Assembly (NCBI GenBank): GCA_018240585.1
Contig: JAFEFM010000112.1
Coordinates: 1 to 44,520, forward strand
From: Pseudomonadota bacterium
Lineage (GTDB): Bacteria; Pseudomonadota; Gammaproteobacteria; Burkholderiales; Rhodocyclaceae
Length of the DNA: 44,520 nucleotides
Direction: 5' to 3'
Every line of letters starts with the position of its first letter. Positions within the stretch are counted from its first letter, which is position 1. The notes beneath the pieces were generated by a model that saw nothing but the letters and a program-made list of their open reading frames with translations, made no database searches and was not told where the DNA came from. Below are positions 1 to 44,520 of this stretch, one piece after another. Made by a program: the position numbers and the translations under genes.

Positions 1-890
1 ACGCGCGCCTTCCACTCGTCCGAAATCACCAGCGGCAGCAGGTCGGGGTCGGGGAAGTAGCGGTAATCGTGCGCGTCTTCCTTCGAGCGCATCATGCGCG
101 TCTCGCCGCTGTCGGGGTCGAACAGCACGGTGGCCTGCTGGATCCTGCCGCCGTCCTCGATGGTGGCAATCTGCCATTGCACCTCGTAGTCGATCGCCTG
201 CTGCAGGAAGCGGAACGAGTTGAGGTTCTTGATCTCGCGCCGGGTGCCGAACTCGGTCGCGCCCTTGTGCCGCACCGACACGTTGGCGTCGCAGCGGAAC
301 GAGCCTTCCTGCATGTTGCCGTCGCAGATGTCGATCCAGCGCACCAGCGCGTGCAGCGCGCGCGCGTAGGCCACCGCCTCGGCCGACGAGCGCATGTCCG
401 GCTCCGACACGATCTCGAGCAGCGGCGTCCCGGCGCGGTTGAGGTCGATGCCCGTCATGCCGTGGAAGTCCTCGTGCAGGCTCTTGCCGGCGTCTTCCTC
501 GAGGTGGGCGCGGGTCAGGCGCACGGTCTTCTCGTACGCCTTGTCACCGTCGCCGACGCGGATCGTGATCTCGCCACCCACCACCACCGGCAGGTCCATC
601 TGGCTGATCTGGTAGCCCTTGGGCAGGTCGGGGTAGAAGTAGTTCTTGCGCGCGAACACGCTGGTCGGCGCGACGTGCGCGCCGATCGCCAGGCCGAAGC
701 GGATCGCGCGCTCGACCGCGCCGCGGTTGAGCACCGGCAGCACGCCGGGCAGCGCGATGTCCACCGCGCTGGTCTGGCGGTTGGGCTCGGCGCCGAAGGC
801 GGTGCTGGCGCCGGAGAAGATCTTGCTGGCGGTGTTGAGCTGGGCGTGGACTTCCAGCCCGATGACGACTTCCCAATCGGTTCTGCTCAT
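1..890 (-). CDS. gatB: Aspartyl/glutamyl-tRNA(Asn/Gln) amidotransferase subunit B (3' end cut by window)
   Basis: GatB is the tRNA-binding kinase and transamidation subunit of GatCAB. The complex converts Glu-tRNA(Gln) and Asp-tRNA(Asn) to the amidated forms in the cytoplasm, using ammonia passed from GatA. About 296 N-terminal residues are visible, starting [20 protein letters not shown] at the ATG at 890. The [10 protein letters not shown] motif of the cradle domain, a [14 protein letters not shown] stretch and [13 protein letters not shown] near the cut are all typical of the family. The usual length is about 480-490 residues, so roughly the last 190, including the helical and YqeY-like tail domains, lie outside the window. 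It is the last visible gene of a minus-strand gatC-gatA-lipoprotein-gatB row. Identification is very secure. Confidence 0.97.
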
Positions 891-960
891 GGTCGTTTCC
901 GTTCCTGCCTGCGGCTGCCCGACGGCCGCCGCGCATCAAATTCGGTTGTGCGGCCCGGCC

Positions 961-1437
961 TCAGTGGCACTGGCCGGTGCGGCGATCGACGATGATCGGC
1001 CACACGTAGTCGAAGGTGCCGGCGGTGCATCGGCTGGCGCAGTTGGTGAAGGCGACGGTGACCTGTTCGCCCTGTTCCCACATGCTGACGGTGCAGCCGT
1101 CACGCGCACGCAGTTCGACGTGCGGCGTGCGCCTGACCTGGGCGAACTCGCCGTCGATGCGGCAACTGCCGCGCCTGGGCACATTCACCGTGGCCGAGAA
1201 GGCCTTCACCTCGGCATAGCTGACGTCGAGCATGGCACGTGCGCCGTAGCCCACCTCGTCGGTGAAGCTGCAGTCCGCCCTGACGTCGAGCGGTCGCAGC
1301 GGCATCGGCTGCAGCCGACCTCCCGGCCGAGCCACGCCGACGCCAGGTTCCAGTGACGGCGTCGCGCACGCCGCCGCCAGCATGGCCGTGGCGACGGCGC
1401 CGAGCCAGCCGGCATGCGGCACGCGGCGCGCAGTCAT
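961..1437 (-). CDS. Small predicted lipoprotein between gatA and gatB
   Basis: This 158-residue protein belongs to no family I recognise. It starts [20 protein letters not shown], and a hydrophobic stretch ends at AAAC, so Cys24 is a likely lipidation site; the -3 residue is Ala rather than the preferred Leu. The mature part contains six cysteines (in DCSF, SCRI, GCTV, NCASRC and QCH), which suggests disulfides in the periplasm. The ATG overlaps the gatA stop codon as ATGA, so translation is probably coupled to gatA. It lies within the gatCAB row although nothing suggests a role in tRNA amidation. The signal sequence and lipobox are seen; function is unknown. Confidence 0.75.
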
Positions 1438-2906
1438 TGGGCGCACGCCGGCCGCCGCCGATGCCAGTCGGTGGCCTGCTGGAAGCGGTGGGTGGTGGCC
1501 AGCAGGCGCGCCTCGCTGAAGTAGTCGCCCACCAGTTGCAGGCCGACGGGCAGCCCTTGCGCGTCGAAGCCGCAGGGGTGCGACAGGCCCGGCAGGCCGG
1601 CGAGGTTCACCGCAATGGTGTAGATGTCCGACAGGTACATCTGCACCGGGTCGTCGGCCATTTCGCCGAGCGCCCAGGCCGTGTTGGGCACGGTCGGGCC
1701 GGCGATCACGTCGCATTGCGCCAGCGCGGCCTTGAAGTCCTCGGCGATCAGCCGGCGCAGGCGCTGCGCCTGCAGGTAGTAGGCGTCGTAGTAGCCGTGC
1801 GACAGCACGTAGGTGCCGACCAGGATGCGGCGCTTCACTTCGGCGCCGAAACCTTCCGCGCGGCTCTTGGCGTACATGTCGGCGAGGTCGGTGTATTCGG
1901 CGGCGCGGTGGCCGTAGCGCACGCCGTCGAAGCGGCTGAGGTTGCTCGAGCACTCCGCCGGCGCGATCACGTAGTAGGCGGGGATCGCCAGCTTCGCATT
2001 GGGCAGCGACACCTCGACGGTGGTCGCGCCGAGCGCGCGGTACTGTGCCAGCGCCGCTTCGATCGCAGTGCGCACGCCATCGGCCATGCCTTCGGCGAAG
2101 AACTCGCGCGGCAGGCCGATGCGCAGGCCGTCGAGCGGCTTGCCTGCAGCCGGCGCGGTGAGCGCGGCGGCGTAGTCCTCGGCCGGGCGCTCCAGGCTGG
2201 TGGAATCGCGTTCGTCGAAGCCGGTCATCGCCGACAGCAGCAGCGCGCAGTCCTCGGCGCTGGCGCCGAAGGCGCCGCCCTGGTCGAGCGAAGAGGCGAA
2301 GGCGACCATGCCGTAGCGGCTCACCAGGCCGTAGGTCGGCTTGATGCCGGTGATGCCGCAGAAAGACGCGGGCTGGCGCACCGAGCCGCCGGTGTCGGTG
2401 CCGGTGGCGATCGGCGCCAGGCGCGCGGCCACCGCGGCGGCGGAACCGCCGCTCGAGCCGCCGGGCACGCGGGTGGCGTCCCACGGGTTCTTCACCGGCC
2501 CGTAGAAGGAGTTCTCGTTCGACGAGCCCATCGCGAACTCGTCCATGTTGGTCTTGCCCAGGCTCACCGCGCCGGCGGCCTTCAGCAGGCTGACGACGTG
2601 CGCGTCGTACGGGCTGACGAAGTTGCTGAGCATCTTCGATGCGCAGGTGGTCAGCACGCCTTCGGTGCAGAACACGTCCTTGTGCGCGAGCGGGATGCCG
2701 GTCAGCGGGCCGGCGTCGCCGGCGGCGATGCGCGCATCGGCCGCGCGCGCGGCGGCCAGCGCGCCGTCACGGTCGACGGTGATGAAGGCGTTCAGTTGCG
2801 GGTTCAGCGCGGCGATGCGGTCCAGGAACAGCGTGGCGAGCTCGACGCTGGAAAGCTGCCGCGCGTCGAGCGCACGGCGCAGTTCCACGAGGGAGGCATT
2901 GATCAT
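1434..2906 (-). CDS. gatA: Aspartyl/glutamyl-tRNA amidotransferase subunit A
   Basis: GatA is the amidase-signature glutaminase of GatCAB; it releases ammonia from glutamine for transamidation on GatB. The 490-residue length is normal. The Ser-cisSer-Lys triad is visible: Lys76 in LAHKDVF, Ser151 in PGGSSGGS and the nucleophile Ser175 in GTDTGGS. Each is offset by three from the family reference numbering (79, 154, 178). The gene follows gatC after a 61-bp gap and shares ATGA with the downstream lipoprotein gene. A long plus-strand open frame over it is only a codon-bias shadow. Identification is secure. Confidence 0.98.
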
Positions 2907-2967
2907 GGTGTCGGCGGTGGTGGGGCGCGGAGCCGGCGCAATCAGGTGGCCGGCGCCCGCACGGACT

Positions 2968-3255
2968 TCATTCGATGACTTTGGGCACGAGGTAGAGCCC
3001 GGCTTCGGTCTGCGGCGCGATCTTCTGGAAGGCTTCGCGGCGGTCGGTCTCGGTGACGACGTCGGGCCGCAGGCGGGTGGCGAGTTCCTGCGGATGGCTC
3101 ATCGGCGCCACGCCGGTGGTGTCGACCGCCTGCATCTGCTCGATCAGCGCGAAGATGTCGTTGAGCTTGGCGCGGGTGGACTCGATTCCGGCGTCGGTGA
3201 GCGCAATGCGCGCGAGGCGGGCGATGTGCCCGACCTGTTCGTTGGACAGCGACAT
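2968..3255 (-). CDS. gatC: Aspartyl/glutamyl-tRNA amidotransferase subunit C
   Basis: GatC is the small non-catalytic subunit that wraps around GatA and helps it associate with GatB. The 95-residue protein starts [19 protein letters not shown], contains [13 protein letters not shown] and ends in a VPKVIE tail, all typical of the family. It is the first gene of the minus-strand gatCAB row, divergent from mreB. No strong Shine-Dalgarno sequence precedes the ATG, so it may be translated from a short leader. The start was chosen by family length and N-terminal sequence. Confidence 0.96.
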
Positions 3256-4446
<1,191 letters not shown>

Positions 4447-4460
4447 GCGGCCCGAGCCTT

Positions 4461-4484
4461 CGTCGCCGGCGCGCGCCGGCGACG
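4461..4484. repeat. 24-bp perfect palindrome between mreB and mreC
   Basis: The 59-bp mreB-mreC gap contains a perfect 24-bp inverted repeat whose two 12-base arms (CGTCGCCGGCGC and its complement) meet without a spacer. As RNA it would fold into a very GC-rich hairpin. No T-run follows, so it is not a standard intrinsic terminator. It could be an RNA-processing or 3'-stability element that lets mreB be made in excess over mreC and mreD, a ratio known to be needed. That role is inference. Confidence 0.5.
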
Positions 4485-4505
4485 CGCTGATCCCGGATCC
4501 CCCCG

Positions 4506-5402
4506 ATGTCCCTCGTCGGCCACAAGCCGCCTCCGATCTTCCGGCGTGGACCGGCGCCGCTGGTGCGCCTGCTGCTGTTCGTCTGCGTCTGCCTGGCCAT
4601 GCTGGTTTCGGACCTGCGCTTCCGCTACCTGGAGATGTTCCGGCACGCGATGTCGGTGGTCACCTATCCGCTGCAGATGGCCGCGGCGACGCCGGCCGAC
4701 TTCGTGCGCAATGCGTCGCTGTATTTCGCCACCCTGGTCGAGGTGCAGCGCGACAACGCCGAACTGCGACGCCAGCAGCTCGGCTCGGGCGAGCGCCTGC
4801 TGCGCTACGAACTGCTCGATCAGGAAAATGCCCACCTGCGCAAGCTGCTCGAGATGGCGCAGCGCGTGCAGACGCGCAGCATCGCCGCCGACATCCTGTA
4901 CAACGCCCCCGATCCCTTCGCGCGCAAGGTGATCCTCGATCGCGGCGCGCAGCAAGGCATCGAACCGGGTCTCGCGGTGGTCGATGCGGCTGGCGTCATC
5001 GGCCAGGTGACGCGGGTGTTCCCGGTGCAGTCGGAGGTGACGCTGCTCACCGACCGCAACCAGGCCATTCCGGTCCAGGTCGAGCGCAACGGCCTGCGCG
5101 GCGTGCTGTTCGGCGCCGGCCAGGGCCGCCTGGAGATGCGCTTCGTGATCGGCTCGGCCGACATCCAGCCCGGCGATCGGCTGGTGACGTCCGGCCTCGA
5201 CGGTGTCTTCGTGCCCGGCCTGCCGGTCGCCACCGTGGTGTCGGTGGACCGCGAGGGCGATGCCTTCGCCGGCATCGTGTGCGCGCCGCTCGCCGGTGTG
5301 GAGCGCAGCATGCAGGTGCTGGTGATCGGCCGCATGGACTTGCCGCCGCCTCCGCCTGCGCCCCAGCCACCGGTGGAAAAGAAGAAGGGAAAAGGGCGCT
5401 GA
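4506..5402 (+). CDS. mreC: Rod shape-determining protein MreC
   Basis: MreC is an inner-membrane bitopic protein of the elongasome whose periplasmic part oligomerises and activates PBP2. The 298-residue protein has a short cytoplasmic N-terminus, one membrane helix at about residues 18-37 (VRLLLFVCVCLAMLVSDLRF), and a coiled coil at about 75-118 (VEVQRDNAELRRQQL onwards). Two beta-barrel-like domains follow to about 275. The C-terminus is a proline-rich, then lysine-rich tail (PPPPPAPQPP, KKKGKGR). It lies 59 bp after mreB and 3 bp before mreD. Confidence 0.95.
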   Translation: MSLVGHKPPPIFRRGPAPLVRLLLFVCVCLAMLVSDLRFRYLEMFRHAMSVVTYPLQMAAATPADFVRNASLYFATLVEVQRDNAELRRQQLGSGERLLRYELLDQENAHLRKLLEMAQRVQTRSIAADILYNAPDPFARKVILDRGAQQGIEPGLAVVDAAGVIGQVTRVFPVQSEVTLLTDRNQAIPVQVERNGLRGVLFGAGQGRLEMRFVIGSADIQPGDRLVTSGLDGVFVPGLPVATVVSVDREGDAFAGIVCAPLAGVERSMQVLVIGRMDLPPPPPAPQPPVEKKKGKGR

Positions 5403-5405
5403 GCC

Positions 5406-5927
5406 ATGCAGCCGAGTAATCGATCCAGCCGCATCCTGCTGCCGGCCAAGGGCTGGTTCATCTACCTGAGCCTGTTCGTCGCGCTCGGCCTCGAGTACAT
5501 CCCGACCGGACGCGTCCCCGGCGTGCCCGACTGGGTGGCGCTGGTGCTGGCCTTCTGGTGCATCCGCGAGCCGCTGCGCATCGGCATGGGCACCGGCTTC
5601 GTCTTCGGCCTGCTCGTTGATGTCGGCCTGGGTGCGGCGCTGGGGCAACATGCGCTGGCCTACGTGGTGCTGGCCTACCTGGTCAATGGCCTGGCACGTC
5701 GGCTGATGTGGTTCCCGCCGCTGCAGCAGGCGCTGCACGTGCTGCCCATGCTGCTGGCGTCGCAGGTGCTGATGGTGGTGGTGCGCATGATCGCCGGGGC
5801 GGAGTTTCCCGGCTGGTCCTACTTCCTGTCGAGCTTCACCAGCCTGCTGCTGTGGGTGCCGCTCACCTACCTGCTGCTGCTGCCCCAGTTCCAGCCGGTC
5901 GAGCGCGACGACAACCGGCCGATCTGA
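5406..5927 (+). CDS. mreD: Rod shape-determining protein MreD
   Basis: MreD is a polytopic inner-membrane protein that binds MreC and tunes PBP2 activation. The 173-residue protein is strongly hydrophobic, with about five membrane segments starting at WFIYLSLFVALGLEYIP and continuing through GTGFVFGLLVDVGLGAALGQ. The (F/L)GLLVDVGLG pattern is typical of MreD. It sits between mreC and mrdA with gaps of 3 and 11 bp, so it is co-transcribed. Sequence conservation in this family is low; the identification rests on position, length and topology together. Confidence 0.92.
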   Translation: MQPSNRSSRILLPAKGWFIYLSLFVALGLEYIPTGRVPGVPDWVALVLAFWCIREPLRIGMGTGFVFGLLVDVGLGAALGQHALAYVVLAYLVNGLARRLMWFPPLQQALHVLPMLLASQVLMVVVRMIAGAEFPGWSYFLSSFTSLLLWVPLTYLLLLPQFQPVERDDNRPI

Positions 5928-5938
5928 GCACCGCGCCG

Positions 5939-7828
5939 ATGGCCGAATTCCGCACCCCCGACCAGGACAGCGCGCGCTTTCGCCGGCGCGTGGTGGTGGC
6001 CGCCCTGTTCGTGCTCGTCTGCTTCGGTCTGCTCGCCGCGCGTTTCTACTACCTGCAGGTGAAGCGGCACGATTACTACCTCACCCGTGCCGAGGACAAC
6101 CGCATCGCGCTGCTGCCCACCGTGCCCAAGCGCGGCACCATCGTCGACCGCAACGGCGTCGTGCTGGCGCGCAACTACGCCGCGTACACGCTGGAGATCA
6201 CGCCGTCGCGCGCCGGCGACGTGGAAGCGACGATCGACGGACTGTCGGAGATCATCGCCATCGAGCCGCGCGACCGGCGCCGTTTCCGCAAGATCCTCGA
6301 GGAAAGCCGCAACTTCGACAGCGTGCCGATCCGCACCCGCCTCAGCGACGAGGAGGTCGCGCGCTTCGTCGCCCAGCGCTACCGCTTCCCGGGCGTCGAA
6401 GTGCAGGCGCGGCTGTTCCGCGACTATCCGTTGGGGGCGACGGCCTCGCACATCATCGGCTACATCGGCCGCATCAACCAGCGCGACGTCGACCGCATCG
6501 AGGAGCGCGGCGACACCGCCAACTATCGCGGCTCTGAATACATCGGCAAGGCGGGGCTGGAGCAGTCCTACGAGGCCGAACTGCACGGCCAGACCGGCTT
6601 CGAGCAGGTGGAGGTGAACGCCGGCGGGCGCGCGGTGCGGGCGCTGTCGCGCGCGCCCGCCGTGCCCGGCAGCGACCTCGAGCTGACGCTCGACATCGAA
6701 CTGCAGAAGGTGGCGGAGGCCGCCTTCGGCAAGCGCCGCGGCGCGCTGGTCGCGATCGATCCGGAGACGGGGGGCGTGCTGGCGCTGGTGTCGACACCGA
6801 CCTTCGATCCCAACCTCTTCGTCGACGGCATTTCCACGCAGGACTGGAAGGAGCTCAACGACTCGCCCGACCATCCGCTGCTCAACCGCGCGATCTTTTC
6901 CGCCTATCCGCCGGGCTCGACCTTCAAGCCCTTCATGGCGCTGGCCGGCCTCACCACCGGCAAGCGCACGCTGGGCTATGCGATGGCCGACCCGGGCTAC
7001 TTCAACTTCGGCGGCCACCGCTTCATGGACGACCGGGTCGGCGGGCACGGCATGGTCGACATCCACAAGTCCATCGTCGTGTCGTGCAACACCTTCTACT
7101 ACCAGCTTGCCAACGATCTCGGCATCGACGCCATCGCCAGCTTCATGGGGCCGCTGGGCTTCGGTGCGCGCACCGGCATCGATCTGCCGGGCGAGGCGGA
7201 GGGCGTGCTGCCGTCGCCGGAGTGGAAGAAAAAGCGCTTCCGCAAAGCCGAACTGCAGCGCTGGTATGGCGGCGAGACGATCTCGGTGGGCATCGGCCAG
7301 GGCTACAACGCGTACACGCCGGTGCAACTCGCCAACGCGCTGGCGGCGGTCGTCAGCGACGGCAGGTTGTTCCGGCCGCACCTGGTGCGCAACGTGCTCG
7401 ACGCGCATGGCGTGAAGCGCCCGGTGGCGCCCGAGCCGCTGCGCACGATCGCGCTCAACCCGGCGCATGTGGCTGCGGTGCGCTCGGCCATGGTCGACGT
7501 GAACAAGTCCGGCACCGGCGCGCGCGCCTTTCGCGGCGCACCCTACGAGGCCGGCGGCAAGACCGGCACCGCCCAGGTTTTTTCGCTGAAGGGTGGCAAG
7601 TACGTCGAGGGGCGCGTCAGCGAACGCCTGCGCGACCATTCCTGGTTCATCGCCTACGCGCCGGCCGACAAGCCCAAGATCGCGCTCGCCGTGCTGGTGG
7701 AGAACGGCGGCTTCGGTGCGCAGTCGGCGGCGCCGATCGCGCGCCGGGTGATCGACTACCACCTGCTCAAGAGCCGTGCCGACCAGCCCGCGGACGAGGA
7801 CGCCGACGCCGTGGAGAGCGACGAATGA
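5939..7828 (+). CDS. mrdA: Peptidoglycan D,D-transpeptidase MrdA (PBP2)
   Basis: PBP2 is the elongation-specific class B transpeptidase that cross-links glycan strands made by RodA. The 629-residue protein starts MAEFRTPDQDSARFRRRVVV, with one membrane anchor at about 20-40 and then the pedestal domain (RGTIVDRNGVVLARN). The transpeptidase motifs are Ser327-T-F-Lys330 in PPGSTFKPF, Ser382-C-N and Lys541-T-G in GGKTGTAQ. All three are intact. The start was taken just after the mreD stop because the open frame continues upstream through mreD. Its last codons overlap rodA as ATGA, so the two partners are translationally coupled. Confidence 0.97.
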   Translation: MAEFRTPDQDSARFRRRVVVAALFVLVCFGLLAARFYYLQVKRHDYYLTRAEDNRIALLPTVPKRGTIVDRNGVVLARNYAAYTLEITPSRAGDVEATIDGLSEIIAIEPRDRRRFRKILEESRNFDSVPIRTRLSDEEVARFVAQRYRFPGVEVQARLFRDYPLGATASHIIGYIGRINQRDVDRIEERGDTANYRGSEYIGKAGLEQSYEAELHGQTGFEQVEVNAGGRAVRALSRAPAVPGSDLELTLDIELQKVAEAAFGKRRGALVAIDPETGGVLALVSTPTFDPNLFVDGISTQDWKELNDSPDHPLLNRAIFSAYPPGSTFKPFMALAGLTTGKRTLGYAMADPGYFNFGGHRFMDDRVGGHGMVDIHKSIVVSCNTFYYQLANDLGIDAIASFMGPLGFGARTGIDLPGEAEGVLPSPEWKKKRFRKAELQRWYGGETISVGIGQGYNAYTPVQLANALAAVVSDGRLFRPHLVRNVLDAHGVKRPVAPEPLRTIALNPAHVAAVRSAMVDVNKSGTGARAFRGAPYEAGGKTGTAQVFSLKGGKYVEGRVSERLRDHSWFIAYAPADKPKIALAVLVENGGFGAQSAAPIARRVIDYHLLKSRADQPADEDADAVESDE

Positions 7829-8967
7829 GCGATTACTCCGTGCATGTGCTCGAGGTGGCGCGCAGGCTGCTGCGTGCGCTCGATCCCGTCCTGCTGCTGG
7901 TGCTGCTGACGCTCATGGGCTACGCGCTGGTGATCATGGGCAGCGCCTCGCCCGAGCGCCTGGATTCGCAGTTGCTGCACGGCACCATCGCCCTGCTGTC
8001 GATGTGGGTGGTGGCGGCGACCCCGCCGCAGCGCCTGCTCGGCATGGCCTTGCCGCTCTACCTGCTTGGCACCGTGCTGCTGGTGGGGGTGGACCTGTTC
8101 GGCGAGGTGTCGAAGGGGGCGCGCCGCTGGCTGGACATCGGCGTCACCCGCATCCAGCCTTCGGAGCTGATGAAGATCGCGATGCCGATGATGCTGGCGT
8201 GGTTCTTCCAGCAGCGTGAAGGGCGCATCGGCCTGCGCGAATTCATCGTTGCCGGGTTGATGCTGGTGGTGCCCGTCGGCCTGATCCTGGTCCAGCCCGA
8301 CCTGGGCACCAGCGTGCTGGTGGCGGCCGCCGGGTTCTACGTGATCTTCTTCGCCGGGCTGAGCTGGAAGCTGATCGTGCCGGTGGCGCTGGTGGGCATC
8401 GTCGGCATCGGTTCCATCGTCGCTTTCGGCGACACCATCTGTCAGCCGGATGTCGACTGGAAGGTGATGCGCGAATACCAGAAGCACCGCGTGTGCACGC
8501 TCCTCGACCCGACGCAGGATCCGCTCGGCAAGGGCTTCCACATCATCCAGTCGACGATCGCCATCGGCTCGGGCGGCATCAGCGGCAAGGGCTGGCAGAA
8601 CGGCACGCAGACGCACTTGTCCTTCCTGCCCGAGCGCCACACCGACTTCATTTTCGCCGTGCTGTCCGAGGAGTTCGGCCTCGTCGGCACCCTGGTGCTG
8701 CTTGCGACCTACCTGCTGCTGCTGGTGCGAGGCTTCCAGATCGCGCTGATGGCGCCGACCCTGGGCACGCGCCTGCTCGCGGGCGCGATCACGATGATCT
8801 TCTTCACCTACGCCTTCGTGAATATGGGTATGGTGAGCGGCATCCTGCCGGTGGTGGGGGTGCCGCTGCCCTTCATCAGTTACGGCGGAACTGCGCTCGT
8901 CACGCTGTGTCTGGGCGTGGGTATCCTGATGAGCATTCACCGCAGCCGCACTGCCAAGCAGCCCTGA
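7825..8967 (+). CDS. rodA: Peptidoglycan glycosyltransferase RodA
   Basis: RodA is the SEDS-family polymerase that extends glycan strands from lipid II during lateral growth, in complex with PBP2. The 380-residue protein is almost entirely membrane helices. It contains the family motifs RRWLDIGVTRIQPSELMKI, LVQPDLGTS, ERHTDFIFAVLSEEFG (with the catalytic aspartate at residue 274) and PLPFISYGGT. The ATG overlaps the mrdA stop codon. A shadow frame extends far upstream through mrdA and was ignored. Length and motifs are normal. Confidence 0.97.
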   Translation: MSDYSVHVLEVARRLLRALDPVLLLVLLTLMGYALVIMGSASPERLDSQLLHGTIALLSMWVVAATPPQRLLGMALPLYLLGTVLLVGVDLFGEVSKGARRWLDIGVTRIQPSELMKIAMPMMLAWFFQQREGRIGLREFIVAGLMLVVPVGLILVQPDLGTSVLVAAAGFYVIFFAGLSWKLIVPVALVGIVGIGSIVAFGDTICQPDVDWKVMREYQKHRVCTLLDPTQDPLGKGFHIIQSTIAIGSGGISGKGWQNGTQTHLSFLPERHTDFIFAVLSEEFGLVGTLVLLATYLLLLVRGFQIALMAPTLGTRLLAGAITMIFFTYAFVNMGMVSGILPVVGVPLPFISYGGTALVTLCLGVGILMSIHRSRTAKQP

Positions 8968-8983
8968 GACCGCTCCTGCCGCA

Positions 8984-9967
8984 ATGAAGCCCGACAGCCG
9001 CTCCGTCTGCCCGACTGCCGCCGCCCTGGCTGCCGCTGCGCTGTTGTCGGCCTGCGGCACCACGGCAACGCGCCCGCCGGGCGGCGTCGACGCCCACCTG
9101 ACCATTCCCGAGGTGCAGGGCAAGCCGTCTGCCGCCCGCACCGGGCGACGCGGCGGCGGCTACTACCAGAACGATGGCCCGGGCGACGACATCCCGGGCA
9201 ACCTGGAAGAAATCCCCGATCCCGAGCCGCGTCCCGAGCCGCTGCACCGCTTTGCCAACCGTCCCTACAGCGTGCTCGGCCAGAGCTACGTGCCGCAGAC
9301 GCGCATCGCGCCCTGGCGCGAGCAGGGCCGGGCGAGCTGGTATGGGCGCCAGTTTCACGGCAGCGCGACGTCCAGCGGCGAGCCTTACGACATGTACGCG
9401 ATGACCGCGGCGCATCCGACGCTGCCCATCCCGAGCTACGCGCGGGTCACGAACCTGGCCAACGGCCGCTCGGTGGTGGTGCGCATCAATGACCGCGGGC
9501 CCTTCCACAAGAGCCGCATCATCGACCTGTCCTACACCGCGGCGTACAAGCTCGGCTACGTGAATGCCGGCAGCGCCGACGTCGAGGTGGAGCAGATCCT
9601 GACCGACGAGGTGCCTCTCGTCGCCTCCGCAAAGCCGGTGCCGCCGCTCAGGGGGCGCGCCGGCCCGCCGCCCGCCCCGGCACGCAAGCCCGAGGCGGTG
9701 GCCAGCCTTGCGCCACCGCTGCCGTCGGCAAGCGGCGGCGGCATCTACCTGCAACTCGGCGCCTTCGCGTCGCGGGTCAATGCCGAGAGCTTCCATGCCT
9801 CGGTGCGTGAGGAGGCCGCCGCGTTCGCCGAGCGTGTCGAGCTCGTTCCCAGTGGCGACCGCTTCCAGTTGCACGCCGGGCCCTATGCCAACATCGAGGA
9901 AGCGAAGGCCGCGGCCGCCAGCATGGGCGAGAAGCTCAAGCTCAAGCCTTTCGTGGTCATCCGATGA
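8984..9967 (+). CDS. rlpA: Septal/wall lipoprotein RlpA with DPBB and SPOR domains
   Basis: RlpA is an outer-membrane lipoprotein. In Pseudomonas it is a lytic transglycosylase that cuts glycan strands lacking stem peptides. This 327-residue protein has a signal with lipobox LLSAC (Cys24), a double-psi beta-barrel domain at about 115-205, and a C-terminal SPOR domain at about 245-325 (IYLQLGAFASRVNAES) that binds denuded glycan. His144 (MTAAHPTLP) and Asp170 (RINDRGPF) are spaced exactly as the catalytic His/Asp pair of the active Pseudomonas enzyme, so it is probably catalytic; that last step is inference. It follows rodA by 16 bp. Confidence 0.94.
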   Translation: MKPDSRSVCPTAAALAAAALLSACGTTATRPPGGVDAHLTIPEVQGKPSAARTGRRGGGYYQNDGPGDDIPGNLEEIPDPEPRPEPLHRFANRPYSVLGQSYVPQTRIAPWREQGRASWYGRQFHGSATSSGEPYDMYAMTAAHPTLPIPSYARVTNLANGRSVVVRINDRGPFHKSRIIDLSYTAAYKLGYVNAGSADVEVEQILTDEVPLVASAKPVPPLRGRAGPPPAPARKPEAVASLAPPLPSASGGGIYLQLGAFASRVNAESFHASVREEAAAFAERVELVPSGDRFQLHAGPYANIEEAKAAAASMGEKLKLKPFVVIR

Positions 9968-10051
9968 TGCAATGCAGCATCAAATGGGTATCATGCGGCG
10001 GCAGGGATGAAACAAAGCCTTTCATCTCCGGTCCCTGTTTCTCCCGCGTCC

Positions 10052-10057
10052 TATAAT
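10052..10057 (+). promoter_or_regulatory. Candidate -10 box for dacC
   Basis: The 137-bp gap between rlpA and dacC holds a perfect TATAAT about 48 bp before the dacC ATG, in an otherwise GC-rich stretch. The -35 position has no good match to TTGACA. A GATGAAA / TTTCATC hairpin lies just upstream at about 10,006-10,026. A promoter of its own for dacC is plausible but not proven. Confidence 0.4.
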
Positions 10058-10104
10058 CCGTCCCCTGCCTCACGGCAGTCCTTTTCTTCCCCCAGGTTTG
10101 CCTC

Positions 10105-11235
10105 ATGCGTTTCGTCATTGCCTTGCTGATTTCCCTGTTTTCGTTCACCGCCCTCGCGCAGCAGGTGCCGCCGCCCGCGCTGGCTGCCAGGGCATGGGTG
10201 CTCGTCGACCATGCCACCGGACAGGTGCTGGCCGAGAAGGATCCGGACGCCCACATCGAGCCGGCGTCGCTCACCAAACTGATGACCGCCTACCTGACCT
10301 TTGCCGCGCTGAAGGCCGGCACCATCACGCCGGATCAGACGGTGCCGGTGTCGGAGAAGGCCTGGCGCATGGAAGGCTCGCGCATGTTCATCGAGCCGCT
10401 GAAGCCGGTGACGGTGCAGGAGCTGATCCGCGGCGTGATCGTGCAGTCGGGCAACGACGCCTGTGTCGCGCTGGCCGAACTCATCGCCGGCAGCGAGGAA
10501 GCCTTCGCCGCGCTGATGAACCGCGAGGCCCAGCGCCTGGGGATGACCAACACGCATTTCACCAACTCCAACGGCCTGCCCGATCCGCAGCTCTACACCA
10601 CCGCGCGTGACCTGGCCAAGCTCGCCTCCGCCATCATCCGCGACTTCCCGCAGGAGTACGCCAGCCTCTACTCGATGAAGGCCTACACCTACAACGGCAT
10701 CACCCAGCCCAACCGCAACCGCCTGCTGTACCTCGACCCCACCGTCGACGGCATGAAGACTGGCCACACCGCGGCGGCCGGCTACTGCCTGGTGTCGTCC
10801 GCGCTGCGCGGTCCGCGCCGCCTGATCTCGGTGGTGCTCGGCGCCGGCTCCGACACCGTGCGTGCGCAGGAGTCGCTGAAGCTGTTGAACTTCGGCTTCC
10901 AGTTCTACGACACGGTGAAGCTGTATTCCGCCGACCAGGCGCTGTCGCAGTTCCGCGTGTGGAAGGGCAAGGCCAATGAAGTGGGTGCCGGCTTCACCAG
11001 CGACCTGATGCTGTCGCTGCCCAAGGACGCGGCGGCCAAGGTGCAGTCCACGCTCGAGAGCCAGCAGCCGCTCGTCGCCCCGCTGGAGCGCGGCCAGCGC
11101 ATCGGCACGCTCAAGCTCAGCCTCGACGACAAGCCGCTCGGGGAATATCCTGTGGTGGCCCTGCAGGACGTGCCGGTGGCCGGCTTCTTCGGTCGCCTGT
11201 GGGACGCCATCGTGATGTGGTTCAAGAGCCTCTGA
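10105..11235 (+). CDS. dacC: D-alanyl-D-alanine carboxypeptidase (PBP5/6 type)
   Basis: This class C low-molecular-mass penicillin-binding protein removes the terminal D-Ala from peptidoglycan pentapeptides in the periplasm. The 376-residue protein has a cleavable signal peptide (about residues 1-18, ending TALA). The active-site motifs are Ser55-L-T-Lys58, Ser115-G-N117 and Lys218-T-G in DGMKTGHT. A C-terminal beta domain (PBP5_C) follows. The tail FFGRLWDAIVMWFKSL is an amphipathic helix of the kind that anchors these enzymes to the membrane surface. It is placed between the elongasome cluster and dat. The dacA and dacC names are used interchangeably for such single-copy proteins in this group. 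Confidence 0.95.
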   Translation: MRFVIALLISLFSFTALAQQVPPPALAARAWVLVDHATGQVLAEKDPDAHIEPASLTKLMTAYLTFAALKAGTITPDQTVPVSEKAWRMEGSRMFIEPLKPVTVQELIRGVIVQSGNDACVALAELIAGSEEAFAALMNREAQRLGMTNTHFTNSNGLPDPQLYTTARDLAKLASAIIRDFPQEYASLYSMKAYTYNGITQPNRNRLLYLDPTVDGMKTGHTAAAGYCLVSSALRGPRRLISVVLGAGSDTVRAQESLKLLNFGFQFYDTVKLYSADQALSQFRVWKGKANEVGAGFTSDLMLSLPKDAAAKVQSTLESQQPLVAPLERGQRIGTLKLSLDDKPLGEYPVVALQDVPVAGFFGRLWDAIVMWFKSL

Positions 11236-11290
11236 CCCGGCCTGTGCGCAACGAGCGGGGCACGGGATCACCGGCGCCGCGGAGCCTCCC

Positions 11291-12151
11291 ATGAGCATCT
11301 GCTACCTCGACGGAAACTACCTGCCGCTGGCCGAGGCGCGCGTGTCGCCGATGGACCGCAGCTTCCTGTTCGGTGACGGCGCCTACGAGGTCATTCCGGT
11401 GTACTCGCGCAAGCCTTTCCGGCTGGCCGAGCACCTGCGCCGGCTCGAGCGCACGCTGGCGGCGATCCGCCTGCCCAATCCGCACAGCGCGGACGAATGG
11501 GCGGCAATGGTGCTCGAAGTGATCGCCCGCAACGAGCCGGCCGACCAGGGCGTCTACCTGCACGTCAGCCGCGGCGTGGATGCGCGGCGCAACCAGGCTT
11601 TCCCGTCGCCGGCGGTGGCGCCCACCGTGTTCCTGATGAGCGAGCCGCTCGTCACGCCGGGCGAGCGCGAGCGCGAGGCCGGCGTCGGTGCGGTCAGCGC
11701 GGCCGATTTCCGCTGGTTGCGCTGCGACCTCAAGACGGTGTCGCTGCTGGCCAACTGCCTGCTGCGCCAGCTCGCGGTGGACCAGGGCTGCGCCGAGACC
11801 ATCCTGTTCCGCGACGGCTTCCTGACCGAAGGCGCCGCCTCCAGCATCTTCGTGGTCAAGGACGGCGTGCTGCGCGTGCCGCCCAACAGCCACCTGATGC
11901 TGCCCGGCGTCACTTACGACGTCGTGCTCGAGCTGGCCGACCGCCACGGCCTGCCGCACGAGGTGCGCGAGATTCTCGAGGCCGAGGTGCGCGACGCCGA
12001 CGAGCTGCTGATGTGCTCGTCGCCCAAGGAAGTGCTGCCGATCACCGCGCTCGATGGCCGCCCGGTGGGCAGCGGCAAGCCCGGCCCGGTCGGCCGGCAG
12101 CTCTATGCCTGGTACCAGGAATTCAAAGACACGGTGATGAGAAGTGGCTGA
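11291..12151 (+). CDS. dat: Class IV PLP-dependent aminotransferase, D-amino-acid type
   Basis: The protein is a fold-type IV aminotransferase, most like D-alanine aminotransferase, which interconverts D-Ala and 2-oxoglutarate with pyruvate and D-Glu. The 286-residue length fits. The PLP lysine is Lys148 in CDLKTVSLLANC, and TEGAASSIFVV and LPGVTYDVV are phosphate-site signatures. A GGAG site lies 7 bp before the ATG. Its 3' end overlaps the next gene. A role in supplying D-amino acids for the wall is suggested by the neighbouring dacC, but a branched-chain or 4-amino-4-deoxychorismate specificity cannot be excluded from sequence alone. Confidence 0.88.
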   Translation: MSICYLDGNYLPLAEARVSPMDRSFLFGDGAYEVIPVYSRKPFRLAEHLRRLERTLAAIRLPNPHSADEWAAMVLEVIARNEPADQGVYLHVSRGVDARRNQAFPSPAVAPTVFLMSEPLVTPGEREREAGVGAVSAADFRWLRCDLKTVSLLANCLLRQLAVDQGCAETILFRDGFLTEGAASSIFVVKDGVLRVPPNSHLMLPGVTYDVVLELADRHGLPHEVREILEAEVRDADELLMCSSPKEVLPITALDGRPVGSGKPGPVGRQLYAWYQEFKDTVMRSG

Positions 12152-12419
12152 ACCCCAACCCCGCCAGACGCTGCTGGAATTTCCCTGCGACTTCCCGATC
12201 AAGGTCATGGGCGCGCGCGTCGATGGCTTCGCCCAGGAGGTGCTGGAAGTCGTGCTGGTGCATGCGCCCGATTTCGACGCGGCGACGATGGAGATGCGCC
12301 CCTCAAGCAAGGGCAACTACCTCGCCGTCACCTGCACCTTCCGCGCGGTGTCGCAGGAGCAGGTCGACAACCTGTACCGTGCGCTGACTTCGCATCCCAT
12401 GGTGAAGGTGGTGCTGTGA
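12144..12419 (+). CDS. ybeD: DUF493 (YbeD-like) family protein
   Basis: A 91-residue protein of the DUF493/YbeD family, whose fold resembles the ACT-like regulatory domain. It begins at a GTG inside the end of dat and ends overlapping the lipB GTG start (GTGA), so all three are translationally linked. The family lies next to lipB in many proteobacteria, which suggests a regulatory link to lipoate metabolism, but no biochemical role is established. Typical stretches are [14 protein letters not shown] and the C-terminal [15 protein letters not shown]. Confidence 0.9.
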
Positions 12420-13087
12420 TCGTCAAGCGCCTCGGCCGCGTCGATTACGCGCCGGCGCTCGAGGCGATGCGCGCCTTCACCGCGCAACGCAACAACGACA
12501 CCGCCGACGAGATCTGGCTGCTGGAACATCCGCCGGTCTACACCCTGGGGCAGGCAGGCCGTCCCGAACACCTGCTGCAGAACCCTGCCGGCATTGCGCT
12601 GGTGCAGATCGACCGCGGCGGCCAGATCACCTACCACGGCCCCGGCCAGCTCGTCGCCTACCTGCTGATCGACCTGCCGCGCCGGCGCCTGAAGGTGCGC
12701 GAGCTGGTCACGCTGATGGAGCAGGCCATCATCGACACCCTGGCCGACTACGGCCTGGCCGCGCAGCGCAAGGAGGGCGCGCCCGGCGTCTACATCGGCG
12801 GCGACAAGATCGCCGCACTCGGCCTGCGCGTGCGCAACGGCTGCAGCTATCACGGTCTGAGCCTGAACGTGGACATGGACCTGACCCCGTTCACCTGGAT
12901 CAACCCGTGCGGCTACGAAGGCCTGCGCACCATACAGATGAAGGATTTCGGCGTCGCCGAGACGGTGGCCGGCGCGGGCGAGCGCCTGCTGGCCCACCTG
13001 CAACGGCTGCTGCCACCCCTTGCCGCCAGCGCTGATGCCCCGGATCACACCGGGCAGGCTGTCGCATCGGGGCCGGACGGGACATAA
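12416..13087 (+). CDS. lipB: Octanoyl-[acyl-carrier-protein]:protein octanoyltransferase LipB
   Basis: LipB moves octanoate from acyl carrier protein to the lipoyl domains of 2-oxoacid dehydrogenases and GcvH, the first step of lipoate synthesis. The 223-residue protein shows [15 protein letters not shown], the catalytic Lys131 in GGDKIAALG and the thioester Cys165 in WINPCGYEG. It starts at a GTG that overlaps the stop codon of the preceding gene. The last 20 or so residues ([10 protein letters not shown] onward) look unstructured and lie outside the conserved domain. lipA follows after 53 bp. Confidence 0.96.
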
Positions 13088-13140
13088 TCCCGCCCCGAGC
13101 CCCCGTTTTCCTACCCGGAACCCACAGAGAGCAAGCGACC

Positions 13141-14088
13141 ATGGAAACCCCAGCGCGCAAGCAGCGCGGCGCCGACAAGACCGCCCGCATCCCCATCAAG
13201 ATCGTCCCCGCCGAACGCCTGAAAAAGCCGGAGTGGATCCGCATCAAGCTCGGCGCCGGCCAGGAGGCCGAACGCTTCAACGAGATCAAGGAAACCCTGC
13301 GCGAGCACAAGCTGCACACCGTGTGCGAGGAAGCCTCGTGTCCGAACATCCACGAATGCTTCGGCAAGGGCACGGCCACCTTCATGATCATGGGCGACAT
13401 CTGCACGCGCCGCTGTCCGTTCTGCGACGTCGGCCACGGCCGCCCCGAGCCGCTCAACCCCAACGAGCCGGCCGACCTCGCCAAGACCATCGCCGCGATG
13501 CGCCTCAACTACGTGGTGATCACCTCGGTGGATCGCGACGACCTGCGCGACGGCGGTGCCCAGCACTTCGTCGACTGCATCCGCGAGACCCGCGCCGCCT
13601 CGCCCGCCACCCGCATCGAGGTGCTGGTGCCCGACTTCCGCGGCCGCATGGAGATCGCCCTCGAAATCTTCGACGCCGCGCCGCCCGACGTCATGAACCA
13701 CAACCTCGAGACCGTGCCGCGCCTCTACAAGCAGGCCCGCCCGGGTTCGGACTACGCCTATTCGCTCAAGCTGCTGAAGGAATTCAAGGCCCGCCATCCC
13801 GAGGTGCCCACCAAGTCCGGCCTGATGGTCGGCCTCGGTGAGACCGACGACGAGATCCTCGAAGTGCTGCGCGACCTGCGCGCGCACGACGTGGACATGC
13901 TCACCATCGGCCAGTACCTGCAGCCGTCCACCGGCCACCTGCCGGTGCTGCGCTACGTGCATCCCGACACCTTCAAAATGTTCGAGACCGAAGCGCTCAA
14001 GATGGGCTTCAAGAACGCCGCCTGCGGCCCGATGGTGCGCTCCAGCTACTGGGCCGACCAGCAGGCGCACGGCGCCGGAGTGGTCTGA
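13141..14088 (+). CDS. lipA: Lipoyl synthase LipA
   Basis: LipA is a radical SAM enzyme that inserts two sulfurs into protein-bound octanoate. The 315-residue protein has the auxiliary cluster cysteines Cys62, Cys67 and Cys73 ([12 protein letters not shown]). The radical SAM cluster is Cys88-x3-Cys92-x2-Cys95 (CTRRCPFC), and the C-terminal RSSY motif supplies the serine ligand of the auxiliary cluster. It follows lipB after 53 bp containing a CATAAT that could be a weak -10. Identification is secure. Confidence 0.97.
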
Positions 14089-14149
14089 TCCCGGGCTGAG
14101 GGGTCGGCCGGTTTTCCGCCGGTTCAGGAGCCCGTCCGGGCGCCGTCGC

Positions 14150-14851
14150 TCAGGGGGTGGTCGGGCAGCCCCTGCACCCCTGCATCTGCGCATTGAGGAA
14201 GATCGCCTGGTCGATGTCGGCGCCGGTGAGGTCGGCGTCGATCAGCGAGGCGCGGGTGAAGTTGGCGCCGTGCAGCTTGGCGCCGGCCAGGGATGCGCCC
14301 TTGAGCTTGGCGGCGCGCAGGTTGGCGCGCTGCAGGTCGGCGCCCTGCAGGTTGGCGCCTTCGAGGCGCGCATTGGTGAAATCGGCGTTGGCCAGCATGG
14401 CGCCGGACAGATCCGCCTTGCTCAGGTCGGCGTTCTGCAGCGTGGCGTTGCCGAGGTTGGCGCCGGCCAGTTTCGCGTCGATCAGGCGCGCGCCGCGCAG
14501 GTTGATGCGCACCATCGAGGCCTGGCGGAAGTCGGTGCCGCGCAGTTCGGTGCTGGCGAAGTTCGCCTCGTTCAGGTTGGCGCCGGACAGGTTGGCTTCC
14601 GACAGGTCGGACTGGGTGAACTGCGAGTTGGCCAGATTGACGCCGGCGAGCTGGGCACCGTTCAGGTTCAGGTTGGTGCACAAGGTGCCGCGGCGGATGT
14701 CGCAGCCGCCGATCATGCCCGCGCGCTGCGCGACCGTCGTCGCCGGCAGGTTCAGCATCAGGGCGAGTGCGACCAGCACGGCAAGGCGCGCCCGCCGGCG
14801 CCCCGCGGGACAGTCGGCACGCCGGTGCGCGCCAGCGTTGCGAAGGGGCAT
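14150..14851 (-). CDS. Pentapeptide-repeat protein, probably exported
   Basis: The 233-residue protein begins with a basic N-terminus and a hydrophobic segment at about 23-42 (ARLAVLVALALMLNLPATTV), read here as a signal peptide or anchor. After CDIRRGTLC comes a long run of A(D/N)LXX pentapeptides (NLNGAQLAGVNLANSQF, LSGANLNEANF, LEGANLQGADLQRANL). These would form a right-handed quadrilateral beta helix of about six turns. It ends with a cysteine pair (GCRGCPTTP). It starts 2 bp after the thioredoxin-like gene ends, so they form one transcript. The partner and function are unknown. A very long antisense-side frame that joins this region to the helicase region is an artefact. Confidence 0.85.
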   Translation of the reverse strand: MPLRNAGAHRRADCPAGRRRARLAVLVALALMLNLPATTVAQRAGMIGGCDIRRGTLCTNLNLNGAQLAGVNLANSQFTQSDLSEANLSGANLNEANFASTELRGTDFRQASMVRINLRGARLIDAKLAGANLGNATLQNADLSKADLSGAMLANADFTNARLEGANLQGADLQRANLRAAKLKGASLAGAKLHGANFTRASLIDADLTGADIDQAIFLNAQMQGCRGCPTTP

Positions 14852-14853
14852 GC

Positions 14854-15351
14854 TCAGGCCGCTTCTGCCAGCAACTGTTCGATCAGCGCGTGCAGGCGGG
14901 CGAAATCCGGTTCGCCGAGGATCTTTTGCACGATTTCCCCGCGCTTGTTGAGGATGAAGCTGGTCGGCGTCAGCCGCACGCCCTCGAAGTTGCGCGCGAT
15001 GTTGCCGTCGCGGTCGAGCACGATGGTGAAGGGCAGGGCGCTGCGCTCGACGTAGGCCTGCACCTGGCTGGGCGGGTCGTAATCCATCGCCACCGCCACC
15101 GTCTCGAAGCCGCGCGCGTGGAAGCGGTCGTGAGTGTCCTTCAGGCCGGGCATTTCCTTGACGCAGGTGGTGCAGGTGGTGGCCCAGAAATTCACCAGCA
15201 CCACCTTGCCGCGCAGGTCGGCGGTGCGGAAGCTTTGGCCCTGCAGCGTGGCGAACGCGACGTCCGGCGCGACCGGTTTCTTCGAGTAGACAAAAAAGCC
15301 GGCGATGCCGAGCATGACTGCTGCAACGACGGCAAAAATCTTCACTTTCAT
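14854..15351 (-). CDS. TlpA/ResA-type thiol-disulfide oxidoreductase
   Basis: A 165-residue membrane-anchored thioredoxin-fold protein of the AhpC/TSA-redoxin class. It has an N-terminal helix at about 4-22 (KIFAVVAAVMLGIAGFFVY) and the active site Cys60-T-T-Cys63 in NFWATTCTTCVKEMP. The cis-proline loop is in LTPTSFILN. The family reduces or rearranges disulfides in the periplasm, for example during cytochrome c maturation. Sequence alone does not say which partner. It is divergent from the DUF4197 gene and precedes the pentapeptide gene by 2 bp. Confidence 0.9.
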   Translation of the reverse strand: MKVKIFAVVAAVMLGIAGFFVYSKKPVAPDVAFATLQGQSFRTADLRGKVVLVNFWATTCTTCVKEMPGLKDTHDRFHARGFETVAVAMDYDPPSQVQAYVERSALPFTIVLDRDGNIARNFEGVRLTPTSFILNKRGEIVQKILGEPDFARLHALIEQLLAEAA

Positions 15352-15382
15352 GCCCTGTGTTCCACTCTTTCCGGAGACTGCA

Positions 15383-16060
15383 ATGCGTTCGATTCTGCGA
15401 GCTTTCGCCATCCTTGTCATCTGTGTTCCTGCGTGGGCCGCAGACCTTTCCGGCCTGAGCAATGCCGACGCGGCGGGCGGCCTGAAGGAGGCGCTCACCC
15501 AGGGCGCCGGCCGGGCGGTCGAACTGCTCGGCCGTGATGGCGGCTTTCTGAACAATTCCAAGGTCAGGATTCCGCTGCCCGGCGTGCTCGAGCAGGCCGC
15601 GCCGCTGCTGCGCATGGCCGGCCGCGGCAAGGATCTGGACCAGCTCGAGACGACGATGAACCGGGCCGCCGAGGCCGCGGTGCCGGAGGCCAAGACGCTG
15701 CTGATGGCGGCGGTGCGGGACATGTCGGTGAAGGACGCGAAGGACATCCTCACCGGCGGCGACGACTCGGTGACCCAGTACTTCCGCAGCAAGACGCAGT
15801 CGCAGCTCACCCAGCGCTTCCTGCCCATCGTCAGACAGCAGACCGACCGCCTCTCCGTGTCCTCGCAATACAATGCGCTGGCGAGCAAGGCGGCGGGCGT
15901 CGGCCTGGTGAAAGGCGAGGACGCGCAGATCGAGGGCTACGTGACGCGCAAGGCGCTCGACGGGCTGTACCTGATGATCGCCGAGGAAGAGAAGGCGATC
16001 CGCCGCAACCCGCTGGAAGCCGCCGGCAGCCTGGCGAAGAAGGTGTTCGGCGCGCTGTAG
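15383..16060 (+). CDS. DUF4197 family periplasmic protein
   Basis: The 225-residue protein has a signal peptide (about 1-19, ending PAWA) and then an all-helical domain of the DUF4197 family. Typical stretches are SNADAAGGLKEALTQGAGRAVELLG, FLNNSKVRIPLPGVLE and the C-terminal LDGLYLMIAEEEKAIRRNP. The start at 15383 was chosen because GGAGA precedes it by 5 bp and it places the signal at the N-terminus; the frame is open further upstream. The function of the family is unknown. It lies 31 bp from the divergent thioredoxin-like gene and just before rep. Confidence 0.9.
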   Translation: MRSILRAFAILVICVPAWAADLSGLSNADAAGGLKEALTQGAGRAVELLGRDGGFLNNSKVRIPLPGVLEQAAPLLRMAGRGKDLDQLETTMNRAAEAAVPEAKTLLMAAVRDMSVKDAKDILTGGDDSVTQYFRSKTQSQLTQRFLPIVRQQTDRLSVSSQYNALASKAAGVGLVKGEDAQIEGYVTRKALDGLYLMIAEEEKAIRRNPLEAAGSLAKKVFGAL

Positions 16061-16123
16061 GAGCGCGGCGCCTTCCCGCCTCGGGTACACTTGGCCCCCG
16101 CCTTCCCCGGAAGGCTGCAGCCC

Positions 16124-18133
16124 GTGTCCGAAACGATGTCCGCCCTCCTCAACGCGCCGCAGCGCGAAGCCATCCGCTATCTCGACGGCCCCTGCCTGGT
16201 GCTGGCCGGCGCCGGTAGTGGCAAGACGCGGGTGATCACGCACAAGATCGCGCACCTGATCAACGAGTGCGGCATCAGCCCCAACAACATCGCCGCGATC
16301 ACCTTCACCAACAAGGCAGCCAAGGAGATGCAGGAGCGCGTCGCCCACATCATGGGCGGGCGCGCGCCGGGCGGGCTCACCGTGTGCACCTTCCACGCGC
16401 TGGGCGTGCGCATCATCCGCCAGGAGGCGGTGCACTGCGGGCTGAAGCCGCAGTTTTCCATCCTGGATGCCTCCGACACGGTGCAGATCGTCTCCGACGT
16501 TGCCGGTGACAACGACAAGGGCATCGCCAAGCAGATGCAATGGCAGATCTCGTCGTGGAAGAACGCGATGATCACGCCCGAGGAGGCCGCGCAGCTTGCC
16601 GACAACGAGATCGCCTCGGTCGCTGCCAAGCTGTACAAGGAATACGAGCGCACGCTGCGCGCCTACCAGGCGGTGGATTTCGACGACCTGATCGCGCTGC
16701 CGGTGCGCCTGTTCGAGGAGCATCCCGAGGTGCGCGAGCGCTGGCAGAACAGGCTGCGCTACCTGCTCGTCGATGAATACCAGGACACCAACCGCGCCCA
16801 GTACCGGCTGCTGAAGCAGCTCTCGGGCGTGCGCGGCGCCTTCACCGCGGTGGGCGACGACGACCAGGCGATCTACGCCTGGCGCGGCGCCGACGTCGAG
16901 AACCTGAAACTGCTGCAGCAGGACTACCCGAAGCTGAAAGTCATCAAGCTCGAGCAGAACTACCGCTCCTCGCGCCGCATCCTGGAGGCGGCCAACACCG
17001 TCATCGCCAACAACGAGAAGCTGTTCGACAAGCGCCTGTGGTCCGAACACGGCGTGGGCGACCAGATCGTCGTCACCAACTGTCGCGACGCCGAGCACGA
17101 GGCCGAATGGGTGGCGACGAAGATCAGCGCGCACAAGTTCGAGCACCGCACCCGCTTCAAGGACTACGCGGTGCTGTACCGCGGTAATCACCAGGCGCGC
17201 ATCATCGAGCAGCAGTTGCGCAACAACCGCATTCCGTACGTGATGTCGGGCGGGCAGAGCTTCTTCGACAAGGCCGAGATCCGCGACCTGATCGCCTGGC
17301 TGCGCCTGCTCGTCAATGAGGACGACGATCTCGCCTTCATCCGCGCCATCACCACGCCGCGCCGCGGCATCGGACCCACCACGCTGGAGGCGCTCGGCGC
17401 CTACGCCGGCCGCCGCCACATCAGCCTGTTCGCCGCGGTGTTCGAGGAAGGTCTTACCCAGCATCTCAACGCCAAGCAACTGACTGGTGTGCAGGAGTTC
17501 GCCGGCTTCATCAACCGCCTGCAGTACCGAGCGCCGCGCGAGCCCGCAGCGCAAGTGCTGGAAGACCTGCTCGCCGCGATCCAGTACGAAGCCTGGCTGT
17601 TCGAGCACTGCGACACGCGCGAGGCCGAGTCCAAGTGGAACAACGTGCGTGACTTCGTCGGCTGGCTCGGCCGCAAGGGCGAGGAGGACGGCAAGAACCT
17701 CGTCGAGCTGACGCAGACGATCGCGTTGATGTCCATGCTCGACAAGGAAGACCCCGACTTCGACGGCGTGCAGCTCGCCACGCTGCACGCCTCCAAGGGC
17801 CTGGAGTTTCCGCACGTGTTCCTGATCGGTGTGGAAGAAGGCCTGCTGCCGCACCAGAGCAGCATCGACGAGGACAAGATCGAGGAAGAGCGCCGCCTGA
17901 TGTACGTCGGCATCACCCGCGCCCAGCGCAGCCTCAACATCACCTGGTGCGAGCGGCGCAAGTCGGGCCGCGAGTTCCGCCCCTGCGAACCGAGCCGCTT
18001 CATCGCCGAGATGGGCGAGGACGTGAAGATGAACGACCGCCGCACCGCGGCGCCGGTGTCGAAGGAAGAAGGCAAGGCGCGCATCGCCAGCCTGATGGCG
18101 ATGCTGGAGAAGCGCGACCAGCAGGCGGGCTGA
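16124..18133 (+). CDS. rep: ATP-dependent DNA helicase Rep (UvrD/Rep SF1A)
   Basis: Rep is a 3'-5' superfamily 1A helicase that clears protein blocks ahead of replication forks. The protein of about 669 residues shows motif I GAGSGKTRVI near the N-terminus, motif Ia TFTNKAAKEM, motif II LLVDEYQDTN and motif III VGDDDQAIYAWRGA. Motif IV is EQNYRSS, and motifs V-VI are TLHASKGLEF and MYVGITRAQRSL. PCLVLAGAGSGKTRVI at the start and the short C-terminal tail fit Rep rather than UvrD. I placed the start at the GTG at 16124, nine bases after GGAAGG. The ATG at 16136 (MSALLNAPQREA) is an equally likely family start but has no ribosome site. Confidence 0.93.
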   Translation: MSETMSALLNAPQREAIRYLDGPCLVLAGAGSGKTRVITHKIAHLINECGISPNNIAAITFTNKAAKEMQERVAHIMGGRAPGGLTVCTFHALGVRIIRQEAVHCGLKPQFSILDASDTVQIVSDVAGDNDKGIAKQMQWQISSWKNAMITPEEAAQLADNEIASVAAKLYKEYERTLRAYQAVDFDDLIALPVRLFEEHPEVRERWQNRLRYLLVDEYQDTNRAQYRLLKQLSGVRGAFTAVGDDDQAIYAWRGADVENLKLLQQDYPKLKVIKLEQNYRSSRRILEAANTVIANNEKLFDKRLWSEHGVGDQIVVTNCRDAEHEAEWVATKISAHKFEHRTRFKDYAVLYRGNHQARIIEQQLRNNRIPYVMSGGQSFFDKAEIRDLIAWLRLLVNEDDDLAFIRAITTPRRGIGPTTLEALGAYAGRRHISLFAAVFEEGLTQHLNAKQLTGVQEFAGFINRLQYRAPREPAAQVLEDLLAAIQYEAWLFEHCDTREAESKWNNVRDFVGWLGRKGEEDGKNLVELTQTIALMSMLDKEDPDFDGVQLATLHASKGLEFPHVFLIGVEEGLLPHQSSIDEDKIEEERRLMYVGITRAQRSLNITWCERRKSGREFRPCEPSRFIAEMGEDVKMNDRRTAAPVSKEEGKARIASLMAMLEKRDQQAG

Positions 18134-18174
18134 CCGTCCGCGCGCGAAGCGTGCAATGCGCAGCGCGAAACGAC

Positions 18175-18198
18175 GACGGCAGCCCGTGGGCTGCCGTC
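18175..18198. terminator. Strong hairpin between convergent rep and cytochrome gene
   Basis: Two 11-base arms, GACGGCAGCCC and GGGCTGCCGTC, are separated by 2 bases (in practice a 10-bp stem with a 4-base loop). It lies 41 bp after the rep stop and 44 bp before the stop of the convergent cytochrome gene. No T-run follows on either strand, so any termination would be Rho-assisted or weak. It may serve both genes. Confidence 0.5.
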
Positions 18199-18241
18199 TG
18201 CGCCTGATCGCACCGCACGTGGCGGCGCGATGAGGAGTCGC

Positions 18242-18706
18242 TTACTGCTCGACCGGCGGCTCCTTGAAGCCCGACCCGGCCTTGCTCGTCAGGAAGGCGA
18301 CGGCGCGTGCCACTTCGGTGTCGGTCAGGTCGGCGACGCCGCCGCGCGGAGGCATCTGGTTCTTGCCGGCGATCGCCGACTTGGTGAGCGCCTCGAAACC
18401 CAGCGCAATGCGCGGACCCCACGCGCCAGCGTCGCCGGTCTTGGGCGCGCCGAGGCTGCCGGAGTCGTGGCAGCCGGAGCACACCGCCTTCACGATCTGC
18501 TCGCCGGTGCGCTTGCCCGGGGTGACCTTTTCGGCCTTCAGCTCGACGCGGGCGACGGGCTGGATCAGTTCGGCAGTCTTCTCCGGATCAACAGCCGCTG
18601 TCGGCTTGCCACAGCCAGCCAGCAGGGCGGCTGCGACCATGGCGACGACAGGCATGGCGAAGCGGGTGGGCCGCAGGGCGGCGCGCGGGGCGCGGTGGTT
18701 CAGCAT
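18242..18706 (-). CDS. Lipoprotein c-type cytochrome (c5/class I family)
   Basis: A 154-residue monoheme cytochrome. The N-terminus has a signal with lipobox LLAGC (Cys32), so it should be anchored on the periplasmic side. The heme site is Cys76-S-G-Cys79-His80, and the distal ligand is probably Met118 in NQMPPRGG, the pattern of cytochrome c5 proteins. It probably carries electrons between membrane complexes and terminal oxidases or reductases; the partner is unknown. AAGGA lies 7 bp before the ATG. It is convergent with rep. Confidence 0.9.
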   Translation of the reverse strand: MLNHRAPRAALRPTRFAMPVVAMVAAALLAGCGKPTAAVDPEKTAELIQPVARVELKAEKVTPGKRTGEQIVKAVCSGCHDSGSLGAPKTGDAGAWGPRIALGFEALTKSAIAGKNQMPPRGGVADLTDTEVARAVAFLTSKAGSGFKEPPVEQ

Positions 18707-18857
18707 GCTCGAATCCTTTGACTTGTGTTATGGCGCGAGACGAAAGCCCGGATTATAGCGGGCGAAAAACCGTTGTGGCAGTGCGGCATGGACTTTGCGT
18801 GCGAACCGTTATATCCTCGCCGCTCTCTTGCGCCGGCAACACCGCCGGCCAGCCTCC

Positions 18858-18934
18858 GCGCCCGTAGCTCAGCTGGATAGAGTACTGCCCTCCGAAGGCA
18901 GGGGTCGGACGTTCGAATCGTCTCGGGCGCGCCA
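18858..18934 (+). tRNA. tRNA-Arg (anticodon CCG)
   Basis: A 77-base tRNA gene with encoded CCA. The acceptor stem GCGCCCG (18858-18864) pairs with CGGGCGC (18924-18930). The anticodon stem is CTGCC/GGCAG (18885-18889 and 18897-18901) with loop CTCCGAA, giving anticodon CCG at 18892-18894 for codon CGG. The T-loop GTTCGAATC is canonical. A TATATC about 43 bp upstream (18810-18815) may be its -10 box, but no clear -35 is seen. The tRNA stays intact although a mobile element is inserted right behind its CCA end. Confidence 0.96.
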
Positions 18935-20509
18935 TACACGTGTAAAACTGGGCACCAGATCGGTGCCCAGTTTTTCTTTGTGGGCACGGATTGCAGCGGC
19001 CAGTTTGGCCTTGTTCCCTCGGATTGTCGCCTGGCTGTCGGTGACGATGATGTCCTCCACCAACAACTGAAGGTAGCGCTTCGCAAAGGCCGGGTCGTCT
19101 AGCTTTTTCCGCACTCCCTTGCAGAATCGTTCCACCATGCTCGGCAGTACCTGCTCGACCGGTGCTGCCATGCTCTGGTACAGGCGGGTGATCTCCTGTT
19201 GCAGCGCTTCCCGCGAGGTCTTCAGGGTCTCCAGCCGCTTCTGCAACAGGTCGTCGAGCGGGATGGTCCCTTTCTCGATGGCTTCGTAGAGCCGGTTGAG
19301 TCCCGCCTCTGCAGTTTGTTTCTGGCGACTCAATGCATTGATCCGCGCCTGTTGATCCTCACGGGACTCCCGCACCGTCTTCCGCATTTCGACCAGGATC
19401 GCATTCATGCGCTCGGGAGCGAGCAAGCGATCGGCCATCGTATCGAGAATCTTCCGGTCGAACGCCTCGGCCGGCAGGTTACGGCTGTGGCAATTCGCCC
19501 CTCCCTTCGCCATTCGCGCCGAGCACTTGTAGTAGCGGTAGTTCCCGCTCTTGCCTGTCGCGAGGGTCATCGCTGCGCCGCATTCGCATTTCACGATACC
19601 CGTCAGCAATGTCGGGTTTCCCACCACTCGCGGCGGCGTCTTTTTGGGAGATCGAATTTCGCGCAGCTCGCTGACTCGTTCGAAGGTCTCGGCGTCGATG
19701 ATCGCCTCGGACTCAACCGAGATCCATTCGGATGCCGGCCGAATCTCTCCCGTCTTCGAGTTCTTGACGTTGAAGTAATGCTCGCCCACGTAGGCGCGGC
19801 TCGAGAGGATGTCCTGCATCTTCTGGATGCGCCAGGGCCGGCCGCGCATGGTGATGCCGAGATCCGTGAGGTGCTTGACGATTTCCTTCATCCCCATCGT
19901 CTTGCCGCCCAAGCCGTTCAGATACCAGCGGTAGATGTCGCGGACGACCGCTGCCTCATCCTCATTGATGGCGAGTTTCTTCTTTTTCCGGCCACGGGCG
20001 CCGCTGACATCGGTTGTGATCGTCATGTACCCGTATGGCGGCTGCGAAGCGCTATAGAACCCCATGCGTGCGTTCTGGCACATCGCTCGGTGGGTGTGCT
20101 TCGCGTTTTCCCGCGAGGAATGAGCGTCGAAGAGGCTGGTCATCTGTCGCATGAACTTCGCGTTCTCGCCCTCACCGAAATCCTGAGTGATGGCGAACAA
20201 CGTCACGCCTTTCTTTTCCAGCTCATGTTCGTGAGTCAGGAATCCCAGCAGATCCCTATAGAACCTGCTCTGGCTATGGACGACCACCCCATCGAATGGG
20301 CGGGGCTTGAGGCGAGATTCGTCCATCATTCGATTGAACTCGGGCCGCTTGTCGTCGCTTGTCGCCGTTCCCGCTTCGACGTACTCGCGCACGACCCGAT
20401 ACCCGTGCCCAGCCGCCCATTCGTGCATTGACCGCAACTGGTCGGGAACGGAAAGATCGTTCTGCAGCTGCCGGCCAGTGCTGACGCGGGCGTAGAGGGC
20501 GACACGCAC
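18869..20509 (-). CDS. Large serine recombinase (element integrase)
   Basis: This enzyme integrates and excises the element. The 546-residue protein has the resolvase domain at about 1-145, with nucleophile Ser10 in ALYARVSTGRQ and helix-E residues SRENAKHTHRAM. A recombinase domain follows, then a zinc ribbon at about 325-370 (KCECGAAMTL, YYKCSARMAKGGANCHSR) with a coiled coil behind it. I chose the GTG at 20509 because AAGGAG lies 6 bases before it and the serine then falls at position 10; an ATG 51 bp upstream is in frame. The last 18 codons (RDDSNVRPLPSEGSTLSS) and the stop are antisense to tRNA-Arg, so the gene crosses attL. Confidence 0.92.
   Translation of the reverse strand: MRVALYARVSTGRQLQNDLSVPDQLRSMHEWAAGHGYRVVREYVEAGTATSDDKRPEFNRMMDESRLKPRPFDGVVVHSQSRFYRDLLGFLTHEHELEKKGVTLFAITQDFGEGENAKFMRQMTSLFDAHSSRENAKHTHRAMCQNARMGFYSASQPPYGYMTITTDVSGARGRKKKKLAINEDEAAVVRDIYRWYLNGLGGKTMGMKEIVKHLTDLGITMRGRPWRIQKMQDILSSRAYVGEHYFNVKNSKTGEIRPASEWISVESEAIIDAETFERVSELREIRSPKKTPPRVVGNPTLLTGIVKCECGAAMTLATGKSGNYRYYKCSARMAKGGANCHSRNLPAEAFDRKILDTMADRLLAPERMNAILVEMRKTVRESREDQQARINALSRQKQTAEAGLNRLYEAIEKGTIPLDDLLQKRLETLKTSREALQQEITRLYQSMAAPVEQVLPSMVERFCKGVRKKLDDPAFAKRYLQLLVEDIIVTDSQATIRGNKAKLAAAIRAHKEKLGTDLVPSFTRVWRARDDSNVRPLPSEGSTLSS
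18917..18938 (+). repeat. attL: left element junction in the tRNA-Arg 3' end
   Basis: Positions 18917-18938 match 44387-44408 at 19 of 22 bases, with differences only at the 4th, 9th and 19th bases. The exact shared core is GGCGCGCCA (18926-18934), the end of the acceptor stem plus CCA. The copies lie exactly 25,470 bp apart. The tRNA side belongs to the chromosome and the right side to the element. Confidence 0.85.
18944..18979 (+). terminator. Element-borne intrinsic terminator just after tRNA-Arg
   Basis: Two perfect 13-base arms (AAAACTGGGCACC, 18944-18956, and its complement 18962-18974) flank a 5-base loop. The descending T-rich tract TTTTTCTTT (18971-18979) overlaps the end of the second arm. 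This should stop transcription leaving the tRNA. The first arm also forms half of the reconstructed attP inverted repeat. The hairpin lies inside the 3' part of the minus-strand recombinase gene. Confidence 0.75.
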
Positions 20510-20547
20510 GAGATTCTCCTTGGTGATTTGGGTTGTCGGATGCGCGA

Positions 20548-20811
20548 TCAGTAACGACACTTTGGCCGATCGTCGGCCTCCCCATCCGTCCAGTCAGCGA
20601 GCGCAAGAATTTCACTTTGGACGCTGGCGAACAGTTCGACCTCGCCGGGCAGAAGTGGAATGTCGTTCGGGATGTCGTGGAAGTGGATTCGAAGACTCTC
20701 CACGGCGAATTCTTCTAGCAGCCAGCACGCATAGCCGAGGCTGTCGAGCATCTCGATGGCACGAATCAGGCGGTCGGCGGCATCGTGTTCATGAATGGTT
20801 GCAGCGCTCAT
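20548..20811 (-). CDS. 87-aa acidic protein between relaxase and recombinase
   Basis: A small acidic protein starting MSAATIHEHDAADRLIRAIE and containing LDSLGYACWLLEEFAVESLRIHFHDIPNDIP. I do not recognise a family. Its ATG overlaps the relaxase stop as ATGA, and the recombinase GTG follows its stop by 38 bp, so it is co-expressed with both. Its size and position next to the integrase make it one candidate for a recombination directionality factor, but no motif supports this; a relaxase accessory role is equally possible. An open frame upstream of the ATG overlaps the relaxase and was discarded. Confidence 0.7.
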   Translation of the reverse strand: MSAATIHEHDAADRLIRAIEMLDSLGYACWLLEEFAVESLRIHFHDIPNDIPLLPGEVELFASVQSEILALADWTDGEADDRPKCRY

Positions 20812-21734
20812 GGTTTGATCTCCAGTGCCGGCTGAATGTCTGAGGTAGAGGGTGGGGTTGTGATCTCGTGATCCGGATCCTGCATTGCGGCGATTCGGGC
20901 GAGTTCTTCGCGAAACCCCTTGATTGGCGGGAACTCGATCTCGGAGAGATCGTGGGTCTTGGCGCGCAGCTCGGCGGCTTTGATGCCGAGGCGGCGCGTC
21001 GGATTGTGGGTGCCTCCGGCGGGATCGACTACCACCCAGTCTCGTCGGTCGCCTTTTGCAAGCTGGTAACCGCGCAGTTCCAACTGCATGAGAAACTCCA
21101 CCCCGGTTTCGGACGTCGACCACGCCCATGCCAAGTCGGCATCGATCGTCTTTAGGGGGAGGGCGGTGCGCTTCGCCTGTTGCTCTTCCTTGCGGTTCCG
21201 TCGCGATCTTGGGGGGCGTTGCCCCGGGGCGCAGGTAAAGGGTCCCGGAATCACCGGAAGTTCGAAAAGCGCCTCGATCTCACGGGCGACCATTTCCTGC
21301 TTGCGGTAGTTGTGCGAAAGATGAACGGCCTTCAGGGACATCGGGTCGATCCGATTTGCGACAAGGTGGTAATGGGCGCGGCCCTTCTTCCGGTGTTTGA
21401 CCAGAAACCACTGATGGTCGTCGGAAAAACCAAGCGCTCGGAGCAATCGCCTAGCCGCTGCTTCTGCCTGCGTGTCGGTAAGCGCTTTCCCATTCGCCCG
21501 GCCGGGGTTGAGTGCGGCGGAGTAGTATGCCTTCTTGGCCTTTGAGCCCGACGCAACGCCCTGCATCTCGCGGGCAGCAGCGACAAGGTCAGTGCCGGCG
21601 AACAGGTTATAGGCGCAGACGACGCTGACTTCGTCGTTCCAGTCGGCCGTCTCCGGTTTTGCCGGATCGACCAGTTTGAGCAGATGGCTGACAAGGGGAG
21701 GAAGCCTCTCAACAACGCTGGCCTCGATGATCAC
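20808..21734 (-). CDS. Relaxase/mobilization nuclease (MobA/VirD2-like)
   Basis: The relaxase nicks oriT and pilots the strand during conjugative transfer. The 308-residue protein begins at a GTG overlapping the MobC-like stop (GTGA). It has an N-terminal relaxase domain with CAYNLFAGTDL, AYYSAALNPG and the metal-binding motif GRAHYHLVANRIDP (His-x-His plus Asn). The conserved spacing matches the Pfam Relaxase family. The C-terminal half (LAWAWSTSETGVEFLMQLEL, GYQLAKGDRRDWVVVD) is seen in short relaxases of integrated elements. It is shorter than plasmid MobA proteins and has no primase domain. Confidence 0.85.
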   Translation of the reverse strand: MIIEASVVERLPPLVSHLLKLVDPAKPETADWNDEVSVVCAYNLFAGTDLVAAAREMQGVASGSKAKKAYYSAALNPGRANGKALTDTQAEAAARRLLRALGFSDDHQWFLVKHRKKGRAHYHLVANRIDPMSLKAVHLSHNYRKQEMVAREIEALFELPVIPGPFTCAPGQRPPRSRRNRKEEQQAKRTALPLKTIDADLAWAWSTSETGVEFLMQLELRGYQLAKGDRRDWVVVDPAGGTHNPTRRLGIKAAELRAKTHDLSEIEFPPIKGFREELARIAAMQDPDHEITTPPSTSDIQPALEIKP

Positions 21735-22108
21735 GCAAGCAACTTCGCGAGCTGATTGATCAACCTTCGACAATCGTCGATCGCGGTGCTGAGATCGTTG
21801 CTGGCGTTCAGTCGCTGTTCGCGGTTTGCATGGCGGGCGATTTGATTCAAGTTGGAGCCAACTTTCCCCAGTTGCCCGGTTAGCTGCGCCAGCGCCTTGC
21901 GGTCTGGGGAGGGCAGCTTCTTGCGGGGGCGGCGAATCTTTGTCTCCAGCGCAGCTTGGAGCAAAACCGCGGATACCGACATGCCGAGGTCTTCGGCGAG
22001 CTTCGTGATCTGCACAGCTTCGGCGGGCAGCGCTCGGCAACGCAGCGTTATCGTGCGCCGACGCTTGTTCGAGCTCTTCTTTCGGGCGGGTTTTTCTTCG
22101 ACGGTCAT
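21731..22108 (-). CDS. MobC-like relaxosome accessory protein
   Basis: A 125-residue basic protein starting MTVEEKPARKKSSNKRRRTI. It has a predicted ribbon-helix-helix part (RTITLRCRALPAEAVQITKLAEDLGMSVSAV) and the MobC/NikA-type motif LTGQLGKVGSNLNQIARHAN. Such proteins bind oriT and help the relaxase open the strands. I chose the ATG at 22108, preceded by GGAGA, over one 42 bp upstream. Its stop overlaps the relaxase start. The candidate oriT lies just upstream. Confidence 0.85.
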   Translation of the reverse strand: MTVEEKPARKKSSNKRRRTITLRCRALPAEAVQITKLAEDLGMSVSAVLLQAALETKIRRPRKKLPSPDRKALAQLTGQLGKVGSNLNQIARHANREQRLNASNDLSTAIDDCRRLINQLAKLLA

Positions 22109-22150
22109 GTTGCTCTCCGGACGGTATTTCGCCAATGAGAGCAGCGACAA

Positions 22151-22517
22151 ATTTCAATGTAAACAAATGCATACGATAAATAATTGCACTTTCGTTATGC
22201 AAATCAGCGCTCATTCCAAAAGGTCCGCGTCCTGTGCGGAGATATCGGAATTGCGTTTTTCTCGACTGGTTGCGAAAAAGTCTTCTCATGCCTCGAAAGA
22301 AGTGCCTGGGGGATGCAAGGGGGTACCCCCCTTGCCGGGGATCGAACGGGGCCAGCGGCCCCTTCGCAAGCGTGCGGTGCGGTAGCACCGCGCATGGCTT
22401 GCCTGCCCGTTTCTTCCGGTTGCCCTACGGAAATCAGGGAGTAGGGGCTACATTGCAGCGGTCGGCAGCGGTGGAGCAGCGCCTCGCAACGCATGTCCGA
22501 CGGCCCTGCGCTACGGT
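22151..22517. other. Noncoding region upstream of mobC with candidate oriT
   Basis: No gene is supported here. It holds three strong inverted repeats close together. Two 9-base arms (GCAAGGGGG and its complement) flank TAC at 22315-22335. GGGGCC-AGC-GGCCCC lies at 22348-22362, and GCGGTGC-GGTA-GCACCGC at 22374-22391. This arrangement, directly in front of mobC-relaxase genes, is typical of an origin of transfer; the nick would lie beside one of the repeats. Bases 22151-22200 are AT-rich and may hold the mobC promoter, but no convincing boxes are seen. Confidence 0.6.
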
Positions 22518-23078
22518 CTAGAATTCTCCCCCGTCGCTACCTTCGGAGCCCTCCGCAGTCGGCGGGAAGAACCGCTCATACATCTCCGGCGGGATGATGT
22601 CGGCCAGGGTCATGCCCCGAACCGCCAGATAGATCTCCTTCTTGGCCTCGTCGTTGAGCACGACGCCCTCGGCTTCCAGTGCAGCCACTACCTGATCCTC
22701 GGCCTCGGTCTGCACGTCACCCCAGTGCGCGATGGCGAGCTTGGGCCAGCATTCGGCTTGCGACAGCCAATCGAACCAGCGCGTTACCGACGGCTGCTCC
22801 ACCGACGTGTCGAGCACGCGTTCCCGCAACAGTGTGGCTGCGTCGTGGGTCGCCGCCTCGCCCAGCGCCCGCTGCAGATGCGTCACAGCGCCCCGGATCA
22901 GATTCAGATCGACGCGCTTTGCCTCGGCGAACAGGTGTTCAGCGTCGTCCGAGCTGCGCGCCGCATCGAGCGCATACGTCTGCGCCCATTGGTCGTGGAG
23001 CCGCTCCGACACATCCCCGTTCGCGAAGAAGGTCGAGCGGAACTGGTTCTGTCGCAATTCACGCGTTCCCGAAGACAT
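22518..23078 (-). CDS. 186-aa protein of unknown function in the mobile operon
   Basis: The protein starts MSSGTRELRQNQFRSTFFAN and appears all-helical and acidic, ending TAEGSEGSDGGEF. No catalytic motif is visible. The ATG at 23078 has an AAGGGGG ribosome site at about the right distance; a TTG 21 bp upstream is in frame. It is downstream of the AAA ATPase gene (83-bp gap) on the same strand and is probably an accessory of that gene. I do not recognise the family. Confidence 0.7.
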   Translation of the reverse strand: MSSGTRELRQNQFRSTFFANGDVSERLHDQWAQTYALDAARSSDDAEHLFAEAKRVDLNLIRGAVTHLQRALGEAATHDAATLLRERVLDTSVEQPSVTRWFDWLSQAECWPKLAIAHWGDVQTEAEDQVVAALEAEGVVLNDEAKKEIYLAVRGMTLADIIPPEMYERFFPPTAEGSEGSDGGEF

Positions 23079-23161
23079 CGCATTTCCCCCTTTACTCAAA
23101 ATTCCTCAAGTAATCTGGTCAAACCCCAGCACCGACAGGATGTCGGCCCGCGGTGGGCCCC

Positions 23162-24277
23162 TCACACAAATCCAATGCGCCCCGGCCGGTCGTCCTCCTG
23201 CGTCGGGGAGATCACCACCTCCGGCAAGTCGAACCGCAGGGCCTGAGCGAGCGCGGCCCGCAGCAGCCGCTTCGCATCGCGCACGTTGCCGCGGATCAGG
23301 ATGTCTTCGTACTCGCGGGACAAGCGCTCTGGGAAGCGTTCGATCAGCTGAAACTCCGCAAGGAGATTCGCGTAGAGCTTCTGGCACAAACTGCGCAGAC
23401 TGGCCTCGCTCGGCGCCCCGACCGGAATCTCCACGAACCGACTTCGCAGCGCCTCATGGAGCTGTTCCGGGTGGTTGGCCGTCAGCACCCAGTTCACCCG
23501 CGACGCATCGATCGGCAGCCATGGAACCGACTTGTCGCAGAACCTTGCCGCCGTGTGCGGTTCGGCCAACTGGTAGAGCGCGCCGAGCGGGTCGCCCCAA
23601 TTCTTGGCTGCTTTCTCGCATTCATCCAGCATAAAAAGGGGGTTGGCGATGGAGCCCTGAACGATTGACTCGAACACCAAACCGGGCTTCGAGTTGGACC
23701 AGTACGTCTCGCTGCCGCCGAGGCTTGCGGCCGCCTGCGCCGATGACATCGAGATCACCTGAACGGGAACACCGAGGAGTTCGCCCAACCGAAGGCAGAA
23801 GTCGGTCTTGCCGACCCCCGGCCCCCCGGTCAGCAACAGGCGCAACCCCGTCAAGGCGCCGCCCGACCGTCTTGCCAAGGCTTCCTCGCCGAGGAGGTAG
23901 TCGACCGCCGCCCGAAAATTCGGGTGTGAGGTTGCGAGCTGGGCCAGAGAATTCGCCAGCGACGGGCCCGCCACCGCGCCGAGCACCCGCAGGTTGCCGC
24001 GCTCGTTCAACACGGCGCGAATGCGCTCCTCGCGCTTCTCGACGTCGCGATCCCCGACCAAGGCCTCGTAGTTTGTCAGCGGCACCTCGAAGACAGGGAC
24101 CAGGGGAGCGTTGTCGGGGATCGATCCCATTGCTGCCTGCCGTGCGGCCGCCGACCGCACGCGGATCGCGGCGATCTGGCGACGCAGTTGCTCCAACGGC
24201 TCGCTGGGAGCCGAGAGTGGAGCAGGGCGGGCGGGCGAGCGTCGGCGCACGGCCTTTTGCACGGCAGTCGTCACCAT
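23162..24277 (-). CDS. Lon-like AAA family ATPase
   Basis: A 371-residue ATPase. After a basic, low-complexity N-terminus (VRRRSPARPAP) and a linker comes an AAA module resembling that of Lon. Walker A is TGGPGVGKTDF, Walker B is FMLDECEKAAKNWGDP, sensor 1 lies in VLTANHPEQL and an arginine finger probably lies in ALRSRFVEIPV. There is no Lon Ser-Lys protease domain, so it is not a protease by itself. The start overlaps no gene; its GAGGT ribosome site abuts the stop of the upstream GIY-YIG-like gene (10-bp gap). A remodelling role in mobile-element maintenance or defence is inference. Confidence 0.8.
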   Translation of the reverse strand: MVTTAVQKAVRRRSPARPAPLSAPSEPLEQLRRQIAAIRVRSAAARQAAMGSIPDNAPLVPVFEVPLTNYEALVGDRDVEKREERIRAVLNERGNLRVLGAVAGPSLANSLAQLATSHPNFRAAVDYLLGEEALARRSGGALTGLRLLLTGGPGVGKTDFCLRLGELLGVPVQVISMSSAQAAASLGGSETYWSNSKPGLVFESIVQGSIANPLFMLDECEKAAKNWGDPLGALYQLAEPHTAARFCDKSVPWLPIDASRVNWVLTANHPEQLHEALRSRFVEIPVGAPSEASLRSLCQKLYANLLAEFQLIERFPERLSREYEDILIRGNVRDAKRLLRAALAQALRFDLPEVVISPTQEDDRPGRIGFV

Positions 24278-24287
24278 GGCTGCGACC

Positions 24288-25184
24288 TCAGTGGGCGTTC
24301 CCGGGGTTGGCGCCGCGACGGCGAGTCGGATCGCTGGCCGCGACCGTCACCGGCAGATGGGCAATGGCCTCCTCCAGTGCTCGCCGCGCATCCCGATCAA
24401 GCAGCGGATCGGCCTCGTCATTGGCATCGCCGACCGATTCAGGGATCCGGTAATACTCACGGCCATGCGTCGCATCGGTGGCCACGAACTCGGGAAGATC
24501 GAGGAACCGCCAGCGGCCGCTGCCGCCCTCGACGGTGACCGCCACGTCGGCCAGCGCGACGAGTGCCTGCCCCCAGTCGGAGACGCGGTGGGCTCCCTCC
24601 GTCGACCAGCATTCAGGTTCCGTCTCGCGCCGGACGATCCGGGAGAGGTAACGGCGATTGTCGTAGCTCAACACGCTATCGAACTGCCGCTCCCCGAGGC
24701 GATCGACCACGGCCTCGGCACCAGCAAGCGCAGCGTTGCGCAACTCGCCCTCGGCCACGAGCGCGCGCTGATCGCGTTCGGCGTCCGTCGGGCGTGCCGG
24801 CCGCACACCGAGTTGCGGATTGCGGGCGCGGTGCGCCTGGATCAGGCCATCGATGCTCCGGGTGACGCGGTATTCGGTGCCGCGTCGAGCGGCGACGGTC
24901 TCCAAGAAGGTGAGCGCCTCTTCGACGATGTCCCCCTGGAACCACTCGCTGAATCCGTCCCGCCGACGCCCCTGCCGGTCGCGCCGGGGCCCGAAGGCGA
25001 TATGCAGGATCTGCTCGATCTTGTGGGTGTCGACCTCGACGATCACGGCGCTGGAGAGATCGATCTCCGGATAGGTGCAAGCGAGCGTCGTGATGCGGTC
25101 CAGCGGCGCACCGTTGCGGGTGCGACCGATTTTTGCGCGGGAGCGGTCGTGGGTGGGGAGGATGTAAACGTGGTGGGCGCGCAT
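24288..25184 (-). CDS. GIY-YIG-like (T5orf172/MUG113-type) protein
   Basis: A 298-residue protein. The first 90 residues resemble the GIY-YIG-type T5orf172 domain: HHVYIL, then AKIGRT, then LDRITTL, then a helix with EVDTHKIEQILHIAF. That order is the usual strand, IGxT and arginine/glutamate layout. The remaining 200 residues are charged and unfamiliar. I chose the ATG at 25184, with AAGGAG in front, because the frame upstream overlaps the palindromic operator. It is the first gene of the minus-strand operon. Nuclease activity is possible but not certain from these motifs. Confidence 0.7.
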   Translation of the reverse strand: MRAHHVYILPTHDRSRAKIGRTRNGAPLDRITTLACTYPEIDLSSAVIVEVDTHKIEQILHIAFGPRRDRQGRRRDGFSEWFQGDIVEEALTFLETVAARRGTEYRVTRSIDGLIQAHRARNPQLGVRPARPTDAERDQRALVAEGELRNAALAGAEAVVDRLGERQFDSVLSYDNRRYLSRIVRRETEPECWSTEGAHRVSDWGQALVALADVAVTVEGGSGRWRFLDLPEFVATDATHGREYYRIPESVGDANDEADPLLDRDARRALEEAIAHLPVTVAASDPTRRRGANPGNAH

Positions 25185-25217
25185 ATCTTTTCTCCTTGCT
25201 GTTGATGGGCATATGGC

Positions 25218-25233
25218 GATGCGTATACGCATC
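25218..25233. promoter_or_regulatory. 16-bp perfect palindrome, likely operator
   Basis: GATGCGTATACGCATC is a perfect 16-bp inverted repeat between the leftward promoter and the first gene of the mobile operon. It covers the expected early transcribed region, a classic repressor site. The small HTH protein encoded divergently is the obvious candidate to bind it. Confidence 0.6.
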
Positions 25234-25244
25234 ACGCGATGCTC

Positions 25245-25272
25245 ATTATGCACATACCGAGAAGCCTGTCAA
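25245..25272 (-). promoter_or_regulatory. Sigma70-type promoter of the mobile operon
   Basis: Read on the minus strand, TTGACA (25272-25267) and CATAAT (25250-25245) are separated by 16 bp, a near-consensus promoter. Transcription would start around 25238, next to the palindrome, and run into the GIY-YIG-like, ATPase, mobilization and recombinase genes. Confidence 0.65.
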
Positions 25273-25316
25273 GTTCATCTGATATATTTATGCTTCAGCT
25301 GAACTCAGGACGAGCC

Positions 25317-25562
25317 ATGCTCAGATTTCGCTTGAAGGAACTGCTTGCGGAGAAGGAGTTTCGCGAGGGGCGAGTGATTACGATGGTTGAAGTCGCCAAT
25401 GCCACGGGAATTCATCGCATGACATTGTCGAAATTAGCGAATCATCGCGGATACAATCCAACTGCCGACGTCCTCGATCGCCTTTGCAGCTATTTCAACT
25501 GCCGCATCGAGCAACTCGTCGAGCACATCCCCGGGGTGCCCCATTCCGGGGATCCTGACTAG
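25317..25562 (+). CDS. Small XRE/Cro-type HTH regulator
   Basis: An 81-residue protein, MLRFRLKELLAEKEF onward, with a helix-turn-helix at about 25-50 (MVEVANATGIHRMTLSKLAN) followed by DVLDRLCSYFNCRIEQLVEH. This is the layout of short Cro/CI-type regulators. AGGA lies 7 bp before the ATG; an upstream in-frame ATG at 25290 is less likely. It is divergent from the mobile operon, with the 16-bp palindrome between them, and lies 109 bp before the RT-nitrilase gene on the same strand. It may therefore control both transfer and defence genes. Binding is inference. Confidence 0.88.
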   Translation: MLRFRLKELLAEKEFREGRVITMVEVANATGIHRMTLSKLANHRGYNPTADVLDRLCSYFNCRIEQLVEHIPGVPHSGDPD

Positions 25563-25671
25563 CAGTATTCGCACGGCACCTCGTCCCATCGCGGATCTAC
25601 ACCGATTGAACTCGGCAAGCGGCTTGTAAGCAACGCTATGCACAACATAACAACGTGACGGAGAAGCGGCT

Positions 25672-28600
25672 TTGTCTGTGGTGAAAGAAAAGTACGTGGA
25701 GCTCGCGCCGCGGGGCGAGTTGCTCGCCGACGTGGTTGTGCTCGCCCAGGCTTGGAAGAAAACACACAGCTACATCCGCCGTCACAATTGGTATGCCGAC
25801 GTGCTGGAGATGGATGCTTCGACCATCGACTTGGAAGAGCGCCTGGTGCTGTGGACGACGGAGGTCAGTCAAGGTGACTTCCGGCCGGCGGACTTGCTGT
25901 TGGTCCCGGCACCAAAGAATGCCCGCTGGGCGTTCCGGTCGGCACCAACTATCACGTCGGTCGAAGATCTGCTGAAACTCGACCTCGATAGCCTTGGTTC
26001 AGACCCGACGTTCGACGACTGGAGCCCGTGTGCTGAGGGGCGGAGCGAGCCACTCAAGGCGGGGGAGGTAGTTACCCCTCCAGTCCAGAAATTGCGCCCG
26101 TTGGCTCACCTGTCCATTCGTGACCAGACCTTGGCTACGGCAGTGATGATGTGCTTGGCGGAAGCCGTCGAAAGCGCGCAAGGTGATACCTCCGGCGCCG
26201 ATGTATTGGCAATGCGTGCCCAGGGCGTAGTGAGTTACGGCAACCGACTGCACTGTACCTGGGATACGCGGCCCGATACACGACCCCAGGCAAGGTTTTC
26301 CTGGGGAAACAGCCGGACGTATCGACAGTATTTTCAGGATTATCGGACTTTTCTCGCACGGCCTCGCCGCGTCTGCGCGGAGCTTACCCCCCAGCTGGGC
26401 ACGCGGCGAGAGCTGTTCGTGGTCTCGCTCGACATCAAGTCGTTTTTCGACCGCGTCGACCGTCGCGCATTGCTCAACGAGTTGCGCTCGCTGGAGGCCG
26501 AGCATCGACGCATGCACCGATTGCCCGAGCACTCGGCTGCAGACGAGCTCTTCTGGGCGCGCGCAGCTCGCATCTTCGACTGGCATTGGCGCGATGAAGA
26601 CCAGAAACTGGCCGGAATGATTGTTGATGATGGTGCGACGCAGCTCGAACTCGGGTTGCCGCAAGGGTTGCTGGCATCGGGATTCCTCGCAAATGCATAC
26701 CTAGTGCGATTCGACCGCGACATGCGGAAGGCGGCGGCTGATGGCGCTATCCTCGGCGATGACGTGAGATTACTGGACTATTGTCGGTACGTGGATGACA
26801 TGCGCCTGGTGGTCGAAGCCAAGGGCGGGCCCGGTGGGCTCGGACAGGCTGCGGTGCTGGAGCACGTCAAACGTTATGTCAGTGCGGCTCTGAACGCACA
26901 CTGCCAACGCATCGACGCACAGCGGACGCTGGAACTGTCGACCGAAAAATGCTTGGCAACCTCGTATCGGGCGATTTCAGCGCAGAGCCATGTGTCGGCA
27001 CTGATGGAAATGCTGAACGCGGAGTTGAGCGGGACCTTTGATCTGGACTCTCTGGCACAGGCTGCGGGGGGCCTCGACGGGCTGCTGTGGATGTCCGAGC
27101 AGATTGAGTCCGCCGCCGAACCCAAGCACTCGCGGTTGGCGCTTGCCACTGTGGCGGTGCCCAACACCGATGTGCGCGACGATACGGTGAAACGGTTTGT
27201 CGCCACGCGCATTGCGCAGCTGATGCGGCACCGCCTAGCAATGACCGACGCAGAAAGCTCGGCAGGCTCGGACGAAGCGTTGAGCGACCGGGTCACGCAA
27301 GGCATGGTGCTTGCGCACGAATTTGAGTCGACGGCACGCAAGCTCATCAAGTGCTGGGCTGAGAACCCTGCACTGGCCTTGCTGCTGCGGTGCGGACTGG
27401 ACCTATTTCCTCATCCGCGCTTGCTGGACCCGGTGGCCGAAGCCTTGAGCGTCAAGCTTTTCGATGCACCGGTGCTGTTGGATCCTGCCAAGCAAAGGGA
27501 AGTCCGAGTCGCTGAATACGTTTTGGCCGACCTCTTCCGCGCCGGAGCAGTCGAGACCGGCTTTCGGGACCCCGAAGAGTACCCGGAGGGCGTAGACATT
27601 CAGGGGTACCGCGAGGACATGGCGGCGCTTGCTCGTCGAGTACTGGCCGAGCTGGATGCCTCACCCTGGTACTTGCGCCAACAAGCCCGCCTGTACCTGG
27701 CTTCCATCGGCGATGTTTCGCTTTCTGCGATACCTGAACCTGGTGCGGAAGTGCAGTCCTACGTCGCATTGCAACGTGCCGCGATGTACGAACCGGTGCA
27801 CGGTGCTGATTTGAGGGATGTTATCCCCTTGGCACTCGTTGCGCAGCAGCTGCAGCCGAACGCCAAGCGGTTCGGCGCTTGGTTATCGGAGGGGCTGCGC
27901 CGTACGGCCGACGAGGGCATTCGCGAGCACGTCGTGCGCACGGTTTCCCTTAATCGCCCCGATTTGGTGGTGGCGGCGTTAAGCGGGCGAAAGGCGCCGA
28001 GTTGGCGCAAATTTGTTCCGTCGGCACTAGCGCAGTCGAGCAGGGCGGCCAGCGGATCGCGGCGCAAGGCGGGCACGCGGAAAAGCGTTCGGCCATTGCT
28101 GAGTCTCATGAGCGAGCAGGACAACCCATTTGACCAGGAGAACGGCCTGCTCATGCTCGCAGCAGCGGTGCTGCGACATCCCGGTGTCGAAGCGTTGCTG
28201 TCATCCGGCCTTAGTGCATGTGACATCGTACTGCGCTGCGAAGATTGGTCGCGCATCCCGGCGCTGCCGGAGTCGAACACGTTCCTGACTGTTGAGTCGA
28301 TGGCGGCAAGCGAGCCTGTCAGTCCGTTGTACGGGAACCCGCCTTGGGTGGAGCCGGAGCGGGCGTGGCTGTATGGGCTGGGCCGCATTCTTCGTTCAGC
28401 CTTAACTGGGGAGTTCGATTTTACGAGCCGCCGCTTCCTGGTTACCGAAGAGGTAGGCAGGTACAGGGGATTGCATAGCACCTGGTTCAAGCGTCGCTTC
28501 GGACTCTTCAACTCCGGGCGCGGGTTGCTGGATGAGCCGGGACCGCTGTCTCCGTGGCTCTCGGGATTCCTCTCAACCCTATTGCAGTGGCCGGGGGTCG

Positions 28601-29649
28601 AGTTCCGGGCGACCGACGCAGCGGCGGCAGGCGATGTGCGGACCGCCGGCGAACTCCTCGCACTCGTTCAGGAACGCATCGCGGTGCAGCGTGGGCTGTT
28701 CGGAAACCGAAGCAAGACGCCTATTTATGTGGTGCCGGTTGACGACCATGCGCCGTTGAAGGACCGCCCCCTGCGGGTGGCAATCGTTCAGCCAATGCGC
28801 CCTCGACGGGATGAGTTCGACGTGAAGGACCCGACACACTGGACTGCAGGGGTGTTGGCGGAACATAGGCGTCACTTGGCGGAGGTCTGCAGACTTGCCC
28901 ATCAGAAGCTCAAGACTTGGGCGTCAGCTGACACGGTGGCTACTGCCGAAAAGGATGGCGGTGAGCCCGTGGTCGACGTCATCTTGTTCCCTGAATTGGC
29001 GGTCCACCCAGAGCATCTATTCCTGCTGAGAAGGCTATCCGACAAGCTGCGGGCAAATATTTTCGCTGGGTTGACCTTCCTCCATTCGCATAAGGCAGGA
29101 GGCACTGTAAATCAGGGCTTGTGGCTGATTCGAACGGAGTCTCCCGGCCATGGACGGGCGTTCCAGTACGTGTGGCAGGGCAAGCACCACCCAATGAAGG
29201 ACGAGGTGCGCATGGGTGTAAAAGGCCATCGTCCGCATATTACGCTGGTCGAGCTTCCGATCGGCGCTAAGACTCGCACACGGATCGCGGCAGCGATCTG
29301 CTATGACGCCACAGACCTTGACCTCGTCGCTGACCTCCGCGATAGGTCGGACATGTTCCTGGTCGCTGCGTTGAACCAGGACGTGCAGACCTTCGACAAC
29401 ATGGTTGCAGCACTGCACTTCCACATGTACCAACCCATTGCGCTTGCCAACTCCGGCGAATTCGGCGGCTCGACGGCACAGGTTCCGCTTCCGAAGCATG
29501 AGCGCCTCATTGCGCATGTACACGGAAATCACCAAGTGGCTGTCAGTGTCTTCGAGGTTGATCCCTCGCTGTTCAAGTCGACGGCTCCTGCCAAGCCTTC
29601 AAAGACCTTAAAGGCACCGCCTGCGGGTTACCGAGGTCGCCCTATCTGA
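25672..29649 (+). CDS. Reverse transcriptase-nitrilase fusion, DRT type 1-like antiphage protein
   Basis: A 1325-residue protein that fuses an RT of the UG/Abi group to a C-terminal nitrilase. RT motif A is SLDIKSFFD (Asp254), motif B is LGLPQGLLASGFLAN and motif C is YVDD at 373-376. The nitrilase part at about 1030-1300 shows the catalytic triad region: Glu1108 (FPELAVHPE), Lys1171 or Lys1176 (QGKHHPMKDE) and Cys1210 (AAICYDATD). Large RT-nitrilase proteins are known as defence-associated reverse transcriptases (DRT1, UG1; the UG5 group is related). The start is taken as TTG at 25672, 8 bp after GGAG; GTG at 25678 or 25681 is possible. A helical middle region of about 600 residues joins the two enzymes. 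Confidence 0.9.
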   Translation: MSVVKEKYVELAPRGELLADVVVLAQAWKKTHSYIRRHNWYADVLEMDASTIDLEERLVLWTTEVSQGDFRPADLLLVPAPKNARWAFRSAPTITSVEDLLKLDLDSLGSDPTFDDWSPCAEGRSEPLKAGEVVTPPVQKLRPLAHLSIRDQTLATAVMMCLAEAVESAQGDTSGADVLAMRAQGVVSYGNRLHCTWDTRPDTRPQARFSWGNSRTYRQYFQDYRTFLARPRRVCAELTPQLGTRRELFVVSLDIKSFFDRVDRRALLNELRSLEAEHRRMHRLPEHSAADELFWARAARIFDWHWRDEDQKLAGMIVDDGATQLELGLPQGLLASGFLANAYLVRFDRDMRKAAADGAILGDDVRLLDYCRYVDDMRLVVEAKGGPGGLGQAAVLEHVKRYVSAALNAHCQRIDAQRTLELSTEKCLATSYRAISAQSHVSALMEMLNAELSGTFDLDSLAQAAGGLDGLLWMSEQIESAAEPKHSRLALATVAVPNTDVRDDTVKRFVATRIAQLMRHRLAMTDAESSAGSDEALSDRVTQGMVLAHEFESTARKLIKCWAENPALALLLRCGLDLFPHPRLLDPVAEALSVKLFDAPVLLDPAKQREVRVAEYVLADLFRAGAVETGFRDPEEYPEGVDIQGYREDMAALARRVLAELDASPWYLRQQARLYLASIGDVSLSAIPEPGAEVQSYVALQRAAMYEPVHGADLRDVIPLALVAQQLQPNAKRFGAWLSEGLRRTADEGIREHVVRTVSLNRPDLVVAALSGRKAPSWRKFVPSALAQSSRAASGSRRKAGTRKSVRPLLSLMSEQDNPFDQENGLLMLAAAVLRHPGVEALLSSGLSACDIVLRCEDWSRIPALPESNTFLTVESMAASEPVSPLYGNPPWVEPERAWLYGLGRILRSALTGEFDFTSRRFLVTEEVGRYRGLHSTWFKRRFGLFNSGRGLLDEPGPLSPWLSGFLSTLLQWPGVEFRATDAAAAGDVRTAGELLALVQERIAVQRGLFGNRSKTPIYVVPVDDHAPLKDRPLRVAIVQPMRPRRDEFDVKDPTHWTAGVLAEHRRHLAEVCRLAHQKLKTWASADTVATAEKDGGEPVVDVILFPELAVHPEHLFLLRRLSDKLRANIFAGLTFLHSHKAGGTVNQGLWLIRTESPGHGRAFQYVWQGKHHPMKDEVRMGVKGHRPHITLVELPIGAKTRTRIAAAICYDATDLDLVADLRDRSDMFLVAALNQDVQTFDNMVAALHFHMYQPIALANSGEFGGSTAQVPLPKHERLIAHVHGNHQVAVSVFEVDPSLFKSTAPAKPSKTLKAPPAGYRGRPI

Positions 29650-29887
29650 ATTGACGCCCTCCATATTCCTGATGAACTGCGAAATGGTATGCTTTGTGAG
29701 TGGCAGGAGGCCGGGCTAGGAGGTCGAAGGAGTGGTCTAGGAGGCCTTTCAGCGGGCTGAACGCTGGCCAGTGGGGCCTCAGGCTGGCTTCCAAGATAGG
29801 TATGGTGCCTCACCATAGAGCTCAAATTGACCGCAGAGTGGCAATTCTCAGCGAGCATATGCTGGGAAGGCAACAGAAGGATTCAAG
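29650..29887. promoter_or_regulatory. Gap before the AIPR operon with possible extended -10 and AGGAGG repeats
   Basis: No gene is supported in these 238 bases. TGGTATGCT at 29685-29693 fits an extended -10 box, but the -35 is poor. CTAGGAGG occurs at 29716-29723 and 29737-29744, exactly 21 bp (two helical turns) apart, with a third AGGAGG at 29705-29710. They may be operator half-sites for the following operon. No terminator for the RT gene is obvious. Confidence 0.3.
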
Positions 29888-31972
29888 ATGGAGCTGGGTG
29901 ATTTTCGTGAAGAGCTTCTTGATGCGATTCAGGTTCGTCTGCCGGTCGACGCTACCAAGGAAGACCGAGACTTCGCTTTCTTGTGCGAGGTTAGCGAGCG
30001 GCTTACCCAGGCAGAGGAATTTCACGATCTGGTTCCAAGTCACTTTCGGGGTACAGGATCCAAGGGGCGTAAGCTCCGAGTCGACGGCTACGAGCTTGAC
30101 GATTCCGACGACTCCATCCGGTTGGTGATCGTAGAGTTTTCGGGGGCGGGCCAAGCAGAGGTTCTGTCGCGCACGCGTGCCGAGGCTCTTTTCGGCCAGC
30201 TCCAAGTATTTGTCGAAGACGCTCTTTCCGGAAAGATCTGGTCAAGTGTGCCTGACGGAATGGAGGACGGCCTCGAGCTCGCCGGAATGATCTCCGACAA
30301 GCACGCCGTCCTGGGGCGCTACCGGTTCTATCTGCTTACCGATGCTAACCTGAGCGAACGCGTCAAGGATTTGCCGCAGGGCGAAATTGACGGGCGTGCC
30401 ATCGAATATCACGTCTGGGATGTTGGCCGGCTGAACACGGTTTCCTCGTCCCCCTTTGGTGCCGAAGAGCTTGAAATAGACTTCACCCAGTTTGTTTCAG
30501 GGGGGCTTCCATGCCTGGCAGCAAGTCAGGCCGATGATTATCAGGGGTACCTTGCGGTGATTCCGGGCGAGGCGCTGGCACAGCTGTACGACAGCTATGG
30601 AAGCAAATTGCTGGAGGGTAACGTACGCTCCTACCTCAGTGCATCGGGGAAGATCAACAAGGGGATTCAAGGGACAATCCGCAAGGAACCGGAGCGGTTC
30701 TTTGTGTACAACAATGGCATTTCGGCGACTGCTACGTCGGCCTGCGTTGTGGAGACGCCTTTAGGGCATCGCCTAGTATCGGCGAGGTACTTCCAGATTG
30801 TTAACGGTGGGCAGACCACGGCGTCCCTGCATGTGGCGAAACGCAAGGACAATGCGGATCTCGAAGCCATCCATGTTCCGATGAAGCTTTCGGTCGTGAC
30901 TGCCCGGGATGCGGAAAAGCTGGATGACATGATCCAGAGCATCGCCATGTACTCGAACAAGCAGAACAAGGTCAGCGATGCCGACTTCTTCTCCAACCAT
31001 CCTTATCATCGGGCAATGGAGCGCCTTTCGCGAAGGATTCCAGCTCCTGCCGTAGAAGACGCTCAGTACCATACATACTGGTTCTATGAGAGAGCACGAG
31101 GTCAGTACCAGAACGAGCAGTCCGGTCTCACTCAGGCGCAGAAACGGGACTTCCTGCGTACCAATCCGCGGCCACAGCTGATCGTCAAGACGGATCTCGC
31201 CAAGTTCGAGAACTCCTGGCGGCAGCTGCCGCATGTCGTGAGCTTCGGGGCCCAGAAGAACTTCGCCAACTTTGCTGAGTATATTTGCGGCCAGTGGGGA
31301 GAGGATGGCCTGCTGTTCAACAACGACACCTATTTCAAGGAAGTCATCGCTAGAGCCATTCTGTTCCGGGCGGTAGAAAAGCTGGTCAGTGCGGCAGACT
31401 GGTACGAGGGAGGATATCGCGCCAACATCGTCACCTATTCGATCGCCAAACTTGCCAGCATGATCGCTCTTCAGAAGCCGGGGCATATCCTGAACTTCAG
31501 GGAAACCTGGACTCACCAAGCTATTTCCGAGCCCCTTGGAAATCAGTTGGAATCGATCGCGAAGGAGGTCGTGCAGGCGATCACGACGCCTCCGGTTAGC
31601 CAAATGAACGTCACCGAGTGGTGCAAGAAGAAGGAATGCTGGGAAAAGGTGCTGGCCTTGCCGATCAGGCTGACTGACGGTTTGACAGCCGAGCTCGTGT
31701 CCCCGGGCGAGGTACGCGACATCAATCGCGAGAAGCGCCAGCAGGGCGCTATGGACGGCGGAATTCACGCCGTTACGGACGTTATTCAGCGCGGGCCGGG
31801 GTATTGGGCAGCCATTCTCGATTGGGCCCGCAGGCACTCGCCAGTCTATGGCAAGGAAGCTGATCTTCTCAGAAATGCCTCAAAAAGTGGCTGGATCCCG
31901 ACACCCATGCAGGCAGCCTGCCTCATCAAGGTAAGTACCCGCCTCGAGGAAGAAGGATTCAAACGGGGCTGA
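29888..31972 (+). CDS. AIPR (abortive infection phage resistance) family protein
   Basis: The 694-residue protein has the AIPR domain at about 240-560, marked by FFVYNNGISATATS, FQIVNGGQTTASLH and YSNKQNKVSDADFFSN. The N-terminal part (KLRVDGYELDDSDDSIRLVIVEFSG) resembles the degenerate PD-(D/E)xK-like start of these proteins. AIPR proteins occur in phage-resistance islands, often with DNA methyltransferases, Vsr and Z1 ATPases; their activity is not established. AAGGA lies 7 bp before the ATG. It is the first gene of the eight-gene operon, and its stop is 31 bp before the next start. Confidence 0.88.
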   Translation: MELGDFREELLDAIQVRLPVDATKEDRDFAFLCEVSERLTQAEEFHDLVPSHFRGTGSKGRKLRVDGYELDDSDDSIRLVIVEFSGAGQAEVLSRTRAEALFGQLQVFVEDALSGKIWSSVPDGMEDGLELAGMISDKHAVLGRYRFYLLTDANLSERVKDLPQGEIDGRAIEYHVWDVGRLNTVSSSPFGAEELEIDFTQFVSGGLPCLAASQADDYQGYLAVIPGEALAQLYDSYGSKLLEGNVRSYLSASGKINKGIQGTIRKEPERFFVYNNGISATATSACVVETPLGHRLVSARYFQIVNGGQTTASLHVAKRKDNADLEAIHVPMKLSVVTARDAEKLDDMIQSIAMYSNKQNKVSDADFFSNHPYHRAMERLSRRIPAPAVEDAQYHTYWFYERARGQYQNEQSGLTQAQKRDFLRTNPRPQLIVKTDLAKFENSWRQLPHVVSFGAQKNFANFAEYICGQWGEDGLLFNNDTYFKEVIARAILFRAVEKLVSAADWYEGGYRANIVTYSIAKLASMIALQKPGHILNFRETWTHQAISEPLGNQLESIAKEVVQAITTPPVSQMNVTEWCKKKECWEKVLALPIRLTDGLTAELVSPGEVRDINREKRQQGAMDGGIHAVTDVIQRGPGYWAAILDWARRHSPVYGKEADLLRNASKSGWIPTPMQAACLIKVSTRLEEEGFKRG

Positions 31973-32003
31973 CGAGGCTGACCGGATAGACTTTGGGGGA
32001 GCC

Positions 32004-32975
32004 GTGGAATTTCCGGAGAGAATGCAGCTCCGCCGTCCGATCTTTCTTCAGGAGGGGGATGAAAATTTGCCTCTTCAGGACTGGTGCAAGGCGCTGGTCT
32101 GGTTCGGATGGTGGTGCCGACAGTATCAAATGGATGGGAGGCGGATTCTGGCGGTGGTCATCCTGCCTGCCCGCAGATACGCATCGGTCTTTGTCGGCCT
32201 TGGCTGTCTGCTGGCCGGGGCAACGCAGTTCCGTGGAGGGTTTTCCTGGGACGATCTTCAGAGCCTGCCGCCGGGTACCGAGATATTCTGGAAGACGGCA
32301 AGCCATGGCGTCCGATATCAGGGAACCATACTGGAGGGCAATGATGGTATCCCCGGTCTTGTCCGGGTCCGGATCACCAGCACGAGACGATCAAGCGAGG
32401 TCGGCTCTGTCTGGTACTTTTCACCGGCGAAGTTTGCGGAATGTCTTTTCAGCGAAGAATGTCTTCCCGCCGAGAAGGGAACTGCAGCCATAGACAATGC
32501 CCTGCGTTTTCATCGGGACCTTGGACTGGAAACGGACCCCAAGTGGATCTGGACTGCCGGTGCAGAGGGTCTGATTGTCACCAATCAGGCCGGCTTCAGG
32601 GAGGCAGTCAAGGGGCTGAATATTGCAGTAGGGACGCAGGCGCCGCTTCCACTAGGTGATGTTCTGTGCGCAGCCGGCATCCATGATAAATGCATTGCCA
32701 AGCTTAGGCTGGCTTCGTCCGGACGCGTTTCGGAGCATATCCATGCGCCGGTAACGGTATTGGATGGGGCGGCTGCTTGGGATCAGATGTCGCACGTTCA
32801 TACCGGCAACGTAGTCGTTCTGCTCGAGAGAACCGAATACACGGCAGACGTCCACAATGTTCTTCTGGAAGCTGCCGCTTATGCAGATGAACCGCCTGCC
32901 GACATCCGGCTGGACATACCGGGGCGTTTTCCTCCAGGCGTCGAGGCATCGACCTTCTTTCTGAGCGAGCGTTGA
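32004..32975 (+). CDS. Unknown protein A of the DISARM-like operon
   Basis: A protein of about 323 residues with no family I recognise. It starts at GTG 32004 after a GGGGGAG, or at ATG 32022 six codons on (GGAGAGA in front). Visible features are LPARRYASVFVGLGCLLAG, GVRYQGTILEGNDGIPGLVRVRI (a small beta domain) and VVVLLERTEYTADVHNVLLE near the end. There is no signal peptide or obvious nuclease or ATPase motif. Its stop overlaps the next start as TGATG. Conserved coupling suggests a structural or adaptor subunit of the system; that is inference. Confidence 0.75.
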   Translation: MEFPERMQLRRPIFLQEGDENLPLQDWCKALVWFGWWCRQYQMDGRRILAVVILPARRYASVFVGLGCLLAGATQFRGGFSWDDLQSLPPGTEIFWKTASHGVRYQGTILEGNDGIPGLVRVRITSTRRSSEVGSVWYFSPAKFAECLFSEECLPAEKGTAAIDNALRFHRDLGLETDPKWIWTAGAEGLIVTNQAGFREAVKGLNIAVGTQAPLPLGDVLCAAGIHDKCIAKLRLASSGRVSEHIHAPVTVLDGAAAWDQMSHVHTGNVVVLLERTEYTADVHNVLLEAAAYADEPPADIRLDIPGRFPPGVEASTFFLSER

Positions 32976-34540
32976 TGATTTCGGAAAGGTCGATTTTCGG
33001 GCAAACCACCCGGCAGTTCAGAAATGCTGCTGCATTGCGGGTGCGGGAAATCCCGATTGGCAGTCCTTGCGTTGCTGACGTTGTCCGAGTTTCACGTCGA
33101 ATATTGGCATGTCTCGATCGTTCAGACCCCTTTCAAGCGGCTCTCGCCAGGCGGGTCTGGAGTCTTCGAGCAAAGGTGCTTTTCACACTGCATCCTTTTC
33201 ACCATGCCGAGCTAGGGCTTCTGGCGAGCCTGGAGCAAATTGTCGGTGACGCGTCCCTGATTCCCTCGCTGGCTGACGCGGTTCGCGATCTTGTTCGATC
33301 CACCCACGCGCTACTGGAGTACCCGACCAACCCGAAGCTTGTTCGGATAAAAGCATTGCTGATTCCCGAAGCCGGTTGTCCTCCGGAATCGCGGGCAGGA
33401 ATCGTTGTCGCGATGGCGCTGGGACGGACATTCGGGTGGCCCGTGAAGCCGGACGGGATGCCGGATCTGCCCGGAGATCCCGTTATCATCGATTCGCGCA
33501 AGGCGCTCGCTTCGTCGGTGTTTGATCGGATCATCGTGCCGGGTGCCTGCCCCTACCTGTCACCCCAGATGTTTATCGACCTCTTCTATCAGGGGCGAGC
33601 TGGTGAAATCAATGTTCTCCTTTACCCAGGAGAATATTTCGTTCTGCGGGAAAGACCGACTCTGCCGGATAGTTCAGTATTTCGCGGCAGGCTGACCACA
33701 ACACGCGTGCTTTGCAGCCGAGAGAGCGTTGGCGAAGCAGCGGACGGAGAAGGGGATGCCCACGGGCAGCGCGAGGAGAGCGCTTGGGACATTGCGCATG
33801 ACGGTCAAAGGGCGCCACTCCCTGATCATCGTGCTGCCCGCTTCGTCCTCTTCCGCGATGCTCGTGGACTTTTCGTTCCGGAGGGAGCCCATCTCCTGGT
33901 CTGGAGGGCAGACAGCTCTGCGGAAGAAAGCGACTTGGAAAGCCTCCCCGTGGACAGGTTGTCCGAAGGGGACTGGCTTGTCCTGCGACCAAGTGGGACG
34001 CGCTATCTGCTCGATGTCGAGTCGGCCGAGGAGGGCTTCGGTCAGAAAATGGAGGAAGCCTGCGACTGGCGTCCCGCCTTGGAAAGGTTGTTGCTGACCC
34101 GGAGTCCGGAAGAGATCGCCGAAGAGATGCGCGCCGTCGGCGCAAGCGGGCGTTCTCTTTCCCAGAGCCTTCGGCAATGGGCTGATGGGGCGGTGTATGG
34201 CCCCGGTCACAGGGCCGAGCTTGCGGCGCTTCTCCACGTGCTGTCGAATCACAAGAAAATCGCCACCCCGGCCAGCATGGATGAATACGTGACCGCTCAC
34301 TGGAACGGGCTTCAGGAATTGCGAGGCATCCGCCAGCGTGCTGCACAGGTTGTACGGCGGGAAATCTGCAGTCAGCTCTCGAATGCCCTTGGCCGTTTGA
34401 AGGCACTGCCCGAAGACGGGGCTGTGGCTCTGGAAAACGGTGTCAGGGTTCAGCTGTGCCAAGTGGCAGCCGTGGACGACCAGAGGGCATGGGTTCCCCC
34501 GGCGCGTCTGATGGACCTGCAGCCAATGAAAGGAATCTGA
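32975..34540 (+). CDS. Unknown protein B, possibly DrmE-like
   Basis: A 521-residue protein starting MISERSIFGQTTRQFRN at an ATG that overlaps the previous stop. The middle part has a Rossmann-like alternation ending IIVPGACPYLSPQMFIDLFYQGRAGEINVLLYPGEYF. A linker follows, then GDWLVLRPSGTRYLLDVES. The C-terminal domain reads like an HTH-type segment: SPEEIAEEMRAVGASGRSLS, then RQWADGAVYGPGHRAELAAL. This layout reminds me of DrmE, a DISARM protein of unknown function, but that is a memory of pattern and not an alignment. The position directly upstream of helicase and DrmA-like genes supports it. Confidence 0.7.
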   Translation: MISERSIFGQTTRQFRNAAALRVREIPIGSPCVADVVRVSRRILACLDRSDPFQAALARRVWSLRAKVLFTLHPFHHAELGLLASLEQIVGDASLIPSLADAVRDLVRSTHALLEYPTNPKLVRIKALLIPEAGCPPESRAGIVVAMALGRTFGWPVKPDGMPDLPGDPVIIDSRKALASSVFDRIIVPGACPYLSPQMFIDLFYQGRAGEINVLLYPGEYFVLRERPTLPDSSVFRGRLTTTRVLCSRESVGEAADGEGDAHGQREESAWDIAHDGQRAPLPDHRAARFVLFRDARGLFVPEGAHLLVWRADSSAEESDLESLPVDRLSEGDWLVLRPSGTRYLLDVESAEEGFGQKMEEACDWRPALERLLLTRSPEEIAEEMRAVGASGRSLSQSLRQWADGAVYGPGHRAELAALLHVLSNHKKIATPASMDEYVTAHWNGLQELRGIRQRAAQVVRREICSQLSNALGRLKALPEDGAVALENGVRVQLCQVAAVDDQRAWVPPARLMDLQPMKGI

Positions 34541-36303
34541 TGGCAAGAATGATCCCTCCGGATTGCCCGCCGGATACCCCTACGGGCGAAGCAATCCTCT
34601 TCAACAAGCTGAGGACCGATCCAGGAACAGAGGGATGGATCGTTCTGCACTCGCTGGAGCTCCGGAAGCACCGAACGAAGTCCGAGGGTGAGATCGATAT
34701 GGTGATTCTTGCGCCTGGCTTGGGAGTGCTCTGCTTGGAAGTGAAAGGCTGCGACGTTTCACGCCGTGACGGGCTATGGATCTATCCTTACGGAACCTCG
34801 GCCGAGGGGCCATTCCGTCAGGCATCCAGAGCCATGCATTCGCTGAGGGACTATGTCCAGGCGAGAGACTCATCGCTGGAAAACCTTCTGTTTTTTTCGG
34901 CTGTGGCTTTCACCCGGATCGACTTCGGCGAGGATTCGCCGGAATGGCATTCGTGGCAGATCATCAACAGTCTGACGTTGGCAAGGATGCCGATCTCGCT
35001 GATCGTGAGCCGAATATTCGATCGCGCCCATCAGCACATTTCCTCGAGGCCAGTCTGCCGATCATGGTACGACGCCTGCAGAAGCCGTCCGACTCACGAT
35101 CAGGTGCGGCGAATGGCGGGGCTGCTGCGTGGCAACTTCGAATGTTTCGTACAACCGAGAAGCGACGTTCAGCATATCGAGGAGTCCCTGCTCAGGCTGA
35201 CGCAGGAACAATATGATGCGCTGGACGCCATTCAGGACAACGAGCGTGTAGTCGTCAAGGGCCTGGCGGGTACCGGCAAGACCTTTCTCGTGATGGAGGC
35301 CGCCCGAAGAGCCGTGGCAGAAGGGAAGCGAACGCTGGTTCTCTGCTTCAATCGGCTGCTTGGCGACTGGATGAGGGTTTCGATGAATGCCGCGCTCGGG
35401 GACTCCGGCAGGCTGCTTCGCTGTCAGCATCTACACGGACTGATGCGGGAGGTCGTCGGCGACAGGCTGAAGGTCCGGAATGACCAGCAGTTCTGGTCGA
35501 ATGACCTGCCAGCAGCAGTCATTGAACGGCTGCTCGGCGACAGCTGCACATTGCCCCAGTTCGACGTCCTGTTGGTTGATGAAGCGCAGGATCTCCTGAC
35601 CGATGACTACATGGACGTTCTCGATCTCCTGGTTGCTGGCGGTCTGGCCGGCGGACAGTGGGCGCTTTTCGGGGATTTCGAACGCCAGGCGATCTACCTC
35701 TCTGGCGGTGCCCAAACCGCTTCGGACATGCTGGTCGCGCTCCGCTCGCGGGCTCCAGCCCATGCGAATTTCACGCTGCGCATCAATTGCAGAAATGCCG
35801 GCCCGATTGCCGAAATCCTGACCCTGGCCTGCAGCATCAAGCCCGGCTACAGCCGATTCCTGCACGACATGGATGGTGCCAGTGTCAATCCCCGGTTCTG
35901 GAGCGACGGGCAGGGGCAGCAGCGTCTGCTGGACGATGCCCTGAGCGAGCTTCGCAAGGCTCTTGATCCCGAAGAAATAGCCGTTCTCTCGTTGAGTGCA
36001 GACGAGAAAAGCTGTGCAGCAGAGCTGCCAGCAGGAGGGCGAAACAGGCTTGTGCCCTTTCGTGAGGTCGGTCGCTCTCAAAAAGGCTGCGTGAGGTATG
36101 CCAGTGTGCATGCCTTCAAGGGACTCGAGGCCGCAGGAGTTGTCATCACGGATATCGAGCGCATGGACGAGCACGCCCGAGCGCTTCTGTATGTCGGTAT
36201 GTCGAGGGCCAGGGTACGGCTCGTGCTGCTCATGCACGAGGACTGCCGCGCTGAATATGACCGGATGCTCGAAGCGGGTTTGGCTCTGACCACAGGGATG
36301 TAG
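34540..36303 (+). CDS. NERD nuclease-domain SF1 helicase
   Basis: A 587-residue protein. Residues of about 10-130 form a NERD (nuclease-related) domain with the PD-(D/E)xK pattern: GEAILF (Glu), EGEIDMVILAPG (Asp) and LCLEVKGCDV (Glu-x-Lys). A UvrD-like superfamily 1 helicase follows: motif I KGLAGTGKTFLVME, motif Ia LCFNRLLGDW, motif II LLVDEAQDLL, motif III FGDFERQAIY and motif VI LYVGMSRARVRLVLL. All key residues are present, so a nuclease-coupled translocase is likely. The ATG at 34540 overlaps the previous stop (TGATG), with AAGGA six bases before it. Such a gene is not part of standard DISARM. Confidence 0.88.
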   Translation: MARMIPPDCPPDTPTGEAILFNKLRTDPGTEGWIVLHSLELRKHRTKSEGEIDMVILAPGLGVLCLEVKGCDVSRRDGLWIYPYGTSAEGPFRQASRAMHSLRDYVQARDSSLENLLFFSAVAFTRIDFGEDSPEWHSWQIINSLTLARMPISLIVSRIFDRAHQHISSRPVCRSWYDACRSRPTHDQVRRMAGLLRGNFECFVQPRSDVQHIEESLLRLTQEQYDALDAIQDNERVVVKGLAGTGKTFLVMEAARRAVAEGKRTLVLCFNRLLGDWMRVSMNAALGDSGRLLRCQHLHGLMREVVGDRLKVRNDQQFWSNDLPAAVIERLLGDSCTLPQFDVLLVDEAQDLLTDDYMDVLDLLVAGGLAGGQWALFGDFERQAIYLSGGAQTASDMLVALRSRAPAHANFTLRINCRNAGPIAEILTLACSIKPGYSRFLHDMDGASVNPRFWSDGQGQQRLLDDALSELRKALDPEEIAVLSLSADEKSCAAELPAGGRNRLVPFREVGRSQKGCVRYASVHAFKGLEAAGVVITDIERMDEHARALLYVGMSRARVRLVLLMHEDCRAEYDRMLEAGLALTTGM

Positions 36304-36306
36304 CTC

Positions 36307-39300
36307 ATGCCACTCGAAGAAAATCTGAAGAACAGGAAGTGGTTGCTTGAGCGGATTCGGGCGGAGGTCGTCGGCCCCGATCCTGCCGGTGATCCGGTTG
36401 TTCCGCCTGAAGCCACGCAACTGGCAAAGGTCAGCTGGGATGAGTTTCGCAAACCGCGACGTCAGACTGACGGCGAGGAGGTGCTCTGGCAGGATCCCCC
36501 GACGAAGCGGTACGGTGCCGGGATTCTCTATCCTGCGGGAATGCTCCAGGCCGAAGAGGCGGGTAATCTGGGAAATGGCGACGAATCAGCCAAGGAGCCG
36601 CCGATCCGGGAGCCCGAGGTGGACGAGAAACTGTTGTCCGAGAACGAGAGGCTGGGAGGGCGAAGCGCCAAGGCGGACGATTCCGAGGACTACGACGTTA
36701 CACTGGCCAATGCCTTCCGTCCGTCGGCCATTGGATTGAGCTTCCTTGCGGACCTCGAGCGAGAAAGGGAAGGATTCAGGGTAGAACTGGTCAGCGTCGG
36801 CAGGCTCGGAGCCGAAGACTTTTCGCAGACCCCGACTGCCATCTATCGAAAAGTCGTCCAGAAAGTTGGAGACATCGAAGGCAAGGAATTCGACCGGACC
36901 ATCTGGCTGCGCAAGCGTCTCGTAAATGGTGACGGCTCGCTTCTCTCGGTCACGTTCCGAGGGGATGAGCTGCAAGGCACAGGCGGAGCACCGCTGCGAG
37001 TGCGTCTTCCCGGATACGAGGACATCGAGGTGGTCGTGGTCTCTCGTCCTTGGGGGGACCCGGAATTCCGTCATGCGAGGCGCCTCATGACGGTCTCGCT
37101 TATCAACCGGAAGGAGATGGATGCTGGCAGTGTCGACGGGCTGTGTATCTTTCAGGCGGGACTGAGGATCAGCGGGCTGAGCTCAGTCAACTGGATCGTT
37201 CCTTATCCGGATCATGCTCCGGACGCTCTCATGCATGACGTGCTTTCCGACGAAGCCGTCAACCGCCTGCTGTACCGGGAGCGTCAGACCTATGCTATCG
37301 GTCACGGATGTGCCGCGGACTGGGCAGGGATGCCGCTCGAAGGCACCGGAGCAATATGGAGCGACGTACTGCCCGCATTCGAGACGCCGTCTACCACGGC
37401 GGAACTCGAGGTCGTCCAGCCCGACGGCAGCATCAGGAAGCTCCGGGTAAGCATGCGGAAGCTGGCCGGCCTCGATCCTGAAGACGACGGCTTCCGGGAA
37501 CTGCAGGAACTCGTCGAGGCCTACGCGAAGTGGATAGACGGGCTCGAGTGTGAGAGAACGTCAGTGCCGCGGGTTCCCACGGCTCTCGAACCGACGGCGC
37601 GTGGCCTGATCGAACGCTGCAGACTCTGCCTGGACAGGATCCGGGATGGCCTGCTCCTGCTGCGCGAAGACTCCGAGGTCGCAAGGTTCGCGCAGGAGGC
37701 CTTCCGTCTGGCCAACCATGCAATGCTCATTGCCCAGCTGAGAACCAGCAGCATGGTACGTGTACCCGTGCCGGGGGAGGAGGGCAAACTGTGCTGGACG
37801 CCTCCCATCGCCAGTCCCGACCCGACTGTTGCCGATCCGACCCGCGGATATTGGCGTCCTTTCCAGATTGCCTTTCTCCTCATGTCCCTGCGCGGCATCT
37901 GTGATCCTCGGCATGCCGATCGCGATGTGGTGGATCTGATCTGGTTCCCCACCGGCGGGGGAAAAACGGAGGCCTATCTTGGACTGACCGCGTTTACGAT
38001 CTTCTTCAACCGCCTTTCCGGCCGTGTGCCCGGCGGAGTCGACGTTCTGATGCGCTACACCCTGCGCCTATTGACGGCACAGCAATTCCAGCGAGCTGCT
38101 CTGCTGTTCTGCGCCATGGAACACCTGCGTCGTCGGAATGCCACGCTTGGCGAGAAAGCGTTCCGGCTGGGGCTGTGGGTCGGAAGTGCGACCACTCCGA
38201 ACAAGCGCTCTGAAGCTGTCAGATTGTTGAGCCTTCTCGAGAAGGACCCAACCGCTGAAAACCCGTTTGTCCTGCTGAAGTGTCCTTGGTGCGGGGCGCG
38301 GTTCGGACCTCGTGAGTCAGGCACCGCAAAAAGCACCGGAAAATCACCTTCCGTGACAGGATACTATCGGCATCGGACCGGGACATCCGAAACGGTAGTC
38401 TATCGATGCCCGGACCAAGCGTGCGAATTCGGGAAGGCCCCACCGCTGGGCAAGTCGCGCGATCCGCTACCGGTCGTCGTCATTGACGAGGATCTCATCG
38501 AGGCGCCGCCCAATCTGCTGATCGGCACCGTGGACAAGTTCGCCATGCTGGCCTGGAAACCGGAGTTGAGGCGATTCTTCGGTATCGAGAATGACGGGCA
38601 GCACCGGCATGAGCCTCCCTCGCTCATCATCCAGGACGAATTGCATCTGATCTCCGGTCCCCTCGGGACGATGGTTGGGGCCTACGAAATAATCATCGAC
38701 CGGCTGTGCCGGGAACACGGCGTCGGGATACTCGGCCCGAAGATCGTGGCTTCTACGGCCACGATCAGTCGCGCCAGCGAACAGATTGCCCATCTCTATG
38801 CGCGGGATTCGGTCCTGCTGTTTCCCCCGTCAGGTCTGGAAGCCGGCGATTCGTTCTTTGCCAAGGAGGATCGCCATCCGGACGGCAGCTTCAAGCCGGG
38901 GCGCCTATACATCGGCGTGATGGCCCCGGGGCACGTGTCCCTGCAGACTACTCAAGCTCGCGTTTTCGCCTCCCTGATGCAGAACGCGGCAATCATGGAC
39001 ACGGATGCTGCCGGTCGGGATCCCTGGTGGACATTGCTGTGTTTCTTCAACTCGCTGCGCGAACTGGGCAGCGCCGCTACCCTGTTCGTCGCCGACGCCA
39101 GGGACTATCTGCGAGTGATCATCGACCGTATGGGCATCAGCTATGAAAAGATCCGGAGTCCGTTTGCCACCGAGCTGACCAGCCGGATCAGAAGCGATGA
39201 CATTCCCAAGGAACTGGCTCGACTCGAGCTGCCGTATAGCGCGGAGAGGCTACGGAGTCGCGACTCGTCCGGCAGCGATCGTCCGGTCGACGTGTGCCTC

Positions 39301-39975
39301 GCCTCCAACATCATCGAAGTCGGCGTGGACATTCCTCGCCTGTCACTTATGGCGGTTGTAGGCCAGCCGAAGACCACTTCCCAGTACATTCAGGTGTCGA
39401 GTCGGGTCGGACGGGATCGGGACAAGCCGGGTCTGGTAGCTGTCCTGTACGGTCAGAGCAAGCCTCGCGACCGCAGTCACTATGAGCGCTTCCGCAGCTT
39501 TCACCAGCGACTTTACGCGCAAGTCGAACCTACCAGCGTTACACCGTTCAGCCTGCCGGCAGTCGATCGGGCACTGCATGGGGTCATCGCCGCTGCCGTA
39601 CGCCAGCTCGGGGAACTGGAAAGGGAGGGGATTCATCCCGATCCTTTCCCGCTTGCGGAAGGGACTCAGCTACGAGAGATCGTTAGGGAAATGATCCGCG
39701 ATCGCGTTCGGTTCGTGGCACCCGACGAGGAATCGACGGTCATGGAGCGTCTGGAAAGACGGCTGAACGAATGGCGGGCCTGGAATCCCGCCGAGTACGG
39801 CGGATTCGGAACGCTCCCAGAGCATCCTCCTCTCATGCATCCGGCTGGGGCAACGCCTCCTGCCGACTGGAACGGCCACAGCTGGCCGACACTTTCGTCT
39901 CTCCGCGATGTGGATTCCAGCTGTGAAGCAGAAATCACAACGTGGTTCAATCGCGCTGCGGAGGAACCGGCATGA
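36307..39975 (+). CDS. drmA: DISARM-type helicase DrmA-like
   Basis: A 1222-residue SF2 helicase. Walker A is PTGGGKTEAY with Lys553, the DEXH box is QDELH at 776-780, and motifs V-VI are SNIIEVGVDIPRLSLM and QVSSRVGRDRD (about 1029-1039). Two cysteine pairs between the ATPase motifs (Cys659/662 in CPWC and Cys701/706 in CPDQAC) may bind zinc. In DISARM, DrmA forms a complex with the DUF1998 protein DrmB that binds unmethylated DNA with 5' overhangs. The neighbouring DrmB-like gene overlaps it by four bases. Length and order match DrmA. A DruE-like helicase is less likely, because that family carries DUF1998 in the same chain. Confidence 0.87.
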   Translation: MPLEENLKNRKWLLERIRAEVVGPDPAGDPVVPPEATQLAKVSWDEFRKPRRQTDGEEVLWQDPPTKRYGAGILYPAGMLQAEEAGNLGNGDESAKEPPIREPEVDEKLLSENERLGGRSAKADDSEDYDVTLANAFRPSAIGLSFLADLEREREGFRVELVSVGRLGAEDFSQTPTAIYRKVVQKVGDIEGKEFDRTIWLRKRLVNGDGSLLSVTFRGDELQGTGGAPLRVRLPGYEDIEVVVVSRPWGDPEFRHARRLMTVSLINRKEMDAGSVDGLCIFQAGLRISGLSSVNWIVPYPDHAPDALMHDVLSDEAVNRLLYRERQTYAIGHGCAADWAGMPLEGTGAIWSDVLPAFETPSTTAELEVVQPDGSIRKLRVSMRKLAGLDPEDDGFRELQELVEAYAKWIDGLECERTSVPRVPTALEPTARGLIERCRLCLDRIRDGLLLLREDSEVARFAQEAFRLANHAMLIAQLRTSSMVRVPVPGEEGKLCWTPPIASPDPTVADPTRGYWRPFQIAFLLMSLRGICDPRHADRDVVDLIWFPTGGGKTEAYLGLTAFTIFFNRLSGRVPGGVDVLMRYTLRLLTAQQFQRAALLFCAMEHLRRRNATLGEKAFRLGLWVGSATTPNKRSEAVRLLSLLEKDPTAENPFVLLKCPWCGARFGPRESGTAKSTGKSPSVTGYYRHRTGTSETVVYRCPDQACEFGKAPPLGKSRDPLPVVVIDEDLIEAPPNLLIGTVDKFAMLAWKPELRRFFGIENDGQHRHEPPSLIIQDELHLISGPLGTMVGAYEIIIDRLCREHGVGILGPKIVASTATISRASEQIAHLYARDSVLLFPPSGLEAGDSFFAKEDRHPDGSFKPGRLYIGVMAPGHVSLQTTQARVFASLMQNAAIMDTDAAGRDPWWTLLCFFNSLRELGSAATLFVADARDYLRVIIDRMGISYEKIRSPFATELTSRIRSDDIPKELARLELPYSAERLRSRDSSGSDRPVDVCLASNIIEVGVDIPRLSLMAVVGQPKTTSQYIQVSSRVGRDRDKPGLVAVLYGQSKPRDRSHYERFRSFHQRLYAQVEPTSVTPFSLPAVDRALHGVIAAAVRQLGELEREGIHPDPFPLAEGTQLREIVREMIRDRVRFVAPDEESTVMERLERRLNEWRAWNPAEYGGFGTLPEHPPLMHPAGATPPADWNGHSWPTLSSLRDVDSSCEAEITTWFNRAAEEPA

Positions 39976-42113
39976 ACCGGCCGATTCGCAGGACGCAAGC
40001 CATCGCCCCTTTCGGGCCGGGCGCGATGGTGGATTTTCCGGGTCCCGTTTCCCTCATTCACGCCGGCCTTGATGCTTGGCCTTTCGATGAAGGAAACCCG
40101 GAACACCGGGAGTTCCGTATCGATGACGAGAAGCGGCTTGCGAGGCGGCTCGACGTTGATTTCTTCGTGCAGCCGCCCGATTTCCGGCGGCCGGAGCGCA
40201 ACGGCGGTCAGCAGCACAACCTGAACCTCACACTGCCTTTTTTGCGTTTTCCTCTGTGGCATGTCTGTCCGCGGTGCGGGAGGATGCACAAGGGGCAGTA
40301 TCATCACCGTGATGCCCCGATCTGCGAAGGTCCGATCGCGACAGGGAGCGATGCCGGAAAGAAACACCCTCGACGGAAGACGTTCCAGGTGCGTTTCATT
40401 GCTGCCTGCCGCAGGGGCCACATCCAGGATTTTCCCTGGGTGGACTGGATATTCGAAGGTAAGGCCGCGGGGTGGGAACCGGACGGGGTCGACCGCTGGC
40501 TCCGCATGACAAGTTCCGGCAGCGCGTCGCTGGCCGGTGTGGCCGTACAGGCGGAAGAGCGGGCCGAGGACGGGCGAACCCGGGTGGTCAAAAGGCGTAC
40601 TCTTGCAGGCGCGTTCAATACAGAAACGGATCCGGCTGGTGGCGCAGACGTGAGGACCGCTCTAAGCCGCCTTGGAACGGAATGCGTCGGCATCAACCCG
40701 GTCCTGGCAATCGGCACGGCCGCCCGGCCAGCACCGAACAACTGTGGCCAGCCGCTGTTTGCGCTGCTGAAGAGCGCGGCCAACCTCTATTTCCCGTCGG
40801 TTGTCAGCTCCATCTACATACCCGACATCAAGGACGATTCTCTGCCGCAGGAAGTGCTGGATCTGCTCGACGATCGGGATGTCAGGAATAGGCTGCGAGA
40901 GGGGGCCCTGGACTCCGAGAACGGACTCGTCACGGTCCGATCGGCCGCCAACGCCTTGAAGAGGTATCACCCTGAATCGACGATCAGCGCTGAAACCTTG
41001 GCTCAGGCTGCCAACCAGCATCTGCTGCATGGCATCCTCCTCGGAGATCGAAAGATCAAGGCATTTCTCGATCAGCGAATGAAGACGGCTCCCGACGGCA
41101 TCCTGCCTGTGGGCGCGGTGGAGGCGGCGGCAAAAAACCTGAATTGGAACATCGATCCCCTGCTGCTGGTGGATGCACTCCGAGCAGCCTTTTCCGGAGA
41201 ATCCGGGCAGCGGGATGCAGCCGGTCCAGCCGCGGAAGGTGAGGAGGCGAGCTATCGCCAGCAGGAATACTCGGTCTTCTCACGCGATTTGCAGATAGGA
41301 TATCCTAAGACGGATCTGGACATCCGAGGTGCCGATGTCTCGGAGTACGGGCCACTCGTTTCCAACGCGTTCTGCAGAGTTGCTCTCCTTCACAAGCTGC
41401 GCGAGACCCGGGCATTCGAAGGTTTTTCGCGAATTTATGCCTCGGGTTTAACACGGGGCGAACAGCGCCAGTTGTTCGTGGATTCGCCGAAGCGCTGGCT
41501 GCCGGCCATCGTGGTTCGGGGGGAAGGAATCTTCCTTCAGTTCGCGGAGAGCCGATTGCAGCAGTGGATGGATCGTGTCGGTGTTGACCTTGACGGCCGC
41601 TTGGCATTGATACGAAAGAACCTTGACGCCTTGGCGAGCCGTCGGCATGAAGAGGCGAGGGCCGTTTCTCCCAGATTTGTCCTGCTGCACACCTTTGCCC
41701 ACCTGCTGATCAATCAGCTGGTCCAGGACTGCGGATATGGTTCTGCTTCGCTCAGGGAACGTATCTATTCGGCGGACGGGGAAAGGCCAATGGCCGGCGT
41801 CCTGATCTACACAGCCGCAGGGGACTCGGAAGGTACAATGGGTGGCTTGGTGCGCATGGGCCAGCCGGACCGACTGGAAGCGGTCATCAGAAGGGCTCTG
41901 GAAAAGGCTCGCTGGTGCTCGACCGACCCCGTCTGCATCGAGAGTCGGGGACAGGGGCCGGATAACTGCAATCTGGCCGCCTGCCACTCGTGCGCTCTAT
42001 TGCCCGAAACCTCTTGCGAGGAGCAGAACCGCCTGCTGGATCGCGGCGTGGTCATTGGAACAATCGAGAATCCACACATTGGTTTCTTTGCTTCTGAAGT
42101 AGCTCATACGTGA
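39972..42113 (+). CDS. drmB: DUF1998 protein DrmB-like
   Basis: A 713-residue protein starting MNRPIRRTQAIAPFGPGAMV, the usual beginning of DrmB proteins. Zinc-like cysteines occur at Cys99/Cys102 (CPRCGRMHKG) and Cys146 (ACRRGHIQDF). The DUF1998 domain at about 555-700 has LLHTFAHLLINQLVQDCGYG, GVLIYTAAGDSEGTMGGLVR and a cysteine-rich end beginning at Cys649 (CSTDPVCIESRGQGPDNCN). The ATG overlaps the drmA-like stop as ATGA and has GGAGG seven bases before it. It probably partners the helicase to sense or load on foreign DNA, as in known DISARM. Confidence 0.87.
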   Translation: MNRPIRRTQAIAPFGPGAMVDFPGPVSLIHAGLDAWPFDEGNPEHREFRIDDEKRLARRLDVDFFVQPPDFRRPERNGGQQHNLNLTLPFLRFPLWHVCPRCGRMHKGQYHHRDAPICEGPIATGSDAGKKHPRRKTFQVRFIAACRRGHIQDFPWVDWIFEGKAAGWEPDGVDRWLRMTSSGSASLAGVAVQAEERAEDGRTRVVKRRTLAGAFNTETDPAGGADVRTALSRLGTECVGINPVLAIGTAARPAPNNCGQPLFALLKSAANLYFPSVVSSIYIPDIKDDSLPQEVLDLLDDRDVRNRLREGALDSENGLVTVRSAANALKRYHPESTISAETLAQAANQHLLHGILLGDRKIKAFLDQRMKTAPDGILPVGAVEAAAKNLNWNIDPLLLVDALRAAFSGESGQRDAAGPAAEGEEASYRQQEYSVFSRDLQIGYPKTDLDIRGADVSEYGPLVSNAFCRVALLHKLRETRAFEGFSRIYASGLTRGEQRQLFVDSPKRWLPAIVVRGEGIFLQFAESRLQQWMDRVGVDLDGRLALIRKNLDALASRRHEEARAVSPRFVLLHTFAHLLINQLVQDCGYGSASLRERIYSADGERPMAGVLIYTAAGDSEGTMGGLVRMGQPDRLEAVIRRALEKARWCSTDPVCIESRGQGPDNCNLAACHSCALLPETSCEEQNRLLDRGVVIGTIENPHIGFFASEVAHT

Positions 42114-43684
42114 TACCTGTAATTGATCTTTTTGCCGGACCGGGGGGGCTGGGCGAGGGTTTCGGCTCTCTGCGAGACAGTTCCGGAACGATGGTGTTTG
42201 ATATCCGATCGTCGTTCGAGAAGGAGCGCGTCGCACATCGGACTCTCGAGCTCAGGGCGTTCTATCGCGCCTTCGGTCATCCAGACGAGGTGCCGGACGA
42301 ATACTATTCCTACCTTCGCAACGGAATTGGCCGTGATGAACTGCTCGGGAACGAGCGTTTCAGAAGCCAAGCCGAGCGAGCTCGAAAAGAGGCCCATTGC
42401 TCCGAACTGGGCGTGACGCCTTCAGAACAAATCGATCAGATCATCGCTGATGCACTTAAAGACGATCAGCCTTGGGTTCTGATTGGTGGTCCGCCATGCC
42501 AAGTCTATTCCGTCGTCGGACGTTCACGCTGGAGAGGCAAGGATATCGAGAAGTTCGAAAGTGACCATCGTCACTTCCTTTACCGGGAATATCTTCGAAT
42601 CATCCAAAAATTCCGTCCAGCCGTTTTCGTGATGGAGAACGTGCGGGGAATCCTTTCCTCAACGCATGGCGGCAGTCCTATTTTCAGACGGATTCTGGAG
42701 GATCTCTCTAACCCGTATCCGGGGTTGCGTTACCAGATTCGGTCGTTGAACCACAATCAGGACGAGGTGATCGACGATCCGATGAAGTTCTTGGTTCGGG
42801 CTGAGAACCACGGTCTACCTCAGGCACGGCACCGAGTAATGCTTTTCGGCGTGCGGGAGGATATCTCAGAGCGCCGCCACCAACCGTTGGTTCGCAAGCC
42901 TGCCATTTCGGTCATTCAAGCGATAGCTGACTTGCCTGCAATTCGAAGCGTGATTTCTCGGGGAGGCGATTCGTTTGAAAGTTGGTCGACTGTCTTCCAC
43001 GAACTGATTGAGATCCTCAGACGAACCGCTCCAGAGCAGATCGAATTCGTCGCTGAAATGCTTGAAGCAACCAATGCAAAGGAGAGGATCCCACCTTCAC
43101 CGGGTGGGAAATTTATTCCACATGTTGGCTTAGATCGGGGAAAGATATCTCCGGCTTTGGCGGACTGGGTACATGACGCAAGACTTGGCGGGGTTTGCCA
43201 TCACGACGCGAGAGGGCACATGCGTAGCGACCTGCATCGTTATCTCTATGCTGCATGCTATGCCAAGAAGTACAACACTTCGCCAAAGGTTGACGAGTTG
43301 CCCTTGGGGCTACTACCCGACCACGAGAATGTGTTTTCACCGAAGGTTCCCTTCAGGAACCGATTCCGCGTTCAGTTAGAGAAGGACCCTTCTACCACCA
43401 TCGTTTCGCATATTGCCAAGGACGGCCACTACTACATTCACTACGACCCTGCTCAGTGCCGCAGCCTGACGGTTCGTGAGGCTGCTCGACTGCAGACTTT
43501 TCCCGACAACTATTTTTTTGAGGGCGCGCGAACAGAACAGTATTGGCAGGTTGGAAATGCTGTGCCGCCTCTGCTTGCGCAGCAGGTTGCTGGCTCGGTT
43601 TACAGCTTGCTTCAGAACAAAGATAGCGCTTCAGTGCGAGTAACTCAAGAATTGACCGATCCGGTTCCAGGATTCTGTGCATAG
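42110..43684 (+). CDS. DNA cytosine-5 methyltransferase (DrmMII/Dcm-like)
   Basis: A 524-residue C5-cytosine methyltransferase. It shows motif I IDLFAGPGGLGEGF, motif IV GGPPCQVYSVVGRSR with the catalytic Cys130, motif VI VMENVRGIL, motif VIII LPQARHRVMLFGVR and motifs IX-X REAARLQTFPDNYFF and QVGNAVPPLLA. It starts at a GTG overlapping the drmB-like stop (GTGA). In class 2 DISARM such an enzyme (DrmMII) marks host DNA as self. The recognition site cannot be read from sequence; the adjacent Vsr gene hints at a CCWGG-type target. Confidence 0.93.
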   Translation: MIPVIDLFAGPGGLGEGFGSLRDSSGTMVFDIRSSFEKERVAHRTLELRAFYRAFGHPDEVPDEYYSYLRNGIGRDELLGNERFRSQAERARKEAHCSELGVTPSEQIDQIIADALKDDQPWVLIGGPPCQVYSVVGRSRWRGKDIEKFESDHRHFLYREYLRIIQKFRPAVFVMENVRGILSSTHGGSPIFRRILEDLSNPYPGLRYQIRSLNHNQDEVIDDPMKFLVRAENHGLPQARHRVMLFGVREDISERRHQPLVRKPAISVIQAIADLPAIRSVISRGGDSFESWSTVFHELIEILRRTAPEQIEFVAEMLEATNAKERIPPSPGGKFIPHVGLDRGKISPALADWVHDARLGGVCHHDARGHMRSDLHRYLYAACYAKKYNTSPKVDELPLGLLPDHENVFSPKVPFRNRFRVQLEKDPSTTIVSHIAKDGHYYIHYDPAQCRSLTVREAARLQTFPDNYFFEGARTEQYWQVGNAVPPLLAQQVAGSVYSLLQNKDSASVRVTQELTDPVPGFCA

Positions 43685-43694
43685 CCCCAAAGTG

Positions 43695-44168
43695 ATGGTG
43701 GACATAGTCGGCAACGCAACTCGGTCGAGGATGATGGCTGGAATCAGGGGTAAAAATACTCGCCCTGAGATTGCCGTCCGCCGTTTTCTCCATGGCAAAG
43801 GATTCCGTTTCCGTTTGCATGAGAAATCTCTTCCGGGAAAGCCTGATATTGTTCTTCCTAAATGGAAGGTCGTGATCTTTGTTAATGGATGCTTCTGGCA
43901 CCAACATCCCGGGTGTCGTTTCGCCACTAGACCTGCGACTAACGCGAAGCGTTGGCAGCACAAGTTTGAGCAGAACATCGCTCGCGATCGTCGCAACGTT
44001 TCCGAGATCCTTGCATTGGGGTGGCGAGTCGTTGTGCTGTGGGAGTGCGGTTTGAGATCCGTGCTGGGGGTGGGCGAAAGCCTGACATGGTTAGATGAAT
44101 CGATTCGGTCGACAGACGGTCCGGTCTTAGTCGAGTGGCCGGAGCTTGGTGGTGTCGCTCGTGAATGA
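43695..44168 (+). CDS. vsr: Very short patch repair endonuclease Vsr
   Basis: Vsr nicks DNA at T:G mismatches formed when 5-methylcytosine deaminates in methylase sites. With the ATG at 43695 the protein has 157 residues, and its active-site numbering matches the E. coli enzyme: Asp51 (PGKPDIVLP), Phe67-Trp68 and His69 (GCFWHQH), and the conserved ARDRR. A GTG at 43677, overlapping the methyltransferase, could also start it. At positions 63-64, where E. coli has Thr-His, this protein has Val-Asn. It is the last gene of the operon. Confidence 0.9.
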   Translation: MVDIVGNATRSRMMAGIRGKNTRPEIAVRRFLHGKGFRFRLHEKSLPGKPDIVLPKWKVVIFVNGCFWHQHPGCRFATRPATNAKRWQHKFEQNIARDRRNVSEILALGWRVVVLWECGLRSVLGVGESLTWLDESIRSTDGPVLVEWPELGGVARE

Positions 44169-44374
44169 ACGATATGCTGTCCGTCACGTTCTGCGTGGCG
44201 TTCCCGCAGCCCCGGCCAAGCAAGGGTTTTGTTTAACGATCGCCTTGCGAGTGGTTCACCGCGGTATGCAATGCGTTACATGCCGCCGGCAGGCGGACGT
44301 TTTCCGGCGGACGTTCTCCGTCTGCTGAGAGACATTTGCATCTGCACCTACACAACGGAAAACACCTCGATCCA
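44169..44374. other. Right-end noncoding stretch of the element
   Basis: No gene is supported. A 60-codon open frame overlaps the vsr end but has no family likeness or ribosome site. GGCGGACGTT is repeated at 44292-44301 and 44306-44315, 14 bp apart, close to attR. Confidence 0.4.
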
Positions 44375-44386
44375 GTGCCCAGTTTC

Positions 44387-44408
44387 ATCCTCTCTGGCGC
44401 GCCAAACA
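44387..44408 (+). repeat. attR: right element junction
   Basis: This 22-base copy of the tRNA-Arg 3' end (19 matches) contains the exact GGCGCGCCA core at 44396-44404. Just inside it, GTGCCCAGTTT at 44375-44385 is the exact complement of the left-end AAACTGGGCAC at 18945-18955. The chromosomal side starts at about 44405. Confidence 0.85.
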
Positions 44409-44428
44409 AGTCAATGGGTCAGGTCTTC

Positions 44429-44451
44429 ACGGGCCTGGCCCGTTTTGTTTT
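44429..44451 (+). terminator. Displaced original terminator of tRNA-Arg
   Basis: ACGGGC-CTG-GCCCGT followed by TTTGTTTT is a standard intrinsic terminator. It lies 25 bp past the attR core. In the uninterrupted chromosome it would sit about 25 bp after the tRNA CCA end, so it was probably the native tRNA terminator before insertion. The rest of the window (44452-44520) shows no supportable gene; an ATG at 44492 opens a frame that runs off the end. Confidence 0.65.
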
Positions 44452-44520
44452 GGGCCAGCCGCGTTCCGTTGCTCCGGGCTCACGAGCGGTCGGCGATGGA
44501 ACATTTTGCCCGCTGGTTCG

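What the first reader, a model, noticed from the sequence alone, without database searches (positions are those of the whole stretch)
29888..44168. Eight-gene operon that mixes a DISARM core with AIPR, a NERD-helicase and Vsr
Seen: AIPR, unknown A, unknown B, NERD-SF1 helicase, DrmA-like, DrmB-like, C5-methyltransferase and Vsr on one strand. Most junctions overlap or are nearly so (TGATG, TGATG, 3 bp, ATGA, GTGA). Known: class 2 DISARM contains DrmMII, DrmA, DrmB, DrmC and often DrmE. Here no phospholipase-D DrmC (paired HxK motifs) can be found in any frame. Inference: the NERD domain may replace DrmC as effector nuclease, and AIPR and Vsr, usually found in methylase-Z1 clusters, have been joined to a DISARM core. 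This could be an undescribed DISARM subtype.
Basis: partly seen in the sequence, partly recalled or inferred. Interest (0 to 1): 0.8.

Follow-up and report, generated by a model that had tools for sequence, protein, structure and literature searches.

The report
DISARM-like system with NERD nuclease-helicase
A set of eight neighbouring bacterial genes, kept together in four different genomes, looks like an undescribed relative of the anti-phage system DISARM in which a different predicted DNA-cutting enzyme is present where the usual one is missing and a protein from another restriction-type system has been added.

The parts
29888..31972 (+). AIPR family protein, 694 aa (AIPR_N + AIPR domains); related to but below the cut-off of MzaE
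   Evidence: the only AIPR match in each of the four genomes
32004..32975 (+). unknown A, 323 aa; no known family; homologues in the three other full loci, in Nostoc sp. HK-01 and D. psychrotolerans, a weak partial one in Rhodococcus opacus
32975..34540 (+). unknown B, 521 aa; DrmE-like C-terminal region (residues 293-471)
   Evidence: NCBIfam NF038316 E 3e-9 (35.7 bits, cut-off 80); Pfam DrmE_C in 3 of 3 members scanned, best 4e-4
34540..36303 (+). NERD nuclease domain (PD-(D/E)xK: D53, E67-x-K69) + SF1 helicase, 587 aa
   Evidence: residues kept in 11 of 11 aligned loci
36307..39975 (+). DrmA-like SF2 helicase, 1222 aa
   Evidence: PADLOC 1.1e-205, PDB DrmA 3.4e-140, NCBIfam 860 bits against cut-off 950
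39972..42113 (+). DrmB-like protein with DUF1998/MZB Zn domain, 713 aa from ATG 39972
   Evidence: NCBIfam DrmB_fam 392 bits, cut-off 240
42110..43684 (+). C5-cytosine DNA methyltransferase (DrmMII-like), 524 aa; PPCQ and ENV motifs present
43677..44168 (+). Vsr-type endonuclease, 163 aa (or from ATG 43695); PD and FVNGCFWH blocks present

Best explanation
[not shown]
For: Eight genes together in four genomes, three arrangements. In 12 DrmAB loci with the NERD-helicase no DrmC match; in 7 DrmC loci no NERD-helicase above 300 bits (two give a 37-bit helicase match). C5-MT + Vsr in 10 of the 12 and in 0 of the 7, in the stretches held. NERD D...ExK kept in 11 of 11 aligned. pN below pS in all 8 genes and three pairs, though pS is at or near saturation in most. 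DrmAB of DISARM has its ATPase stimulated by unmethylated DNA and less by 5mC DNA (PMC9142583, passages).
Against: No activity tested; structure prediction was off. Two of 12 NERD-DrmAB loci (A. ramasamyi, D. psychrotolerans) show no C5-MT or Vsr in the stretch held. DrmC appears non-essential in DISARM, so its absence need not call for a replacement. Mutual exclusion follows DrmA clades, so it rests on few independent events, and one DrmC stretch (L055) begins at DrmA. A has no family and no detectable match to a DrmE (E 0.27). PLD proteins exist elsewhere in the four genomes. Nostoc sp. HK-01 has A, B, DrmA and DrmB with neither NERD-helicase nor DrmC in the stretch held.
Confidence: 0.55

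Rival explanations
1. True class 2 DISARM with a split DrmE: A = N-terminal half, B = C-terminal half, and NERD-helicase in DrmC's place.
For: B matches DrmE_fam model positions 618-793 of 838; A+B = 844 aa against 838; Nostoc HK-01's B passes the Pfam DrmE_C cut-off (28.2 against 27); MT is DrmMII-like.
Against: A shows no match to DrmE; DrmA below cut-off, and the rows preceded by full-length DrmE-like proteins lie outside its 8-row clade in the tree (deeper forks weak); PADLOC's type II needs DrmC and DrmE, and PADLOC's models do not see A or B.
Confidence: 0.3
2. AIPR is the effector and the system acts by abortive infection (host killing or dormancy) rather than by cutting phage DNA.
For: AIPR is transcribed the other way in G097 and G814, as a separately controlled effector could be; the family name.
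Confidence: 0.15
3. NERD-helicase is accessory; a host PLD nuclease encoded elsewhere serves DrmAB in trans, as proposed for DISARM.
For: Proposal in PMC9142583 (passage); PLD proteins in all four genomes; one on G000:C22 scores 67 bits and one on C490 29 bits with a DrmC profile.
Against: PLD matches occur in 12 of 14 control genomes, and the C22 frame has two PLD domains, as cardiolipin synthases do (recalled); NERD active site is conserved.
Confidence: 0.15
4. Chance neighbours: a C5-MT/Vsr/AIPR relic next to an unrelated DrmAB cassette in a defence island.
For: The window also carries a DRT1 system and mobility genes.
Against: Eight-gene set in four genomes and three arrangements; DRT1 has no match in the stretches held of the other three.
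Confidence: 0.03

Closest known systems
DISARM class 2 (DrmMII, DrmE, DrmA, DrmB, DrmC)
   Same: DrmA- and DrmB-like pair, DrmMII-like C5 methyltransferase, a DrmE-like C-terminal region in B
   Different: No DrmC found; adds A, NERD-helicase, AIPR, Vsr; DrmA below the curated cut-off and in its own clade
[not shown]
   Same: AIPR and C5 methyltransferase, often Vsr (3 of the 5 loci examined); MTs of both kinds mix in one tree
ARMADA, TALON, Druantia (YprA-helicase systems, PMC12458937)
   Same: YprA-family helicase; TALON has a NERD nuclease, ARMADA a fused Vsr domain
   Different: DrmA and DrmB are separate genes as in DISARM; no BrxHII-like, PglX-like, TPR-CSD or TBP genes among the eight

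Membership tests
DISARM class 2 | DrmA helicase | tested here: inconclusive
   PADLOC DrmA 683 bits; NCBIfam DISARM_DrmAS 860 bits, under its cut-off of 950
DISARM class 2 | DrmB (DUF1998) | tested here: met
   NCBIfam DrmB_fam 392 bits, cut-off 240
DISARM class 2 | DrmC phospholipase D nuclease | tested here: not met
   no DrmC profile match in the window or in the relatives' stretches; PLD matches of G097 and of the Sulfuricellaceae genome lie far off or on other contigs
DISARM class 2 | DrmE | tested here: inconclusive
   B: E 3e-9 to the C-terminal part of DrmE_fam, under the cut-off; A: no match
DISARM class 2 | DrmMII C5 methyltransferase | tested here: met
   best PADLOC model DrmMII, 295 bits; motifs intact
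DISARM class 1 | DrmD and DrmMI | tested here: not met
   no match from 13 kb upstream of DrmA to the contig end
Mza (mzaABCDE) | MzaE (AIPR) | tested here: not met
   366 bits against cut-off 1050: homologous, not the same group
[not shown]
   no such Pfam hit among the eight genes
ARMADA / TALON | BrxHII-like and PglX-like genes (ARMADA) or TPR-CSD and TBP genes (TALON) | tested here: not met
   none among Pfam or PADLOC hits of the eight genes

The most novel reading that the evidence does not exclude
Probability: 0.5. Interest if true: 0.72.

Novelty: new variant of a known kind. Interest (0 to 1): 0.6.

Why it matters

Tried and rejected
Searches with the window's B: no match by tblastn in plasmids or phages, although profile comparison later showed distant B homologues on three of those plasmid records; none in viral contigs for B or AIPR (a scan that finds close relatives only). 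The DRT1 gene upstream was considered as part of the unit (PADLOC's best model for the helicase is RTasNERD-Hel) and rejected: no DRT1 match in the stretches held of the other three loci. AIPR as the restriction endonuclease was considered; its AIPR_N region keeps D...(E/D) but has S, G or D where the ExK lysine would be in 4 of 4, so I do not claim it (that AIPR_N is PD-(D/E)xK-like is recalled). A direct repeat of the tRNA-Arg 3' end as the element's second boundary was sought and not found in the window. Profile alignment of A with three full-length DrmE-like or DrmE-placed proteins gave nothing. Searches of solved structures with AIPR, B and A gave no significant match (best E 0.097, 0.7, 1.5).

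Full report
CHECK OF THE OBSERVATION. The eight genes exist as described. Pfam and PADLOC name AIPR, NERD-SF1 helicase, DrmA, DrmB, a C5 methyltransferase and Vsr; unknown A and B had no hit at E 0.001. The stated overlaps are correct. The window is a whole contig (44520 bases) that ends 352 bases after Vsr.

CONSERVATION. A scan of genome contigs with B confirmed one relative, L002, in a Sulfuricellaceae MAG. It has all eight genes in the same order and strand at 51-79% identity. Of 101 genomes (the window's and its relatives), two had B: the window's and G097, a single-contig genome of another family. G097 has all eight within about 15 kb but rearranged: Vsr and MT forward, AIPR reversed, then A-B-NERD-DrmA-DrmB forward. 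A search with the NERD-helicase (E up to 1e-30) in 399 genomes of the order hit 4: the window's, G097, G814 and G654. G814 has all eight in a third arrangement: AIPR reversed, A-B-NERD-DrmA-DrmB forward, Vsr reversed, MT forward. G654 has NERD, DrmA, DrmB, MT and Vsr, and no match to AIPR, A or B. A single-sequence search with B hit only the window's genome among 369 of the class; a profile search hit only G814 among 12 of its family and only G097 among 64 of its family. The full set is rare. AIPR has one match in each of the four genomes, in this locus. pN is below pS for all eight genes in three pairs, with pS at or near saturation in most. A and B differ more than AIPR, NERD, DrmA and DrmB do (window to L002 51-52% against 68-79%; MT 67%, Vsr 59%). 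Between G097 and G814 the MT and Vsr are 45% and 55% identical while AIPR, NERD, DrmA, DrmB are 79-86%, which suggests that the MT-Vsr pair has been exchanged.

DRMC. No frame of 60 or more codons in the window or in the fetched stretches of L002, G097 and G814 matches a DrmC profile built from 7 DISARM loci. PLD matches in G097 lie at 3.84 and 4.44 Mb while the locus is at 0.38-0.39 Mb; in the Sulfuricellaceae genome they lie on six contigs, not on the locus's C144. The window's genome has PLD proteins on other contigs; one scores 67 bits with the DrmC profile.

UNKNOWN B IS DRME-LIKE. Pfam DrmE_C matches 3 of 3 B proteins weakly, best 4e-4. NCBIfam DrmE_fam matches the window's B at 3e-9, residues 293-471 to positions 618-793 of 838, under the family cut-off. 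PADLOC sees nothing in A or B. The Nostoc sp. HK-01 homologue of B, downstream of an A homologue and a transposase and upstream of DrmA, passes the Pfam cut-off (homology of A and B by profile). Among 299 genomes of the phylum only the window's B reached E 0.001 for DrmE_C; of 14 control genomes Haloferax volcanii did. A has no family and no detectable match to a full-length DrmE-like protein. A + B together are 844 aa, so a split DrmE is possible and unproven.

THE WIDER FAMILY. I looked at the neighbourhoods of 17 of the 86 plasmid records with a DrmA match (chosen by rank and interest, not at random), at 7 of the 18 with a NERD-helicase match (overlapping), and at all 12 of 399 genomes of the order with a DrmA match. 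Of those 12: three have the full set; G654 has the NERD set without AIPR; G512 has DrmB, MT and Vsr with a shortened DrmA frame; five have DrmC (G207, G721, G606, G086, G574); two contigs end too early (G700, with a DrmMI fragment, and G564). In all, 12 loci have NERD-helicase + DrmA + DrmB: the four full ones, Rhodococcus opacus pROB02, Deinococcus gobiensis P4, G654, Azospirillum ramasamyi, Rhizobium ruizarguesonis, R. rhizogenes, Shinella sp. PSBB067 and D. psychrotolerans. The Leisingera record has a NERD-helicase without DrmAB. DrmC matches 0 of the 12; C5-MT + Vsr are in 10 of 12 (missing in A. ramasamyi and D. psychrotolerans as far as held; distances up to about 14 kb). In the 7 DrmC loci no C5-MT, Vsr or NERD-helicase above threshold was found; one of these stretches, L055, begins at DrmA. 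Nine further DrmA loci were put down as having neither NERD-helicase nor DrmC; one of them, D. psychrotolerans, proved to have a NERD-helicase across the record's start and is counted above, so eight remain, three of them with a C5-MT and none with Vsr. A PLD-domain anti-phage protein lies about 7 kb beyond DrmB in D. psychrotolerans; it does not match the DrmC profile. Most loci served to build the profiles; Shinella, D. psychrotolerans and G654's MT and Vsr did not, and still hit. The order A-B-NERD-DrmA-DrmB is shared with D. psychrotolerans (Deinococcota; A 6e-22, B 1.5e-13) and, with a weak partial A, R. opacus (Actinomycetota). In other loci restriction genes of other kinds stand near: NaeI in R. 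opacus, MvaI/BcnI in R. ruizarguesonis, a DUF2357 (with PD-(D/E)XK in D. gobiensis) plus a hypothetical protein in D. gobiensis and R. rhizogenes.

HOW IT PROBABLY WORKS. Motifs of the NERD nuclease (D53, E67, K69) and Walker A and B are kept in 11 of 11 aligned, the Vsr PD and FxxGCFWH blocks in 6 of 6, the MT PPCQ and ENV motifs in 4 of 4 (motif meanings recalled). The DISARM structure paper (PMC9142583, passages) reports that DrmAB is activated by DNA with a 5' overhang, that its ATPase responds to unmethylated DNA and less to 5mC DNA, that DrmC did not co-purify and appears non-essential. By analogy I infer methylation-guided restriction with DrmAB as motor and NERD-helicase as nuclease. 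AIPR's part is open: Iyer et al. 2008 (PMC2292703; [quoted passage not shown]

VERDICT. A real, conserved, rare DISARM-related system that meets some and fails other definitions of class 2 DISARM: a new variant of a known kind.

Noticed in passing
25672-29649 +: DRT type 1a (UG1 reverse transcriptase with nitrilase domain; PADLOC Drt1a 1397 bits) directly upstream; no match in the stretches held of the other three loci.
   Followed up: partly
18858-18934 +, 18872-20560 -, 20811-22388 -: tRNA-Arg overlapped by the end of a large serine recombinase gene, followed by a MobA/VirD2-type relaxase, AAA and T5orf172 genes: looks like a mobilizable element that could carry DRT1 and this system; no second copy of the tRNA end in the window.
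   Followed up: partly
L053 13964-19495 (G512): Shortened DrmA frame, DrmB 59% identical to the window's, C5-MT and Vsr, but no match to NERD, A, B or AIPR in the 35 kb fetched: a partial locus.
   Followed up: no
[not shown]
   Followed up: partly
L014 5713-14728 (Leisingera sp. S132): NERD-helicase next to a 2094-aa DEAD helicase without DrmAB: another setting of this NERD-helicase.
   Followed up: no
L028, L029, L033: DrmA-DrmB preceded by proteins of 792-864 aa, with DrmE_C signal in two of three (one above cut-off), and no DrmC found next to them: class 2-like loci without DrmC.
   Followed up: no
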